Below are positions 1 to 64,000 of a stretch of 64,000 nucleotides of DNA, piece after piece (positions within the stretch are counted from its first letter, which is position 1; each line of letters begins with the position of its first letter). The translations under genes and the position numbers were made by a program. The stretch comes from Enterococcus mundtii (GTDB taxonomy: Bacteria > Bacillota > Bacilli > Lactobacillales > Enterococcaceae), in contig NZ_CP025473.1 of assembly GCF_003957375.1 (NCBI RefSeq), positions 310,001-374,000 of the forward strand, read 5' to 3'. The notes under the pieces are model-generated. The model did no database searches. It was not told the DNA's origin and saw only the letters and a list, made by a program, of their open reading frames with translations.

Positions 1-57
1 GTCCTCATGCATATTCTAAAACCGAATAAACGGTAGGGACAGAAGTAACCTCTTCGG

Positions 58-115
58 AAATAAGGCGCCAGCCACGGAAATTTGTAGAACAATTTTAGTG
101 GCTGGCGCCTTATTT
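58..115. terminator. Long perfect hairpin
   Basis: Two 18-bp arms (58-75 and 98-115) are perfect inverted complements around a 22-nt loop, core GGCGCCAGCCAC. There is no long T-run after it, so it may be a bidirectional terminator remnant or a repeat element. Just before it (about 21-34) is the string ACCGAATAAACGGT, which also occurs in the dispersed repeats near 19.9 and 26.9 kb. Confidence 0.6.
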
Positions 116-451
116 ATCGAGGCTGAATACTTCTGTTCCGACCTCCTCTTGCTTATGCTATCATATCTTGTGTTTGAGAGGTGATGTAGAGACAGACGGC
201 GTAGCTTGTTTTTCTTCATTTTTACTTGGTACAATAGCTTACCTTCTTGTTCTTCTAAAGTGAAGGTTTTATCGTCTTGCTTTTTTGTTCCTTTTCTATT
301 TGTTTCAAATTCGTTTCCGACGCAGCAGAAAGAGCCTTAACATACAAAATACGTCTATCCTCTCCGGTTTGTATTAAAGATTCGGGGGACGAGTGGCTAT
401 CGGTTCCTGTTTTGTTTTCTGACATTATCGCTGTTTCTAGCGTTAGCTCAC

Positions 452-829
452 TTATTTTTTTTGTGAATGGTTCATTTGCGCAACTACTTCTGGACTCAGC
501 CAAAAAATATCTGTAGGAGAATGTGGCTCGTTTCCCAAATGCAAGGTCAGTTCATTGTCATGTACTTTTATAGAATCTCCTGGGATTCCGATGATTCGTT
601 TAATGATTTCATCCGTAGAGGATCGCTGAATAGCGATGATGATATAACGTGTGAGTGCCGAAAACTTGTCTACGATCACAATATTGCCGTTGGCTAAATC
701 GATGTTCCAGTAACTTGTCGAAAGTGATAGCGATGAAGTGAATAAGTAAAAACAACACATAAAAGCAGCCATATTAAGATATATGGCCCTTTCTTTTTTT
801 TGAAGTTGACCATTCGCCCAGATATACAA
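452..829 (-). pseudogene. Signal peptidase I-like remnant
   Basis: The 125-residue reading frame contains a hydrophobic segment followed by 'GNIVIVDK' and 'IKRIIGIPGDSI', the second being the conserved S26 signal peptidase box that carries the catalytic lysine region. The N-terminal serine box that should precede it is not recognisable and the C-terminus stops abruptly, so I read this as a decayed or highly divergent gene, not a working peptidase. A second minus-strand fragment encoding a short membrane protein lies just upstream (869-1063), suggesting both came from one lost surface-protein operon. No start with a convincing ribosome binding site is visible. Confidence 0.45.
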
Positions 830-868
830 GAAAACAATCCCCTTTTTTTACTTGAATGGTCCTGTTAG

Positions 869-1063
869 TTATTCCAAACGTTTTTTTGGTTCTTTGACGA
901 CCTGTTCAACAAACTCGAGAATAGTCTGATGGGCATTTATTCGCGCATTTTCTAGTTCAAATAGCATGTAGACACAAAAGGTCAATGCAATAGTTAGTAA
1001 ACTGTTGATGATCAAAAGTTAAAAAAATGGTTTTTTCAATAATTTCAGTTTATAAATACTGAT
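869..1063 (-). pseudogene. Small membrane protein remnant
   Basis: On the minus strand a frame reads '..KLKLLKKPFF', then an in-frame TAA (plus positions 1019-1021), then 'LLIINSLLTIALTFCVYMLF' and a charged tail ending at 869. This looks like a lysine-rich N-terminus, one membrane helix and an extracytoplasmic tail, interrupted by a stop. It sits directly upstream of the signal-peptidase remnant on the same strand. The family is not recognised. Confidence 0.35.
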
Positions 1064-1210
1064 TTTTTAGATAAAATCGTATGGGCTTACAAACGACAAA
1101 AATTTGAAGTCTTGGCAAAAAAACGTGTTACTTCTATAGAAGTGTTACAAGAATTGAAATTTATGGGAAGAATCGATGCGATTGAATCAAAAAATCAATC
1201 AACGAAGTAA
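1061..1210 (+). pseudogene. Short unidentified ORF remnant
   Basis: A plus-strand frame without an ATG reads 'DFLDKIVWAYKRQKFEVLAKK' split across about 50 codons and ends with TAA at 1208-1210. It has coding-like composition but no start or ribosome binding site, so it is probably the 3' end of a deleted gene. The rest of the 830-1410 gap holds a weak ACCAAGT/ACTTGGT hairpin (1251-1284) and the PTS promoter elements. Confidence 0.25.
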
Positions 1211-1312
1211 CTACTTGTTGATTAATTCTAGCAAACAATCATTGAAATCTACCAAGTGAGGAGCAGACTTATTTTTTACTTGGTGGTTTTTGGTGTTCCA
1301 TTCTCTTTTTTT

Positions 1313-1332
1313 GCACACTAAAAATAGTGTGC
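1313..1332. promoter_or_regulatory. Palindrome, probable activator site (UAS)
   Basis: GCACACTA and TAGTGTGC form a perfect 8-bp inverted repeat around AAAA, about 80 bp upstream of the sigma-54 -24 element. Sigma-54 promoters need an upstream enhancer-binding protein, in enterococci usually a LevR-type PRD activator, and this is the only strong dyad at the right distance. The cognate activator gene is not in the window. Confidence 0.6.
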
Positions 1333-1411
1333 GACATAAAAATTAGAGTGTGTTTGATAAAAAACAACATGAAAACCCTTTTATATCAAAGTGGTAAAGC
1401 GATTTCAAAGT

Positions 1412-1427
1412 TGGCACGATACTTGCA
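1412..1427 (+). promoter_or_regulatory. Sigma-54 (-24/-12) promoter
   Basis: TGGCACGATACTTGCA matches the RpoN consensus TGGCACG-N4-TTGCA at every conserved position. It lies 41 bp upstream of the EIIB start codon. In enterococci sigma-54 is mainly used for sugar PTS operons, which fits the genes that follow. Confidence 0.92.
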
Positions 1428-1467
1428 TTATATAAAAGTGTAAGAAGAAGAAAAGGAAGTGTTCAAA

Positions 1468-1788
1468 ATGGAGAAAAGAACAATCATGCTTGTCTGCTCT
1501 GCAGGAATGAGTACAAGTTTATTAGTGACAAAAATGCAAAAAGCAGCAGAAGAAAAAGGTGTAGAAGCGGACATCTTTGCAGTTTCAGCATCAGAAGCTG
1601 ATAGCCAACTAGAATCAAAAAATGTAGACGTTTTATTATTAGGGCCACAAGTACGTTTCATGCAAAGTCAATTTGCTGAAAAACTAGCACCAAAAGGGAT
1701 TCCGTTAGATGTTATCAACATGCAAGACTATGGCATGATGAACGGGGCAAAAGTATTGGAACAAGCAGAATCATTGATCAATAAATAA
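1468..1788 (+). CDS. PTS lactose/cellobiose-family EIIB
   Basis: This 106-residue cytoplasmic protein accepts phosphate from EIIA and passes it to the incoming sugar. The P-loop 'LVCSAGMSTSLL' near the N-terminus carries the phosphorylated cysteine (Cys10), and length and fold pattern match CelA/ChbB-type EIIB. I chose the ATG at 1468 because AAGGAAG lies about 9 nt upstream; a GTG at 1459 sits on that Shine-Dalgarno. It is the first gene of a three-gene operon transcribed from the sigma-54 promoter. The sugar cannot be fixed from sequence; cellobiose, chitobiose or another beta-glucoside are all possible, and enterococci are known to have a sigma-54-dependent lactose-family PTS. Confidence 0.93.
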   Translation: MEKRTIMLVCSAGMSTSLLVTKMQKAAEEKGVEADIFAVSASEADSQLESKNVDVLLLGPQVRFMQSQFAEKLAPKGIPLDVINMQDYGMMNGAKVLEQAESLINK

Positions 1789-1811
1789 AAACAAGAAAAA
1801 GAGGAAAGAAA

Positions 1812-2129
1812 ATGGAAGATCAAAAAAATTTAGAAGCGATCATGGGTTTGATCATGTTCGGTGGCAACGCAAAAAGCGATGCAATGGAAGCGATTGCTGC
1901 TGCGAAAAAAGGTGACTTTGAATTAGCAGATGCAAAAATCAAAGATGCAGAAGAATCATTGGTTCAAGCGCATCATTCGCAAACAGGGTTATTAACACAA
2001 GAAGCACAAGGGGAACACATGGAAGTTACTTTGTTAACCGTTCATAGTCAAGATCATTTGATGACATCGATCGCGTTTACAGATTTAGCAAAAGAAATCA
2101 TTGATCTATACCGTCGTATAGATGCTTAA
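1812..2129 (+). CDS. PTS lactose/cellobiose-family EIIA
   Basis: The 105-residue all-helical EIIA takes phosphate from HPr. The active-site motif 'QAHHSQT' has the phosphorylatable histidine at about residue 54, and 'HSQDHLMTS' near the C-terminus is typical of the trimeric Lac/Cel EIIA fold. GAGGAAAG lies just upstream of the ATG. It follows EIIB by 23 nt and precedes EIIC by 35 nt, so the operon order is B-A-C. Expression should follow the sigma-54 promoter upstream of EIIB. Confidence 0.93.
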   Translation: MEDQKNLEAIMGLIMFGGNAKSDAMEAIAAAKKGDFELADAKIKDAEESLVQAHHSQTGLLTQEAQGEHMEVTLLTVHSQDHLMTSIAFTDLAKEIIDLYRRIDA

Positions 2130-2164
2130 ATAAAAGTTTTTTAAAGGAGAAAAGAGGAAAAGAT

Positions 2165-3418
2165 ATGGATAGCTTTGTAGCATTTATGGAGAAACACTTT
2201 ATACCAGTCGCATCAAAAATCGGTGCACAACGCCATTTAGTGGCCATTCGTGACGCTTTTATGGTCAGTATGCCATTAATGATCTTAGGCGCTTTAGCTG
2301 TAATGATCAATAACTTGCCGATCCCTGGATTCCAAGAATTGATGAATTCGATTTTTGGTGGTGAAGCATGGAAAGGATTCGGTGCGGCTGCTTGGAACGG
2401 AACGTTTGCGATTCTTTCTGTTTTGATTGCGTTCTTATTAGCTTATCATTTAGCAAACGGTTACCGTAAAGATGGCGTATCTGCTGGAGTGATTTCATTA
2501 GGTTCATTCTTCGCACTAGGCGGCGCTTTAGGTATGAGTTCAAACGGATTATTTATTGCAATTATTGTCGGAATTATTTCAACAGAGATTTTTGTTCGTT
2601 TAAGTGGAAATGAAAAATTGATCATCAAAATGCCAGACGGAGTGCCACCAGCAGTAGCAAAAGCATTTGCGTCATTATTACCAGCAATGATCACGATCTC
2701 ATTTTTCGCACTAATCGCTGCGATTTTTGCAGCATTCGGTGTTGCTGATATTGTTGGCGCATTCTACACGGTGGTTCAAGAACCATTTATGGGGCTTGCT
2801 AACTCTTACCCATCTGCATTATTGCTTGCATTTATTACACCGTTCCTTTGGTTCTTCGGATTACATGGAGCAAACATGGTCGATCCATTGATGCAAACCA
2901 TCAATGCGCCAGCGATCCAAGCAAACGTCGAAGCGATTGCCAACGGTCAAAGTGCACCATTTATCGTCAATAAACCTTTTTTTGACAGCTTTGTCAATTT
3001 AGGTGGTACAGGTGCGACACTAGGATTACTGATTGCGATCTATTTAGTAGGACGTAGAAACAAACCTTATATGGTCGTAACGAACTTATCGATTGCACCA
3101 GGAGTATTCAATATCAACGAACCAACAATGTTTGGTCTACCAATCGTTTTGAATCCAGTGATGTTTATTCCATTTATTTTAACACCAATGGTTTTAGTAA
3201 CTGTTGCGTACTTTGCGACATCAACAGGACTTGTACCAGCAGCGACAGTAATGCCACCATGGGTAACACCACCAGTGATCGGCGGATTTTTAGCAACAAA
3301 CAGTCTTTCAGGCGCAGTGTTATCTGCGGTCAACTTACTGATTTCAATTCTGATCTATCTACCATTCGTTAAAGTAGCAACGATCCAAGAAATGAAAAAA
3401 GAGGCATTGAACGCGTAA
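2165..3418 (+). CDS. PTS cellobiose-family EIIC permease
   Basis: The 417-residue polytopic membrane protein has about ten hydrophobic segments and the EIIC lac/cel pattern, including 'PFLWFFGLHGANM' in the middle and 'FNINEPTMFGLPIVLNP' in the C-terminal half, which form the sugar-binding region. It translocates the sugar that EIIB phosphorylates. AAAGGAGAAAAGAGG precedes the ATG. The operon ends here with a strong terminator. There is no phospho-glycosidase in the operon, so the imported sugar phosphate must be hydrolysed by an enzyme encoded elsewhere. Confidence 0.93.
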   Translation: MDSFVAFMEKHFIPVASKIGAQRHLVAIRDAFMVSMPLMILGALAVMINNLPIPGFQELMNSIFGGEAWKGFGAAAWNGTFAILSVLIAFLLAYHLANGYRKDGVSAGVISLGSFFALGGALGMSSNGLFIAIIVGIISTEIFVRLSGNEKLIIKMPDGVPPAVAKAFASLLPAMITISFFALIAAIFAAFGVADIVGAFYTVVQEPFMGLANSYPSALLLAFITPFLWFFGLHGANMVDPLMQTINAPAIQANVEAIANGQSAPFIVNKPFFDSFVNLGGTGATLGLLIAIYLVGRRNKPYMVVTNLSIAPGVFNINEPTMFGLPIVLNPVMFIPFILTPMVLVTVAYFATSTGLVPAATVMPPWVTPPVIGGFLATNSLSGAVLSAVNLLISILIYLPFVKVATIQEMKKEALNA

Positions 3419-3423
3419 AAATA

Positions 3424-3459
3424 AAAAACGGAGAGCAAGTGATTGCTTTCCGTTTTTTG
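3424..3459 (+). terminator. PTS operon terminator
   Basis: AACGGAGAGCAA pairs with TTGCTTTCCGTT around GTGA (one mismatch) and is followed by six T residues. Confidence 0.88.
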
Positions 3460-3541
3460 TGTTACTACTGTTATCATTGCTATTTTTCAGAAAGCAACGT
3501 ATAGTTTTTGTAAGTATTTTTTTTGAATAGGAGGATAGCAT

Positions 3542-3943
3542 ATGAATACAACAGATATTCAAAAAAGGATCGAACGATTCCAAGTATATGGGAACACCCT
3601 TCCAGGAGCTAGGGTATATTTTCGCGAAGATTGGAAAACGCTTTATTTTGATTTAGATGGTAAACAGTTTGGGATGATGAGTCCAGAAGCGAATGAAAAA
3701 GCATTGATCACGTTAAAACATTTCCCAGAAAAAAACGAGGAATTACGAACGATGTACCCTGAGAGCATTATACCTGGTTACTATGCCGATAAGAAACATT
3801 GGAATTCGATCATGTTAGTCAAAGATGAATTGTCAGACGAGGAAATCGAGAAAATGATTTTGATTTCTTATAAATTGGTACTAGCTAAATTCGCTAAAAA
3901 GAAACAAGAAGAAATCAAAAACTCAGTGATAGAAAGTGATTGA
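3542..3943 (+). CDS. MmcQ/YjbR family protein
   Basis: This 133-residue protein has the YjbR/MmcQ layout: a 'PGARVYFREDW..LYFDLDGK' beta region, 'EKALITLKHFPE', and the C-terminal 'PGYYADKKHWNSI' followed by helices 'LSDEEIEKMILISYKLV'. The family has a double-wing DNA-binding-like fold of uncertain biological role. GGAGGATAG lies close to the ATG. It is a single-gene unit between the PTS terminator and a convergent methyltransferase. The lysine-rich C-terminal tail is common in the family. Confidence 0.8.
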   Translation: MNTTDIQKRIERFQVYGNTLPGARVYFREDWKTLYFDLDGKQFGMMSPEANEKALITLKHFPEKNEELRTMYPESIIPGYYADKKHWNSIMLVKDELSDEEIEKMILISYKLVLAKFAKKKQEEIKNSVIESD

Positions 3944-3984
3944 AAGCTTGAAGGGCATAAATCATTTTCTAGTCGATGAAAAAG

Positions 3985-4015
3985 GTCTGGAAATAGGGAC
4001 AACCTATTTCCAGAC
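3985..4015 (-). terminator. Terminator of the methyltransferase gene
   Basis: A perfect 13-bp stem (GTCTGGAAATAGG and its complement) with a 5-nt loop. On the minus strand it is followed by CTTTTT, so it terminates the minus-strand gene. Confidence 0.85.
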
Positions 4016-4075
4016 GCTCAATAAAATTTGTGCAGATGGACTAAGAATAAGAATGTTTGGATCGATGATTCGCCG

Positions 4076-4804
4076 CTACATTTTTGTCACAGAAATAATC
4101 AACATCATCGGACGTCTTAATTCGTCTTTCATACCAGGCATATCTAACATATGTGACGGTGGTATTGGTTCAAGCACATGGTTGATTTGAAAGCCATTAG
4201 ACAATAATGTCTCAAGATAAGTTGTAATCGTTCGATGATATTTTTTTACAGAAGATCCTAGGAAGTTTGTGTCACGCTCCCCTTCGTCAAAATAATGATT
4301 AACTGGAAAGTGCATGATCTGACCGTTGTCTGTATAAATCCAGTCTTGCCGACCATCTGCTGTGAAAATAGGATGTTCAACTGAAAAAAGAAATTGCCCA
4401 TTCGGTTTTAGGAAGTGATGGACATGCTGGACGAGTTGTTCCCAATTTTCTACATAATGGATAGCTAAAGAACTGAACACGAAATCAAATGAGTCTTTCG
4501 CAAACCGAATCGTTGAAATATCGTCTTGCATATAACTGATCGTGGTATCGTTTGTTCGAGCTCTAGCTTCTGCTAGCATCTTCTCAGACAAGTCGACACC
4601 AATGATTTTTTTTGCCCCTTGCGAAGCAGCGTAACGACAGTGCCACCCATAGCCACATCCAAGATCAAGGACTGTTTGACCATGGAGATTGGGGAAGATA
4701 GATGCAAGCGTTGGCCATTCTCCAGTACCTTGTAAGCCATTTTTGCTACGAGGTATTTCTTTGTATCGGTCAAAAAATTGTTGATCATCGTAAATATTTG
4801 TCAT
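4076..4804 (-). CDS. Class I SAM-dependent methyltransferase
   Basis: The 242-residue product has methyltransferase motif I 'VLDLGCGYGWHC', the acidic end of strand 2 in 'IIGVDLSEKML', motif 'YMQDDIS' and 'LKPNGQFLFSVEHPIF'. It resembles UbiE/SmtA-type small-molecule methyltransferases; the acceptor substrate is not evident. I placed the start at 4804 because GGAGGA is 7 nt upstream; an ATG at 4819 overlaps that ribosome binding site. It is monocistronic with its own terminator. Confidence 0.85.
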   Translation of the reverse strand: MTNIYDDQQFFDRYKEIPRSKNGLQGTGEWPTLASIFPNLHGQTVLDLGCGYGWHCRYAASQGAKKIIGVDLSEKMLAEARARTNDTTISYMQDDISTIRFAKDSFDFVFSSLAIHYVENWEQLVQHVHHFLKPNGQFLFSVEHPIFTADGRQDWIYTDNGQIMHFPVNHYFDEGERDTNFLGSSVKKYHRTITTYLETLLSNGFQINHVLEPIPPSHMLDMPGMKDELRRPMMLIISVTKM

Positions 4805-5000
4805 GTTTGATTCCTCCATGTAATTTTTTTATTTGCTTAAACTACATGGAGTCCGTCTCTTTTGTGTGCAATCATCTCGCTCACTCCTTTGACATCTATT
4901 CTAGCTTAGGTCGGAAGAAGAAGCAAAAATTCAAACATAGATAAACATGCTTAGGCATCTATTTTACACGACGCATGAATAATGAATGGAGATTTAAAAG

Positions 5001-5465
5001 TTGAATATGTATCAATGGATCAAATTAAATGAACACCCAGAATTACTGGAAGAAACCGCAAGTTGGTTTTCCTCAAAGTGGGGCATCCCTGCTGAGGTTT
5101 ATGCGGAAAGTATACGTACTGGAATCATCGAGAAGGAAAGTATTCCTCAATGGTATGTCATTCTCGATGAAAAAGGTGCAATCGTTGGAGGAGCAGGTGT
5201 CATCGAAAATGACTTCCACGACCGTCCAGATTTAGCACCTAATCTTTGTGCTTTATATGTTGAACCGGAGTATCGGAATCAGGGATTAGCAAAATGGATA
5301 TTAGAACAAACCAGAGAAGAGATGCATCGATTAGGGTTCAAGAAACTTTATTTGATGACAGACCACACCTCCTTTTATGAACGATATGATTGGTCATTTT
5401 TAACTATGGTCAAGGAAGAAAGTGGAACAACTACCCGGTTGTATCAAATCACTACAACAACATAA
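5001..5465 (+). CDS. GNAT family N-acetyltransferase
   Basis: The 154-residue protein carries the acetyl-CoA-binding core 'LCALYVEPEYRNQGLAKWIL' (R/Q-x-x-G-x-A signature) and the C-terminal 'LMTDHTSFYERYDW' typical of GNATs. Substrate is unknown. The start appears to be TTG: GGAG lies about 9 nt upstream of 5001, while the ATG at 5007 is too far. The gene converges on the YrhK gene through a shared hairpin. Confidence 0.85.
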   Translation: MNMYQWIKLNEHPELLEETASWFSSKWGIPAEVYAESIRTGIIEKESIPQWYVILDEKGAIVGGAGVIENDFHDRPDLAPNLCALYVEPEYRNQGLAKWILEQTREEMHRLGFKKLYLMTDHTSFYERYDWSFLTMVKEESGTTTRLYQITTTT

Positions 5466-5511
5466 AGAGAAGCATGAGATGTTGTATCAAATCTCATGCT
5501 TCTCTTTTTTC
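5466..5511. terminator. Bidirectional terminator
   Basis: AGAGAAGCATGAGAT pairs perfectly with ATCTCATGCTTCTCT around a 10-nt loop, followed by TTTTTT on the plus strand. It overlaps the end of the convergent YrhK gene. Confidence 0.9.
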
Positions 5512-5813
5512 GCTTGTTCTCTTCGTTGTTTCTTTTCATCGTAAATAAAGACATTTCGCACGATACGTAAGATGGGGCGAGTGGTCAAGAAGATGGCGCC
5601 TGCTAAATATAAGTAATTGCTGTAATAATCAGGGATTTTCGTGAGCAAAGCAATACTCCCTAAGACATAAAAAATCCCTGTAAGCAAATCAACCGCTAAA
5701 GAAATCAATGTGTAACGATTTTGGAAATACAAGCGAAAACGCCGTCCGCGGATCTCAATATCTTCTTCTTTGCCAATCTCGACATCATGGGTATTTCGTT
5801 TGATTCTTGGCAT
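5487..5813 (-). CDS. YrhK family membrane protein
   Basis: This 108-residue protein has a charged N-terminus, two predicted membrane helices ('LLTGIFYVLGSIALL' and 'YLYLAGAIFLTTRP') and 'RPILRIVRNVFIYDEKK', which matches the YrhK domain. No biochemical role is established for the family. It lies 27 bp downstream of the alcohol dehydrogenase on the same strand, so the two are probably cotranscribed. Its last codons lie inside the convergent terminator hairpin. Confidence 0.75.
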   Translation of the reverse strand: MPRIKRNTHDVEIGKEEDIEIRGRRFRLYFQNRYTLISLAVDLLTGIFYVLGSIALLTKIPDYYSNYLYLAGAIFLTTRPILRIVRNVFIYDEKKQRREQAKKEKHEI

Positions 5814-5840
5814 ATAAAATCACCTAACTAGTTTTTATTT

Positions 5841-6974
5841 CTACGGTTTCAAAACAACTTTGATATTTTTATCTTCTTTTTTATCAAAAATCTCGTATGC
5901 TCGAGCCGCTTCTTCTAACGGCATCGAATGAGTGATGATTTGAGTTGGATCAAACATTCCTTCTGTAATCATGTCATAAATTTTTGGCATCAAATGGACA
6001 ACTGGTGCTTGCCCATGTTTGACATCAATATTGCGCATAAAGAATTCTTGAAGTGGATAGGAAGAAGCAGGTGTCATATAAACACCAGTGATTTGCACTG
6101 TACCAAATTTTTTCACCGCTTTAGCAGCCATTTGGATAGGTGAGATCGTTCCACTTTGTAAACTAACTAAATTTTTAGCTTTTTCTTTTGTTGGCTCTAA
6201 ACCATCCATTCCGACACAATCAATGATGACATCTGCACCGCCACGAGCTAACTCATATAAATCATCTCCGGCTTGGTTCACATCGTCTAATAGATAGGTT
6301 TCGATTTGATTATAGCGGACTGCTTTGTCTAATCGGTGTTTGACTGGATCGACCGCAATGACACGTTTTGCTCCTGCCATCACAGCAAATTTTTGTGCAA
6401 ATAAACCAACAGGACCTGAACCTAAGACGACGACTGTATCATCTTTTTTAACCCCTGCATTTGCAACGCTCCAATAAGCGGTCGGTAAAATATCAGATAA
6501 AAATAAAACTTTTTCATCAGGTAAATCATTATCTGGAACGATAAATGACGTAGAGTCGGCGAAAGGTACCCGAAGATACTCTGCTTGCCCACCCCAGTGA
6601 TTTCCGTTCAATTTACCAAAACCGAATAATCCGCCGTATAATTCTTCCTGATTGGAATTATCACACTGACTTTCCATATGGTTTGTACAAAAATGGCAAT
6701 GACCACAACTAATATTAAAAGGAATAACTACACGTTGTCCTTTTTTCAACTTTTTCACTTCAGAACCAACTTCTTCAACAATCCCCATAGGTTCATGTCC
6801 AACGACATAGCCTTTTTCCATAACGGATTCCCCATGGTGATAAAGATGGAGATCAGATCCACAAATCGCTGTCGCAGTGATACGGATGATTGCATCGGTT
6901 GGTGCTAAAATTTTTGGATCATCAACATTTCTAATTTCCATTTTTTGCTTTCCTTGCCAAGTGACTGCTTTCAT
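5841..6974 (-). CDS. Zinc-dependent alcohol dehydrogenase (formaldehyde-dehydrogenase-like)
   Basis: This 377-residue medium-chain dehydrogenase has catalytic zinc ligands in 'CGSDLHLYHHGE' and 'GHEPMGIVEEVG', a structural zinc loop with four cysteines in 'CGHCHFCTNHMESQC', and a Rossmann motif 'VVVLGSGPVGLF'. The long C-terminal half resembles FdhA/threonine-dehydrogenase-like enzymes that oxidise alcohols or detoxify aldehydes with NAD(P). GGAGAGGAG lies just upstream of the ATG. It probably forms an operon with the YrhK gene. The exact substrate is not determinable. Confidence 0.88.
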   Translation of the reverse strand: MKAVTWQGKQKMEIRNVDDPKILAPTDAIIRITATAICGSDLHLYHHGESVMEKGYVVGHEPMGIVEEVGSEVKKLKKGQRVVIPFNISCGHCHFCTNHMESQCDNSNQEELYGGLFGFGKLNGNHWGGQAEYLRVPFADSTSFIVPDNDLPDEKVLFLSDILPTAYWSVANAGVKKDDTVVVLGSGPVGLFAQKFAVMAGAKRVIAVDPVKHRLDKAVRYNQIETYLLDDVNQAGDDLYELARGGADVIIDCVGMDGLEPTKEKAKNLVSLQSGTISPIQMAAKAVKKFGTVQITGVYMTPASSYPLQEFFMRNIDVKHGQAPVVHLMPKIYDMITEGMFDPTQIITHSMPLEEAARAYEIFDKKEDKNIKVVLKP

Positions 6975-7222
6975 CGTAGTGCTCCTCTCCTGTTTTCGTT
7001 AATAAAACTAACGATAGTTATTTATAAACTCATTCTAAGGGAATGTTACTTTTTTTCACAATGAAACGCGCTTTTAGTTTTAGTTTAAAACAGTAAAATA
7101 ACTTTTGACGAAAAAAGGAAGTTGTAGTTTTATTGACTGAAAGTTATAATTATAGTAGTTGATTTCCAACAAAATAAAACGTAAAAGAACAATTTTTTGT
7201 GCTGACCTAGGAAAGGAGAGAA

Positions 7223-8065
7223 ATGAGAAATAGTCGATTAATCAAAATAATTATAGGAGTTGTGTGTACAGTCGGGCTCTTTTTTTTATCAATTGCCGGA
7301 CTTTTTTATACGACTTTAGCAAATGAAGGATTTATGAATGAACAAATCAAACAAGCAAACTACATACAAAAGGTAACGAAAGAGATCAATGGTCGTGTCC
7401 AGAGCTATCACCAAGAAGCAAGAGTCACTCCAGAGGTGCTTGCCGACAGTATATCTGAGGAATTAGTCAAAAAGAATATCGAGCATTTTGTCAAAGAAAC
7501 TTATCGTGACAAGCAACCAAGCTTGATCCAAGCAACGGACTTGGAAGAACATATCAAAGAGACGATCCATACATATAAAACAGAACATGAGATCAATATC
7601 GAAGAAGGGATTGCGGGAGAAGAACTCGCTTTACATATGATCGGCGGGATCTTTGAACGAAGTGTCCAACCAAGTTATCTGCATCTTTTTATTCGAGGAA
7701 TCAATGAGCTGCGCCAACAGGTACTTCACTATGCCTGGGGCATTGTGAGTGTGAGCCTATTGATCTTAGCAGGGTTCATTTATTTCAATCCAGGCTCTAT
7801 CCGTTCGCGTATCAAAAAATTTGCGTGTAGTCTGATGGGCGCTGGACTGATAAGTCTAGCATTTGCCGCAACTTTATACTATGCGCAGATTTTGCAGACG
7901 GAGGAGCAAATGGCGTCACTTCAAGGATTGATGCGAACATATCTCACTAACTTTACCCTGATTGTTTTACTGATCGGAGGAAGTGAGATTGTTGTGGGCG
8001 GCTTCGCATGGCTCCTTGCGAAAAGAGAAAACAAAAAGAGAACTGTCGGGCAAAATCAAAAATAG
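7223..8065 (+). CDS. Unrecognised membrane protein
   Basis: I do not recognise this 280-residue protein. It starts with a hydrophobic helix ('IIIGVVCTVGLFFLSIAGLF'), then an extracytoplasmic region of about 130 residues rich in charged helices, then three further membrane helices ('WGIVSVSLLILAGFIYF', 'LMGAGLISLAFAATLYY', 'FTLIVLLIGGSEIVVGGF') and a basic tail. AAAGGAGAG precedes the ATG. It stands alone between divergent and convergent units with its own terminator. The layout resembles small Gram-positive sensor-like proteins, but no domain supports a function. Confidence 0.7.
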   Translation: MRNSRLIKIIIGVVCTVGLFFLSIAGLFYTTLANEGFMNEQIKQANYIQKVTKEINGRVQSYHQEARVTPEVLADSISEELVKKNIEHFVKETYRDKQPSLIQATDLEEHIKETIHTYKTEHEINIEEGIAGEELALHMIGGIFERSVQPSYLHLFIRGINELRQQVLHYAWGIVSVSLLILAGFIYFNPGSIRSRIKKFACSLMGAGLISLAFAATLYYAQILQTEEQMASLQGLMRTYLTNFTLIVLLIGGSEIVVGGFAWLLAKRENKKRTVGQNQK

Positions 8066-8069
8066 TGAA

Positions 8070-8117
8070 AAAACAAAAGTCTTCCGCCTATTCTCATAGG
8101 TGGAGGACTTTTGTTTT
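8070..8117. terminator. Bidirectional terminator
   Basis: AAACAAAAGTCTTCCGCCTAT pairs with the downstream copy ATAGGTGGAGGACTTTTGTTT around TCTC, flanked by A- and T-runs. Confidence 0.88.
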
Positions 8118-8159
8118 AGGACTGAAGTAGCACAGGAAAGTGAATTCCTTTAGTGAACC

Positions 8160-9857
8160 TCAATCAAACATTTTTTTCGCTGCACGCATCAACGTAGGGA
8201 TATCTTTGTCATAACGTGGTGTTTTCACCAAACGTGACATTGGAATACCTGCAAAATGGAATGCCGCAATTTCTCCTGAACGAACAGCACTTTGTTCGGT
8301 AAAGATCATTTGATAAGGTTGTTCAACGAACTCACCAGTAAAGGCAAGGTTTGTTGAATGTTTAGGAATGACTTTTGGTCGATCACTTTTCGCACGATTG
8401 TTAAATAAGGCAGAAGCATATGGCATGTAAACCGGAATATTATTGATGACACTATCGTAGATTTCGGTTTCTTTTTCGCGAATGTTTACTGGACCAGGAT
8501 CAACTTTTGAAAGCTGACCAAGTAATTCTTCTAACATTTCTTTTCCGTTCATTTTAATATACTCTTTGTCGACAAATTCACCACGACGTCTTGGATACAA
8601 GAAGTAGCCCCAAATCACTGTTTCATTTGGTTTTTGTGAAGTGAAGTGCGGTTGGTGATGCACGACGATCGACATATTGACATCTTTTTGACCAAGTGGG
8701 GTAATCGGTGTTGTTGAAATAAATGAATTCAACGCATTACCTGGTTCTTGTGTCGTGATACGTGTGATCTCATTTAGCAACACATGATTTTTCGTTGTCA
8801 ACGTAAAGCTGACCCATTCACTTGCATCACGATCTGCGAAAAATTTATCTGGATTACCTAAATTGTAGAATTTTTCACTGGCTTTTTTCCACAAACTCGA
8901 AGCAGCACCGTAATCCATATTTTCCTCTGCGGGTGTTTCGTAGTCGCCAAGTGTTGCCGAATCAGTGATCGAACCATTCGTAAATAATACGCCAGTATCT
9001 CCATCAACGACGACATGTTCTTCTTCTTGTGTTTTTGTATTGATCATCTTCAAGCCAGTCACAGTGATTTCATCTTGCATCGCTGTTTCTTTGAATTCCC
9101 AGTCAACGACACGACGATTCAAAATGATTTTACAACCTTGTTCTTTCAAATAATTGATCAGTGGCAACATAATACTTTCGTATTGATTATAGCGTGTTCG
9201 ATTGACCCCAACTAAATGCTCGATTTGAGTAAACTCATAAATCATTTGGTGCATATAGCGACGTAATTCTTGTGCAGAACTACGTGTTCGAAAAGCAAAA
9301 GTCGTTTCCCACATAAACCAGAAGTTTGTTTCAAAGAAATGAGGATCATCTTTGAAATACTCAGCAATCGTCACATTATCTAATTTTTCTTCTTCTGAAT
9401 CAGGCATGGCGATTAGTTTCGTTAATAATACGCGATCTTTATTGTTGAAGCCTAATTTACCGCCATCAATGATTCCCTTGCCACCTTCCAATAAGCGAGC
9501 TTTATCAAATGTCGGATGTTTGGCATCGAAATCTCGTGTATCTTCTTCGGCTGTCATGCCCGGTTCTGTGGCAGAAGGGATACGACTGAGTAGATCCATC
9601 AAATCGACATACGTACGGTAATTCAGCATACGTCCACCACGTGCAACGTAGCCTTTTTGATTTTCTAATGGGTGATTTTTGTTCCAATATTCATCAGTCA
9701 CTGTGTCCACAGGAGCGCCATCATTTGATCCATGGTCATCTAAGGAGTAGAAAGTGATTTGATCTCCACGCCATTTGCCTTCTTGGATCAAATAAACAGC
9801 AGCTGCCATATTCGCGATTCCTGCACCAATCATAATTGCTTTCTTTTTTTGCATCAT
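8160..9857 (-). CDS. ohyA: Oleate hydratase (MCRA family)
   Basis: This 565-residue FAD enzyme adds water to the cis-9 double bond of oleate/linoleate, giving 10-hydroxy fatty acids, and helps tolerate host unsaturated fatty acids. The N-terminal dinucleotide motif 'IMIGAGIANMAAAVYL' and the family features 'GGRMLNYRTYVDLMDLL', 'GGKGIIDGGKLGFNNKDR' and 'EQPYQMIFTEQSAVRSGE' identify it as a myosin-cross-reactive-antigen oleate hydratase of normal length. GGAGGA lies just before a double ATG (9857 or 9854); a TTG further upstream overlaps it. A 42-residue membrane protein gene lies 43 bp upstream on the same strand and is probably cotranscribed. Confidence 0.93.
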   Translation of the reverse strand: MMQKKKAIMIGAGIANMAAAVYLIQEGKWRGDQITFYSLDDHGSNDGAPVDTVTDEYWNKNHPLENQKGYVARGGRMLNYRTYVDLMDLLSRIPSATEPGMTAEEDTRDFDAKHPTFDKARLLEGGKGIIDGGKLGFNNKDRVLLTKLIAMPDSEEEKLDNVTIAEYFKDDPHFFETNFWFMWETTFAFRTRSSAQELRRYMHQMIYEFTQIEHLVGVNRTRYNQYESIMLPLINYLKEQGCKIILNRRVVDWEFKETAMQDEITVTGLKMINTKTQEEEHVVVDGDTGVLFTNGSITDSATLGDYETPAEENMDYGAASSLWKKASEKFYNLGNPDKFFADRDASEWVSFTLTTKNHVLLNEITRITTQEPGNALNSFISTTPITPLGQKDVNMSIVVHHQPHFTSQKPNETVIWGYFLYPRRRGEFVDKEYIKMNGKEMLEELLGQLSKVDPGPVNIREKETEIYDSVINNIPVYMPYASALFNNRAKSDRPKVIPKHSTNLAFTGEFVEQPYQMIFTEQSAVRSGEIAAFHFAGIPMSRLVKTPRYDKDIPTLMRAAKKMFD

Positions 9858-9900
9858 GCGTTCCTCCAATATTTACCAATTCATTTTCACAGCGATTTTT

Positions 9901-10029
9901 CTAGATGGATTCAAATTCATCATAAAGGTGACGATCATCTTCTAGTAAGCCTGTTTTTTTGCCAAGATAAACAGCACCTATAGCGACTAGTCCTAAGCCA
10001 ATGCCTACTTTCAACCATTTCTTGCTCAT
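9901..10029 (-). CDS. Small single-helix membrane protein
   Basis: A 42-residue ORF, start ATG at 10029 with AAAGGAGG 7 nt upstream. It has a basic N-terminus, one membrane helix 'VGIGLGLVAIGAVYLG' and an acidic tail 'EDDRHLYDEFES'. No family is recognised. It lies directly upstream of the oleate hydratase gene in the same direction, so it may be a cofactor of fatty-acid handling or an unrelated membrane microprotein. Confidence 0.6.
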   Translation of the reverse strand: MSKKWLKVGIGLGLVAIGAVYLGKKTGLLEDDRHLYDEFESI

Positions 10030-10215
10030 AAAAAAACCTCCTTTTAGTTTGTGAACTATTTCTACTTCAAAGCATAGAGCGTTTAGAAAAATAAGCCAAA
10101 TGATAGGGTAAGGAAGTAACATGGGTTTTTGACAGTTTAGTGGAAGTGTCTGTTTTTTCGTGTGTTTTGTAATAGATTCTTAAAAAATAGAGGTAAAGAA
10201 ATTTTCGGAATTAAG

Positions 10216-10232
10216 TTATAACGTGTTATAAT
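10216..10232 (+). promoter_or_regulatory. Promoter/operator of the AbrB-RelE pair
   Basis: TTATAAC-GT-GTTATAA is a perfect dyad overlapping a consensus -10 box (TATAAT, 10227-10232), 30 bp before the antitoxin start. Autorepression by the antitoxin is the natural inference. Confidence 0.6.
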
Positions 10233-10261
10233 TTATTTGAATTAGAAAGGTGTGAAAAAAG

Positions 10262-10513
10262 ATGAAGAGTCTAAAGGTGAGAAAAATTGGAAACAGTGTC
10301 GGTGTCATTTTACCCAAGGAACTTGAGTTACATGAGGGGGACATTTTGAGCTATACGAAAGAAGGTACAACTTTGATAATTGATACAAAAGAAGTGATGA
10401 GAGAACAAGACCGTAAAGAAATAGAAAAAGCATTTGATGATTTCTCAAAAGGTTTGATCGTTTCCGAATCTGAAATGAAAGATACTTTTAGTAAGTATGG
10501 TTGGGGTGAGTAG
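10262..10513 (+). CDS. AbrB/MazE-type antitoxin
   Basis: An 83-residue protein beginning 'MKSLKVRKIGNSVGVILPKE', the swapped-hairpin AbrB/MazE DNA-binding fold, followed by an acidic helical tail that would wrap the toxin. Its stop codon is immediately followed by the toxin ATG, so translation is coupled. It likely binds the TTATAAC dyad upstream. The pairing of an AbrB-type antitoxin with a RelE-fold toxin is a known combination. Confidence 0.85.
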   Translation: MKSLKVRKIGNSVGVILPKELELHEGDILSYTKEGTTLIIDTKEVMREQDRKEIEKAFDDFSKGLIVSESEMKDTFSKYGWGE

Positions 10514-10831
10514 ATGGCATATACGATAGTGTATTCGGAGAGTTTTCGCCAGAGGTTAGAGCAGTTGATCGAGGAATGGGAAAATGAATTATTTTTATCT
10601 AAAGAAAATATACATCGTTTTATCAGGATGATCTATCAATCAATAGAACTTACTAAAAATTTTCCCGAAATGCATGAAGAAATATCTGCGTTGTATCATT
10701 TTCATGAATGTACATATCGTATATTAATCGGAAACAAATATGCCATATTTTACCGAATAGATAAAAAGAAACAGCTTATTTTGGTCGGTAATATTTTTGA
10801 GCGATGTCAGATGAAGATCAGCTTTCAATAG
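10514..10831 (+). CDS. RelE/ParE-fold toxin
   Basis: A 105-residue protein with the RelE/ParE core: helical N-terminus, then strands 'CTYRILIGNKYAIFYRIDKKK' (split by the core turn) and 'LILVGNIFER'. RelE members cleave ribosome-bound mRNA and ParE members poison gyrase; the sequence does not clearly separate the two. It starts at the first base after the antitoxin stop. The length is slightly above the usual 85-100 residues because of the long N-terminal helices. Confidence 0.8.
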   Translation: MAYTIVYSESFRQRLEQLIEEWENELFLSKENIHRFIRMIYQSIELTKNFPEMHEEISALYHFHECTYRILIGNKYAIFYRIDKKKQLILVGNIFERCQMKISFQ

Positions 10832-10912
10832 CTAATGGTTAGCTTTGCTAAAACTGGACGAAACTCTTTACTCTTAGTAGGATAGGAGTAGAAGAAAAAG
10901 TGGGGTGTAAAG

Positions 10913-11275
10913 ATGTTTAGTGAAACGTTAGTCCATTTGTTGGAATGGGTGACTGCGATTTTGAATATTTTCTCGATTTTAGTCTTGTTGGTTGGTATTT
11001 TTTTAGTTTTAAAAAATTTGATGTTGGAACGTCCATTGATTAAAGATTATGCGACGCGTAATCGGCGCAATGCGGATATTCGAAAACTACTAGCTAGTTA
11101 CATTTTGTTGAGTTTAGAAGTACTGATCGTGGCAGATCTCATTGAATCTGTCATTAAACCAACTTGGACAGACATTTTAAAATTAGCATTGATCATTATC
11201 ATTCGCACGATCATCTCTTATTTCTTAAATTTAGAAATTGCGAGTCATGTATCGCATGAAAGAAGGGAAGTTTGA
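10913..11275 (+). CDS. DUF1622 membrane protein, copy 1
   Basis: A 120-residue membrane protein with three hydrophobic segments and the DUF1622 core: a basic cytoplasmic loop followed by 'LLASYILLSLEVLIVADLIE' and 'LALIIIIRTIISYFLN'. The family is annotated only as a membrane protein. It overlaps the next gene by one base (TGATG) and is about half identical to it, so the pair is a tandem duplication, probably of interacting subunits. Confidence 0.82.
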   Translation: MFSETLVHLLEWVTAILNIFSILVLLVGIFLVLKNLMLERPLIKDYATRNRRNADIRKLLASYILLSLEVLIVADLIESVIKPTWTDILKLALIIIIRTIISYFLNLEIASHVSHERREV

Positions 11276-11631
11276 TGGCGATCAGTTGGATGACACTTCT
11301 TTATCCATATCTTGAATGGTTGGTCTTGATTTTAGATATTTTTGCCATTGTGGTCTTATTATGGGGAGGCTTTCTTTCAATCAAAGATTTTTTGAAAGAT
11401 TCCTTGAACCCGTCATTCAAACAAAATGAACGGATTCATCAAAATAATGGCATCAAAAAAATGCTGGGTGGGTATATCTTGTTGAGTTTAGAGATATTGA
11501 TTTCTGCTGGGATCATCGAGTCGATCATCAAACCGACATTACAAGATATTTTTCAGTTGGCCGCATTAGTTGTGATTCGTACGATCATCTCTTACTTCTT
11601 GAATAAAGAAATCGGTCCAGCAGATGTCTAA
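11275..11631 (+). CDS. DUF1622 membrane protein, copy 2
   Basis: A 118-residue paralogue of the preceding protein with the same loop and core ('MLGGYILLSLEILISAGIIE', 'VVIRTIISYFLNKEIG'). I took the ATG at 11275, which overlaps the upstream stop and has AGAAGGGA about 7 nt before it; a TTG at 11272 is less likely. Function unknown; hetero-oligomer with copy 1 is an inference from the coupled translation. Confidence 0.82.
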   Translation: MAISWMTLLYPYLEWLVLILDIFAIVVLLWGGFLSIKDFLKDSLNPSFKQNERIHQNNGIKKMLGGYILLSLEILISAGIIESIIKPTLQDIFQLAALVVIRTIISYFLNKEIGPADV

Positions 11632-11718
11632 GTTTGCATCATCATAGGCAGAATGGGTAAATGATATTAGTGATCACGTCTCTTAAAATTGAATAGTTTT
11701 TCAGAAAGTAACGATTAT

Positions 11719-11780
11719 AAAAAAAGCTAGAAAAGCCAAAATCTTGTAGGATGAATTTTTGGTTTTCTAGCTTTTTTTAT
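11719..11780. terminator. Bidirectional terminator
   Basis: AAAAAAAGCTAGAAAA pairs with TTTTCTAGCTTTTTTT, with a further CCAAAA/TTTTGG inner stem. It serves both the DUF1622 pair and the convergent Mga-like gene. Confidence 0.85.
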
Positions 11781-11859
11781 GGAATTGTCTAGCTTTTCAC
11801 ACACTTTATACGACAGAATAAATGTGTGCAAGAGTTACTATTACGAAAGTATGCCTTCC

Positions 11860-13290
11860 TCATGAACTACTTTTTACAAGCAGTATAATTGCTTGTTCCA
11901 CTGTTTCGACTGAGATTGGAATAATTTGTTCCATGGACAAGGCCACAGGTGTGTAGAGTGTACGTTCACACAACAGCCGGTTAGATGAGGCTGCCACAAA
12001 ATCGATAGCTTCTTTACTTAATTGTTTATAAATCATTGGCTCGACGGAAATGTCACATGTCGTAACAGCCTCTAAAGCTTCGCGATAAATCAGGTATTTG
12101 ATATCTGAGTTGGTCACGATCCGCACAGTTAATTTTTGTTTATCTAAGCGTAAAATGCCAGTCAATTCAATAACGAATGACCGCAGACAATTTGGATTGA
12201 TCTTTAATTGATAAGGAAGTGCATGGCTCCAATCGCTAACGATCCGTTTTACTTCTTCAAATAACTCTCGTTGTTCATCGGTTAATAAATGAAATTTTTC
12301 AGGTAAGAACAATTGATAGTTTTTCCAAGCAGAACGCAAAATACGTATCAAAGCACGTTCAAAAGCTTTGTTTCCAAGAAAAGCATGATCAAAATGTTGT
12401 TCAAATTGTTGGATCAATTGTTTTGTCTCTGGATTATTTTCAATAAAGACCTGATGCAGTTGGGCAAAATCCTGCTCGATTGCTTCATAAGAATCAAATC
12501 CATAATCACATAAATTGAAGAGTATCAGAATAAAATAAAATTCATTTGGTTGAAAAAATTGCTTAAACGGACTTTCTTCCCAAGCTGCAAGAACGAAATG
12601 ATAAATCGGTCTCTTTTTGATTTCATCGATGAAGGATTGATCGATTGATAGCGGGGCATCTTTTTGATAGAACAGACTGATCAGAAAGCCTGTTTGCAAA
12701 ATCTCTTGGGTATCCCGATCATAGATCCGCCCACTTTTTTTCGTGACTGCTTGGATAAATTCTTGCGCCTGGGTGTCAAAAGAGGCAGGAACAGAGAAAT
12801 CAGGTAACGTACCTGTTCGATAGCTCCCATTTAGCAAAACCAAGCGTCTTTCGATGTCAGTAAAGTGAGGGGAATGATGTTCAATGGCGATATCGCATGC
12901 TTGAAAGTAGTCTAACACTTGTTTCTTCAATGCGTAAGCTTTGCTGACTGAAACAAATTCGAGTTCGGTTAGTTGGATATAATCTGGTTCATCTTCTAAG
13001 TAAAGAAGGCAGGTTTTTAAAAATAAAGACGGCCGAGAGAGTCGTTGCATCAATTGGAAGCGAGAAGTTGTTGGTGCGAAGTATAGAGAATAAGTTTCTT
13101 TTTCTTTGGATTGATAAATGATTTGGTCGCTCAATTCTCTACTTAATGATTTGATATCATTCAACAAAGTGGTTTGACAAACATGTAACAAAGTAGCAGT
13201 CGTTGGAAGATGGACTTCTTTGTTTACATAAAATTGTCCACAAAGAAAGAGTTGGCGTAAGAGATTTTTCTCAAGATAATGTTCAATCAT
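11860..13290 (-). CDS. Mga-like transcriptional regulator
   Basis: This 476-residue protein has an N-terminal winged HTH ('TATLLHVCQTTLLNDIKSLS') followed by a long helical PRD/Mga-like middle region and a C-terminal EIIB-like domain, the layout of Mga/AtxA virulence regulators. It is transcribed away from the tyrosine decarboxylase gene across a 500-bp promoter region, so it is the natural candidate to control it. Published enterococcal tdc loci normally have tyrS at this position. The histidines that would be phosphorylated by the PTS cannot be assigned confidently. Confidence 0.8.
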   Translation of the reverse strand: MIEHYLEKNLLRQLFLCGQFYVNKEVHLPTTATLLHVCQTTLLNDIKSLSRELSDQIIYQSKEKETYSLYFAPTTSRFQLMQRLSRPSLFLKTCLLYLEDEPDYIQLTELEFVSVSKAYALKKQVLDYFQACDIAIEHHSPHFTDIERRLVLLNGSYRTGTLPDFSVPASFDTQAQEFIQAVTKKSGRIYDRDTQEILQTGFLISLFYQKDAPLSIDQSFIDEIKKRPIYHFVLAAWEESPFKQFFQPNEFYFILILFNLCDYGFDSYEAIEQDFAQLHQVFIENNPETKQLIQQFEQHFDHAFLGNKAFERALIRILRSAWKNYQLFLPEKFHLLTDEQRELFEEVKRIVSDWSHALPYQLKINPNCLRSFVIELTGILRLDKQKLTVRIVTNSDIKYLIYREALEAVTTCDISVEPMIYKQLSKEAIDFVAASSNRLLCERTLYTPVALSMEQIIPISVETVEQAIILLVKSSS

Positions 13291-13786
13291 GGGGAATCCT
13301 CCCTATTGTATAGTCATGCACAAGCACTTAGCTATTATGCCATGTTTTTTGTAGATACGCACCTATCATCCAATCTTTCTTAGCAAACAAGATGCTAAAT
13401 TTACTTATTTTTGTTATTGTATCTGTTTTAATTAAAAAAATTGGGAACTGTTTGATAAAAAGAACCAAATAGAAAAAACAAATATGAATATTTTTCAACG
13501 AATAAGTATATTTGATTTCTTTTTTTTGTTCGTGACTTAAACGTTATAATCAATAAATTTAACCATTTTTAGTAGGAAGTTTAGACACATCGTTCGTTTT
13601 TTTTGAGCTGAAAATACAGAATAATCAGACTTTATTTTTTTTGTCTTCAAAGTAAGAACTATAAAGGTATGTTATTAAAAAAAAAATGTGAAATTTGAGC
13701 GTATAGTCAAACACGTAAACTGATCAAGAAACAACAGCCGGCTGATTATTTCCTGTGATCAGGTAACAAGAGAGGAGAAATGAATC
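13291..13786. promoter_or_regulatory. Divergent promoter region of mga-like gene and tdcA
   Basis: This 496-bp AT-rich gap contains no gene. A TATAAT box lies at 13545-13550. Near the tdcA start there is a short dyad GCCGGC within CAGCCGGCTG (13735-13744) and another, CCTG-TGAT-CAGG (13752-13763), directly before the ribosome binding site GAGGAG. No T-box motif was recognised. The length suggests regulation beyond a simple promoter. Confidence 0.45.
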
Positions 13787-15622
13787 ATGAAAGATATGGA
13801 CATCAAAGCCGTCTTTATTGGCGACAAAGCAGAAAATGGCCAAGTGTATAAAATGTTATTGAATAAGATGGTGGATGAACATTTAGGTTGGCGTGAAAAT
13901 TATTTCCCAGCTGACCTTCCCGCAATCAGTGAAGCAGACAAATCAACAACATCTTATCTTGCGACTCGACAACATATGATGGAGGTCTTAGATGAAGTCA
14001 GTGAACGAATGCGTGCCGGTTCAATTCCTTGGCATTCAGCCGGACGTTATTGGGGACAAATGAATGCAGAAACATTGATGCCAGCTTTGTTGGCTTATCA
14101 CTTTGCGATGCTTTGGAATCCTAATAACGTGGCATTGGAATCCTCAATGGCCACGTCACAAATGGAAGCAGAAATCGGAGAAGACTTTGCGAAGCTGTTC
14201 AGTATGCCGAATGGTTGGGGCCATCTGACAGCGGATGGTTCAATTGCGAATTTAGAAGGTCTATGGTATGCCCGTTGTATCAAATCGATTCCTTTAGCGG
14301 TCAAAGAAACTTACCCTGAAAAAGTGAAAGACCTATCGGGTTGGGAATTACTTAATCTATCTGTAGAAGAAATCTTAGAAATGATCGAAACATTTACTGA
14401 TGAAGAATTAGATCGAGTCAAAGCTGCATCTTCACGAAGTGGGAAACACATCCAAGAATTGGGCAAATGGCTTGTTCCTCAAACAAAACACTATTCATGG
14501 ATGAAAGCACTAGATATTTGTGGTGTTGGGTTGGATCAAATGATCGCGATCCCCGTTGATGACTGCTACCGAATGGATGTCCAAGTATTGGAAAAGACGA
14601 TTCGTGAACTAGCTATCCAACATATTCCCATCCTAGGTGTGGTCGCTGTTGTAGGTACAACGGAAGAAGGACAAGTCGATCGTGTCGATCAAATCGTTGA
14701 ACTTAGAGAAAAATTGAAAGATGAAAGCATTTATTTCTACCTTCATGTGGATGCAGCTTATGGTGGCTATGCTCGTTGTTTGTTCATGAATGAAGCGTAT
14801 GAATTTGTGCCTTACGCATCATTAGCAGAATTTTATGAAGAACATCATGTTTTCCATCATGAAGTGAAAATCGAACGAAGTGTTTATGAAGGATTCAAGG
14901 CAATCAGTGAAGCAGAATCAGTGACTGTTGATCCCCATAAGATGGGCTATGTACCTTATGCGGCAGGAGGAATCACGATCAAACATAAAAGTATGCGGAA
15001 TATCATCTCTTATTTTGCACCTTATGTGTTTGAAAAATCCGTTAAAGCACCGGATATGTTAGGTGCCTATATTTTAGAAGGTTCAAAAGCTGGGGCAACG
15101 GCTGCGGCAGTTTGGACAGCACACCGAGTTCTGCCTTTAAATGTCACTGGCTATGGTCAATTGATTGGTGCATCCATTGAAGCCGCTCAACGTTTCAGAG
15201 AATTTCTTGATCAATTAAGCTTTACTGTCAATGGGAAAACAATCGAAGTCTATCTATTGAATCATCCAGATTTCAATATGGTCGATTGGGCATTCAAAGT
15301 CCAAGGTTGTACAGATTTAAAAGAAATCAACCGTTTGAATGAAGAAATGTTTGATGTGTCGTCTTATATGGAAGGTGATGTGTACGCAGAACGCTTTATC
15401 ACTTCTCATACGACCTTCACGCAAGCGGATTATGGCGATTCTCCAGTAGCATTTGTAGAAAGCATGGGCGTTCCACAAGAAGAATGGCAAAAAGAACAAC
15501 AAGTTACTTTGTTGCGAGCTGCGATCATGACCCCCTATTTAACCGATGACAACATCTTTGATTATTATACCGAAGCCATCAAACACGCAATGGAAGAAAA
15601 ATTAAGAGAAGTTCTTGCGTAG
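13787..15622 (+). CDS. tdcA: Tyrosine decarboxylase
   Basis: This 611-residue PLP enzyme converts tyrosine to tyramine plus CO2, consuming a proton and giving acid tolerance. The PLP lysine is in 'DPHKMGYVPY' (about Lys385), the cofactor-stacking region is 'LHVDAAYGGYAR', and 'PWHSAGRYWGQMNAETLMPA' is the group-II decarboxylase N-terminal block. It matches the E. faecium-type enzyme in length and in long stretches known to me. AGAGAGGAG precedes the ATG. It is followed 27 bp later by tyrP. The usual upstream tyrS is missing and tyrP is broken, so tyramine export is doubtful. Confidence 0.95.
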   Translation: MKDMDIKAVFIGDKAENGQVYKMLLNKMVDEHLGWRENYFPADLPAISEADKSTTSYLATRQHMMEVLDEVSERMRAGSIPWHSAGRYWGQMNAETLMPALLAYHFAMLWNPNNVALESSMATSQMEAEIGEDFAKLFSMPNGWGHLTADGSIANLEGLWYARCIKSIPLAVKETYPEKVKDLSGWELLNLSVEEILEMIETFTDEELDRVKAASSRSGKHIQELGKWLVPQTKHYSWMKALDICGVGLDQMIAIPVDDCYRMDVQVLEKTIRELAIQHIPILGVVAVVGTTEEGQVDRVDQIVELREKLKDESIYFYLHVDAAYGGYARCLFMNEAYEFVPYASLAEFYEEHHVFHHEVKIERSVYEGFKAISEAESVTVDPHKMGYVPYAAGGITIKHKSMRNIISYFAPYVFEKSVKAPDMLGAYILEGSKAGATAAAVWTAHRVLPLNVTGYGQLIGASIEAAQRFREFLDQLSFTVNGKTIEVYLLNHPDFNMVDWAFKVQGCTDLKEINRLNEEMFDVSSYMEGDVYAERFITSHTTFTQADYGDSPVAFVESMGVPQEEWQKEQQVTLLRAAIMTPYLTDDNIFDYYTEAIKHAMEEKLREVLA

Positions 15623-15649
15623 TTTTAGTGATAGAAAGAAGGATCGATC

Positions 15650-17109
15650 ATGACAGACTCAAAATCTACCAAACAACTTTCAACGTTAACGTTTATTGGG
15701 ATGACTTGCGCTTTAGTCGCAAGCGTCCGTAATATTCCTGATGTCGCTGCCACCGGTTGGACGATGTTGTTTTATATGTTAGTTGCTGTACTCTTTTATG
15801 CGTTTCCGATCTCTCTGATCTCAGGAGAGTTTGCAGGGATGTTTCCTCAAAAGGGAGGGCCAGAACTATGGGTCTCTCAATCCCTCGGTAGAAAATGGGG
15901 ATTTGTCGTCTCTTGGCTTTTATGGGTTCAAATGTTTCCAGGGATGGTCATGGTTGCCTCAGCACTTGCCCCATTGTTTGGCAACATGGTCAATAACGTC
16001 CCATTGGGCTTGAATAGAATAGTAAATTCACATTACTCGTGATTTTAGTCGTTTATTGGATCATCACACTATTGAACTTAAAATTCGACATGGCAAAAAT
16101 TGGAGGGAAAATCGGTGTCTGGTTGGGGTTGTATATCCCGTTGGCATTGATGCTCCTATTAGGTGTCTCAGCGTGGATCAAGGTTGGTATCATGCCAAAT
16201 GGAACATTAGGGGAATTTTCTTGGGATCTTTTAGTTCCCGATCCAAGTACTGCAAAATCATTCGTTTATTTTGCACCGATCATGTTCATTTTTACTGGAA
16301 TCGAAATGTCTTCTGTTTATATCACTCGATTGACACATCCAGTTAAAACTTATATACGTGGTATTTTCGCTGCGTTAGTCTTTTTATTTGTGGTAAACAC
16401 GCTGAATGCGTTGGTCGTTGCCAATGTGGTCCCAAAGGGTCAAATGGAGTTGAATAATATTGCCCAATCCATTTCGATCGATTGCCAAATTCTTGGCTTA
16501 CCACATATGATTGTGAACCTATTCAGCTTACTTGTATTTGTCGGTGTCGCTGTACAATTGTCCGCTTGGGCTTCTGGTCCAGCCAAAACTGTTACAGAAA
16601 GTGCAAGAAAAGGTGCGTATCCTCCTCGTTTCAATTTTTGGAAAACCAATGAATTTGATGTGTCAAAAGCGGTGATCTTGACACAATCCATTATCATTTC
16701 TGTGTTTGCACTATTCTATTTATTGATTCCAGGAGTCAATCAAGCATTTTTGATGCTAGTAAATGCAACGACAGTGATTTATTGTATCGTCTATCTCATC
16801 ATGGGTGTCGCATTTTTACGCTTTAGAAAAACAAACCCAGCTACCCCACGTCCATTCCGAATTGGTAAAAAAGAGGGAAATGGGAATCTTGGTGCATGGC
16901 TTGTTGTACTAGTCTTATTTGCAGCAATCGTTTTTTCTGTCGGACTTACATTAAAAGCTGGTACGTGGATCAACTTTGTGGCTGTCGCATTGATCAGCGG
17001 CATTCTTTTTGTTGCTCCATTATGTATCGAAAAAGTTAGAAAACCTTCTTGGGAACAAGAAATAAAAAATAAATTGAGTGAACAAAAATCAACGAAGCAA
17101 TCGGAGTAA
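15650..17109 (+). pseudogene. tyrP: Tyrosine/tyramine antiporter, frameshifted
   Basis: The gene encodes an APC-superfamily tyrosine/tyramine exchanger. Reading begins normally ('LTFIGMTCALVASVRNIPDV', 'LISGEFAGMFPQKGGPELWV') but after about 125 residues it runs into a stop at 16040-16042; the rest continues in another frame from about 16023 to 17109. At 16012-16021 there is a tandem duplication GAATA GAATA. Removing one copy restores a single 484-codon frame reading 'LGLNSKFTLLVILVVYW' across the junction. The mutation is therefore a simple 5-bp duplication, recent and potentially reversible. It follows tdcA by 27 bp. Confidence 0.92.
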
Positions 17110-17169
17110 AGGCAAAAATTTTCGTTTGAAAAGCAAACCTAGAAACCTGGCTCATATTAAATCACATTA

Positions 17170-17195
17170 ATTATTTCATGTTTGCCTGAAATAAT
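17170..17195. terminator. Inverted repeat after tyrP
   Basis: ATTATTTCA and TGAAATAAT form a perfect 9-bp dyad around 8 nt. No T-run follows, so it may be a weak terminator or an operator for the downstream ATPase gene. Confidence 0.4.
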
Positions 17196-17262
17196 CGACA
17201 TAAGAAACCCTCCTTTTTACGTATAATAAGTATTATCAAATGAAATACAGGAGGGATTGCCG

Positions 17263-19812
17263 ATGACATGGTACAAAGAAACTGCTGAAGAAACAATGAA
17301 TAAATTAAAGACGACCAAAGATGGTCTTTCAAATCAAGAACGTACCAGTCGTTTAGAAATACAAGGAAGAAATGAAATAGAGGTAAAAAAGAAAGTCAGT
17401 CCGCTTCGGAAATTTTTGAAGCATTTTACGGATTTGTTGATGATCATCCTTATGGTGGCTTCTGTTTTGAAGTTTTTAACGGGTGATTATATTGAAGGTA
17501 GTATTATTTTACTTGTAGTGATCATCAATAGTTTTGTTGGTTATTGGCAAGAAAGAAAAGCAGAAGAGTCACTCAATGGGCTAAAAAGTTTAATGAGTCA
17601 AGACGCAGTGGTTCTTTCTGAAGGCGTCAAGAAAAGTATCCCTGCCACTGAGATCGTGCAAGGGGATATAGTTAGTTTAACAGCTGGAGATGTCGTGCCT
17701 GCCGATATTCGTTTAGTCGAAACATATGGTTTGATGATCGAAGAAGCTGCGTTGACCGGTGAATCCGATGCGGTCGAGAAAATAAGTGAGCCGTTAGTCG
17801 ACGAATTAGGCGCAGGAGATCAACTCAATATGGCTTTTTCAGGTACACTTGTCCAAGCTGGATCGGCACTTGGTGTCGTCGTTGAAACAGGGAATACGAC
17901 GGAGATTGGAAAAATCAATCAAGCATTACAATCAGTCCAACAACAAACAACCCCTTTGGTTCGCAAGATCCATCAGTTAAACAAGCAAATCTTCAGAGGA
18001 ATCGTTTTTCTAAGTTTATTCTTGATTTTCTTTACCTCATTTAGGTATGGCTTAGAGTGGAACTTTTTATTCTCAACAATCATTGCGTTGATCGTTTCTA
18101 TGATCCCAGAAGGCTTGCCAGCGGTATTGACGATGATCCTCTCACTTGGGGTCAATGAAATGGCACAAGAACAAGCGATTATCAAAGGATTACCTTCTGT
18201 TGAAACACTTGGTTCAATGACGGTGATCTGTTCAGATAAAACGGGTACGTTGACCAAAAATGAAATGACTGTTGTGGAAACAATGACAGAAGATGAGACA
18301 CGCTTACTTGAAATCATGAAAAATTGTCAAGAAGTGCAAACGAAAGAGGATCAAGTAGTGGAAACGTTGAGTGGCAATCCAACTGAGCTAGCTTTATTAC
18401 GATACACAGCTGAACAAAATCTTCCCCTAAAAACGTCGCTTGCTAAATTGCCATTTAGCTCAAGTTACAAATATATGGCAACACTGCATGAAGAACAGGA
18501 CCATGCAGTAGTGTTTGTCAAAGGAGCGCCAGAAGTTTTATTATCGAGATCTTCTTTGTCACAGTCAGAACAGCAACAATGGATCAACCAAGCATCACAA
18601 CTAGCGAAAAAAGGCCAACGTGTATTAGGGTTCGCCTACAAGCAAATGCCTATTGAGCAAGAGTTAGACCATGCACAGTTGCAACAACTGACATTTGTTG
18701 GGATTGCAGGAATCATTGATCCACCAAAAGAGAGTGCGATCCAAGCGGTAAGAGAATGTCAGCAAGCAGGGATCTCAGTGAAAATGATTACTGGTGACCA
18801 CAAAGACACAGCCCAAGCAATTGCGGATCAAATCGGATTGAAGCATACGAGTAATGTCCTTGAAGGAATCGATATCGATCGACTCTCTGATCAAGATTTA
18901 GCGAAGAGAGTGAGCAAAGTCGATGTCTTTGCTAGAACTACTCCGGAGCATAAATTAAGAATCGTAGAAGCTTTGCAGAAAAATGGCGAAATCGTTGGGA
19001 TGACTGGTGATGGTGTCAATGATGCGCCAGCATTGAAACGAGCAGATGTAGGAATCGCTATGGGGATCAAAGGAAGTGAAGTCAGTAAACAAGCCGCAGA
19101 TATGGTCTTAGGCGATGACAACTTCCATACGATCGCTAAAGCAGTCAAAGAAGGACGGCGGATTTTAGATAATTTACAAAAAACGATCAGCTTCTTCTTA
19201 CCTACATCTTTAGCACAAGGCTTGGTGATCATCTGGGCATTACTTGCGAATCAGCCATTGCCTTTGACACCGATCCAAATCTTATGGGTCAATATGGTGA
19301 CAACAATCACGTTATCCTATGCTTTAGGTTTTGAACAAGCAAGTAAAGACACGATGAGTCGGCCACCAAGAGATCCTAACCAAGGGATTTTGACGAAGTA
19401 CAATGTTTTTCGGATTTTCTATGTGTCCCTCTTGATCATTATCCCAGCTTATTGGTTGGCAATGCAGTTTGAAGGTCAAGCCTTACAACAAACTGTTCTT
19501 TTACAAAATATTGTTGCTGCCCAAGCCGTCTATATGATCAATTGCCGTGAGCAAGTCGATGCTTCATTGAATAAAGGCTTCTTCCAAAATAAATTCTTAT
19601 TTATTTCATTAGGTATTTTATTTGTCCTCCAAACTGGAGTCATTTATCTACCCTTTGCGCAACAAGTCATTGAAACAACAAGTTTGAGCTTTGCTCAACA
19701 TTTACCAATCCTTGTAAATGTACTTCTATTATTTACAATCGTAGAAGTCGAGAAACGAATCAGTAAAACATGGATCAAAAGAAAAGAAAGAGAAGCTTTT
19801 GCCGGTAACTGA
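17263..19812 (+). CDS. Cation-transporting P-type ATPase (P2 type)
   Basis: An 849-residue P-type ATPase with actuator motif 'LTGES', phosphorylation motif 'SDKTGTLTKNEM' (Asp325), hinge 'TGDGVNDAPALKRADVGIAM' and membrane motif 'PEGLP' in helix 4. This is the PacL/PMR1-like cation family. In helix 6, where calcium pumps have an aspartate in N-x-x-T/M-D, this protein has 'NMVTTITLSYALGFE', lacking that acid, so calcium specificity is doubtful and another cation is possible. The ATG at 17263 has AGGAGG 7 nt upstream; a TTG at 17257 is too close to it. Confidence 0.88.
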   Translation: MTWYKETAEETMNKLKTTKDGLSNQERTSRLEIQGRNEIEVKKKVSPLRKFLKHFTDLLMIILMVASVLKFLTGDYIEGSIILLVVIINSFVGYWQERKAEESLNGLKSLMSQDAVVLSEGVKKSIPATEIVQGDIVSLTAGDVVPADIRLVETYGLMIEEAALTGESDAVEKISEPLVDELGAGDQLNMAFSGTLVQAGSALGVVVETGNTTEIGKINQALQSVQQQTTPLVRKIHQLNKQIFRGIVFLSLFLIFFTSFRYGLEWNFLFSTIIALIVSMIPEGLPAVLTMILSLGVNEMAQEQAIIKGLPSVETLGSMTVICSDKTGTLTKNEMTVVETMTEDETRLLEIMKNCQEVQTKEDQVVETLSGNPTELALLRYTAEQNLPLKTSLAKLPFSSSYKYMATLHEEQDHAVVFVKGAPEVLLSRSSLSQSEQQQWINQASQLAKKGQRVLGFAYKQMPIEQELDHAQLQQLTFVGIAGIIDPPKESAIQAVRECQQAGISVKMITGDHKDTAQAIADQIGLKHTSNVLEGIDIDRLSDQDLAKRVSKVDVFARTTPEHKLRIVEALQKNGEIVGMTGDGVNDAPALKRADVGIAMGIKGSEVSKQAADMVLGDDNFHTIAKAVKEGRRILDNLQKTISFFLPTSLAQGLVIIWALLANQPLPLTPIQILWVNMVTTITLSYALGFEQASKDTMSRPPRDPNQGILTKYNVFRIFYVSLLIIIPAYWLAMQFEGQALQQTVLLQNIVAAQAVYMINCREQVDASLNKGFFQNKFLFISLGILFVLQTGVIYLPFAQQVIETTSLSFAQHLPILVNVLLLFTIVEVEKRISKTWIKRKEREAFAGN

Positions 19813-19841
19813 GAATCGTCGATCGTTTAAGAGATAAAGTC

Positions 19842-19893
19842 AAAGCGACAGTCTTCCCCCTAGGTTACTGTAGAGGAAGGCTGTCGCTTTTTA
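19842..19893 (+). terminator. ATPase gene terminator
   Basis: AAAGCGACAGTCTTCC pairs with GGAAGGCTGTCGCTTT (one G-T wobble) and is followed by TTTT. Confidence 0.88.
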
Positions 19894-19897
19894 TGGT

Positions 19898-20160
19898 TTA
19901 ATACTTGGAGCTGAACGCTTCTTTTAAAACCTGATAAACGGTGTTCGAAAAGCTGACCTTCAACATTAAGCTAAAAAATCAAAAAATATGGGGAGCTATT
20001 TCCTCAATTTCTGCCTTAATACTTGGAGCTGAACGGCTTTTTCACAACCTAGATAAACGGTGTTCAAGAAGCAACACTTCAATAATAAGCCAAAAAAATC
20101 AAAAATGAAAAAGCCATTTTCGATTTTCCTGTCTTATTACTCAGTGCTGAACGCTTCTTT
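19898..20160. repeat. Tandem copies of a dispersed ~118-bp repeat
   Basis: Two full copies (about 19898-20015 and 20016-20133) and a truncated third (from about 20134) share the landmarks TTAATACTTGGAGCTGAACG, then ATAAACGGTGTTC, then CTTCAA-ATTAAG and an AAAAAATCAAAAA stretch. The third copy runs into the end of the minus-strand Mga-like gene. Related sequence occurs inverted near 26.87-26.92 kb and as a fragment at 9-34. This fills the gap between the ATPase gene and the regulator. Confidence 0.75.
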
Positions 20161-20167
20161 CACAACC

Positions 20168-21610
20168 TTACAAATAACTTCTAAATGTGAGTTCGGTCAA
20201 TTGGTCGAGCTCATTTTTGGTTGGTATGGTAGAGATGTAAATGATTGGTATTGGGACTTGGTCGAGGGGGGTGTTCGAGACGAACAAGTCGTTTTTATGG
20301 AACGTGATATCAGAAAGTTGAGATAATTCTACTGGGATCAATTGAACTCGTTTCCCAAAGTAATCATTTAATTCTTGTTGCAAAAAGGCTTTCCAAGAGG
20401 GTTCGCCTTGAAAGAAGAAATACAGGTTCAATTTATTTGGACGAACGGATAAGATTGCTTGTTGGATCAAGAAGGATAGTAGGCGTAGAAAGTATTCGTC
20501 TTCTTGAATAGGCAACTCTTGTTTCAGTTGCTCAAGTAATTCTTGTTTGAATGGGTACAACTGCGGATATTGTTGCTCATATTCTTCCAAAAAATAGTGA
20601 TATTGCAAATTCAGCTGCTCGATCAAGATAGGTGATTCATGGTATTTCAACAGTAACAAAATCAGGTTATCAGCAAGTTTTGTTTCGTTTAGTTTTTCTA
20701 AGTGCAAGGTATCAGCTAAATCCTGAACGAATTGTTTGATCTTGCCTGAAAAAGGATAACTTTGCAAGATATCTGCCACGGGTTCTTGGTATTGATTGTT
20801 GTAATTCCAACTTTCTAAAAAGCAAAAGAAAGCAAAAATCAATTCATCTTTTTGTAAATACACGCCTTCTAATTCATAAAGTTCGGTTAATTCAGTAGCA
20901 TACGTGGAGTAAAGAGTATCTTCAGGTTTAAAGAAAGAGTCCTTGATACGGCAATTTGCCTTGACACGTATCGTGTTGATGAAAAACCAGCAAATTCCAA
21001 AGATCTCTTCTGTTTCAACAGAAAAAGGGGTTTGCTTCAAGCGTTTCAAAAAACGAAAGTAATGGGATTCATGGATGGAATAATCTTCAAAAAAATAATT
21101 ATTATGAGTAAATGGCATCAAAAGACGATGATAAAACAAGCGAATCGCATTCTCAGAACCACTCATCGTACTTTTATATTTTGTCAGCTTGATCTGTAAC
21201 CCATAACGAAGGAGTTGGCGATTGACTTTTCTTGTATGACGTTTCAGCGTTTCGTAAGAAAGTCCATTGACTGCTAAAAAATTGGTTGTGGAACATTCTT
21301 TTGTAAACAATAGTTCTTTGATCAATTGTACACTCACGGATTGTTTTAGAAACAATTCCCACAGATCATTGGCAAGTAGATTTTTTTGATTGAGTAAACG
21401 AATCCCTGACTGATCACTATCGATCAACCAGCCATCAGGTAATTGTGAGCGGATGACTTGTAAGTCGGAAAAAATCGTACGTTCCGTTGTATTGGTTTCT
21501 TCAGCAAGCTCATTGACAGTGATTTTGGGATGGTTCAAAAGTAATTCAATCAGCGTGACTTGTCGTTGTAAATCTTTTTCAGTGATGATTTGGTGCATGA
21601 GCGAGTACAT
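20168..21610 (-). CDS. Mga-like transcriptional regulator
   Basis: A 480-residue Mga/PRD-type protein: N-terminal HTH 'LIELLLNHPKITVNELAEE' continuing 'TNTTERTIFSDLQVIRSQL', then a Mga-domain second HTH ('LSYETLKRHTRKVNRQL'), long helical middle and an EIIB-like end. GGAGGG lies 7-8 nt before the ATG at 21610. It is monocistronic, and its target is not obvious; the divergent neighbour is the Nudix gene. Its 3' end abuts the tandem repeats. Confidence 0.82.
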   Translation of the reverse strand: MYSLMHQIITEKDLQRQVTLIELLLNHPKITVNELAEETNTTERTIFSDLQVIRSQLPDGWLIDSDQSGIRLLNQKNLLANDLWELFLKQSVSVQLIKELLFTKECSTTNFLAVNGLSYETLKRHTRKVNRQLLRYGLQIKLTKYKSTMSGSENAIRLFYHRLLMPFTHNNYFFEDYSIHESHYFRFLKRLKQTPFSVETEEIFGICWFFINTIRVKANCRIKDSFFKPEDTLYSTYATELTELYELEGVYLQKDELIFAFFCFLESWNYNNQYQEPVADILQSYPFSGKIKQFVQDLADTLHLEKLNETKLADNLILLLLKYHESPILIEQLNLQYHYFLEEYEQQYPQLYPFKQELLEQLKQELPIQEDEYFLRLLSFLIQQAILSVRPNKLNLYFFFQGEPSWKAFLQQELNDYFGKRVQLIPVELSQLSDITFHKNDLFVSNTPLDQVPIPIIYISTIPTKNELDQLTELTFRSYL

Positions 21611-21726
21611 CCAACATCCCTCCTTTTAAAACAAATTATAACACAATCCTTGACTTACATAAGCGGTTTCTTGTAGTTTTGGAGTAAGAGATAGCAACGC
21701 GGATTTATCGAAAGGAATGAATCAAA

Positions 21727-22326
21727 ATGGCAACAAAAATCGAACAATACAAACGCTTATTAGCGATAGCAGAAGCCGGTCTCTTCTATGGCAAAGATCC
21801 ATTTGACGAAGAACGTTACCAAGAATTGAAATCGATTGCTTTATCTTTATTGAGTAATGGCGAAAAGGAAATCGAAGATCAGCTTGCTTTTATTTTAGAC
21901 CAAAATGAAGGATATCCCACACCAAAAGTCGATGTGCGTGCCTTCATCAAACAAGAGAATAAGATACTGCTAGTGGAAGATAGTCATACAAAAGAATGGG
22001 CATTGCCAGGTGGTTTTGCAGAAATCGGCTATTCACCAAAGGAAAATATTGGAAAAGAGGTGAAAGAAGAAACCGGGCTAACGGTGACGGTGGATCAACT
22101 ACTGGCAATTTTTGATACCAATACCCGAAAAGATATTCCACAAGCCTTTCAATACTATAAAGTCATTTTTGGATGTTCGATAATCGGAGGTTCTTTTATC
22201 ACGAATAATGAAACTTCAAATAGTGCCTTTTTTGCATTGGATGATTTGCCTATCCTTTCCCAAAAACGGACGACAGAAGAACAGCTTGTGATCTTAGCGA
22301 AAGGTGATTTGCCTTACTTTGAGTGA
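21727..22326 (+). CDS. Nudix hydrolase with N-terminal domain
   Basis: A 199-residue protein with a helical N-terminal domain (about residues 1-65) typical of ADP-ribose-pyrophosphatase-like Nudix proteins. It is followed by a variant Nudix box 'GYSPKENIGKEVKEETGL' in which the metal-binding 'KEVKEETG' is intact. It should hydrolyse a nucleoside diphosphate linked to another moiety. GAAAGGAATG lies upstream of the ATG. It stands alone, divergent from the Mga-like gene. Confidence 0.85.
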   Translation: MATKIEQYKRLLAIAEAGLFYGKDPFDEERYQELKSIALSLLSNGEKEIEDQLAFILDQNEGYPTPKVDVRAFIKQENKILLVEDSHTKEWALPGGFAEIGYSPKENIGKEVKEETGLTVTVDQLLAIFDTNTRKDIPQAFQYYKVIFGCSIIGGSFITNNETSNSAFFALDDLPILSQKRTTEEQLVILAKGDLPYFE

Positions 22327-22334
22327 TCAATATA

Positions 22335-22358
22335 TTTTTGTTGCATTTGCAACAAAAA
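22335..22358. promoter_or_regulatory. MarR operator palindrome
   Basis: TTTTTGTTGCA and TGCAACAAAAA form a perfect 11-bp dyad around TT, upstream of the MarR gene at 22395. The core GTTGCA-NN-TGCAAC recurs upstream of the Old Yellow Enzyme gene at 55.17 kb. Confidence 0.65.
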
Positions 22359-22394
22359 TCAGTACAATAAAAGTACAACTAAAGGAGAGAAGAG

Positions 22395-22847
22395 ATGGCT
22401 GAGATCATAAGAGAAATTGGCGCGATAGCACGAGCGTTAGATTCGATCAGTAATATTGAGTTCAAGGAAGTCGCTTTGACGAGGGGGCAATACCTGTATC
22501 TCGTTCGAATTTGTGAAAATCCAGGCATCATTCAAGAAAAAATAGCCGAAATGCTTAAAGTCGATCGAACGACAACTGCCCGTGCGCTGAAAAAGTTGGA
22601 AAGTAATGGCTTGATTCGACGGGTAACTGACGAACAGAACAAGAAAAACAAAAGGTGTTACCCGACAGCGCAAGGAGAAGCACTTTATCCGATGATCATC
22701 CGAGAACACCATTATTCTACGAAAGTCGCTTTAGCTGGCTTGTCTGAAGAAGAAATCCAACAGTTGGAAAGATTATTGACACACGTAAGGAAAAATATCA
22801 GCGAAGACTGGAATTTTGTAAAAAAGGGCAATAAACGCCTGTATTGA
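22395..22847 (+). CDS. MarR family regulator
   Basis: The 150-residue winged-helix protein has the MarR recognition region 'IAEMLKVDRTTTARALKKLE' and wing 'GLIRRVTDEQNKKNKR'. It is the first gene of a likely operon with the acetyltransferase (13 nt gap) and the B3/B4 protein, and its own promoter contains a perfect GTTGCA-NN-TGCAAC palindrome, so autorepression is likely. GGAGAGAAG precedes the ATG. The ligand is unknown. Confidence 0.88.
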   Translation: MAEIIREIGAIARALDSISNIEFKEVALTRGQYLYLVRICENPGIIQEKIAEMLKVDRTTTARALKKLESNGLIRRVTDEQNKKNKRCYPTAQGEALYPMIIREHHYSTKVALAGLSEEEIQQLERLLTHVRKNISEDWNFVKKGNKRLY

Positions 22848-22860
22848 AAGGGATGTTGGA

Positions 22861-23388
22861 GTGGAGAAGGTAGAAATCAGACCGATTGTGGGGAGTGAAG
22901 TGGAACGTCTCCAAGCTATCAGCATTGAAACGTACACAGATACTTTTGGTGAATATAACACGCAGGCAGATATGGATGCATATCTTTCGCAAGCGTATGA
23001 TTTGAAGCGATTAACAAAAGAACTGATCCATCCAGACTCAGCTTTTTTCTGGGCGCTAGATCATGGAGAAATTGCGGGTTATCTAAAACTGAACATAGGA
23101 AAAGCACAATCCGAGGATATGCCTGAGGATCATCTAGAAATTGAACGGATCTATATTCGACCACCTTATAAGAAAAAAGGGATCGGCACTCACTTGATGA
23201 AGTGGGCGTTGGCTCAAGCGAAAGCACAGGGGAAAACAGCTGTGTGGTTAGGTGTGTGGGAACATAACGATCCAGCCCAAGCTTTTTACCGTAAACATGG
23301 TTTCATACGCCAAGGACAACATGTGTTTTATATGGGAGACGATGCACAGATCGATCATATCTTAGTAAAAAAAATTAATGAGGTGTAA
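22861..23388 (+). CDS. GNAT acetyltransferase, PaiA-like
   Basis: A 175-residue GNAT with acetyl-CoA motif 'YIRPPYKKKGIGTHLMKWAL' and 'WLGVWEHNDPAQAFYRKHGF', characteristic of the PaiA/YkkB group that includes spermidine/spermine acetyltransferases. The start is GTG with AAAGGGAT upstream. It lies between the MarR gene and the B3/B4 gene with only a few bases on each side, so all three are probably cotranscribed. Confidence 0.85.
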   Translation: MEKVEIRPIVGSEVERLQAISIETYTDTFGEYNTQADMDAYLSQAYDLKRLTKELIHPDSAFFWALDHGEIAGYLKLNIGKAQSEDMPEDHLEIERIYIRPPYKKKGIGTHLMKWALAQAKAQGKTAVWLGVWEHNDPAQAFYRKHGFIRQGQHVFYMGDDAQIDHILVKKINEV

Positions 23389-23391
23389 TGA

Positions 23392-24102
23392 ATGAAAAAA
23401 TTTGTAGCAGATCCATCATTTTGGGAAGTGTTCCCAGAAGCAAAAATTGAGATCCTAACGGTAGAAGGGATCAATAACGAAGTCGTTGAAGAAAACAAAG
23501 CGGATTACTATGACAAATTGAATCGTGCTGCTAATGAAGCAAGAAATTATTTAACAGAAGAACCTTTTAGTCAAAACGAAGTGATTGCACAATGGCGTCA
23601 AGCGTTTACCCAGTTCAAGACAAAAAAAGGCGCACGTTCATCGATCGAAGCACTGCTAAAAAGAGCCAGTCAAGGTCGCGAATTTTTCCCGATCAGTCCG
23701 TTAGTGGATATCTATAATAGTATCTCTTTACGCTTTGGCGTCCCCTGTGGCGGAGAAGATCTTGACACGATCGTTGGGGATCTTCATTTAGGTAAAGCTC
23801 AAGGTGGAGAAAATTTCTTGCCATTAGGCGCAGAAGCAGATGCTCCCGCATTACCAGAAGAAATCATTTATTATGACAAAGAAGGCGCAGTTTGTCGCTG
23901 CTTTAACTGGCGTGAAGCGCAACGGACCATGTTAACAGAAAAAACGACGAACGCTGTGTTGGTGATCGAGGCAGTCAACGCACAACAAGCAGATGTTGCC
24001 GGAAAAGCAATATCTGCTTTGCAAGAAGACATTGAACGAACATTTGGTGTGTCGAGTACTAGACAAACAGTGTCGAAAGAACAACCAGAAATCACTTTGT
24101 GA
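23392..24102 (+). CDS. B3/B4 tRNA-binding domain protein
   Basis: This 236-residue protein matches the stand-alone B3/B4 domain of phenylalanyl-tRNA synthetase beta subunits: 'SSIEALLKRASQGREFFPIS', 'LVDIYNSISLRFGVPCGGED' and 'YYDKEGAVCRCFNWREAQRT'. Free-standing copies are presumed to edit mischarged tRNA or free amino acids. It starts 4 nt after the acetyltransferase stop and ends the MarR operon. The acid-rich C-terminal extension is family-typical. Confidence 0.85.
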   Translation: MKKFVADPSFWEVFPEAKIEILTVEGINNEVVEENKADYYDKLNRAANEARNYLTEEPFSQNEVIAQWRQAFTQFKTKKGARSSIEALLKRASQGREFFPISPLVDIYNSISLRFGVPCGGEDLDTIVGDLHLGKAQGGENFLPLGAEADAPALPEEIIYYDKEGAVCRCFNWREAQRTMLTEKTTNAVLVIEAVNAQQADVAGKAISALQEDIERTFGVSSTRQTVSKEQPEITL

Positions 24103-24321
24103 CCGGACACGTAGGAAATAACCAAAACGATGGAGTCACTCGTAATCTTCAAACTAAGGAAACTTGAAGATTGCAGGTGATTTGCCTTTTGATAGCTTAA
24201 CACGAAAATCAGCAACGTTCGCTCAATCAACTTGTGCTTAATAGCAGTGACTTCCACTGAGTGTGTTTCCGCTTTCGTGCTATAATGAAAACAAGCTTTT
24301 ATTTAGAGGAGGCGTTGTTAA

Positions 24322-24693
24322 ATGATCCATAAATCTCGTGTCATGCTATACGTCGAAGATGTCGCATTAGTCAGTTGGTTTTTCGTTGAACAATTGAAGG
24401 CAGAAATCGTTGAAACGTTGGAATTGCCAGAGGAATATCAAAGCATTGTCTTGCGTATGTCGCAAGAATTGGAGTTGGCTATTTTTCCACGGACATTCGT
24501 TGAACGATTTTCACCAGAAGTGTTAGGACCACCACCGTCTATGATTTTCTTTACAGATAAGTTTGACGAACTTTACGAACAAATCGAAACAGCTGGGGAA
24601 ATCTTGGAGAATAATGGCTTGTTGACGTTTAACTTTTCCGATCCTGAAGGAAATTTTTTTGTGATGGCAAAATTAGAATCGACAGAAAAGTAG
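24322..24693 (+). CDS. VOC (glyoxalase/bleomycin-resistance fold) protein
   Basis: A 123-residue protein with the paired beta-alpha-beta-beta-beta layout of the VOC superfamily: 'RVMLYVEDVALVSWFFVEQL' at the N-terminus and 'LTFNFSDPEGNFFVMAKLE' at the C-terminus. The metal ligands are incomplete, so enzymatic activity is uncertain. GAGGAGGCG precedes the ATG. The following small gene starts 18 nt later. Confidence 0.8.
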   Translation: MIHKSRVMLYVEDVALVSWFFVEQLKAEIVETLELPEEYQSIVLRMSQELELAIFPRTFVERFSPEVLGPPPSMIFFTDKFDELYEQIETAGEILENNGLLTFNFSDPEGNFFVMAKLESTEK

Positions 24694-24711
24694 ATGAAAG
24701 GGAGACAGAAG

Positions 24712-24972
24712 ATGAAAATCTCGATCACCGAAACACTAGAAGATTATTTCAAAAAGCAACGGATGAAAAAGAGTGATAAATTGAGAATGAAGAATTTGAA
24801 AACTGGGAAAAATCCTACCAAAGGATGGAACAAAATGGTCGATACAGGCTTCGGCGGTTTAAATTCTTTGGATTATCGTGGAAAAGGGAGTAATTTACCA
24901 ATCAGCCAAATCGATAATCAGCAATTTCGTGCGGAAGAACAAAAGCGAATCGGTAAAGAAACCCATAGATAG
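24712..24972 (+). CDS. Conserved-looking small basic protein, unrecognised
   Basis: An 86-residue, lysine-rich, hydrophilic protein ('LEDYFKKQRMKKSDKLRMKN', 'TGFGGLNSLDYRGKGSN'). AAAGGGAGA is 7 nt upstream of the ATG at 24712, so I prefer this start over 24694. It lies directly behind the VOC gene, probably in the same transcript. No domain is recognised; the composition suggests nucleic-acid or ribosome contact, which is only a guess. Confidence 0.65.
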   Translation: MKISITETLEDYFKKQRMKKSDKLRMKNLKTGKNPTKGWNKMVDTGFGGLNSLDYRGKGSNLPISQIDNQQFRAEEQKRIGKETHR

Positions 24973-25062
24973 AAGCTTCTTCAACTATTGTGTACTTAGT
25001 TTTATTTATTAGTAATTGACATACTCTTCTCTAAATGAAAGCGGAATAGGTAAATAGTAATG

Positions 25063-25092
25063 TTCGGATTTTTGATTAAATCCGAATTTTTT
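25063..25092 (+). terminator. Terminator, with overlapping PurR-box-like motif
   Basis: TTCGGATTT pairs with AAATCCGAA around TTGATT and is followed by TTTTTT. The left arm lies in AATGTTCGGATTT, which also matches the PurR box in reverse orientation. Confidence 0.7.
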
Positions 25093-25171
25093 GTTTACTT
25101 ATTTCTTTATTTGGGCTAATATTAAACACGTTGTTTTATTAATAAATCTAATATAGTAAGAACTTTTTTAT

Positions 25172-25186
25172 AAATGTTCGGTTTTA
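25172..25186. promoter_or_regulatory. PurR box upstream of purine permease
   Basis: AATGTTCGGTTTT (25173-25185) is the reverse complement of the PurR consensus AWWWCCGAACWWT. It is immediately upstream of the permease ribosome binding site, fitting control by PurR and PRPP. Confidence 0.65.
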
Positions 25187-25198
25187 GGGGGATGGATG

Positions 25199-26509
25199 AT
25201 GAAGGAAAAGATACTTTCCTACTTCGAGATTGACGCACTGAGTACGACGGTGAAACGTGAGATACTGGCTGGTTTTACGACATTTATCTCTATGGCATAT
25301 ATCTTATTTGTCAATCCAACAGTGCTCGGTGCTTCGGGGATGGATGAAGGGGCAGTGTTTACTGCGACAGCATTAGCCAGTGCCATTGGCTGTATTTTGA
25401 TGGGGGTCGTTGCACGCTATCCGATTGGAACAGCGCCTGCGCTAGGAATCAATGCCTTTTTTGCTTACTCGGTCTGTTTAGGTATGGGGATTCCATGGGA
25501 AACAGCATTGGCAGGAGTGTTTGTTGCTTCGTTGATTTTTATTTTGATCACCATTTTTAAATTACGTGAGATGATCATTGATGCCATTCCAACAGACTTG
25601 AAGTTTGCGATTTCTGGCGGGATTGGTTTGTTTATTGCCTTTCTAGGCTTGAGTGAAGGTGGCTTGATCGTGGCAAATGAATCAACTCTTGTTGGATTAG
25701 GTTCATTGAGTGTTGGTTCCACTTGGTTGACGATTTTTGGGTTAGTCATTACCGCGGTATTGTTAGTCCGTCGCGTACCAGGAGGGATTTTTATCGGAAT
25801 GGTAGCTACCACGCTTCTAGGACTAGTCACTGGACTGATTCCTATGCCTTCACAGCTTGTTGCGGCAGCACCTAGCTTGAAACCTACTTTCCTAGTTGCA
25901 TTGAAACACGTTGGTGATATCAATAGCTTACAAATGTGGGTAGTCGTTTTGACTTTCTTGTTAGTGACATTCTTTGATACAGCTGGAACATTGGTTGGTC
26001 TAGCAAACCAAGCTGGTTTCATGCAAGATAACAAAATGCCACGTGTTGGGAAAGCATTGGCTTCGGATTCTACCGCGATGTTAGCTGGTTCTTTGTTAGG
26101 TACATCGCCAGTTGGGGCTTTTGTTGAGTCATCCGCAGGGATCGCCGTCGGTGGACGATCTGGCTTAACTGCAATCACTACAGGGATTTTATTCTTGTTT
26201 GGTTTGTTTTTCTCACCATTATTATCAGTGGTGACTTCTCAAGTGACTGCACCTGCGCTGATTTTAGTTGGTGTGTTGATGGCACAATCATTACGTCAGA
26301 TCGAATGGGGAAAAATGGAGATTGCTATTCCTGCCTTCTTGATCTTGATCGGTATGCCGTTGACTTATAGTATCTCAGATGGGATTGCACTAGGATTCAT
26401 CTTTTATCCAATCACCATGCTAGCAGCAAAACGTGGCAAAGAAGTTTCGCCGATCATGTACGCGCTGTTCTTTGTCTTTATAGGATTCATGTGGATCTTG
26501 AATGTTTAA
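25199..26509 (+). CDS. NCS2 purine permease (AzgA/PbuG-like)
   Basis: This 436-residue, twelve-helix permease begins with the characteristic 'TTVKREILAGFTTFISMAYI' and contains 'APALGINAFFAY' and 'FFDTAGTLVGLANQAG', hallmarks of the AzgA branch of NCS2 transporters for hypoxanthine, guanine or adenine. Two ATG codons are adjacent (25196, 25199); the second is better spaced from AGGGGG. The PurR-box motifs upstream agree with a purine substrate. Confidence 0.92.
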   Translation: MKEKILSYFEIDALSTTVKREILAGFTTFISMAYILFVNPTVLGASGMDEGAVFTATALASAIGCILMGVVARYPIGTAPALGINAFFAYSVCLGMGIPWETALAGVFVASLIFILITIFKLREMIIDAIPTDLKFAISGGIGLFIAFLGLSEGGLIVANESTLVGLGSLSVGSTWLTIFGLVITAVLLVRRVPGGIFIGMVATTLLGLVTGLIPMPSQLVAAAPSLKPTFLVALKHVGDINSLQMWVVVLTFLLVTFFDTAGTLVGLANQAGFMQDNKMPRVGKALASDSTAMLAGSLLGTSPVGAFVESSAGIAVGGRSGLTAITTGILFLFGLFFSPLLSVVTSQVTAPALILVGVLMAQSLRQIEWGKMEIAIPAFLILIGMPLTYSISDGIALGFIFYPITMLAAKRGKEVSPIMYALFFVFIGFMWILNV

Positions 26510-26585
26510 TTGTTTTAGATAGAACTTAAGTGTTCATACGCGTTGATAGAGTGTAGGACAGTCCGGTTGTCCTTTCTCGAAAATA

Positions 26586-26637
26586 AAAAACGAGTCTGAT
26601 TTTGATGTATTTTGTCAAAATCGAACTCGTTTTTTGT
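26586..26637. terminator. Permease terminator
   Basis: AAAAAACGAGT-C-TGATTTTGA pairs with TCAAAATCGA-ACTCGTTTTTT; the A- and T-runs allow termination in both directions. Confidence 0.85.
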
Positions 26638-26859
26638 AATATACACATTTTTTATCCATGTGTTTCACTAATTTCTTTCGCTCTAATACCATGAGCGCCA
26701 ATCTGATATCACTCGCCCACGTTAGCGAAAAAGTTAGCACACCAAGTGAGCCTTTAGATGACTGGTCACTGGTTCGACGAGTTTGTGACAGAAGTGTTTT
26801 GATCTGAGTAGTAAGGTAGAAAACTGAAAAATTGCTTTTTATATTTGACAATTTTTTAG

Positions 26860-26930
26860 CTCAATGTTGAAGGAGCTGGTTTGCAAACACCGTTTATTCG
26901 GTTTTAAGGTATGCAACAAAAAATGAATTT
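26860..26930 (-). repeat. Dispersed repeat copy, inverted
   Basis: Read on the minus strand this contains CCGAATAAACGGTGTTTGC, then CTCCTTCAACATTGAGCTAA and AAAAATT, matching the tandem repeats at 19.9-20.1 kb. The 26638-27000 stretch otherwise has no gene I can support. Confidence 0.65.
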
Positions 26931-27001
26931 TATTTTTTGTCCCACCCACAAATCGAACCGTTGAAAAATAAGGACTAGAATATGACGACATGAAATGAAT
27001 C

Positions 27002-27291
27002 GATCTTTACGATAATAAAAGTTTAAAATATATGTGGTCTTTTGAATACACTGATAAAAACTTTGTTAATTACGTAGCAGCAATCCCACCTTTTAAGCTT
27101 ATAAGATTAGCGGAATTATCTAGTGATGAAGTAGTTCTAACCTAACGACGTTTGGAAATTTTATTGACTAAGTACCTGATCAGGACTGGTTAGAAAAAAT
27201 TCGTCCTAGCTTGGTTGCTAAACAGATGAAAGAAGATGTTATAGATGAAGTGGTAATAATTGATCGGTACAAAGATGATGAATATTTCTAA
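27002..27291 (+). pseudogene. Decayed unidentified gene
   Basis: One frame reads 'DLYDNKSLKYMWSFEYTDKN' then 'FVNYVAAIPPFKLIRLAELS' to a stop near 27145; coding continues in a shifted frame as 'DWLEKIRPSLVAKQMKEDVI' to TAA at 27289-27291. The two parts look like one protein of about 100 residues broken by a stop and a frameshift. No family is recognised. Confidence 0.45.
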
Positions 27292-27370
27292 ACTAAAAGC
27301 GAACATACAAAGGAAAACGATAGGTGAGGTCACCATTTAAAAAAACAACAAATCATGATATGATTGTTTT

Positions 27371-27430
27371 GCAGAAAAAGAACATGTGAACACTGAAGCC
27401 CTAGAGTAGTAGGATACTCTAGGGCTTTTC
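27371..27430 (+). ncRNA. Antisense RNA of par/Fst-type locus (RNA II-like)
   Basis: A -10 box TATGAT (27359-27364) with a weak -35 17 bp upstream would give a ~60-nt transcript ending at the bidirectional terminator. It contains the 16-nt AAGAACATGTGAACAC (27378-27393) that is directly repeated over the toxin start codon region (27539-27554). The size, convergent orientation and shared direct repeat match RNA II of the pAD1 par system, where such repeats pair with the toxin mRNA and block translation. Confidence 0.7.
27396..27429. terminator. Bidirectional terminator of par-like locus
   Basis: AAGCCCTAGAGTA pairs with TACTCTAGGGCTT around a short loop, followed by TTTT; shared by toxin mRNA and antisense RNA. 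Confidence 0.85.
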
Positions 27431-27458
27431 TGTTTTGGTTAATGTCGCCATATTTGTT

Positions 27459-27546
27459 TTACTTCTTGTTGCGAGTATGTATCCAGTACTCATATGTGGC
27501 TACTAGTAAGCCGACAAGAAGGGGGCAGAAATAAAGCTAAGAACAT
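27459..27546 (-). pseudogene. Fst-family type I toxin, frameshifted
   Basis: On the minus strand GGAGGAGG (27554-27561) precedes ATG at 27546. The frame opens 'MFLALFLP', then a run of five C shifts it to an early stop. Removing one C gives a 28-residue peptide ending 'LLVGLLVATYEYWIHTRNKK' at TAA 27459-27461. A short hydrophobic helix with P-x-x-V-G and a charged tail is the signature of Fst/Ldr membrane toxins. Just before the ribosome binding site, CAGTC-TTGT-GACTG forms the 5' hairpin expected in fst mRNA. The toxin looks inactive unless the C-run is a sequencing error or is recoded. Confidence 0.75.
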
Positions 27547-27554
27547 GTGAACAC
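27539..27554. repeat. Direct repeat over the toxin start (pairs with 27378-27393)
   Basis: AAGAACATGTGAACAC is identical at 27378-27393 and 27539-27554. In par loci this repeat is the intermolecular pairing site between antisense RNA and toxin mRNA. Confidence 0.75.
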
Positions 27555-27703
27555 CTCCTCCCAGTCACAAGACTGTAGGATAGGCGACTATTCATTTTAA
27601 CATTCTAAAATTGGAATAAATATATTTCTATATTTGACGTTTAATCAATACAAACAAAGAACTTATAATGATATTATATATAATAATAAGTTAAGGAGAG
27701 AAC

Positions 27704-28267
27704 ATGGAAATATGAAAAAATAATATTGAAAATTTTCGTAGAGGTTTAAAAATAGCTCTAATTATCGGAGTAGGAATCATTTTAGTAATTATTAGTCTGA
27801 GTCAACCCGAAAAATCTAACGTTACTCAGAATACAACACAGAAGAAAAATGAAAATGTTATTCCAGAATATTCCCGTGAAATAGTCAAGCAAGAGGAATC
27901 TTCGTCAGATACAATTGAAAAAGATATAAGTGAAGAATATACAGGAAAAGAAGAAGCCTTACAGAATCTAATAACCAACTGGGTGGCTTTCCAACAAGAT
28001 ATTACAAGTTTTTCTCGTGAATATGTCATTAAGCATATTAATAATGATTTAATGGGGAAAAACTATGATTTAACAATGGTTGGATTCACTTCTGACAGCT
28101 TACCGGTTCATAGTGGAAATACTTTAAAAAATCTCATTAATGAAGTACAAGAAATAGTGAATAGTCAAAATATTGAACAAAGCGATTACGATGTTCGTAT
28201 TCAAGAAATAAGTGATCAAGCTCAAACTAATATTCAACAACTTAAGGAGTTTAAAGAAAATATGTAG
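27704..28267 (+). pseudogene. Membrane-anchored protein with stop at codon 4
   Basis: AAGGAG precedes ATG GAA ATA TGA; the same frame then stays open for 183 codons to 28267. It encodes a membrane helix ('IALIIGVGIILVIISLSQ'), a Gln/Glu-rich linker and a domain reading 'WVAFQQDITSFSREYVIKHI' onward. Either TGA is a nonsense mutation, or translation should start at the overlapping ATGAAAAAA with one A missing. An internal start at 27983 would lose the membrane anchor. The C-terminal region resembles no family I know. Confidence 0.6.
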
Positions 28268-28360
28268 GGGTACAATTTTACGCCTGTAGAAGTTTAGATA
28301 ATATTTTTATATAGCTTATTAATACAATGATTAAAAAAATATATTTCGACACAAAAAAAC

Positions 28361-28737
28361 CAACAGGGTATAGTCTATTGAACTCCTGATAATCATCCGA
28401 TAAGTCTACTTGAACATATTTTTGAACGAAACACGCCTTTATAAAAAAATATTCTCTCAGGTTTTAAACAAGACGTGAAAAAGAAAAAACAAATTTTTCG
28501 CTCCCCTATGAAAAAATTGTTTTTTTTTAAAAAATATAAAATGTTATTATTTCTAAAGTAAGAAATGTCCTTATAGGATTATTCTTGCATGTTTATTCTC
28601 GAAAACCTTCGTTTTTGATAATGACAATATGTTATTTATCTTCTTTAATAGGAAACCTAATTTAATCACTTTTTCAAGACATCTGATGCGATCGGATGTC
28701 TTTTTTTTTGTCTCCTTAAAAACGAAGATTTTTGAGA
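28361..28737. repeat. WxL leader block 1 (near-identical to 36691-37065)
   Basis: About 377 bp of non-coding sequence is almost identical to the block upstream of the second WxL operon. Shared landmarks include CTCCTGATAATCATCCGATA, ACGCCTTTATAAAAAAATAT, a TCCTTATAGGA dyad, and the hix-like sites and terminator described separately. This fills the gap 28268-28756. Confidence 0.9.
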
Positions 28738-28738
28738 C
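28596..28738. promoter_or_regulatory. Inverted hix-like sites bracketing a terminator, operon 1
   Basis: Site L (28596-28621) contains TCTCGAAAACCTTCG followed by TTTTTGATAA; site R, inverted at 28713-28738, is identical at 20 of 26 positions. Each is a quasi-palindrome of 12-bp halves around a central TT. The centres are 117 bp apart. A promoter-like pair (ATGACA, 17 bp, TTTAAT) lies just inside site L. The interval holds the terminator at 28677-28709. Confidence 0.7.
28677..28709 (+). terminator. Leader terminator of WxL operon 1
   Basis: AGACATCTGAT pairs with ATCGGATGTCT (11 bp, one G-T) around GCG, followed by nine T. It lies only about 50 nt upstream of the first gene, so operon transcripts starting upstream must read through it. 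Confidence 0.9.
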
Positions 28739-28756
28739 AAACCAAGGAGGAGGGAA

Positions 28757-29080
28757 ATGAAAAGGAAAAACACTCGTTGGCTTTTGATCGCTTTATTGAT
28801 CCTTTCATTCTTAACCAAACCAACACATGCACAAGAAATCCAACAAGTGGAAACAAATGGATCCATCGGCTTTACCGGTGTCTATGAACCGATCGGTTCA
28901 CCTGATCCGCTACCGCCTGAAACGATTGTCAAACCACCCCTATCCGAAGTGGCGAAACCAGGCGGATTGTTGCCACAAACCAATGAGGCAAGTTCTTTTT
29001 GGCCAGTATGGTTAGGAATGCTTCTTCTCAGTTTCGTGTTCCTTTTATGGAAACGAAAAAACAAACAGACACAAAAATAA
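28757..29080 (+). CDS. Small LPXTG-like surface protein (CscD-like), operon 1
   Basis: A 107-residue precursor with signal peptide ('WLLIALLILSFLTKPTHAQ'), a short conserved mature part ('SIGFTGVYEPIGSPDPLPPE') and a sorting signal 'LPQTNE' followed by a membrane helix and 'WKRKNKQTQK'. Asn replaces Gly in the LPXTG motif, as in the paralogues at 37.1 and 43.2 kb. Such small anchored proteins accompany WxL operons and may tether the complex to peptidoglycan. AAGGAGGAGGG precedes the ATG. First gene of operon 1. Confidence 0.88.
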   Translation: MKRKNTRWLLIALLILSFLTKPTHAQEIQQVETNGSIGFTGVYEPIGSPDPLPPETIVKPPLSEVAKPGGLLPQTNEASSFWPVWLGMLLLSFVFLLWKRKNKQTQK

Positions 29081-29106
29081 ACCAATAAGAAAGTAGGAAT
29101 TATCAC

Positions 29107-29919
29107 ATGAAATTAGTACGATTAGCGACCATTGCCGCATTGTCCACAACGATTTTAGCAGGAGGGGCTACAGCGGCCTTTGCCGAAGAAGCAAGAGAAG
29201 TCAAGACCGACGGTCAAATCCAATTCACCCCAGCAACAGAGGAAGACGGCGAGTTAGAGGTAATTCCTCCGGAAAGACCTGACAATGGTGGACCAGATGT
29301 AGAGATCAATCCAGAAGTGCCTGGAACAACAGGTCCCTTATCCATCGTGAAAGCTGCAACGATGAATTTCGGCTCACAAGTGATCTCAAACCAAGACCAA
29401 ACGTACAATATGGTGGCAGAAATGCAACAATTACGTGGAACAGAAGGAGACGAAAACAAAGTACCTTACGTTTCATTTGCTCAAGTACAAGATTTACGGG
29501 GAACCAATGCTGGTTGGGATCTACAAGTAAGCCTAAGTGATTTCACCTCAAACACACAAAACAATGTGTTAACAGGTGCCCAAATTGCTTTGATGGATCC
29601 AACGATTCAGTATGAAGGAAATAATCAAGCCAATGCACCTGAAGCACACGCAACTGGTTTGACCTTGATGCCAAATGGAGCAGCACGCTCAGTTATGACT
29701 GCAGCACAAAGCAAAGGTGCCGGTGCTTCTTCTGTTGTCTGGGGCGATCAAGCAGACCTAGATGCACAATTTGCGGATGAGAATCAAGAGATTGTCGAAA
29801 ACAAAGCGATCAAACTATCGATTCCAGGTGCGACTGCAAAAGACGCAACAACCTATACTTCTACTTTAACTTGGGAATTGACGACGACTCCGGGTGAGGA
29901 TGCAGGAGAAGACGCGTAA
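29107..29919 (+). CDS. Small WxL-domain surface protein (CscB-like), operon 1
   Basis: A 270-residue secreted protein with signal peptide ending 'AAFAEE', a proline-rich linker, and a C-terminal WxL domain marked by 'AGWDLQVSLSDF' and the final 'STLTWELTTTP'. WxL domains bind peptidoglycan non-covalently. It is paralogous to the proteins at 37.46 and 43.48 kb, sharing 'TMNFGSQVISNQDQTYNM'. It follows the LPXTG-like gene by 26 bp and is separated from the DUF916 gene by a terminator. Confidence 0.93.
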   Translation: MKLVRLATIAALSTTILAGGATAAFAEEAREVKTDGQIQFTPATEEDGELEVIPPERPDNGGPDVEINPEVPGTTGPLSIVKAATMNFGSQVISNQDQTYNMVAEMQQLRGTEGDENKVPYVSFAQVQDLRGTNAGWDLQVSLSDFTSNTQNNVLTGAQIALMDPTIQYEGNNQANAPEAHATGLTLMPNGAARSVMTAAQSKGAGASSVVWGDQADLDAQFADENQEIVENKAIKLSIPGATAKDATTYTSTLTWELTTTPGEDAGEDA

Positions 29920-29951
29920 GTTACTAAACGAAACTTGATGAGAAACTCTTG

Positions 29952-29988
29952 GCAGCGTCGCAATTCTTTTTGTGACGCTGTTTTTTTA
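29952..29988 (+). terminator. Intra-operon terminator/attenuator
   Basis: CAGCGTCGCA pairs with TGTGACGCTG (one G-T wobble), followed by seven T, between the small WxL and DUF916 genes. The same position holds a hairpin in all three operons. Confidence 0.82.
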
Positions 29989-30002
29989 AGAAAGGAGACT
30001 TT

Positions 30003-31061
30003 ATGTTGACCCAGTACCCTCTAAATCGTCAAAAAGCCACTTCGTGGCTCTATCCAGTAATTGCCTTGTTCTTGTTCTTTTTTCCAATCATAGGAAAAGC
30101 TGATGAAGGAACGTTAAACTTCCATGTCACGCCTGAATTCCCACAAAGTCAGATCGAAGGATCGGATCGCTACTTTGATTTGAATTTGAACCCTGGTCAA
30201 ACAGAGTCACTCACCTTGACCTTACAAAATGCGAGTAATGAACCGATTCGTATACAAGTCACTCCACATACCGCCTACACCAACGTTCATGGAGTTGTCG
30301 AGTATGGCAAAGATGCGACAGAGCCAGATAATACATTGTCTCACACATTGGATGCATTGATCGAACCCACCGACATCATAGAACTTGCGGGAAATGAAAC
30401 AAAGACTGTGACTGTTCCCATACATATGCCCACAGAATCCTTTGAAGGATTTCTTGCAGGTGGTTTGCGTGTTCAAGAAGTCAAAGAAGAACAAGAAGAA
30501 GCCGCAAGTACAGAAGAGGGTGTAGCGATCAAGAATGAATTTGCTTATGTGATCGGTGTCGTGATCAGTAATACGCGTGATTCGGTCCAGCCGGACCTAA
30601 ACTTAGTAGATGTTTTTGCGGATCAGTTGAACTATCGCAATGTGATCAGTGCGAACTTACAAAACACCACACCAACATTCATCAATCGTTTGGCTGTGGA
30701 AGCGAAGATCCAACGAGAAGGAGAAGAAGAAGTTCTTTATCAAGCCAACGAAGAGCAGATGCAGATGGCGCCAAATTCCAACTTCAATTTTCCGATTTCA
30801 CTAGAAGGGGATCGTTTCCAAGCAGGGAACTATGTTCTGACGTTAAAAGCTGTGTCTGGTGAAGAAGAATGGGAGTGGACACGTCCGTTTACGATCGATG
30901 GTGATCAAGCACGCGCGTTGAATCAACAAGATGTCACGATCGATACCAGTATCAACTGGTGGTTTATCGGAGCGAGCCTTTTGATCCTTGTTTTGTTTGC
31001 GATCATCATCTATTTGATTGTTCAAAAGAAACGAAGCACTGAGAAAGAACAACCAAACTAG
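30003..31061 (+). CDS. DUF916/DUF3324 WxL-interacting membrane protein (CscA-like), operon 1
   Basis: A 352-residue protein with signal peptide, N-terminal DUF916 ('YFDLNLNPGQTESLTLTLQN'), then DUF3324 ('LDVFADQLNYRNVISA' in the family, here 'VDVFADQLNYRNVISANLQN'), one C-terminal membrane helix ('GASLLILVLFAIIIYLIV') and a basic tail. Family members bind WxL proteins and the cell wall. The stretch 'MQMAPNSNFNFPISLEGDRF' is common to the three paralogues. It precedes the large WxL gene by 15 bp. Confidence 0.93.
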   Translation: MLTQYPLNRQKATSWLYPVIALFLFFFPIIGKADEGTLNFHVTPEFPQSQIEGSDRYFDLNLNPGQTESLTLTLQNASNEPIRIQVTPHTAYTNVHGVVEYGKDATEPDNTLSHTLDALIEPTDIIELAGNETKTVTVPIHMPTESFEGFLAGGLRVQEVKEEQEEAASTEEGVAIKNEFAYVIGVVISNTRDSVQPDLNLVDVFADQLNYRNVISANLQNTTPTFINRLAVEAKIQREGEEEVLYQANEEQMQMAPNSNFNFPISLEGDRFQAGNYVLTLKAVSGEEEWEWTRPFTIDGDQARALNQQDVTIDTSINWWFIGASLLILVLFAIIIYLIVQKKRSTEKEQPN

Positions 31062-31076
31062 GAGGAAAGAAGCCAA

Positions 31077-33550
31077 ATGAAGAGTAAGAAAATCAAAGGG
31101 ATGCTTGTATTGGGCGTGACTGTTTTAGCCCTGCAGGCAGTCTGCATGCCAGTAGGCATGGTTTATGCAGAAACGACAGCTAGTGAAGAAGAAGCACCAA
31201 AACAAGCAGCGCTTCCAACTGCGCCCAATCTTTTAGAAGCAAGTGAAGAAAAAGATCCTCGCTTTTTCTTTCAACGATCCCAGATGACAGGCACGGTCAA
31301 TGAGCCAATCAACGTAACGATTTCTTCTGATCAGGAAGTGTCTGAAGTACGGGTGAAATTACCAGAAGCCGCACAAGTACTCAACGAACAACTGCCAATC
31401 GGTGTTTCAATGGAACAAGATCAACACACTAAAGAGTGGTTGATCCAAGCGCAACGTGCTCAAAATACGTTTGTTCTTCCTTTATTATTTGAATCCGAAG
31501 GAAACTACGAATTGTCTGTGGAAGATGTAAAGGCAACTGTAGAGATCCAAGAACAGACAATCAATGATAACGTAAACCCACTCCAAGATTTGGAACAGTC
31601 TGAGGCTTCTTTAGAAAATAATGAATCAATTGAAGAAGATCATGTGAAAGATGATTCTTTGGAAGAGGCGAATACAAGTGAAGAAATTCCCAGTACAAAA
31701 TCAAGCGTAAATGTTTCTACGTGGGCACAATATGCGGCGGCAATCAACAATCGAAGTGTGACAGTAATTAATGTGACAGCTAACATCTCTGGAAATACTA
31801 CCTTGAATAATATCACTCGAAATCTGACTATCAATGGGAATGGTTTTACGATCAATTCTCAGAACCAATCCTATACTCTAGCTGCTGCAAATCTTGAATT
31901 AGCGGTTAGAAATGCAACGATTGTTTCTACTAGACGTTTGGACTCCGCAGTTTTTACTACAAATTCGAGTGCTGCTCTTGCTACTTTTCGATTTTCCGAT
32001 TTGACGTTCAATAGTCTCAATAGATTTGTAGGAACGAGTAATGGTTCACATGGCAGTGTCATAACAACAATCTTAGATGGAGGGAATTTTGACTTTTCAA
32101 TTCCTAGTACAAGTGAAAATTTCAATGCTGTTCTGGGGGGGTACGAAGAATTATAATTACAAATGACGCCAAAGTAATCTCACGTGGCCGACGCCTATCA
32201 ACTGCCCTATCAGCTCAAACAGATGCTCAAGCACAAGATATGACTTTTCAAATTGAAGAAGGATCTTCTCTTATTACCGATGCTTCGTTGGATGCAACAA
32301 CATATAATATTTTGGGAACTATAGAGGGAGCTAGACTACAGGGACATAGAAATGCAATTCCAATAATTATTAACTTGAGGGAAACTGGTTCCCTATATTT
32401 AAGCAATTCCAACAATAACTTTGATTTATTTGCAGGAAGTAGCAATGTTACTTTGAATATTTCGAAATATTCAACCTTTGATTTTTCTCAATTAAGTGGA
32501 AGGCGGTTAATTGAAAATAGAAACATCAATGTATATTTCGATTCAGAAAGTTTAGCGCTTTGGGATCTAGGACTACAAGAAGAAGAAAAAGCGTCAATGG
32601 TATTTTCTGATATTGAAGCAACTCTATCTGGTGTTAATGCGTCGATTATTGGTACCACAACGAATGACCGATTTCAAACACTTTACGACTCTTCTGGATT
32701 AGCTGCCTACTCCCGAATGAGCAATCGCCCGGTTGAAGAAATGACACGCTCCGTTATCGCAAAGTATTTGGATACCAATGGGAGTGAGATTGCAGATACT
32801 GAAGTGATCACGGGACTGCTCGGTGAGAATTATCTGACAAAAAGTAAACAGATTTCTGGTTATCAGCTGATCGAGAGACCTTCCAATGAATCAGGTCAAT
32901 TTTCCCGAGAGATGATTGAGGTTTCTTATATCTATGAGGAGGCACATGTTGCGCCAGTAGATCCTTTAGATCCAGAAGTCGAGGTCGATCCAGAAAACAA
33001 ACCCGAACTTCCTGAAGAGCAGGGACGCTTGAGTATCGACTTTGTTTCACAATTCAACTTTGGGACACAATCGATCTCGGCGACGGATCAAACGTATTTT
33101 GCCCAACCGCAACGGCTACTGAATCAAGATGGGACGGTCAATGAGACCGAAGAACGCCCCAACTATATCCAAGTCAGTGACCGTCGATCAGACACCGAAC
33201 GCCATGGCTGGCAATTAGCCGTGACACAAAATACACAATTTGAAAATGAAGCGAACCATCAGTTGACAGGTGCCCAATTGCGCTTGACGAACCAACAGCT
33301 AGCGACCGCACAAGACGGCAGTGCACCTGAACTCCAACAGACGAATCCATTGGCATTGATTCCCGGTGTGAAACGGGTCTTATTGATGGCTCAAGGGGAG
33401 GAAGGGCAAGGCACTTGGATCTATCGTTTCGGGGATCTTGATACGGCATCGGAAAGTGTGGCACTTACCGTACCCAAAGGAGCGACGCCCGAAGCAACAG
33501 CCTATAAAGCAACATTGACATGGGAATTAAGTGCCGTTCCTGGCAATTAA
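31077..33550 (+). pseudogene. Large WxL protein (CscC-like), frameshifted at a G7 tract
   Basis: The gene would encode about 824 residues: signal peptide, stalk, right-handed beta-helix-like region (about residues 220-360 'LTINGNGFTINSQNQ'), MucBP-like domain ('VIAKYLDTNGSEIADTEV'), and a WxL domain ('HGWQLAVTQ', 'LTWELSAVP'). At 32135-32141 there is a run of seven G; the first frame stops at 32154-32156, while the rest continues in another frame. One extra G gives an uninterrupted frame 'VLGGVRRIIITNDAK'. A homopolymer of this kind could allow phase variation by slippage, or this may be ordinary decay or an assembly error. Confidence 0.9.
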
Positions 33551-33551
33551 C

Positions 33552-33590
33552 AAAAAGGAGAAAGAGAGAGTTCTCTTTCTCCTTTTTCCT
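33552..33590 (+). terminator. Terminator of operon 1
   Basis: AAAAAGGAGAAAGAGA pairs with TCTCTTTCTCCTTTTT just after the large WxL stop. Confidence 0.85.
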
Positions 33591-33623
33591 TTTTAAAGAA
33601 TGACTGAACTGGAGGTGACACCT

Positions 33624-34799
33624 ATGCATACGCTCTTTTATCAACTGATCCAGAAAGCCGAAACTAAACGATGGTTTCTCCTTTTAGAACAATTTGAAGA
33701 ACGACAGACTGTGACCGCCAAAGAATTAGCCCGTCGGGCTGATTGCACATCCCGGACGATCCAAAAGGATATTAAGCAGTTGAAACAGTATTTCGAGAAA
33801 ACGATCCGTCTGCTAGGCAACGAGGATGGGTTTCATTTTTCTTTTCAAGAACCAACCATCTACCGGCAGAAAAAACAAGCACTGCTAAAAACCGAACCAT
33901 TGTTTTTCTTTGTGGATCAGTTAGTTCAAGGAAATAGCCAAACCAATCAAGAGTGGGAAGAATGGTTATCGCTCTCCCCGGCTCGCTTTGGGCGGATCAA
34001 ACGAAGACTGATTCACACGCTAGAAACGCAGTATCACGTGACCCTTTCGGGCAGAGACAATCAATTCCAAGGGACCGAGCCAGCCATTCGGCAATTGATG
34101 TATGATTTTTATTTCGGACTGCCGCTGTTGCCAAAAGGCATCAGAAGAAATTGCGCTTCTGACTCACTAAAAAGCGTACTCGTTCGGTCTACTGAATGGT
34201 TACTGGATCCATTACGATTGAAGCAGTGGCACCAAATTGCTTGTTGGCGAATGGTTCAAGGCAAACCATTGCCGCCCCAAAAGGGGCGCATACCAGTTGC
34301 TTTAGCGACAGCCTTTGATGCGCAAATCACGAGTTCGTTGCCGGTACAGGAAAAAGCAGCCTTATTTTTACTAAGCTTAAAGGGAGAACAATTCTTATCC
34401 CCTTTTTGGCAAAAGACTTTTATTCGTCAGTTTTCTTCGACGAGTGAGAAACATAAGCCAATAAAGGATGTCGATGATCTAACAGTCTCTTTCTTAGAAA
34501 CGATCGTTTCTTTACACTGTTTGTTCTTTCCCTTACCATACCCAGAAACAAAAGAAGGCGACTCGACAGAAGCGCTTGATCAGACAGCGCTCTTTGAGCA
34601 GACGAAACACAACTACTTCGCACAGAAAAAGTAATTGGCCCATTCAATACAATTGACTTTTCAGTTAACAGGAAGCAGTGCGTTACAAGAGTGGATCAAA
34701 AGGACGATTCGAAAGCAATTAGAAGAAATCGGCTACTGCCTTTTAGAAAATCGTTCGCTTACTCCTTATATTCGTCAGGCGATCGAACGAATCAGGTAG
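33624..34799 (+). pseudogene. Mga-like regulator with premature stop, operon 1
   Basis: The protein starts 'MHTLFYQLIQKAETKRWFLL' (GGAGGTGA ideally placed; the start matches the paralogue at 48.5 kb) with HTH 'ELARRADCTSRTIQKDIKQL'. TAA at 34632-34634 ends it after 336 codons, in 'YFAQKK*'. The frame continues for 55 codons to 34799 as 'IQLTFQLTGSSALQEWIKRT', aligning with the EIIB-like C-terminal domain of the 48.5-kb paralogue, where a lysine codon stands at the stop. A single A-to-T change explains this. The truncated form keeps the DNA-binding part but loses the C-terminal domain. Confidence 0.85.
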
Positions 34800-34850
34800 C
34801 GAATTTTTGACTGATTCACTACCCAAGCAATAAAGCAAAGGGGAAAGCTA

Positions 34851-35198
34851 ATGACAAAATTTGCGACAACTGAAGAATACATGAGGTATTTTCAAATATT
34901 ACTTGAGCAAGTAAAACCAGATAGAAATGAATTGCGCGATTACTTAACAGTGCAGTACGAAGAGTTAAAGCAATTGATTGCAGGTCTATCAGAAGAAACA
35001 TTTTGGCAAGTAAATCCTAAGATTCTAGGGATCGATGCTAAACTTGCGTTACTTAGTGAGTTGCTTCCATTTGAGGATTTTTCCAATGAAGAACTTATTC
35101 GATTCGTTGAGCAGGACTATCAATCGTACTACAAGGAATTGTGTGGGTATGACCTGAAAACGAAGACCCGACCTTCGATGTTTTTTACGATTCTTTAA
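34851..35198 (+). CDS. WxL-locus ~116-residue protein, copy 1 (unrecognised family)
   Basis: A 115-residue, predicted mostly helical cytoplasmic protein without signal peptide. It is clearly homologous to the proteins at 42162 and 51307: shared are 'LGIDAKLALLSELL' (family pattern I-D-A-K-hydrophobic) and 'YKELCGYD' followed by 'SMFF'. AAAGGGGAAAG precedes the ATG. Each copy is the last gene behind a WxL operon, and two follow Mga-like regulators directly. I do not recognise the family; a role as regulator partner or assembly factor is an inference from position. Confidence 0.8.
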   Translation: MTKFATTEEYMRYFQILLEQVKPDRNELRDYLTVQYEELKQLIAGLSEETFWQVNPKILGIDAKLALLSELLPFEDFSNEELIRFVEQDYQSYYKELCGYDLKTKTRPSMFFTIL

Positions 35199-35294
35199 AA
35201 TGAAATTTAATATGATATTTTAAGTTGTAAGGTCCAACACATTTTTGAAAATTTTCTTTTCCATCCAGAAAAAGAAAAATACAAATTATCTTTA

Positions 35295-35330
35295 GGGTCA
35301 AAAACTTTTGAGTTTTTGATCCTTTTTAAA
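35295..35330 (+). terminator. Terminator
   Basis: GGTCAAAAACT pairs with AGTTTTTGATCC followed by TTTTT. Similar GGTCAAAAA/TTTTTGATCC hairpins recur at 36.57 and 42.76 kb. Confidence 0.85.
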
Positions 35331-35391
35331 TTGCTTTTTTTATAGCTCCTTCAGCAGCTCAGTTAATTAGGTTCAGCTAAGTACTCAAGTT

Positions 35392-35691
35392 GTGGATTTT
35401 AAGCCAATTGTTAAAAGATATAGAGAAAACCTTTCACTTAACGGCAAAGGCAGCTACGTAGCCGAAAAGGCAGGATATTACACGGCTCCTACAGAAGTAT
35501 TCGCCAGAACCTTTGAGTTATATGTGAACGAAGCTGGATTGAATAGTATTTTTCTTAAATCAAAAGAGACTTATGCAACAAAAATTGAATATGCTTTATA
35601 TGATCAGAATATGCGTGATAAGCTCACAACTTTTTTTGACCGTGCCTTTCCGAATTTGAAAACGGCAGTCTTAAATAGACACGATTGTTAG
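35392..35691 (+). pseudogene. Fragment of a conjugative-element large protein (LPD-like)
   Basis: A 99-codon frame with a GTG but no ribosome binding site. 'YYTAPTEVFARTFELYVNEA' resembles the conserved W/Y-x-x-P-x-E-x-x-A-R-x-F-E-x-Y signature of large-polyvalent-protein domains in plasmid and ICE proteins. It is probably the 3' end of a deleted large gene. A further in-frame scrap, 'SDNLLPDLAKERIKATNNKF', lies near 35826-35892. Confidence 0.5.
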
Positions 35692-35892
35692 AATCTTTAA
35701 TTACAAATTTAACGAGCATGTATTAAATTGTGGTAGATTATTATTTTTCAAAAAAATAAACTAGAACAAAAGTACAAGAAAGAAGGACGATAATTTTAAT
35801 TTACTAAAAATAATTTACTGGATTCAGATAATCTACTTCCTGATTTAGCAAAAGAAAGGATAAAAGCTACAAATAATAAATTTGATTTTTAA

Positions 35893-35950
35893 ACAAAACG
35901 AACTAATTGCATACATATGACGCCTTATGTATACAATTAGTTCGTTTTGT
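35893..35950. promoter_or_regulatory. 25-bp palindromic operator of the DinJ/YafQ pair
   Basis: Arms 35893-35917 and 35926-35950 match at 24 of 25 positions (ACAAAACGAACTAATTG...), directly before a TATAAT box (35953-35958) and the antitoxin ribosome binding site. This is the expected arrangement for autorepression by the toxin-antitoxin complex. Confidence 0.8.
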
Positions 35951-35982
35951 GTTATAATAATCCTATAGAAGGAGGGGATATT

Positions 35983-36279
35983 ATGGCAACTATCAGAATT
36001 GATGATGACTTAAAACAAGATGCAGATAAAATGTTTGATGAAGTTGGAATGAATACATCCGTCGCAGTTAAAATATTTTTAACTAAATTTGTAAAAACTG
36101 GTAAATTCCCGTTTGATATTGAGACACTGTCTTACCAACCAACAAATGAAACTTTACAAGCTTTTAAAGAAACTGAAACCTTAATAGCACATAATGATCT
36201 AGTCAATAAGGAAGATTTAAACAGCTATTTTAGTAGAATGAAAAAAGAAGCCGTTGAGAAAGAGCATGCTGAATTATAA
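35983..36279 (+). CDS. RelB/DinJ family antitoxin
   Basis: A 98-residue ribbon-helix-helix protein starting 'MATIRIDDDLKQDADKMFDE' with 'GMNTSVAVKIFLTKFVKTG', the RelB/DinJ DNA-binding domain, and a C-terminal toxin-binding tail. GGAGGGG precedes the ATG at 35983. It overlaps the toxin gene by 14 nt, so expression is coupled. Base composition is more AT-rich than the surrounding WxL genes, suggesting separate acquisition. Confidence 0.88.
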   Translation: MATIRIDDDLKQDADKMFDEVGMNTSVAVKIFLTKFVKTGKFPFDIETLSYQPTNETLQAFKETETLIAHNDLVNKEDLNSYFSRMKKEAVEKEHAEL

Positions 36280-36550
36280 AACGACAACACGATTTGATAA
36301 AGATGTGAAAAAGTTGATTAAGCAAGGAAAGCCTATAAAAAAGTTACAACGTGCTATGGAACTACTTATTAATGAAGAAGAATTAGGAACTGAATATAAG
36401 CTTCACCCATTGGAACCTAAAAATCAAATTCCCAAACGTTGGGACATACACATAGGTGGCAGAAATAGTGATTGGGTTGTAGTTTTTTACTATTACGATA
36501 AAACAATTATTTTTGAAAGAACGGGTAGTCATTCTGATATATTTAGATAG
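36266..36550 (+). CDS. YafQ/RelE-family mRNA interferase toxin
   Basis: A 94-residue toxin starting 'MLNYKTTTRFDKDVKKLIKQ', with 'LGTEYKLHPL', 'RWDIHIGGRNSDW' and the terminal 'RTGSHSDIF'. The final His plus the upstream His/Asp residues are those used by YafQ for ribosome-dependent mRNA cleavage. It overlaps the antitoxin end. The residues look intact, so it is probably active. Confidence 0.88.
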   Translation: MLNYKTTTRFDKDVKKLIKQGKPIKKLQRAMELLINEEELGTEYKLHPLEPKNQIPKRWDIHIGGRNSDWVVVFYYYDKTIIFERTGSHSDIFR

Positions 36551-36564
36551 TTTAAAAAATAGAT

Positions 36565-36600
36565 GGGTCAGAAACTTTTTTAGTTTTTGATCCTTTTTCT
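36565..36600 (+). terminator. Terminator of toxin-antitoxin operon
   Basis: GGGTCAGAAACT and AGTTTTTGATCC form an imperfect stem followed by TTTTT. Confidence 0.75.
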
Positions 36601-36690
36601 GATTCTCACACTTTAGAACTTTTATCAGCTTACTTAATAAAACTTAGTTATATTTATATTAATTATTTCTTTATGATATTTAGATAGGTC

Positions 36691-37065
36691 TAACAGAGTA
36701 TAGTCTAATGAACTCCTGATAATCATCCGATAAGTCTACTTGAACTTGTTTTTAAACGAAACACGCCTTTATAAAAAAATATTCTCTCAGGTTTTAAACA
36801 AGACGTTAAAAAGAAAAAACAAATTTTTCGCTCCCCTATGAAAAAATTGTTTTTTTTAAAAAATATAAAATGTTATTATTTCTAAAGTAAGAAATGTCCT
36901 TATAGGATTATTCTTGCATGTTTATTCTCGAAAACCTTCGTTTTTGATAATGATAATATGTTATTTATCTTCTTTAATAGGAAACCTAATTTAATCACTT
37001 TTTCAAGACATCTGATGCGATCGGATGTCTTTTTTTCGTCTCCTTAAAAACGAAGATTTTCGAGA
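36691..37065. repeat. WxL leader block 2 (near-identical to 28361-28737)
   Basis: This 375-bp non-coding block matches leader block 1 with a handful of substitutions and 1-nt indels, whereas the downstream genes differ clearly. Non-coding sequence more conserved than coding sequence suggests recent gene conversion or strong constraint. It fills the gap 36601-37094. Confidence 0.9.
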
Positions 37066-37066
37066 A
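36925..37066. promoter_or_regulatory. Inverted hix-like sites bracketing a terminator, operon 2
   Basis: Site L (36925-36950) is identical to that of operon 1; site R (37041-37066, inverted) matches it at 22 of 26 positions, with the same TT centre. Centre spacing is about 116 bp. Changes relative to operon 1 increase the match between the two sites. Confidence 0.7.
37006..37036 (+). terminator. Leader terminator of WxL operon 2
   Basis: Same 11-bp stem AGACATCTGAT/ATCGGATGTCT with GCG loop as in operon 1, followed by seven T. Confidence 0.9.
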
Positions 37067-37094
37067 ATATAAGAAAAGTTATAGGGGGAGGGAT

Positions 37095-37448
37095 ATGAAA
37101 CAAAAAAAAAAATACATACTCCTTATAGGTATGTTACTGATTCAAATGTATACACCACTAGTTGTTCATGGGACAGAAGTACGTTCGGTAGAAACTGAAG
37201 GGACGATTGGTTTTACTGGCGTCTATGAAACACCAGGAACGCCAGAGCCAGCACCCGAAGTTGAAGTAAAACCAACCTTTCCCAAAGAAATTGCTCAAGC
37301 ACCATCAGAAATGACAAAGAGCGAGCATAAAAGATTACCGCAAACGAACGAGAGTCAGATGAATACTTGGAAAATATTGGGTATTCTGATCATCGTCGTT
37401 ACTCTTAGTTTTTGGAAACACAAAATGAAAAATAATAAAAGAAAGTAG
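37095..37448 (+). CDS. Small LPXTG-like surface protein (CscD-like), operon 2
   Basis: A 117-residue precursor with signal peptide ('YILLIGMLLIQMYTPLVVHG'), 'TIGFTGVYETPGTPEPAPEV', sorting motif 'LPQTNE', membrane helix and basic tail 'KHKMKNNKRK'. The spacer before the sorting motif is longer than in operons 1 and 3. AGGGGGAGGG precedes the ATG. First gene of operon 2, 12 bp before the small WxL gene. Confidence 0.88.
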   Translation: MKQKKKYILLIGMLLIQMYTPLVVHGTEVRSVETEGTIGFTGVYETPGTPEPAPEVEVKPTFPKEIAQAPSEMTKSEHKRLPQTNESQMNTWKILGILIIVVTLSFWKHKMKNNKRK

Positions 37449-37459
37449 GATTTAAATAC

Positions 37460-38293
37460 ATGAAATTCGTTAGATTAGCTACCATTGCAGCGTTAACATC
37501 CACCATTTTTGCCGGAGGCATCACAGCTTTCGCAGACGACACAACTGAAGAAACATCAAAAGAAGTACGTAACGTCACAACTGATGGAACGATTGAATTT
37601 ACACCAAATGAAGAGGAAGAGCTAGTTGTTATTCCACCAGAAGGTGGACCAGATGTAGACATCGAGCCTGAAGTGCCAGGAACAACAGGTCCGTTATCGA
37701 TCATGAAAGCTGTCACGATGAACTTTGGCTCACAAGTGATCTCGAATCAAGATCAAACCTACAATATGATCGCAGAAAAGCAACAAAAAGCGGGTACAAC
37801 AGGTGAAGAAAACAAAGTTCCTTATGTCAGTTTTGCACAAGTACAAGATGTTCGTGGAACGAATGCTGGTTGGGATTTGCAAGTACGCCTGACCGACTTT
37901 AAAGCAACGAGTACAACGGTGAATGATACATTGATCGGTGCAGAGATTTCATTGTTGGATCCAAGAATCCAGTATGAAGGAAACACGGCTGGAAATGCGC
38001 CAGGAGTGCATACAAGTGGATTGAAATTGATGCCAAATGCTTCTGCGGTATCCGTGATGACAGCTGAAAAAGATAAAGGTGCAGGGGTATCTTCCGTTGT
38101 TTGGGGGAACCAAGCAAATCTAGATGCGCAAGAGGCGGATCCAGAGACGGATGTAGTGACCAATGAGGCAATCCAATTATTCGTTCCTGGTAAGACAGCG
38201 AAAGATGCGACACAATATAAATCAACATTAACTTGGGAATTATCTAATACACCTGGTAGTAGCGGTGTAGAAGAAGAAAATGGCGAAGTATAA
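37460..38293 (+). CDS. Small WxL-domain surface protein (CscB-like), operon 2
   Basis: 277 residues: signal peptide 'MKFVRLATIAALTSTIFAGG', acidic/proline-rich linker, WxL signatures 'AGWDLQVRLTDF' and 'STLTWELSNTP'. It is the closest paralogue of the operon-1 protein. The domain attaches to the cell wall of Gram-positives, and the DUF916 protein that follows is its likely membrane partner. AGTAGG lies upstream of the ATG. Confidence 0.93.
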   Translation: MKFVRLATIAALTSTIFAGGITAFADDTTEETSKEVRNVTTDGTIEFTPNEEEELVVIPPEGGPDVDIEPEVPGTTGPLSIMKAVTMNFGSQVISNQDQTYNMIAEKQQKAGTTGEENKVPYVSFAQVQDVRGTNAGWDLQVRLTDFKATSTTVNDTLIGAEISLLDPRIQYEGNTAGNAPGVHTSGLKLMPNASAVSVMTAEKDKGAGVSSVVWGNQANLDAQEADPETDVVTNEAIQLFVPGKTAKDATQYKSTLTWELSNTPGSSGVEEENGEV

Positions 38294-38344
38294 TCCAGAT
38301 TTAGGATCGGTGGAAGGCAAGCTATTTTAGATTATAGAAACAAA

Positions 38345-38378
38345 TGACGTAGCGTTACAATTTTGTAGCGCTACTCTC
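38345..38378 (+). terminator. Intra-operon hairpin
   Basis: GTAGCG-TTACA pairs with TGTA-GCGCTAC, followed by a T-poor tail (TCTCTTT). It is the weaker counterpart of the hairpins at 29.95 and 44.32 kb. Confidence 0.55.
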
Positions 38379-38399
38379 TTTAAAGGAAGGGGTAAACGA

Positions 38400-39458
38400 A
38401 TGAAACAAGCAAGTACATATCGAAAAAAGAAAATCCAACAAGCGGGGATGGTACTGCTTCTATTATTGGTTAGTTTATTGGTACCGATGCGCGTGGGGGC
38501 AGAAGAAGGAACGTTGAATTTCTATGTAACACCGGAGTTCTCAGACAATCAAAAGTCAGGAAATGATCGTTATTTTCAATTAAATCTTGCGCCAGATGCG
38601 ACAGAAAAGTTGACATTGAAACTACAAAACGCCAATGCCGAAGCAAAGAAAATCAAAATTACGCCACATACTGCGTATACGAACGTGATGGGGGTCGTCG
38701 AATACGGACAAGACGCAGAAAAAGCAGATCCCACACTCCAGCATTCACTAGGTGAGTTGATCGAGCAACCCGAAATCATCGAGCTTGGTGGTAACGAAAC
38801 GAAAACGGTGACGCTAGATCTGAAGATGCCTAAAGAAGCATTCGACGGCTTCTTAGCTGGTGGCTTACGGATAGAAGAAGTCAAAGAAAATACAACTGAC
38901 GAAACAACTGATGAAGAAGGGGTCGCCATCCAGAATGAGTTTGCGTATATCATCGGTGTAGTTGTGAGCAACAAACAAGATGCTGTACAACCTGATTTAG
39001 AGTTGTTAGATGTTTTTGCCGATCAACTCAACTATCGCAATGTCATCAGTGCGAATCTACAAAACTTCACCCCAACATTTGTGAATCGCTTAGAAGTCGA
39101 AGCTACGGTACAAAAAGTGGGCGAAGAAGAAATTTTATACCAAGCCAGTCAAGAACAAATGCAAATGGCGCCAAACTCGAATTTCAACTTTCCGATTTCT
39201 TTAGAAGGCGATCGCTTTCGTAGTGGAGAGTATCTATTGAAAATGACGGCACGTTCTGGGAAAGAGGAATGGGAATGGGAACGGAAGTTTACGATCGATG
39301 CAGATGAAGCCCGAGCATTAAATCAAGCAGATGTCACGATCGATACAAGTATCAATTGGTGGATGATCGGAGCAATCAGTTTACTGATTTTACTGGCAGC
39401 AGTGATTCTTTATTTGCTAATCAAGCAAAAAAAACAATCCAAAAAGCAAGAGATGTAA
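38400..39458 (+). CDS. DUF916/DUF3324 WxL-interacting membrane protein (CscA-like), operon 2
   Basis: 352 residues with signal peptide ('GMVLLLLLVSLLVPMRVGA'), DUF916 ('YFQLNLAPDATEKLTLKLQN'), DUF3324 ('LDVFADQLNYRNVISANLQN') and a C-terminal helix 'MIGAISLLILLAAVILYLLI'. Same length as the operon-1 paralogue. AAAGGAAGG precedes the ATG. The large WxL gene follows after 14 bp. Confidence 0.93.
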   Translation: MKQASTYRKKKIQQAGMVLLLLLVSLLVPMRVGAEEGTLNFYVTPEFSDNQKSGNDRYFQLNLAPDATEKLTLKLQNANAEAKKIKITPHTAYTNVMGVVEYGQDAEKADPTLQHSLGELIEQPEIIELGGNETKTVTLDLKMPKEAFDGFLAGGLRIEEVKENTTDETTDEEGVAIQNEFAYIIGVVVSNKQDAVQPDLELLDVFADQLNYRNVISANLQNFTPTFVNRLEVEATVQKVGEEEILYQASQEQMQMAPNSNFNFPISLEGDRFRSGEYLLKMTARSGKEEWEWERKFTIDADEARALNQADVTIDTSINWWMIGAISLLILLAAVILYLLIKQKKQSKKQEM

Positions 39459-39472
39459 GGAGTGAAACAAGA

Positions 39473-42025
39473 ATGGTAAATATTCGTAAGAAAGTCGCGT
39501 TATGTGGTACCTTTCTTTTACTATGTCAAATAATGCCATTGTCCATAGGACAAATCTATGCGGAAACGAATGAAACTGTAGATGAAAAAAAAACTGTTCC
39601 GATGAATCAATCAGATCTAACAAATTTAGTTGAAGAGATAGATTTATCTGAACCTCGCTTTTCCTGGCATGAGCCACATAAGCAAGTGAATATGAATGAA
39701 GAAATGGAAATGACGATTTTTTCAGACAAAGAAGTTTCTGAAGTAAAGCTTACTGTACCGAATGAAGCAACTATTTTAGAAAAAAATCTGCCAGCAGGAA
39801 TATTCTTGAAAAGAGGCCCATCAGATCAAGAATGGGTACTTACTTCCTTGAAGGCACAAAACACCTTTTCACTTCCGATTACCTTTGAAGATGAAGGAAT
39901 GTTTGAATTAGTAGTAGATGATTCTGTTGCTACAATACAGGTCCTACAAGACAATGAAGATTCTACAGATGACTCGTTAAGTGATTCTGTTGAAGAAAAT
40001 AGTCAGGATGAAGGTTCGTTAGAAAATGATGATTACGAAGACACCCCGATTCAACGCAATAATGTTAGTGTTGGAAACTTCGCAAGTTTGCAGAGGGCGG
40101 TTTCAAATGCTGTGGCAAATACAGAAACGATTATAACAATAACCAACTCCTTTGCTTTTACCTCAAGAGTTAGTATTCCGCAAGGAAGAAACATTCGATT
40201 ACAAGCTACTAGTTCTCGAACATTAACTAATTCTGGGCCTCAGCAGCATTTTTTAGTAACGAATAGTCAATTGACTTTGAGTGACAATGTTATCCTTGAT
40301 GGGGGTGGAGTGAGAGTAACTGGAACTACAGGGTTATTCACACTAAATGGTGGAATTGTCCAGAATGGTAAGGCGTCTGATGGAGCGTCTATCGATATAA
40401 GTAGTAGTGCTCAGATGGTTATCAATAGAGGAACGATTAAGGATGCTGACTTTAATGCAATACAAATTTGGACAGGAACGCTTACGATGAATGGAGGCAC
40501 AATCTCTGGAGGATCTCGAGGAGTACGTGCAGTTTCGGGCGCTGCTGGGACATTTATTATGAATGGTGGAACAATTGAAGGCACAGGGGTAAGTTTATTA
40601 GGTACCGCAACGTCCATTATTAGAAATGGGGTAATAAGCAATTCAGAAACGAACGGTATATATATCGGTGGTACTAACACCAACCTAATAATAGAAGGAG
40701 GGATCATCGAGAACTCTGGTACTGAAGGGATCTTAATCGATTCAACTTCCACATCTGTTATCCAGAGGGGTGGAACAATAAAAGACTCAAAAGACAGCGG
40801 TATACGTATTACACAAGGTGTTTTTGAAATGAATGGTGGATCAATCATTGAAAATGAAGGGACTCATGGAGCGGGAATTTATGTCGAAGAATTAGGGACA
40901 ATCGATTTAACTAGAGGAGAGATTCGAAATAATCATGCCTCAATTGGTGGCGGAATTTATTTTGAATCACTAACAAATAATCTAAGAATCTCAAGTGCGG
41001 TAGACTTTAGTGGAAACCAATCCGACAATCACTATGCACCACCATTAAATGTAGAACAAGCATTTCCGAATATTTTATCGCGGTCAAGTTCTATTTCAGA
41101 GTATAATCATCCGTTAAATGGTTACGATATTGATTATGAAACAAGTAATCCTCAAATAAATACTTTGACAACAACTAGTAACTTAGAGAATGCTGGTAAG
41201 GTATTTTTAGACAATGAAGAATATAGCGGAGAAAGAAAAGTAATTGGAAATACCAATATAAATATTCAAGCCAAGCCCAATGAGGGCTACCGTTTTGTTT
41301 CCTGGGAAGTCGTATCTGGAACAGGCTCAAGAATAGCGGATACAACTTCAGAGTCCACGACGTTTACGATGGGGAGTTCTAATACGGTCATTCAAGCGAA
41401 CTATGAAGAAGAGTTGGCGATCGTAAGCCCAGTCGATCCTCTTGATCCAGAGACAGAAATTGATCCAGAAAATAAACCCCAGCTTCCTGAAGATCAGGGA
41501 CGTTTAAGTATCGATTTTGTCTCGCAATTCCACTTTGGTACGCAAGGTATCTCGGCGAGAGATCAAACTTATTTTGCCCAACCGCAACGGTTATTGAATG
41601 AAGATGGGACCATCAACGAGACAGAAGAACGACCGAACTATATCCAAGTCAGTGACCGTCGCTCAGATACAGAACGCCATGGCTGGCAATTAGCGGTTAC
41701 GCAAAAAACACAATTTGAAAATGAAGTAGGCCATCAGTTGACGGGTTCCCAACTGCGCCTAACGAACCAACAATTAGCTACTGCACAAGATGGTATAGCA
41801 CCTGAACTCCAACAGACCAATCCATTGGCATTGACTCCAGGTGTTAAACGGGTATTATTGATGGCTCAGGGTGATGAAGGGCAAGGAACTTGGATTTATC
41901 GCTTTGGCGATGAAGAAACAGCATCGGAGAGCGTGGCGCTTACGGTACCCAGAGGAGCAACTCCTGAGGCTACAACCTACAAAAGCACACTGACGTGGGA
42001 ATTGAGTGCTGTTCCTAGTAATTAA
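39473..42025 (+). CDS. Large WxL beta-helix surface protein (CscC-like), operon 2
   Basis: An 850-residue secreted protein. After the signal peptide ('VALCGTFLLLCQIMPLSIGQ') and acidic stalk comes a right-handed beta-helix (about residues 260-500) with repeated 'MNGGTI' and 'GGIIENSG' turns. An InlB B-repeat-like domain ('GYRFVSWEVVSGTG') and the WxL domain ('HGWQLAVTQ', 'LTWELSAVPSN') follow. The beta-helix suggests carbohydrate or adhesive binding. I start at 39473 (AAGGAG about 11 nt upstream, signal peptide directly after); a longer frame would overlap the previous gene by 100 bp. Intact, unlike its operon-1 paralogue, with which it shares nearly the whole C-terminal domain. Confidence 0.92.
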   Translation: MVNIRKKVALCGTFLLLCQIMPLSIGQIYAETNETVDEKKTVPMNQSDLTNLVEEIDLSEPRFSWHEPHKQVNMNEEMEMTIFSDKEVSEVKLTVPNEATILEKNLPAGIFLKRGPSDQEWVLTSLKAQNTFSLPITFEDEGMFELVVDDSVATIQVLQDNEDSTDDSLSDSVEENSQDEGSLENDDYEDTPIQRNNVSVGNFASLQRAVSNAVANTETIITITNSFAFTSRVSIPQGRNIRLQATSSRTLTNSGPQQHFLVTNSQLTLSDNVILDGGGVRVTGTTGLFTLNGGIVQNGKASDGASIDISSSAQMVINRGTIKDADFNAIQIWTGTLTMNGGTISGGSRGVRAVSGAAGTFIMNGGTIEGTGVSLLGTATSIIRNGVISNSETNGIYIGGTNTNLIIEGGIIENSGTEGILIDSTSTSVIQRGGTIKDSKDSGIRITQGVFEMNGGSIIENEGTHGAGIYVEELGTIDLTRGEIRNNHASIGGGIYFESLTNNLRISSAVDFSGNQSDNHYAPPLNVEQAFPNILSRSSSISEYNHPLNGYDIDYETSNPQINTLTTTSNLENAGKVFLDNEEYSGERKVIGNTNINIQAKPNEGYRFVSWEVVSGTGSRIADTTSESTTFTMGSSNTVIQANYEEELAIVSPVDPLDPETEIDPENKPQLPEDQGRLSIDFVSQFHFGTQGISARDQTYFAQPQRLLNEDGTINETEERPNYIQVSDRRSDTERHGWQLAVTQKTQFENEVGHQLTGSQLRLTNQQLATAQDGIAPELQQTNPLALTPGVKRVLLMAQGDEGQGTWIYRFGDEETASESVALTVPRGATPEATTYKSTLTWELSAVPSN

Positions 42026-42161
42026 AAAAGAGCTCTCTACATCTGTTGTTTCTTTAATGAAACATACTATCTACCAAAATGATCCACAAAATTAGGCATG
42101 ATTTCCTGTGGATCCATCAATAGATAAATTTTATACTGTCAATTAGAAAGGAGTCTACAAG

Positions 42162-42515
42162 ATGGAAATACCAATAACGAAGGATATTTATCTGCTTCAG
42201 TTGCAAGAAAGCATGCCACAAGATAAAAGGGAGACAAAAAAATTGAATGAGTACCTAAGGCAACAGTTCGAGCAACTGAATCAATTTATAAGTACGATTT
42301 CACCAGATAATTTTACGGAAAATTTCCCGAAGATCTTAGAGATAGATGCGAAATTAACACTAATGGCAGAATTGATTTGTTATGACTATAGCAAATTGCC
42401 AATACAAGAGATCCTTCGGATCGTTGAGACAGACTACCGTACGTACTTCAAGGAACTTTGCGGGAATGAACTGAGTACAAAAAATAACTATTCGATGGTA
42501 TTTAATGTAGTCTAA
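42162..42515 (+). CDS. WxL-locus ~116-residue protein, copy 2 (unrecognised family)
   Basis: 117 residues, homologous to the proteins at 34851 and 51307: 'LEIDAKLTLMAELI', 'EILRIVETDYRTYFKELCGN' and a C-terminal 'SMVFNVV'. AAAGGAG lies upstream of the ATG. Here it follows the large WxL gene directly with no Mga-like gene between, so association is with the WxL operon itself, not only with the regulator. Confidence 0.8.
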   Translation: MEIPITKDIYLLQLQESMPQDKRETKKLNEYLRQQFEQLNQFISTISPDNFTENFPKILEIDAKLTLMAELICYDYSKLPIQEILRIVETDYRTYFKELCGNELSTKNNYSMVFNVV

Positions 42516-42982
42516 AAATAAACTTGTAAAAGGGTTGTTTAGAAAAAATAATTTCTAGGCAATCTTTTTATATTTATATAATTTAAGCAACTTTCTTTTT
42601 TCATAGAATTATTTAACAAATCTATATTCAGTTAAACAATGCATTCAATAGACAACAGGAGTCCAACAGAGTATGCCCTGTTGGACTTTCTATTTAGCTG
42701 TTGAACAATTAAATTAGAAAATGACATCGAAGTTGAGCAGAAAAAATAAAAGGTAAAGGTCAAAAATCTTTAAGTTTTTGATCCTTACCTTTTATTTTTC
42801 TTGTGCGTTAATTATTCTCTCCCATTCATCCTGATGAATTCGTGATCTTATTTCTTCTCCAGGATTTATTTTCTAAATATGCATAACAAGGTGAAAATTG
42901 TGATTTTTAATTTTGAATAAATTATTATAAGATAATGAATATAAAAAAGGATGAAGGATAAGCCTTTTTTGTTCGCTAAAAA
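42516..42982. other. Intergenic region before WxL operon 3
   Basis: No gene supported. It holds a terminator with stem AGTCCAACAG/CTGTTGGACT (42660-42688), a second GGTCAAAAA/TTTTTGATCC hairpin (about 42757-42783), and an AAAAAAGG/CCTTTTTT hairpin (about 42945-42970). The first has the same ACAGAGTAT loop sequence that begins leader block 2, so it is a diverged relative of that block. A minus-strand scrap (42793-42873) could encode 'PGEEIRSRIHQDEWERIINA' but has no start. Confidence 0.6.
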
Positions 42983-43127
42983 TTCTAAAAAACAATCGTT
43001 TTTTAGAATGACGAGTACTTATGTATGCTCAGTCATCGAAACGCCAATTTAACAACATTTCTTTAGACATCTGATAAGTCCGGATGTCTATTTTTGTTGC
43101 ACACCCAAAAACGATCGTTTTTGAGAT
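42983..43127. promoter_or_regulatory. Inverted hix-like sites bracketing a terminator, operon 3
   Basis: Site L (42983-43008) is a near-perfect palindrome (TTCTAAAAAAC-4 nt-GTTTTTTAGAA). Site R (43102-43127, inverted) holds CAAAAACG-AT-CGTTTTTG. They agree at 19 of 26 positions and both have AT at the centre, where operons 1 and 2 have TT. Centre spacing is about 119 bp. A terminator with stem AGACATC-T-G (43065-43090) and TTTTT lies between them. Confidence 0.65.
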
Positions 43128-43149
43128 GGGTTTTAAAGGAGGAGGGAAG

Positions 43150-43464
43150 ATGCGAAAAACTATTGCTCTTATGATTAGTCTAATGTCCCTAATAATAGCA
43201 ATACAATTTCCACTGCAGGTGTATGGTACACAGGTCCAATCCGTCGAATCAGAAGGATCCATTGGATTTACAGGAACTTATGAACCAATCGGACCACCAG
43301 ATCCACCTCCCAGCACCAGCCCACAAAAGCCAGGAGACACTTTGCCGAAAACCAATATGATTGGTAGCTCACTTGGACTATGGATCGGCAGTTTCTTAGT
43401 GGGTGGTATTTTATTAGTTTTGGGGTACAAAAGAAGAAAAGCAACACAAAAAACAATTACATGA
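43150..43464 (+). CDS. Small LPXTG-like surface protein (CscD-like), operon 3
   Basis: 104 residues from the ATG at 43150 (AAAGGAGGAGGG 3-8 nt upstream). Signal peptide 'IALMISLMSLIIAIQFPLQV', conserved 'SIGFTGTYEPIGPPDPPP', sorting motif 'LPKTN', membrane helix and 'YKRRKATQK' tail. As in the other copies, Asn replaces Gly in the LPXTG motif. Confidence 0.88.
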   Translation: MRKTIALMISLMSLIIAIQFPLQVYGTQVQSVESEGSIGFTGTYEPIGPPDPPPSTSPQKPGDTLPKTNMIGSSLGLWIGSFLVGGILLVLGYKRRKATQKTIT

Positions 43465-43480
43465 AAGTAGGAATTTAAGC

Positions 43481-44275
43481 ATGAAATTTATTCGTTTAGC
43501 AACTGTAGCCGCATTATCAACAACGATTTTCGCAGGAGGAGTACAAGTCTTTGCTGAAGATACAGGCCAAGAGTCAAAAGAAGTACGTAAAACAACAACG
43601 ACCGGTCAGGTCACCTTCACTCCAAATATTGAAGACACAGTAGTAGAACCTGATCCTGAAGGTCCAGAGGTGACGATTCCACCAATTCCTGGTACAGGAC
43701 CACTAACTATTGCAACAGTTCCAACAATGAACTTTGGGACGAAAGTGATCTCAACTGCGGATGAACATTACAATATGATTGCGGAAATGCAACAGAAAGC
43801 CGGAACAACAGGCGAAGAAAACATGATTCCTTATATTAGTATGGCACAAGTTCAAGACACCCGCGGAACGAATGAAGGATGGGAACTGAGCGTGAGTTTA
43901 AGTGAGTTTCAAGCAGAAACTGATACCCTAAATAGTGTGTTAAAAGGTGCCCAAATCACGTTACTTGATCCTTCTCTTCGTTACAGTGTGAATGATGCAG
44001 ATCAGGCACCAACGATTCACGCAAGTGGTTTAGAGTTGATTCCAAATGAAGATGCCGTGCCGATCATGACGGCTGCTAACCAAAAGGGTGGCGGAACTTC
44101 TTCCGTTGTTTGGGGAGATCATGATGCGCTTGCAAAACAAGTGGAAGATGGGGTAGATGTCGTTGAAAATACGGCGATCCAACTGTTTGTTCCTGGCTCA
44201 ACCGCCAAAGATGCGGTGACGTATAGTTCAACATTGACATGGGAATTAGAACTAACACCTGAAAATGAGGTTTAA
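43481..44275 (+). CDS. Small WxL-domain surface protein (CscB-like), operon 3
   Basis: 264 residues: signal peptide 'MKFIRLATVAALSTTIFAGG', short linker, 'TMNFGTKVISTADEHYNMIA', WxL signatures 'EGWELSVSLSEF' and 'STLTWELELTP'. The most divergent of the three small WxL proteins. It follows the LPXTG-like gene by 16 bp. Confidence 0.93.
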   Translation: MKFIRLATVAALSTTIFAGGVQVFAEDTGQESKEVRKTTTTGQVTFTPNIEDTVVEPDPEGPEVTIPPIPGTGPLTIATVPTMNFGTKVISTADEHYNMIAEMQQKAGTTGEENMIPYISMAQVQDTRGTNEGWELSVSLSEFQAETDTLNSVLKGAQITLLDPSLRYSVNDADQAPTIHASGLELIPNEDAVPIMTAANQKGGGTSSVVWGDHDALAKQVEDGVDVVENTAIQLFVPGSTAKDAVTYSSTLTWELELTPENEV

Positions 44276-44314
44276 GAAGTAACCATTCCTATTTCCATGT
44301 TCCATTAGTCACTG

Positions 44315-44351
44315 GCAGCGTTACAGATTTCTGTGACGCTGCTTTTTTAGA
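44315..44351 (+). terminator. Intra-operon terminator/attenuator
   Basis: GCAGCGTTACAG pairs with CTGTGACGCTGC (one G-T wobble) and is followed by TTTTTT, in the same place as in operon 1. Confidence 0.82.
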
Positions 44352-44365
44352 AAGGATTATGACAA

Positions 44366-45427
44366 ATGATACACAAACAATCGATGCAAAAAGGACTATG
44401 GCTGCTTATAGCGCTTTTCTTTTTCTTGCCACATCCGACAGTCCAGGCCGAAGAAGCAGGTTTGAATACGTACGTTACCCCTCTTTTTCCAGAGAGTCAA
44501 GTGGATGAAAGTAAAGGATACTATGAATTGTTACTCTCTCCTGGGCAAAAAGAGACTTTACGACTAGAAGTAGGTAATTCCAGTTCAAAACCAATCAACG
44601 TGCAGGTGACACCACATACGGCTTATACGAATACTTTGGGGAATGTCGAGTATGGCAAAGATGCTAAAGATGCAGATCCGACCTTGGTTCATTCCTTGGA
44701 TGAGTTGATGACTCCTTCGGAGGTCATTACATTAGCGGGAAATGAAACAAAGGTTATAGAAATTCCTCTTCAAATGCCTAAAGACGCCTTTGAAGGATAT
44801 TTAGCCGGTGGTTTACGAATCACCGAAGTAAAAGAAGAGGAAGATAGTGATGTCCCAAAAGGAGAAGGCGTAGCTATCAAGAATGAATTTGCCCATGTGG
44901 TAGGTGTGGTTGTCAATAATAACAGAGACTCCGTGCAACCGGAGTTGGAACTATTAGATGTGTTTGCGGATCAATTGAACTATCGCAATGTGATCAGCGC
45001 CACGCTACAAAACTTTACGCCCACTTTTGTCAATCAATTGGCGGTGGAAGCTACCGTGAAACGAGTAGGGGAGAACGAGGTGCTCTATAAGGCGGAAAAA
45101 GAAATGATGCAGATGGCGCCCAATTCGAACTTTAATTTTCCGATTTCCTTAGAAGGAGATCGTTTTCGAAGTGGGAACTATGTTCTAGAATTGACAGCGA
45201 CTTCTGGGGAAAATGAATGGTCGTGGATGCGTGAATTTACGATTGAAGTCGATGAAGCCCGCAAGTTAAATAGAGAAGACGTGATGATTGAATCAAGTAT
45301 CAATTGGTGGCTGGTAGCCACACTTGTTTTGTTTGCGGTACTTTTACTTATTACTGGTTGGTGGTTAATAAAAAAAAGAAAAGAGAATAAGAGTGAGAGG
45401 GTGAAAGACAATGAAAAGGAAAAATAA
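44366..45427 (+). CDS. DUF916/DUF3324 WxL-interacting membrane protein (CscA-like), operon 3
   Basis: 353 residues with signal peptide ('GLWLLIALFFFLPHPTVQA'), DUF916 ('YYELLLSPGQKETLRLEVGN'), DUF3324 ('LDVFADQLNYRNVISATLQN') and helix 'VATLVLFAVLLLITGWWLI'. The last 17 nt overlap the large WxL gene, so translation is coupled; in operons 1 and 2 there is a short gap instead. Confidence 0.93.
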   Translation: MIHKQSMQKGLWLLIALFFFLPHPTVQAEEAGLNTYVTPLFPESQVDESKGYYELLLSPGQKETLRLEVGNSSSKPINVQVTPHTAYTNTLGNVEYGKDAKDADPTLVHSLDELMTPSEVITLAGNETKVIEIPLQMPKDAFEGYLAGGLRITEVKEEEDSDVPKGEGVAIKNEFAHVVGVVVNNNRDSVQPELELLDVFADQLNYRNVISATLQNFTPTFVNQLAVEATVKRVGENEVLYKAEKEMMQMAPNSNFNFPISLEGDRFRSGNYVLELTATSGENEWSWMREFTIEVDEARKLNREDVMIESSINWWLVATLVLFAVLLLITGWWLIKKRKENKSERVKDNEKEK

Positions 45428-48416
45428 ATTCGTTTTATTTTGTGTCATTTTTCTTTGTTCTCAGCTAGTTACACTTCCACTGACAATTGGTTTATCTACC
45501 TCTGTTCAGGCAATCGAAAATACGACTACAATTGATTCTTCGACGACCTTTAATGAGCATGAACAGCTTAAAGATAAACCAATCTTCTCATTTCAAGAGG
45601 CTCAAGCAACCTGCTCTATTGGAGAAGTGTTTACTTTAGTAATATTTGCAAATCAAGAAGTTACTGAAGCAACAATAACTTTACCGGAAGAAACAACAAT
45701 TCTAGATGACGAGCTGGCGCATGGGATCAACGTAAAACAAGGCTTAGAAAAAAATCAAATAGAAATAAAAATGGCTGTTCCACAAAAAGTATTTAGTCTT
45801 CCTTTGTTTTTTGAGGAAACAGGCGTGTATACAATTACTTTAGAAGAAGCAACGATGACGCTTGAGATAGTTGATGAAGAATCGTCTCAAGAACATAAAG
45901 GGAACGAAGTAACTGATTCCTCGAGTGAGTATAAGAAGGAGGATGAAACAATAGAGTTACCTTCTTCAGAAAAAGAATTGCCTCATGAAGAAGCAACCAT
46001 TGAAATAGAACAAGCGCCAAATCAGGAAGAAAATGATGAAGAAGTGAATAGAGAAGATGTAAGTGACGTGGGTTCATGGATCGATTTTATCAAAGCCTTT
46101 TCAAATCCCTCTATTTCTACAATAGAGATCAATGATGATTTTGAAGTGCCAACAACACCACTAAGCAATTTATCAGGAATGATAACTGGTACTAATTCAA
46201 ATGTTTCGGGGAATGCAACCTTTGTTTATTTGTCAAGTAGGAGTATCTCGAGGAAATTAGTGATTAATGGCAATGGACATCAAATCGATTTTGGGGCTGT
46301 TTCATTGGGCTTAAGGTCAGCAACACATAATGCCAATTCCCCATGGGATATTACATTTAATGATTTAGATATCTACTCAGGGAATTGGTGGGGGTTTTTT
46401 CAAACAGTAAACCTCACTTCAGCACAACATGCACTTTCTAATATCACTCTAAATAATATCAATGGGTATGGTAATGAATTAATTGCTCCTTATTATACGA
46501 ATGTTAATATTTCTGGAACAGTTAACAATCATATTACTGCAACTTATAACTCTAAATTCCGTACGGATTGGAGAGTGAATACGGTAAATTCTGTAAACTT
46601 AGAAACTAGAAGTTTAACTATTAAGGAAGATGGAGAACTTAATTTGTCAACTGTCAATAGTGGGAATATCATTATAGGGTTAGGCGGATTAAATGCTAAT
46701 TTGACATTAGAAAAAAATGCTACAATCAACATGGAATCTAATGGAACGGGGACTGGGGATAATGCGAATGGCAGAGGTTCTAGTATAGATATCGCCAACG
46801 GAGATCTGATCATGAAAGAAGGGTCAACTATTAACATTGACAATAAGAGAAGTTATTCAGCGATAACCTTGCGTAGCAGTAATTCTACGTTAAAATTGGA
46901 GGATAGTGCTAAAATAAATATTGAGTCAACAGGTCATACCAACAACTCAAATGCGATAGATAGAAATTTAGTTTACATGGCTGCTGGGAGTTCTTTACTA
47001 GTAGGCGAGAATGCGGAATTTAATATCAATGCCACAGGAAGAGGCAGTGCAACATCAAACATTGTCCATGTAGCTGGAAATGCAAACTTCCAAATTGCCA
47101 AGGATGGGGCTCTAGATATAAAAAGTGATAGCACGTCAATCAGTCAAAGTTTACTTAATTTTGCCTCAGCAGGTTCAACATTCGAATTTTCTGATGCCAA
47201 AAAAGTAAATTTAGAACGTACGACACCTATTTCTGGATCTACGTCTAATGGTCTAATTAGTATTAATGGAAGTACAGGGCAATTGGATATTGATGTTCAA
47301 TCTGTTAAGCAATGGAATAGAGATAATTTTACAGAAGAACCCGATTATTTTTGGACCCCTATTTTTAATTTAATTCTTCGTTACAATACGATAAATCCAA
47401 CAATCACGAATGTTTCTTCTATCTTTCAAGAGACGATGACTAGCTTCAATGAAGCTTTCACTACACGTAACGTTCAGAGAATACTCTTTGAAAAAATACC
47501 AGATGTGGAGATAACTATTGACCCTCTAACGGAAGACGCATTGGAAGTAAATTCTTATACTATTACCGGCAAGGCTTCTCCGCACAGTGTAATACGGTTC
47601 TCTGGTGATCCAGCAATACCAGATGGTGAAATTCCATCACCAAATTTTTCGGAAACCGATAAATATCATGTGACTGCTGATGAAAATGGAGACTATTTAT
47701 ATGAGTTACCTAAAGATTCACTATTCACTGAAGGAAACGAAGTGACGGCTTATGCCTACCTAAATGGAAAATCTGCTAATGCAAGTACGATTGTTGAAAA
47801 ATCGAGAAGACCACCTAATCCTAAGGATCCGATGAATCCCGAAATTGAAGTCGATCCAGAAAATAAACCTGAGCTCGCAGAAGAACAAGGTTTATTAAGC
47901 ATTGATTTTGCTTCTCAATTCACATTTGGCGAACAAGCGATCTCTACGAGAACGAAGCGGTATTATGCGCAACCGCAACGCTTGTTAAATCCTGATGGAA
48001 CCGTTAATGAGGCTGAAGAGCGACCAAATTATATCCAGATCAGTGATCGACGGCCAGAAGAGGAACGTCACGGCTGGCAATTAGCAGTTACGCAAAATAG
48101 TCAATTTACGGATCTACAGGAAAATGAACTAAGAGGGGCACGTTTGTTTTTAACTAACCAACAATTGGAGTCTATTCACGGAAGTGATGAACCGATATTG
48201 TATAACCAAGACGGTGTTACCTTAATTCCAGGAGAAAAGACTGAACTTTTAACCGCGCTTGATGGTCAAGGGTCAGGTACCTGGATCTATCGGTTTGGTG
48301 ACAGTAAAAGTGCAGGCGAGAGTGTGGCACTAGAAGTCCCACCAACCGCGAACCCAAGAGCAAGCACATACGAAACAACACTCACCTGGGAACTAAGTGT
48401 AGTTCCTGACAATTAG
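45411..48416 (+). CDS. Large WxL surface protein (CscC-like), operon 3
   Basis: A 1001-residue secreted protein: signal peptide, a Glu-rich stalk (about residues 150-215), a long Asn/Thr-rich beta-helix-like region (about 220-680, e.g. 'LKLEDSAKINIESTG'), a bacterial Ig-like adhesive domain (about 700-810, 'YTITGKASPHSVIRFSGD') and a WxL domain ('HGWQLAVTQ', 'LTWELSVVPDN'). It differs from the other large WxL proteins everywhere except the signal region and C-terminal domain, suggesting exchange of the ligand-binding part. GAGAGGG precedes the ATG. Confidence 0.92.
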   Translation: MKRKNKFVLFCVIFLCSQLVTLPLTIGLSTSVQAIENTTTIDSSTTFNEHEQLKDKPIFSFQEAQATCSIGEVFTLVIFANQEVTEATITLPEETTILDDELAHGINVKQGLEKNQIEIKMAVPQKVFSLPLFFEETGVYTITLEEATMTLEIVDEESSQEHKGNEVTDSSSEYKKEDETIELPSSEKELPHEEATIEIEQAPNQEENDEEVNREDVSDVGSWIDFIKAFSNPSISTIEINDDFEVPTTPLSNLSGMITGTNSNVSGNATFVYLSSRSISRKLVINGNGHQIDFGAVSLGLRSATHNANSPWDITFNDLDIYSGNWWGFFQTVNLTSAQHALSNITLNNINGYGNELIAPYYTNVNISGTVNNHITATYNSKFRTDWRVNTVNSVNLETRSLTIKEDGELNLSTVNSGNIIIGLGGLNANLTLEKNATINMESNGTGTGDNANGRGSSIDIANGDLIMKEGSTINIDNKRSYSAITLRSSNSTLKLEDSAKINIESTGHTNNSNAIDRNLVYMAAGSSLLVGENAEFNINATGRGSATSNIVHVAGNANFQIAKDGALDIKSDSTSISQSLLNFASAGSTFEFSDAKKVNLERTTPISGSTSNGLISINGSTGQLDIDVQSVKQWNRDNFTEEPDYFWTPIFNLILRYNTINPTITNVSSIFQETMTSFNEAFTTRNVQRILFEKIPDVEITIDPLTEDALEVNSYTITGKASPHSVIRFSGDPAIPDGEIPSPNFSETDKYHVTADENGDYLYELPKDSLFTEGNEVTAYAYLNGKSANASTIVEKSRRPPNPKDPMNPEIEVDPENKPELAEEQGLLSIDFASQFTFGEQAISTRTKRYYAQPQRLLNPDGTVNEAEERPNYIQISDRRPEEERHGWQLAVTQNSQFTDLQENELRGARLFLTNQQLESIHGSDEPILYNQDGVTLIPGEKTELLTALDGQGSGTWIYRFGDSKSAGESVALEVPPTANPRASTYETTLTWELSVVPDN

Positions 48417-48420
48417 TCAC

Positions 48421-48456
48421 AAGAAAGAGAAGGGCTGCGGCTCTTTTCTTTTTCTT
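48421..48456 (+). terminator. Probable terminator of operon 3
   Basis: AAAGAGAAGGGC and GCTCTTTTCTTT form an imperfect stem followed by TTTC. Confidence 0.55.
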
Positions 48457-48477
48457 CATAGAAAGGAGAGAAAAAAT

Positions 48478-49761
48478 ATGCACATTTTATTTGATCATTT
48501 AGTCATGGCGGATAAGACTAAACGCTGGTTGGTCTTATTGGCAACGTTAGAAGAAGAGGAACACGTTATCGCTCACACCTTAGTTGAGCAGACTGGATTT
48601 GGGCGACGGACGATTATTGAGGACATGAAGGCGATCAAGGACTACTTTGGTGAGAGAATCCATTTGATCGGTGATGATAAGGGCTATCACTTTTCCTTTC
48701 TTAACCCTAAAGGTTATTATGAGAAGAAACAAGCGTTACTAGATAAAGAGAAACTTTTTCTCTTGGTGGATCAGTTGGCTGCGGGAAAGTGTTTAGACAA
48801 TCAACAGTGGGTGGTATATCTTGATGTTTCGAGTACAAGCTTTCAACGTATGAAACGACAGCTTCAAACGTTATTAACGAACTATTATGGGATAAAAATT
48901 GACTCTAAAACCAATCAACTGTGGGGTGAAGAAGCGGGGATTCGCCAATTTCTTTATGATTTTTATTTCACCTTACCATTGTATCCCAGGTTTCTTTCAG
49001 AACATATTCAGGACTTGCATCAGGAGAAAGTGGCGATTCAGGATGGCCCTTGGCACCTAGACCAAACTTTGTTTAATCAATGGCTGAGAATAACCAAGCA
49101 ACGGGTCGACCAGGGACATTACTTACCGGACCAAGTGGCGTATCAACAAGTCCAAACAACTCTAATCCAGGCTTTGGATCAACAGGTGAGTGTGGCTCTT
49201 TCTGGACAAGAAAAAGCTGCATTGTTTCTCCTTTCATTAGATGAGAGTCAATTTTTGAACCCTTTGAAACAACAAGCCTTTATCCGCACCTTTTCACCTG
49301 CGAGTGAGTATGAGTTACCGGTGCGTGAGATCGAAGGTCTGACTTATGTTTTTTTTGAAACGCTCCTTTTTTTAATGGAGGCCTTTTTCCAGCTGCCTAC
49401 ACTAAAAGCACCAGCACAAATTCCGTATGTAAGCAGTGAGGAACCGTCTCCTTTAGACGTACTCATGAAACGTTTTTTAGCCGAGAAGAAAAAATATAGC
49501 CAGACGATTTATGTTTCCTATCAACTAGTAGGCCCACGTGCTTTGACACGATGGATCAAACAGGAAGTTGAAACGATGTTAAAAACATCTGGTCTACAGG
49601 TGGTTGAAGCTGCCCAAATGAATCCACTCGGACTAATACGCCATGTGAAAATCGTGAATCAACCACAAACTAGAAACGCTCGTGTAACCATTGAACTTCC
49701 CTACGTACCTAGCAAGGAGAAAATCGATGAAGTGCTCTCTGCATTTTCTGAGTCAAGATGA
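48478..49761 (+). CDS. Mga-like regulator, operon 3 first copy
   Basis: 427 residues: N-terminal HTH 'LVEQTGFGRRTIIEDMKAIK', Mga-type second HTH/PRD-like helical body, and a C-terminal EIIB-like domain ('IYVSYQLVGPRALTRWIKQE'). It is the intact paralogue of the stop-interrupted regulator of operon 1, with the same N-terminal spacing. GAAAGGAGAG precedes the ATG. It lies directly behind the large WxL gene and its stop abuts the next regulator, so the two regulators form one unit and probably control the WxL operons. Confidence 0.82.
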   Translation: MHILFDHLVMADKTKRWLVLLATLEEEEHVIAHTLVEQTGFGRRTIIEDMKAIKDYFGERIHLIGDDKGYHFSFLNPKGYYEKKQALLDKEKLFLLVDQLAAGKCLDNQQWVVYLDVSSTSFQRMKRQLQTLLTNYYGIKIDSKTNQLWGEEAGIRQFLYDFYFTLPLYPRFLSEHIQDLHQEKVAIQDGPWHLDQTLFNQWLRITKQRVDQGHYLPDQVAYQQVQTTLIQALDQQVSVALSGQEKAALFLLSLDESQFLNPLKQQAFIRTFSPASEYELPVREIEGLTYVFFETLLFLMEAFFQLPTLKAPAQIPYVSSEEPSPLDVLMKRFLAEKKKYSQTIYVSYQLVGPRALTRWIKQEVETMLKTSGLQVVEAAQMNPLGLIRHVKIVNQPQTRNARVTIELPYVPSKEKIDEVLSAFSESR

Positions 49762-49809
49762 GTGAACGAGCATGAGAGGGAAATATTTGAAAAAGTGAGG
49801 GGAAAAAAA

Positions 49810-51288
49810 TTGCGTGAGTTTCAGATGGCGTTTATTACAAGCGCAGAGGTCAAGCGATGGATGCAGGTGTTAAGTGTGATGGAACAAGAACGGCGTTTTA
49901 CGATTGGAGAGCTGAGTGAACGACTGGCTATTTCACAACGTACCTTGATAAAAGATATTCAAGCATTCAAAAACCATTTTGGCACAAGCATCGAATTACG
50001 TTCGAATTATAGTGGGTATTATTTTGAAGAACGAAATCGTAGGGACTACCAAGAGAAAAAAGAACAACTGTTGGGAAACGAAGTGTTATTTGAAATCGTG
50101 GGAAATGTTTTTTGGGGAAAAGATTTTACAGTGGCTGACTTGGCTCACCAGCACAGTTATGCAGAGAGTACTTTGCGAAGGTTTTTAATAAGAATCCGAC
50201 CGGTATTAGCTGAGTATGAGTTAACGTTGGCTTTGAACCCAGTCAATTTTTTAGGGGAAGAAGCCAATATCCGCAAGTTCTTTTTTGATTTTTATTATAG
50301 CAGTGAACAAACTCCGTATACAATCCGTCCGCCAGAAGACTTACATACGTTGGTCTTGAACGAACTGTCTGGCAAATTGGGAAAGTATGAATTGGGTACA
50401 GGAATCACGATTTCAGCCTTTTATTACCAGCTTTATATCGCAATGGTCCGAGTCCATCAGAACCATTTTGTGACCTTACCTGAATGGCTAAAAGCAAGCA
50501 TTTATCAAGAAAAAGATTTTCATTTGCTTTATTCTTTACAAGAAAGGATCAAACAGGAATACGAGATCTATCTACCAAAAGAAGAATTCGCTTGGATTCA
50601 TTTATCGATTATTTCCAAACGGACGATTCATCGTGTGGACCAAGAACAAACTTTTAACCAACGATTCAGCCACTGGAAGAATCTTCAGTTCATCGTGTCA
50701 GATTACCTTTCTGACCCTTTCTTTGAACAGTGGAATACGGATACTTTAGGACAGTTTATGACCTCTTTTTTCATTTCGCGTTTGATGAATGAAGCAGTGA
50801 GTCCAGTGTTGAACAAAGAACTAGAAGAAATCCATTGGATGGTGAAGAAAAACGATAAACAGATTTATGAAGCCCATAAACAATTTCTCTTAAAACACGC
50901 CCCAGTACTCAGTTTTTCTGACCAATATTTTGAAGATATCGTGGTGAGTTTCACGGCAAATATGACCTTATTATTCCACTATTACCAACCGGTCAAAAAA
51001 GTTTTATTTTTATTAGAAGGTGACTACTTAGTGGTCCAATCGATCCGAATGCAGGCACGTGTACTATTAGGGGAACATCATAAGCTGTTGTTTATGCCGC
51101 TTCAAGAATTGACGCCGGAGCGGTTAAATAATGCGCACGTTGATTTAATTGTAACGAACTATCGACCGTACCTTTTAGATTTTGCTCTTGAAACGGAGTA
51201 TGTTCTTATGGGCAGTATTCCTACGGCGCAAGATTGGGCAAGAGTCAAGCATCAGTTAAATCCACTGATTGATCAGGAAACATTTTAA
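49810..51288 (+). CDS. Mga-like regulator, operon 3 second copy
   Basis: 492 residues with HTH 'LSERLAISQRTLIKDIQAFK', second HTH 'QHSYAESTLRRFLIRIRPVL' and a C-terminal EIIB-like part ending in 'VDLIVTNYRPYLL'. The start appears to be TTG at 49810: GAGGGG is 7 nt upstream and the N-terminus then aligns residue for residue with the neighbouring regulator; a GTG at 49762 would add 16 residues without a ribosome binding site. The gene is followed 18 bp later by the ~116-residue protein. Confidence 0.8.
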   Translation: MREFQMAFITSAEVKRWMQVLSVMEQERRFTIGELSERLAISQRTLIKDIQAFKNHFGTSIELRSNYSGYYFEERNRRDYQEKKEQLLGNEVLFEIVGNVFWGKDFTVADLAHQHSYAESTLRRFLIRIRPVLAEYELTLALNPVNFLGEEANIRKFFFDFYYSSEQTPYTIRPPEDLHTLVLNELSGKLGKYELGTGITISAFYYQLYIAMVRVHQNHFVTLPEWLKASIYQEKDFHLLYSLQERIKQEYEIYLPKEEFAWIHLSIISKRTIHRVDQEQTFNQRFSHWKNLQFIVSDYLSDPFFEQWNTDTLGQFMTSFFISRLMNEAVSPVLNKELEEIHWMVKKNDKQIYEAHKQFLLKHAPVLSFSDQYFEDIVVSFTANMTLLFHYYQPVKKVLFLLEGDYLVVQSIRMQARVLLGEHHKLLFMPLQELTPERLNNAHVDLIVTNYRPYLLDFALETEYVLMGSIPTAQDWARVKHQLNPLIDQETF

Positions 51289-51306
51289 AAGAAGGAAGGG
51301 AAAAAA

Positions 51307-51660
51307 ATGACAACATTTTTTACAAAAGAAGCTTATCTGGCGGGCTTTCAAAACTCTTTTGAAGAGGCTAGAAAACGAGAAAGCGAAGACCTAAAAATCT
51401 ATTTAAACACCCATATCCAACGATTGGAGACCTTAGTGAGTCAGATCTGTCAGGAGAATTTTTGGGAACTATTACCGGAGATCTTAGGAATTGATGCCAA
51501 GATAGGGTTAGTAGCAGATCTGATCGGCTTTGAACATTTTCTAGATGCGAAAGAAATACTTAGAATTGTTGAAAGTGACTATCTCACTTACTTCAAAGAA
51601 CTATGTGGGTACGATCGCAGTAAGGAACCGAATCATTCCATGATTTTCAATGTGGTATGA
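51307..51660 (+). CDS. WxL-locus ~116-residue protein, copy 3 (unrecognised family)
   Basis: 117 residues, homologous to the proteins at 34851 and 42162: 'LGIDAKIGLVADLIGFEHFL', 'EILRIVESDYLTYFKELCGY' and 'SMIFNVV'. GAAGGAAGGG precedes the ATG. It is the last gene of the WxL island before the resolvase. Predicted helical and cytoplasmic; no known family recognised. Confidence 0.8.
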   Translation: MTTFFTKEAYLAGFQNSFEEARKRESEDLKIYLNTHIQRLETLVSQICQENFWELLPEILGIDAKIGLVADLIGFEHFLDAKEILRIVESDYLTYFKELCGYDRSKEPNHSMIFNVV

Positions 51661-51689
51661 TGGATCGATGGTAATACCTTAAATGCGTA

Positions 51690-51716
51690 GGCTCTTACTT
51701 TATTAAGAGTTTTTTA
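51690..51716 (+). terminator. Terminator at the end of the WxL island
   Basis: CTCTTA and TAAGAG form a short stem followed by six T. Confidence 0.65.
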
Positions 51717-51721
51717 ATTGG

Positions 51722-52357
51722 TTAATGATTAGTTGTCTTTATATAGGTATTCTTATTATTGATTTCATGTTTAATTCTATACACTGTTTGTCTAGTAATA
51801 TTGTAAGCTTTAGCAATTTTTGAAATAGCAACCCCCTGATTTAGATCCTCAACAATACTTTTATAAACAAGGCGACGTTGAGGATCTTTTGTGTCTGCGC
51901 TATATAGCTTAGGCCGTCCTTTATAGACGCCGTTTGCTTTAGCAATCTTAATTCCTTGTGCCTGGCGTCGTTTAGATTCAGTACGCTCTTGCTCGGCAAT
52001 CATAGCCAAGATTTGAATGATTAAGTCTTTGATGAATTTATCCAGGAGAGGATTTCCAATTGCTTCAGCCATGATTGGTAAACTAGTGATGATTAGCTGC
52101 ACATTTTTCTTTTTAAGGTAATTGACCGATTCAATGATCTCGTCATAATTTCTTCCAAGTCGGTCGATGGCTTCCACGATAAAAATATCTTGTTCTCGGA
52201 CAAATTCTAAAGCTTCCTGGAAAATTGGTCGATGAGTAATCGTTGCTCCAGATTGTTTCTCAATAAAAATTTTTTCTGCGCCAAACTTTTTCATTTCTTC
52301 AATTTGCCGTTGTTCATTTTGATCAATCGATGAGACACGTATGTATGCAACTCTCAA
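51722..52357 (-). CDS. Serine recombinase, Sin-like resolvase
   Basis: A 211-residue small serine recombinase. The catalytic serine is in '[10 protein letters not shown]', the conserved arginines in '[12 protein letters not shown]' and '[14 protein letters not shown]', and the C-terminal HTH is '[20 protein letters not shown]'. The region '[20 protein letters not shown]' is very close to staphylococcal Sin/BinL-type resolvases as I know them, so site-specific resolution of plasmid or transposon cointegrates is the likely role. The start is TTG at 52357. A res-like region lies immediately upstream. It could instead invert DNA, but its recognition helix and adjacent site resemble Sin, not Hin. 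Confidence 0.88.
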
Positions 52358-52378
52358 AATTTTTACCTACTTTCTGCA

Positions 52379-52470
52379 ACTATTTAAAATACACCCTAAT
52401 CATACACTAGAAAACCAGATTTTTCAATGTCATGCCAGTGTCTATTTAGGGTACACTCTAAACGGACATG
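52379..52470. other. Probable res site of the resolvase
   Basis: Directly upstream of the recombinase are opposed related motifs AATACACCCTAA (about 52389-52400) and TTTAGGGTACACTCTAAA (about 52445-52462), the spacing and core expected for the multi-site res of Sin-type resolvases. The gene promoter must overlap it, giving autoregulation. Confidence 0.55.
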
Positions 52471-52579
52471 TTGATAGCAAATTCTACTTATTTCAATCGA
52501 TGGTTTCTGTTTTAAGGCATACTCCATGAATTGAAACTTTCCCCACGCGCTGTTTTATTTCTAAATCCTGGATTTTAAT

Positions 52580-52591
52580 GTTATCGGTAAC
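52580..52591. promoter_or_regulatory. Small palindrome, possible sugar repressor operator
   Basis: GTTATCGGTAAC is a dyad in the promoter region of the glucosidase gene, 28 bp before the cre site; a LacI/MalR-type repressor could bind it. No regulator gene is adjacent. Confidence 0.4.
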
Positions 52592-52618
52592 ATGTTTCTG
52601 CCTGTTTACTCTTGTTTT

Positions 52619-54287
<1,669 letters not shown>

Positions 54288-54288
<1 letters not shown>

Positions 54289-54561
54289 TGGCAACAGTTA
54301 AACTTGATGGTTATCTAGAAAAAATTGAAAGAATCAGTATTCAAAAATAATTTTGAAACAGAGAATGCTAAGTTATCAAGCGCAATCGCTTTGATGAATG
54401 CCAGAGAAGTTGCCGGATTAACACAACGTGAATTAGCAGATTTGGCTTCTTTACCTCAATCGACAGTAGCGCGTATTGAGTGAGGAAACAATACAAGTTT
54501 CGATACGTTATCAAAACTTGCTCATGCTCTAGGAAAAGAGTTGAAAGTCGAGTTTGCATAG
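54288..54561 (+). pseudogene. XRE-family (HigA-like) regulator, broken
   Basis: Starts with ATG overlapping the glucosidase stop: 'MATVKLDGYLEKIERISIQK' then stop. After a frameshift the sequence reads 'AREVAGLTQRELADLASLPQ' and 'STVARIE', then an in-frame TGA (54481-54483), then 'GNNTSFDTLSKLAHALGKEL'. This is a helix-turn-helix XRE domain, probably the antitoxin of a lost toxin-antitoxin pair, with one frameshift and one nonsense codon. Confidence 0.75.
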
Positions 54562-54562
54562 T

Positions 54563-54602
54563 GGATAGGTGATCTAAGCAGATCATCTATCCATTTTTTT
54601 AG
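54563..54602 (+). terminator. Terminator
   Basis: GGATAG-G-TGATCT pairs with AGATCA-T-CTATCC around AAGC, followed by seven T. Confidence 0.82.
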
Positions 54603-54718
54603 GTGAAGGACTTCATTGGAAATAGTATCAAAGGTATGGTACAAAACGATCAATGTTCTCCTCTTTGACAAATCCACTAAATCATACTATGATATGTACG
54701 CTAACAGGAGGTGTAAAA

Positions 54719-55153
54719 ATGGGGAAATCAATTGAACGTTCGTTAGAAGAATGTCTTTTTTTTAGTGTGAAGAAGCTCGATCGAGTATTGAACAAATTAG
54801 CGGATGAAGCCTTCAAGAAAACGGGACTTGCACCTACTTATGGGTTTATCTTACTGATTTTGAAAGAAAAAAACGGTATTCCTCAAAAAGATATCGCGCA
54901 GATGTTGTATTCAGCGCCTTCAACGATTGCACGTTTCGTAGAAAAGTTAGAATATAAAGGCTATGTCAAAACGGTCACAGAAGGACGGTTATCTTTGGTA
55001 TTTTTAACTGATGAAGGTCGTGAATTTGTCAAAGAGATCGACAGTAGTTGGGATGAGCTGCACCACGCATATAAAGTTGTTTTAGGTGTTGCCGAGAGCG
55101 AGCGACTTTCTCAGGAGCTGAATGAGGCGACCAATAAATTACAAAAAAAATAA
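54719..55153 (+). CDS. MarR family regulator
   Basis: 144 residues from the ATG at 54719 (CAGGAGG 6 nt upstream). Winged-helix region 'KDIAQMLYSAPSTIARFVEK' and wing 'GYVKTVTEGRLSLVFLTDEG'. It precedes an Old Yellow Enzyme/DJ-1/aldo-keto reductase cluster and an AGTTGCA-TG-TGCAACT palindrome, so it probably represses that cluster in response to electrophiles or oxidants. Confidence 0.87.
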   Translation: MGKSIERSLEECLFFSVKKLDRVLNKLADEAFKKTGLAPTYGFILLILKEKNGIPQKDIAQMLYSAPSTIARFVEKLEYKGYVKTVTEGRLSLVFLTDEGREFVKEIDSSWDELHHAYKVVLGVAESERLSQELNEATNKLQKK

Positions 55154-55170
55154 AATTTTTTAAACATAAC

Positions 55171-55186
55171 AGTTGCATGTGCAACT
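55171..55186. promoter_or_regulatory. MarR operator upstream of the OYE gene
   Basis: AGTTGCA-TG-TGCAACT is a perfect 7-bp dyad between the MarR and OYE genes, with the same core as the palindrome at 22335-22358. Confidence 0.65.
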
Positions 55187-55249
55187 AATCGTGTGGTTAA
55201 ATAAATACGAGAAAAAATAAGTGACATTCGTCATATTGGAGGAAGAAGA

Positions 55250-56356
55250 ATGGCAAAATTCAATGAATCAATCACATTTCCATCAGGTAGTGTGCTGAAA
55301 AATCGGTTGATGCTATCACCAATGACTACAGAACTTAGCTTTTTTAATGGGGTAATCACAAAAGACGAGATCGAATATTATGCACAACGATCAAAAGGAT
55401 TAGGAGCAGTGATCACTGGTGCGGCAAATGTGCAAGACATCGGTAAAGGTTGGCCAGGGGAATTAAGTATTGCCCATGATGAAATGCTTCCTCGTCTAAG
55501 CGAGTTAGCACAAGCCATTCAAGGTGAAGGTGCTAAGGCAATCGTGCAGATCTTCCATGGCGGTCGTATGACAAGCCGTGCGACATTATCAGGAGAACAA
55601 ACAGTATCTGCTAGTGCGATTCCGGCAGAACGTCCAGATGCTGAGACACCACGGGCATTAAGTGATGAAGAAGTCAGTGAAACGATCCAAGCATTTGGAG
55701 AAGCAACACGCAGAGCCATTGAAGCAGGATTTGACGGAGTAGAACTACATGGTGCGAATACTTACTTGATCCAACAATTCTTTTCTCCTCATTCTAACCG
55801 TAGAGGAGATCAATGGGGTGGCTCTTTAGAGAAACGTTATCATTTTATTGAAGAATTATTGAAATCTGTCTTCCAAGCAGTTGAAACACACGCAACTAAA
55901 CCATTTATTGTTGGTTATCGTTTTTCACCAGAAGAATTTGAAACACCAGGTATCCGTTTTGAAGAAACGATTTGGTTGATGGAGCAATTACGTGAAACGA
56001 AATTAGACTATCTGCATGTTTCATTGAACACATATGATCGTGTGGCTCGTTCTGAAACCTACAACGAAAAATCAATTCTTGAATATGTCCACGAAACGAT
56101 TCAAGGGAAAATCCCTTTAGTAGGTGTAGGAAATGTCCGTAACCGCAAAGATGTCGAGTCTGTGTTAGCTCATGCGGAACTTGTAGCAGTAGGTCAACAA
56201 ATGTTGGTAGATCCAGAATGGGCGGTCAAGTTGTTAGAAGGTCGCGATGCTGAATTTGTGACGAAACCTTTTTCTGAAGCATACAAAGACTTGTATTTAC
56301 CAAGTCCGTTGTATAATTTTCTTGATCAACGCTATGGATCAACCATCAATATCTAA
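55250..56356 (+). CDS. Old Yellow Enzyme-type NADH:flavin oxidoreductase
   Basis: A 368-residue FMN-dependent TIM barrel: 'LKNRLMLSPMTTELSFFNGV' at the N-terminus, 'IVQIFHGGRMT', 'GFDGVELHGANTYLIQQFFS' with the substrate-binding His/Asn pair, and 'PLVGVGNVRN'. Such enzymes reduce alpha,beta-unsaturated carbonyls and nitro compounds. GGAGGAAG precedes the ATG. First gene of a stress cluster behind the MarR operator. Confidence 0.9.
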   Translation: MAKFNESITFPSGSVLKNRLMLSPMTTELSFFNGVITKDEIEYYAQRSKGLGAVITGAANVQDIGKGWPGELSIAHDEMLPRLSELAQAIQGEGAKAIVQIFHGGRMTSRATLSGEQTVSASAIPAERPDAETPRALSDEEVSETIQAFGEATRRAIEAGFDGVELHGANTYLIQQFFSPHSNRRGDQWGGSLEKRYHFIEELLKSVFQAVETHATKPFIVGYRFSPEEFETPGIRFEETIWLMEQLRETKLDYLHVSLNTYDRVARSETYNEKSILEYVHETIQGKIPLVGVGNVRNRKDVESVLAHAELVAVGQQMLVDPEWAVKLLEGRDAEFVTKPFSEAYKDLYLPSPLYNFLDQRYGSTINI

Positions 56357-56372
56357 GAAAGAAGCTGAAAAA

Positions 56373-57050
56373 ATGAAAGTTTTGATTGTTTTGACAAATG
56401 TAGAAAAATACGACAATATCGAGCGTCCAACAGGTTTATGGTTAAGTGAATTGACTCATTTTTATGATGTATTAGTCAAAAACAAGATCGAAGCTGATTT
56501 TGTTAGCCCGAATGGCGGATACGTACCATTGGAACCAAAAAGTATAGTAGATATGGATCAAGTGGATTGGACCTATTACCAAGATGAAGACTTTCGTAAT
56601 CGTGCGTTAGGCCAAACGTTACGTCCGGATGAAGTGGATCCAACAGAGTATACGGCGATTTATTATGCCGGTGGTCATGGAACGATGTGGGATTTCCCCG
56701 GATCAGAAAAATTAGCAGAGATTGGTTCTGCGATCTACAAAAATAATGGGATCGTATCAGCGGTTTGTCATGGTGTCGTAGGCTTATTACCTGTCGTTGA
56801 TGAAAACGGACAGTCCATCTTAGCTGGACGTAAAGTGACTGGCTTTAGTAATGAAGAAGAGGAATTAAATGGAACAACGAATAACGTACCCTTCCTGACC
56901 GAAGATTCATTGAAGGAAAAAGGGGCCGATTATCAGGCAGGGAAAGCTTTTACTGAAGTTGTTCATGCAGATGGGCGTTTATTAACAGGACAAAACCCAC
57001 AGTCTGCACATTTATTAGGAGAAAAAGTCGCTGCTGAATTGACGAAATAA
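56373..57050 (+). CDS. DJ-1/PfpI family protein (Hsp31-like)
   Basis: 225 residues with the nucleophile-elbow cysteine in 'GIVSAVCHGVVGLLPV' and 'YYAGGHGTMWDFPGSEKL', the Hsp31/glyoxalase-III branch of the DJ-1 superfamily. Likely role: glyoxal/methylglyoxal detoxification or protein deglycation. I start at 56373, just after the OYE stop; a frame extending upstream overlaps the OYE gene and has no signal. Confidence 0.85.
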   Translation: MKVLIVLTNVEKYDNIERPTGLWLSELTHFYDVLVKNKIEADFVSPNGGYVPLEPKSIVDMDQVDWTYYQDEDFRNRALGQTLRPDEVDPTEYTAIYYAGGHGTMWDFPGSEKLAEIGSAIYKNNGIVSAVCHGVVGLLPVVDENGQSILAGRKVTGFSNEEEELNGTTNNVPFLTEDSLKEKGADYQAGKAFTEVVHADGRLLTGQNPQSAHLLGEKVAAELTK

Positions 57051-57073
57051 CGTGGAGTTTGGAGAGGAAATCA

Positions 57074-57937
57074 ATGATGGAAACACGGACCTTGAACAAC
57101 GGATTGACAATTCCTGTACTTGGATTTGGTGTCTTTCAAATCTGGGATCAAGAAGAATGTGAGCAAGTCGTATTAGAAGCGCTGAATGCTGGCTATCGCC
57201 TGATTGATACTGCGGCTGTTTATTACAATGAAGAAGCCGTTGGTCGGGCAATCAAAAAAAGTGGGATTCCAAGAGAAGAGATCACTATTACAACCAAGTT
57301 ATGGGTCACTGATGCTTCTTACGAGGGCGCATACAAAGCGTATGAACGTTCTTTACAAAAATTAGGGGTAGACTACATTGATATTTTCTTGATCCATCAG
57401 CCTTACAATGATTATTATGGCGCATGGCGTGCCATGGAAGAACTTTATGATGCAGGCAAAGTAAAGGCAATCGGAGTCTCTAATTTTTCAACCGGTCGTT
57501 TGACTGATTTGATTTTGAATCATCGGATCAAGCCGGTGATCAACCAAATCGAACAACATCCATACCGTCAACAAAAACAACAAAGAGAAACAGCCACTCA
57601 TTTTGATGTCGTGACTGAAGCGTGGAGTCCCTTCAACCAAGGAAAAGATGGGATTTTTGATGAACCCGTTTTAAAGGAATTAGCTGAAAAATACCAAAAA
57701 ACTGTCCCACAAATCATTTTACGTTGGCAAACACAACTAGGGATTATCACAATTCCTAAGTCTGTCCATGTGGATCGTATAAAGCAAAATATCGCCATTT
57801 TTGATTTCCGATTATCAGAAGAAGAAGTGACTTTGATCGAACAGCTCGATCAAGCACCAGAGTCAACTGGACCTCGTGAACATCGAACATTAGTTGAAAA
57901 CCTGCATAATATCTCCATCAATCAAGCGAATCAATAA
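57074..57937 (+). CDS. Aldo/keto reductase
   Basis: A 287-residue NADPH-dependent AKR: 'YRLIDTAAVYYNEEAVGRAI' with the catalytic Asp and Tyr, 'ITTKLWV' with the Lys, 'IFLIHQPYNDYYGAWRAMEE' with the His, and the nucleotide-binding 'TIPKSVHVDRIKQNI'. GGAGAGG precedes the ATG at 57074. Third gene of the OYE/DJ-1/AKR cluster, all three acting on reactive carbonyls. Confidence 0.9.
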   Translation: MMETRTLNNGLTIPVLGFGVFQIWDQEECEQVVLEALNAGYRLIDTAAVYYNEEAVGRAIKKSGIPREEITITTKLWVTDASYEGAYKAYERSLQKLGVDYIDIFLIHQPYNDYYGAWRAMEELYDAGKVKAIGVSNFSTGRLTDLILNHRIKPVINQIEQHPYRQQKQQRETATHFDVVTEAWSPFNQGKDGIFDEPVLKELAEKYQKTVPQIILRWQTQLGIITIPKSVHVDRIKQNIAIFDFRLSEEEVTLIEQLDQAPESTGPREHRTLVENLHNISINQANQ

Positions 57938-58010
57938 CCAATGTACTGATGTGTAAAAAAAGAGAGCATAGAAGTTTGTAGTGTTTCTAAAAAGTAGTTC
58001 TTTAATACTT

Positions 58011-58054
58011 AGTGCTGGTAGAAAACAGTCTTGTTTTCTACCAGCACTTTTTTG
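58011..58054 (+). terminator. Strong terminator after the stress cluster
   Basis: AGTGCTGGTAGAAAACA pairs perfectly (17 bp) with TGTTTTCTACCAGCACT, followed by TTTTT. The rest of 57938-58209 shows no gene. Confidence 0.9.
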
Positions 58055-58209
58055 TTGAAATACTTAGAAAACTAGGATCATATCATTCTCCAAACAATTG
58101 GATAGGATCGAAGTATCAATCAAGATAGATTGGTGTGTGTTTTAAAGTATATGGGTGGTACATTTAGTTTTTTTTCTAATCAACCAGCTTTTCTAGCTAT
58201 CTAATTGAC

Positions 58210-59085
58210 TTGCATGACGATGACTTTGGTGGCAATAAAGGTATCGCCAACTTGTTGACTATTCAGCCTTTTTTCTCTGGTTTTACGGAAGCTTCGACTA
58301 GAAGTATGCCAATCGATAATGAATTGTTAAAAATAAAAAATACGATGAACCGAAATGAAACCCTCCTAAAGGAAGAAACTCAACGAACAAAGGACTTAAT
58401 CACTTATTTGGCTCACGACTTGAAGACACCTTTAGCCTCCGTGATCGGCTACCTCAACCTATTATTGGATACAAAAAATTTAACGAACGAACAAATGACT
58501 CAGTCTCTGACTATCGCTCTTGAAAAGTCTGAGCGGTTGGAAACACTGATGAATGAATTTTTCGATATTACTCGATTCAATCTTCAAGATATCCAATTGT
58601 TTAAACGAGAACTTGACTTTGTGTTCTTATTAAAACAAATCCAGGAAGAATTTTACCCGTTGCTGAAAGAAAAAGGACAAGAGGTTCGTTATATCGGACC
58701 GGAAAGCTTGAAAATTGAAGCTTATAGTGAACAGTTAGCCAGAGTATTGAATAATCTGTTGAAAAACGCGATCGCCTACGCACCTGAACATACAATGATC
58801 ACAATGGAACTATCGGTTTCTGAGCATCAAGCAACCTTTATTCTTGCCAATCAAAGTGAGCCTATCGAACAAGAGCAGCTAGAAGCATTATTTGAAAAGT
58901 TTTATCGCCTTGATCAAGCCCGTTCAACAAAAACCGGCGGTGCGGGTCTAGGTCTAGCGATTGCCAAAGAAATCATTCTGGCTCATCAAGGAACGATTCA
59001 AGCTGCCAACAAAGATAATGAGATCCAGATGCTTGTTACTTTGCCTTTGGGTAATACAAAAATGAAGGTATCAGAAAGCAACTAA
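58210..59085 (+). CDS. VanS-like histidine kinase, N-terminally truncated
   Basis: The frame covers about 291 residues, but only from about residue 35 ('DNELLKIKNTMNRNETLLKE') is it recognisable as a VanS-type kinase: H-box 'YLAHDLKTPLASVIGYL', N-box 'LNNLLKNAIAYAP' and G-box 'GGAGLGLAIAKEI'. The two membrane helices and sensor loop that should precede it are absent; the first 30 codons look like out-of-frame sequence. The start is uncertain (TTG 58210 or ATG 58306, neither with a ribosome binding site). No vanHAX genes are present. Confidence 0.8.
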   Translation: MHDDDFGGNKGIANLLTIQPFFSGFTEASTRSMPIDNELLKIKNTMNRNETLLKEETQRTKDLITYLAHDLKTPLASVIGYLNLLLDTKNLTNEQMTQSLTIALEKSERLETLMNEFFDITRFNLQDIQLFKRELDFVFLLKQIQEEFYPLLKEKGQEVRYIGPESLKIEAYSEQLARVLNNLLKNAIAYAPEHTMITMELSVSEHQATFILANQSEPIEQEQLEALFEKFYRLDQARSTKTGGAGLGLAIAKEIILAHQGTIQAANKDNEIQMLVTLPLGNTKMKVSESN

Positions 59086-59108
59086 GTTGAAAAGGACGGT
59101 CGATACGA

Positions 59109-59786
59109 TTGGAAAAAATACTTTTAGTTGAAGATGAAAAAGAAATTTCAGACCTAATTGTCTTTTATTTGCAGAACGAGAATTTTTTAATAACGACTTG
59201 CTCTGATGGGAAATCTGCTCAAGCACAAATTGAACAAAATACATTTTCACTGGCAATTCTTGACGTGATGCTACCGGACATCTCTGGGGTCGAACTTTGT
59301 AAAGAAATCCGAAAAAATCATAAATATCCGATCATCATGTTGACCGCAAAAACCGAGGAAATCGATAAGATCACAGGATTGACGATTGGCGCAGACGATT
59401 ATATTACGAAGCCCTTTCGCCCATTAGAAGTAATTGCCCGAGTGAAGGCCCAGATTCGGCGATCCACTCAGTACAATGGATTTGATAAACACAAATTGAT
59501 CGTTAAAGATTTGGTATTAGATGTTGATAAACGAAAATGTTTTTTACAGGAAGAGGAGCTTTTTCTAACACCAATCGAATTTTCCATCTTAAAATTATTG
59601 ATGGAACGACAGGGACAAGTCATTAGCTCTGAAGAAATGTTTCATGAAATTTGGGGCGAAAAATATTATACTTCCTCCAATAATACCATTATGGTCCACA
59701 TTCGAAATTTAAGAGAAAAAATGCATGACACGCACAAGCAGTCTTCCTATATTAAAACTGTTTGGGGCATTGGCTATAAAATCTAA
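59109..59786 (+). CDS. VanR-like OmpR-family response regulator
   Basis: 225 residues: receiver with 'LLVEDEKEISDLIVFYLQNE', phosphorylated Asp in 'AILDVMLPDISG', 'IIMLTAKTE' and the Lys in 'YITKPFRP', then a winged-helix DNA-binding domain ending 'IKTVWGIGYKI'. TTG start at 59109. It follows the kinase by 23 bp, an order (kinase then regulator) opposite to vanRS. Probably intact while its kinase has lost the sensor. Confidence 0.88.
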   Translation: MEKILLVEDEKEISDLIVFYLQNENFLITTCSDGKSAQAQIEQNTFSLAILDVMLPDISGVELCKEIRKNHKYPIIMLTAKTEEIDKITGLTIGADDYITKPFRPLEVIARVKAQIRRSTQYNGFDKHKLIVKDLVLDVDKRKCFLQEEELFLTPIEFSILKLLMERQGQVISSEEMFHEIWGEKYYTSSNNTIMVHIRNLREKMHDTHKQSSYIKTVWGIGYKI

Positions 59787-59830
59787 AGCTAAGATCAGAA
59801 AGCGTGGCATAAGTCAGGTAGGCTATACGC

Positions 59831-59890
59831 ACAAAAACACAAGGGACATTCGAAAACCAACAAATTTCGAGTGCTCCTTGTGTTTTTATC
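59831..59890. terminator. Terminator
   Basis: AAAAACACAAGG-GACATTCGAAA pairs imperfectly with TTTCGAGTG-CTCCTTGTGTTTTT. The remainder of 59891-60061 shows no gene. Confidence 0.75.
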
Positions 59891-60061
59891 TTCGATGTTT
59901 TAACTAATTTTTTTCGTTCGTCTAGCTCAATAGCGTGGCTTAGTGAACGGGATTATCTGCTTATTTACAGCGGGCGTCTACCACGATACCCTTTACTGAT
60001 TGAAACGTTTTCTAAGAAATGATACTCTAAGGATAACAGATGAAAAAGAGGGGAATAACAT

Positions 60062-61360
60062 ATGAGGATCGTAATCGTCGGTGGCTCATTTGCGGGCATT
60101 CAGACAGCTATTTCTTTGCGCAACGACTGTCCAGAAAGTGAGATAATCATTATTGAGAAGCAAGCGCGGATAGGCTTTATCCCAAATAGTATCAATTTGA
60201 TCTTAAAAGGGCAATTTCATGAAGAAGCCCATCATTATTGGATGACTAAAGAGCAATTGACTCAAGAACATCAGATAGCAGTACGTGTAGAAACAGAAGT
60301 GACTGCGCTAAACAGCGATAAAAAACAAATCCAATTAAATGATGGGGAAATATTGTCTTTCGATTTTCTTGTGATTGCGACAGGCTCACAACAACGCTTC
60401 CGTTTTAGTACACAAGAAAACGACACGATTTGGAAAATCAAAGATCCTAAAACTTCGCAACAATTCCACCAACGTATTGGAAGTGCAAAAAAAATCGCAG
60501 TGATCGGTGCAGGGCAAGTTGGCTTGGAACTCATCGAAGGATTAGCGAACCTGGGAAAAGAACTTCATCTGTATGAAAGCCAATCGACAGTTTTATTCCG
60601 CTATTTTGATCCAGAGATGATCAAGCCGTTGTATCGCGAGCTGAACAATCGAGGTATTCGATATTTCTTAAATGAACAAGTACAAGAAATCATTGAAGCA
60701 GAACAAACAAAGATCTTCACGGAAAAAAGAAGTGAGACGTATGATTTAGTCTTGTTAGCAAATTATACTCGACCAGATAATCAATTATGGGAAGAATCTT
60801 TGCAATTGAATGATGATGGGACAATCTGGGTAAATGACTACTTGCAAACATCCCAAGAAAATATTTATGCGATCGGCGATGCCATCCAAGTAACCTATCG
60901 ACCAACGCAAGAAAAGATGTACGTGTCTTTAGTCAACAATGCGATTCGAACGGCGAAGATCGCCAGTAAAAATATCAGTGGGCAACAAAAGAAGGATTTA
61001 GGTACGTATCGTCCAATTGGTAATCACTGGTTCGGACATTATTTTGGGAGTGTCGGTTTAACAGCAAGCGAAAGTATCTTTTATGCTGGGGAAATCAACA
61101 CACAATATTTAACGACCAGAGCTTCTGCTGCGAATCAGGAGTTAATCCAAATAAAAGTGCTATTGACAGAAGAAGGAAAACTGATTGGTGCGCAATGTCA
61201 TAGCCAATCAGTGATTTTCTATCTTTTAGACCGACTGACTTTAGCAGTTGAGGAAGGATGGACACTCGCAGACCTGGAAGCGCGTGAATTCTTCTTTCAA
61301 CCAGAGTATCGAGCGCCAACAGCTCTTGTAAAGGTGGTTGATTCTTTCGATGAAGATTGA
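60062..61360 (+). CDS. NAD(P)/FAD oxidoreductase, NADH-oxidase-like without redox cysteine
   Basis: A 432-residue two-dinucleotide-fold flavoprotein: FAD motif 'IVIVGGSFAGIQTAI', NAD motif 'IAVIGAGQVGLELIEGL', 'NIYAIGDAIQV' and a C-terminal dimerisation domain. It resembles NADH oxidase/peroxidase and CoA-disulfide reductase, but the position of the essential cysteine ('SFLSCG' in those enzymes) reads 'GFIPNSINL', so peroxidase/oxidase chemistry through a Cys is not possible. GAGGGG precedes the ATG. Its end overlaps the downstream Mga-like gene by 11 nt. Confidence 0.82.
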   Translation: MRIVIVGGSFAGIQTAISLRNDCPESEIIIIEKQARIGFIPNSINLILKGQFHEEAHHYWMTKEQLTQEHQIAVRVETEVTALNSDKKQIQLNDGEILSFDFLVIATGSQQRFRFSTQENDTIWKIKDPKTSQQFHQRIGSAKKIAVIGAGQVGLELIEGLANLGKELHLYESQSTVLFRYFDPEMIKPLYRELNNRGIRYFLNEQVQEIIEAEQTKIFTEKRSETYDLVLLANYTRPDNQLWEESLQLNDDGTIWVNDYLQTSQENIYAIGDAIQVTYRPTQEKMYVSLVNNAIRTAKIASKNISGQQKKDLGTYRPIGNHWFGHYFGSVGLTASESIFYAGEINTQYLTTRASAANQELIQIKVLLTEEGKLIGAQCHSQSVIFYLLDRLTLAVEEGWTLADLEAREFFFQPEYRAPTALVKVVDSFDED

Positions 61361-62810
61361 AGAATTTTTAGAAAAAAAAGAGCAAATCCAAATTGAGATT
61401 TTACGAATGCTTGTATTAGAAGGTGGTTCCGCTTCAATCAATGAGTTGCGATCCTCTGTGAAACTATCAAAATCTGCCTTCGACCAATATATCGAAGACC
61501 TTGAATTGATCGGTCGTATGATGAAAAAAAAGATTTCTGTCCGAAAAAATGAATTTCAAGTCGTCCTTGAATTAGATGAGCATACGAGTTTAGAAAAAAT
61601 CATGCTTTTTTTGGTACAACAAAGCGTGAAATATCAGATCTTGACGTATCTTCTTGAACATCAACAAGCTTCAAGTGTTCGTTTGGCAACAGCTTTTACG
61701 ATCAGTGAATCCTCTGTCTTTAGAAAAACCAAAGAATTAAATCAGTTATTGAAAGAGTTCTCTCTACAAATAAAGAATGGACAAATCCAAGGAGAAGAGC
61801 TCCAGATCCGTTATTTTTATTATTCCTTATTTCAATTTTTCCCAGAGTCACAAAGACCACAGTATTTACAAGATACTCCAGATAAGCGTCCGTTGATAGT
61901 AGGATTGGCGCATGTGTTGAATACAACTTTTTCCCCACAATCATCGACAAAAATTGCGACATGGATCGGTATTACACGGAAAAGGTTACTGTCAGATAAG
62001 ATGAAGGTTTCTGGTACAAAAGAGAAAAAAGAACTATATCAAGAAGATCAACTGTACCAGACCATCCATCCGGTGATTTCTTTATATCTTAGTCGAACAG
62101 CAGCTGATGTTACGGCGTATGAGTCGATGCTGTTTTATAGTTTTCTCGTTACTTTCTCGGTACTGGAGGAAGAGATATTTTATCAATACGAGTTGACTCG
62201 TAGCAAAAAGTTACCTACAGCGGTGTTGGATACGTATATTCGAGAAACCATGCTGTGGCATTATCGACCAAGGCGTCTAAAAATCAAGGAAGAGAAAACA
62301 ATTGGGTATCACTTGGCACAAATCAATAATGAGTTATACTTTTTTTCTGGCTATTTAACAATCTATGATCCACCACACTTACTCATCCAACAACAACGCA
62401 TGTTGGGTGATTCGTTGACTCAATTACTTGAACGATTGAAAAAAACGACAGTCGAACAGCTCCCTATGAAAAAATTGACCCATCAAGTTTTGGATAATCT
62501 GATGAGTCAATACGCGAATATTTTGATGATGATCGATTTCTATATTGAAAAATCTGTAGTTATTGGCATCGATCTACAATCCTTACCAATCTATCGGGTT
62601 GCTTTCCAACAGTTCTTGATTCGAGAGTTAAAGGGGATTAGCGGAATCGTGATCGAAGAAGTCCAACCAGAAAAAAGTTATGATTTTGTGATCACCTTCA
62701 ATCAAGATAAAAAAGGTCAAGAGTACTATTATCTATCTGAGTTTGCTTCAAGTTATGATATTTTAAGGTTAAAGCAAAAAATCGAGCAAGAGAAAAAAGC
62801 CAAAAATTAA
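61350..62810 (+). CDS. Mga-like transcriptional regulator
   Basis: 486 residues, N-terminal HTH 'INELRSSVKLSKSAFDQYIE', Mga second HTH 'AFTISESSVFRKTKELNQLL', long helical body and an EIIB-like C-terminus. It starts inside the end of the oxidoreductase gene (ATG 61350), so translation is coupled. Its terminator separates it from glpK, whose transcription it might influence; this is an inference from position. Confidence 0.82.
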   Translation: MKIEEFLEKKEQIQIEILRMLVLEGGSASINELRSSVKLSKSAFDQYIEDLELIGRMMKKKISVRKNEFQVVLELDEHTSLEKIMLFLVQQSVKYQILTYLLEHQQASSVRLATAFTISESSVFRKTKELNQLLKEFSLQIKNGQIQGEELQIRYFYYSLFQFFPESQRPQYLQDTPDKRPLIVGLAHVLNTTFSPQSSTKIATWIGITRKRLLSDKMKVSGTKEKKELYQEDQLYQTIHPVISLYLSRTAADVTAYESMLFYSFLVTFSVLEEEIFYQYELTRSKKLPTAVLDTYIRETMLWHYRPRRLKIKEEKTIGYHLAQINNELYFFSGYLTIYDPPHLLIQQQRMLGDSLTQLLERLKKTTVEQLPMKKLTHQVLDNLMSQYANILMMIDFYIEKSVVIGIDLQSLPIYRVAFQQFLIRELKGISGIVIEEVQPEKSYDFVITFNQDKKGQEYYYLSEFASSYDILRLKQKIEQEKKAKN

Positions 62811-62811
62811 A

Positions 62812-62862
62812 AAACTGTCAAAAAAAAAGTGAATTGCTATTTTTTTGGCAGTTTCTACTCCT
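62812..62862 (+). terminator. Terminator
   Basis: AAACTG-T-CAAAAAAA pairs with TTTTTTTG-G-CAGTTT, overlapping T- and A-runs. Confidence 0.7.
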
Positions 62863-62886
62863 TAAATAGGTGTACCATAAAAGTAG

Positions 62887-64000
<1,114 letters not shown>

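Follow-up and report, generated by a model that had tools for sequence, protein, structure and literature searches.

Analysis of a 64,000-nucleotide stretch of the Enterococcus mundtii genome (hereafter the window) suggests that several WxL operons are very probably governed by invertible terminators of the CwpV kind, run in trans by a serine invertase. In enterococci and their relatives, WxL complexes are found among the surface proteins. The sequence-only reading of the window had proposed an invertible terminator in front of each of its three WxL operons, all in the terminator-on orientation, and this proposal is supported by an inverted relative, a Gin-like recombinase gene and the co-occurrence of gene and sites. 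Comparison of sequences established the sites, their cores, the direction of the terminators, the recombinase gene adjacent to a switch, the co-occurrence and the inverted copy of the operon-3 switch; that the product of this gene is the catalyst, and that flipping affects expression, is what we infer from them.

Site pairs and terminators upstream of the WxL operons

All three WxL operons lie on the plus strand; a gene for a small protein comes first in each, and genes for WxL, WxL-interacting and further WxL proteins come after it. Operon 1 (28757-33550) encodes a small protein, a WxL protein, a WxL-interacting protein, a Pectate_lyase_5-type protein and another WxL protein. Operon 2 occupies 37095-42025 and operon 3 occupies 43150-48416, the first ATG with a ribosome-binding site in operon 3 being at 43150 and the mechanical ORF starting at 43084. 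Mga-like genes are found near the operons at 33600-34634 and 48478-49761.

A total of six hix-like sites of 26 bp each (12+2+12) were identified in the window as three inverted pairs. The left and right sites are located at 28596-28621 and 28713-28738 for operon 1, at 36925-36950 and 37041-37066 for operon 2 and at 42983-43008 and 43102-43127 for operon 3. The core is TT in operons 1 and 2 (read on the minus strand for the inverted right sites) and AT in both sites of operon 3, and the centre-to-centre spacing is 117, 116 and 119 bp, respectively. The sequence-only reading had placed the pairs at exactly these positions, with centres 116-119 bp apart and cores agreeing within each pair, and all of this was borne out. 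It had also matched the left site of operons 1 and 2 to Salmonella hix at 22 of 26 positions; a recount against hix gave the same number.

A half-site matrix scan of the window scored the six sites at 25.6-31.7, far above the next-best position (12.3), and when the window was simulated 20 times with an order-1 Markov model, the maximum reached 16.6 with a median of 11.5. The matrix was trained on the window sites and related switch sites and is in-sample for the window, so tests on other sequences carry more weight. Among the 22 intact pairs collected, which are not all independent, the core dinucleotide was identical within every pair (16 TT and 6 AT), a count on which it bears that the pattern for the family search itself fixed the second core base; the copies in G007 (61.6 kb), G008 (149 kb) and G046 were excluded as not intact. 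Inverted pairs, two half-sites around a 2-bp core and equal cores in both sites are the properties of Hin/Gin-type systems. An Rfam scan gave eight matches, all under the gathering score and none at the switches.

Between the sites of each pair, an intrinsic terminator on the plus strand faces the operon, as the sequence-only reading had stated for all three. These terminators are located at 28676-28709 (stem 28676-28702), 37005-37037 (stem 37005-37031) and 43064-43095 (stem 43064-43090), each stem being followed by a T-run, and fold towards operons 1, 2 and 3 with -13.8, -13.8 and -12.1 kcal/mol. Analysis of 17 folded copies revealed a terminator towards the operon in 15 as first read, and after in-silico reversal of the segment none was found in 14 of the 17. 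Facing the gene in just one of the two orientations is characteristic of cwpV-type invertible terminators. Covariation of the terminator stem went little beyond shuffles, with both-sided changes at one pair only; several measures were often matched by shuffles and a slide by -1 scored equally, and stem covariation was set aside as weak proof of the terminator.

Transcription probably starts from a promoter outside the segment, on the upstream side of the left site. Candidate extended -10 elements (TGTTATTAT), picked by eye, occur on the plus strand upstream of the left site at 28542-28550 for operon 1 and at 36871-36879 for operon 2, while a consensus scan upstream of operon 1 found no sigma-70 promoter match. 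The copy at C1:37.9 kb has TTGAAA-16-TATGAT upstream, a motif for which shuffling gives 1.4 expected matches. An internal promoter flipping with the segment, as had been suggested from the element ATGACA-17-TTTAAT, was rejected: in the alignment, the element is complete in operon 1 only and lost in more distant copies.

Orientation of switch copies and possible exchange among them

Use of the operon-3 switch as query revealed three E. mundtii relatives of the AT class, on pLDW-8, pPe10302 and pP6-6, together with weaker matches. The segment on pLDW-8 (33.7 kb) has the window orientation (87.3% direct identity), and on the E. mundtii plasmids pPe10302 and pP6-6 the segment is reversed from core to core. 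In pPe10302, both flanks are collinear with the window (left 81.8%, right 95.0%) and the segment between the cores is 91.5% identical as reverse complement versus 51.2% directly. The outer half-sites are in place and the inner half-sites are swapped, as expected from exchange inside the core. In the inverted state, only -1.5 kcal/mol is found towards the operon, and a terminator of -6.7 kcal/mol points away. The pPe10302 and pP6-6 records are 99.8% identical in this region and may represent one event. The comparison of orientation across related genomes thus found inversion of the segment between the sites for the AT (operon-3) class on two plasmids. The inverted copies were studied on plasmid records, the Pe103 and P6 chromosomes lying outside the comparison, recombinase content included, as did pLDW-8 92001-147076, pP6-4 1-27226, pP6-6 1-39226 and parts of other plasmids. 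None of the 16 intact TT pairs is inverted; operons 1 and 2 have the same kind of site, which suggests that the TT class would invert too. The objection raised earlier that 117 bp is short for Hin-like inversion loses weight, since a segment of 118 bp is inverted in a relative. With HU present, Hin is reported to make loops as small as roughly 100 bp (PMC3798978), so the length of 117 bp does not exclude inversion.

Overall, the terminator is directed towards the operon in 17 of the 22 intact pairs, with pP6-3 counted by its near-copy pP6-4 rather than folded; two pairs are inverted, two keep the usual orientation with a shortened hairpin (pQY082) and one has no terminator (G049). Both the second switch on pP6-6 and the switch on pPe10301 have the OFF orientation, which means that the state can differ between the switches of one strain. 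The strong OFF bias is no contradiction, since cwpV of Clostridioides difficile is reported ON in about 5% of cells in the laboratory (PMC2784873).

A few copies depart from the common arrangement. The two copies on pQY082 of E. mundtii QU 25 (L071 12941-13073 and L127 35733-35865) lack 10 bp of the terminator hairpin through a deletion and are perhaps permanently ON; this plasmid appears to hold the operon region twice, in opposite orientations. In G049, the pair without terminator (L122 8877-9019) precedes two genes, one small and the other Mga-like by eye. Contig 17 of G046 stops inside a switch, just before the expected left site (end of L077), which could be due to repeats or mixed orientation. 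Decayed switches were found in G008 (L044, around 5987) and G007 (L042, around 2600), one with a right site only and the other lacking both 1 bp of the left site and an intact first gene. A WxL operon on pPe10302 (L131 7530-7949) has no upstream site scoring 12 or more, so the switch is not present at every WxL operon. The G047 switch was suspected from its half-site types to be inverted, and this was rejected: its segment is not homologous, and a terminator of -8.6 kcal/mol faces the WxL gene.

Comparison of 13 copies revealed that upstream regions and operons combine independently and that homology often breaks at the outer site edges. Within this set, an AT copy (3 of 13) has flanks in common with other AT copies and with no TT copy. 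Breaks at the site edges would fit either site-specific exchange between replicons or homologous recombination within the conserved switch. The restriction of AT flanks to AT copies favours site-specific exchange, albeit with few copies.

A Gin-like recombinase gene and its association with the sites

Two further switches were identified in the same genome, at C1:37866-38013 and C2:43727-43927, giving five copies in total. The 58-kb contig C2 is probably a plasmid, and its switch looks identical, over the stretch compared, to the copy on the E. mundtii plasmid pPe10301. The switch at C1:37866-38013 precedes further genes, of WxL type by position, and lies 123 bp downstream of a gene for a Gin-like serine recombinase of 192 aa (C1:37169-37747), which is outside the window. 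Searching the genome for a Hin/Gin-like recombinase, as had been suggested, thus found such a gene beside a switch, and this gene elsewhere in the genome is likely the invertase gene. Among solved structures, its product scores best against Gin (118.5 bits) and slightly lower against gamma-delta resolvase (111.6 bits), scores too close to tell an invertase from a resolvase by sequence. The best-scoring NCBIfam model is XisF (90.7, cut-off 375), and the Mpi model scores 78.5 bits against a cut-off of 272, which does not make the protein an Mpi equivalog. The associated enzyme is a serine recombinase, which sets the system apart from that of the tyrosine recombinase RecV.

Eight Resolvase-domain matches were found in the genome, and a hix-like site is present only in the 3.4-kb locus of C1:37169-37747, where the best site score is 35.0 as compared with at most 9.5 at the other seven. 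The sequence-only reading held that the window contains no Hin-like gene; this stands in that the window's own recombinase is Sin-type, but a serine recombinase does exist there, encoded on the minus strand at 51722-52357 (Sin/Tn552-type). This protein scores 295.7 bits against Sin (2r0q) and belongs to the Sin type, and no hix-like site occurs in the 3.4 kb around its gene (best score 3.9). Being close to Sin and having no such site nearby, it was rejected as an invertase candidate. Its gene directly follows a DUF7006 gene downstream of operon 3, and related recombinase genes also occur 3' of WxL operons on pP6-4 and pLDW-8.

The Gin-like recombinase was found at 72-100% identity in eight of 105 family genomes, and two more genomes have it at 58 and 62%. 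The exact paired-site pattern occurs in six of the eight family genomes with the recombinase and in none of the 97 others (Fisher, 1.7e-8), counts that are less independent than they look, as the genomes are related. Out of sample, the paired pattern was found in five of 395 order genomes, all among recombinase carriers, and a backward control pattern had no match in the 105 family genomes or the 395 order genomes. BLAST added a complete pair in E. innesii (G048) and an incomplete one in G046, whose contig ends before the left site; a further BLAST match in G032 had no recombination site. A site pair adjoins the recombinase gene in the source genome, in G007 and in G047, where a 77.6% identical recombinase gene lies beside another site pair. 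The recombinases of G046, G048, G049 and G050 (72-77% identity) have no site within 400 bp upstream, and the pairs are elsewhere in these genomes. Among PLSDB plasmids, the recombinase was found on pLDW-8 only (97%). The viral contigs had no site pair (TT-only pattern) and no relative of the recombinase, the phage records had no switch match, and the G047 switch had no match among plasmids.

More distant homologues (<70% identity) extend the association. Among the 26 examined of 29 (G251, G361 and G388 being left out), 22 have a site scoring at least 13 within 400 bp upstream and none has one downstream; random 400-bp windows reached a score of 13 in 80 of 3000 cases. The distance from the centre of these upstream sites to the match start is 136-167 bp. 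The four homologues under the threshold are L087 (12.5), L093 (10.3), L085 (8.4) and L098 (-0.3); L085 has a better site about 460 bp upstream and L098 still has a palindrome of similar kind. The palindromes are read as putative recognition sites of this recombinase group. In two homologue loci, inverted sites lie further apart. L086 (739-4698, G296) has them 3.9 kb apart around the recombinase homologue, the segment containing ORFs that resemble transposition genes by look and lying between two BspA-like repeat genes. In L084 (6105-9286, G073) they are 3.2 kb apart next to the homologue and enclose genes for small proteins that look secreted; a larger segment may be invertible here.

Proposed mechanism, alternatives and known systems

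In the mechanism proposed here, a small Hin/Gin-like serine recombinase would recombine the two 26-bp sites of each pair, and the 116-119-bp segment between the cores would act through its intrinsic terminator, with no conserved promoter. In the window orientation, the terminator would separate the promoter from the operon (OFF). Strand exchange at the 2-bp cores would flip the segment, the T-run would no longer follow the hairpin towards the operon, and read-through would result (ON). One recombinase, that of C1:37169-37747, probably acts in trans on all five copies in the genome.

Another recombinase of the cell might catalyse the inversion, with the neighbouring Gin-like enzyme serving other purposes. 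The genome does have eight Resolvase-domain matches, and the Pe103 and P6 chromosomes were outside the comparison, but this is improbable given that hix-like sites occur at the C1:37169-37747 locus only, that pairs are restricted to genomes with the Gin-like gene and that homologues of this enzyme have the same site type. A role of the arms as RNA is very unlikely. The arms would pair in the leader and antitermination would relieve the terminator, DNA inversion being rare or incidental; this would suit the complementarity of left and right arms over about 20 nt, the constant terminator direction in most copies and the core changes matched on both sides, which pairing would also want. Against it, transcription reaches the right arm only once it has passed the terminator, both arms are palindromes in their own right, many copies retain a mismatch (ACC/ATC) of left and right arm next to the core, an inverted natural copy exists, and homologous recombinases have single, unpaired sites.

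That the sites serve mainly for exchange between replicons, reassorting upstream regions and operons with inversion as a by-product, is likewise very unlikely. The breaks at the outer site edges in the 13 copies and the independent combination of upstream and downstream parts within the TT class speak for it; against it, homologous recombination inside the conserved switch yields the same breaks, and the conserved directional terminator would be left unexplained. We regard it as extremely improbable that a regulator, for instance one of the Mga-like proteins, binds the palindromes. The genes at 33600-34634 and 48478-49761, and similar-looking genes (by eye) preceding the switches of E. innesii, G050 and G008, point in that direction, but matched cores, an inverted copy with exchanged half-sites and sites upstream of recombinase genes would be unexplained.

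The proposed serine-recombinase terminator switch resembles several known systems. Hin/Gin/Pin serine invertases likewise have palindromic 26-bp sites with a 2-bp core in inverted pairs, and Gin is the best solved relative. Hin flips a longer segment with its own gene inside; the enterococcal segment is shorter and the recombinase gene lies outside it. In Mpi of Bacteroides fragilis, one serine recombinase flips many short dispersed switches of surface structures, as proposed here for several dispersed switches. Mpi flips promoters, whereas the enterococcal segment carries a terminator, and the score against the Mpi model is far below its cut-off. Hin uses a Fis-bound enhancer (PMC3798978). 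The cwpV switch of C. difficile has a 195-bp segment between inverted repeats with a cell-wall protein downstream, a promoter upstream and outside the segment, a terminator that forms in the OFF orientation and a recombinase gene away from the switch (PMC2784873). The short segment between inverted repeats, the OFF-orientation terminator, the downstream surface gene and a recombinase gene away from the switch are shared, unlike the serine recombinase, the 116-119-bp segment and the presence of at least five such switches in one genome. RecV is a tyrosine recombinase, and one recombinase serves more than one switch in C. difficile (PMC5386303). The same source describes the flg switch as a 154-bp invertible leader segment found by aligning an inverted strain, with a tyrosine recombinase and an OFF state not explained by an intrinsic terminator (PMC5386303). 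Detection by alignment with an inverted strain and one recombinase for several switches (proposed here) agree with that account, and the intrinsic terminator and serine recombinase differ from it.

Switching of WxL operons by inversion had no report in a title and abstract search of the literature, a coverage that leaves most subscription journals outside. C. difficile has invertible terminators that are worked by a tyrosine recombinase, and the serine version, if true, would be an independent solution. A broader possibility, which we put forward tentatively and consider doubtful, is that one trans-acting serine invertase sets several enterococcal WxL operons ON or OFF independently, on chromosome and plasmids, and that the same sites reassort upstream regions and operons between replicons within the TT or the AT class, so that the coat would be combinatorial and transferable. 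Having two core classes allows specificity to be put to a direct test. If the proposed mechanism is true, a chromosomal enzyme would control plasmid operons, and a heritable, reversible switch at each operon would predict clonal mixtures of cells with different coats.
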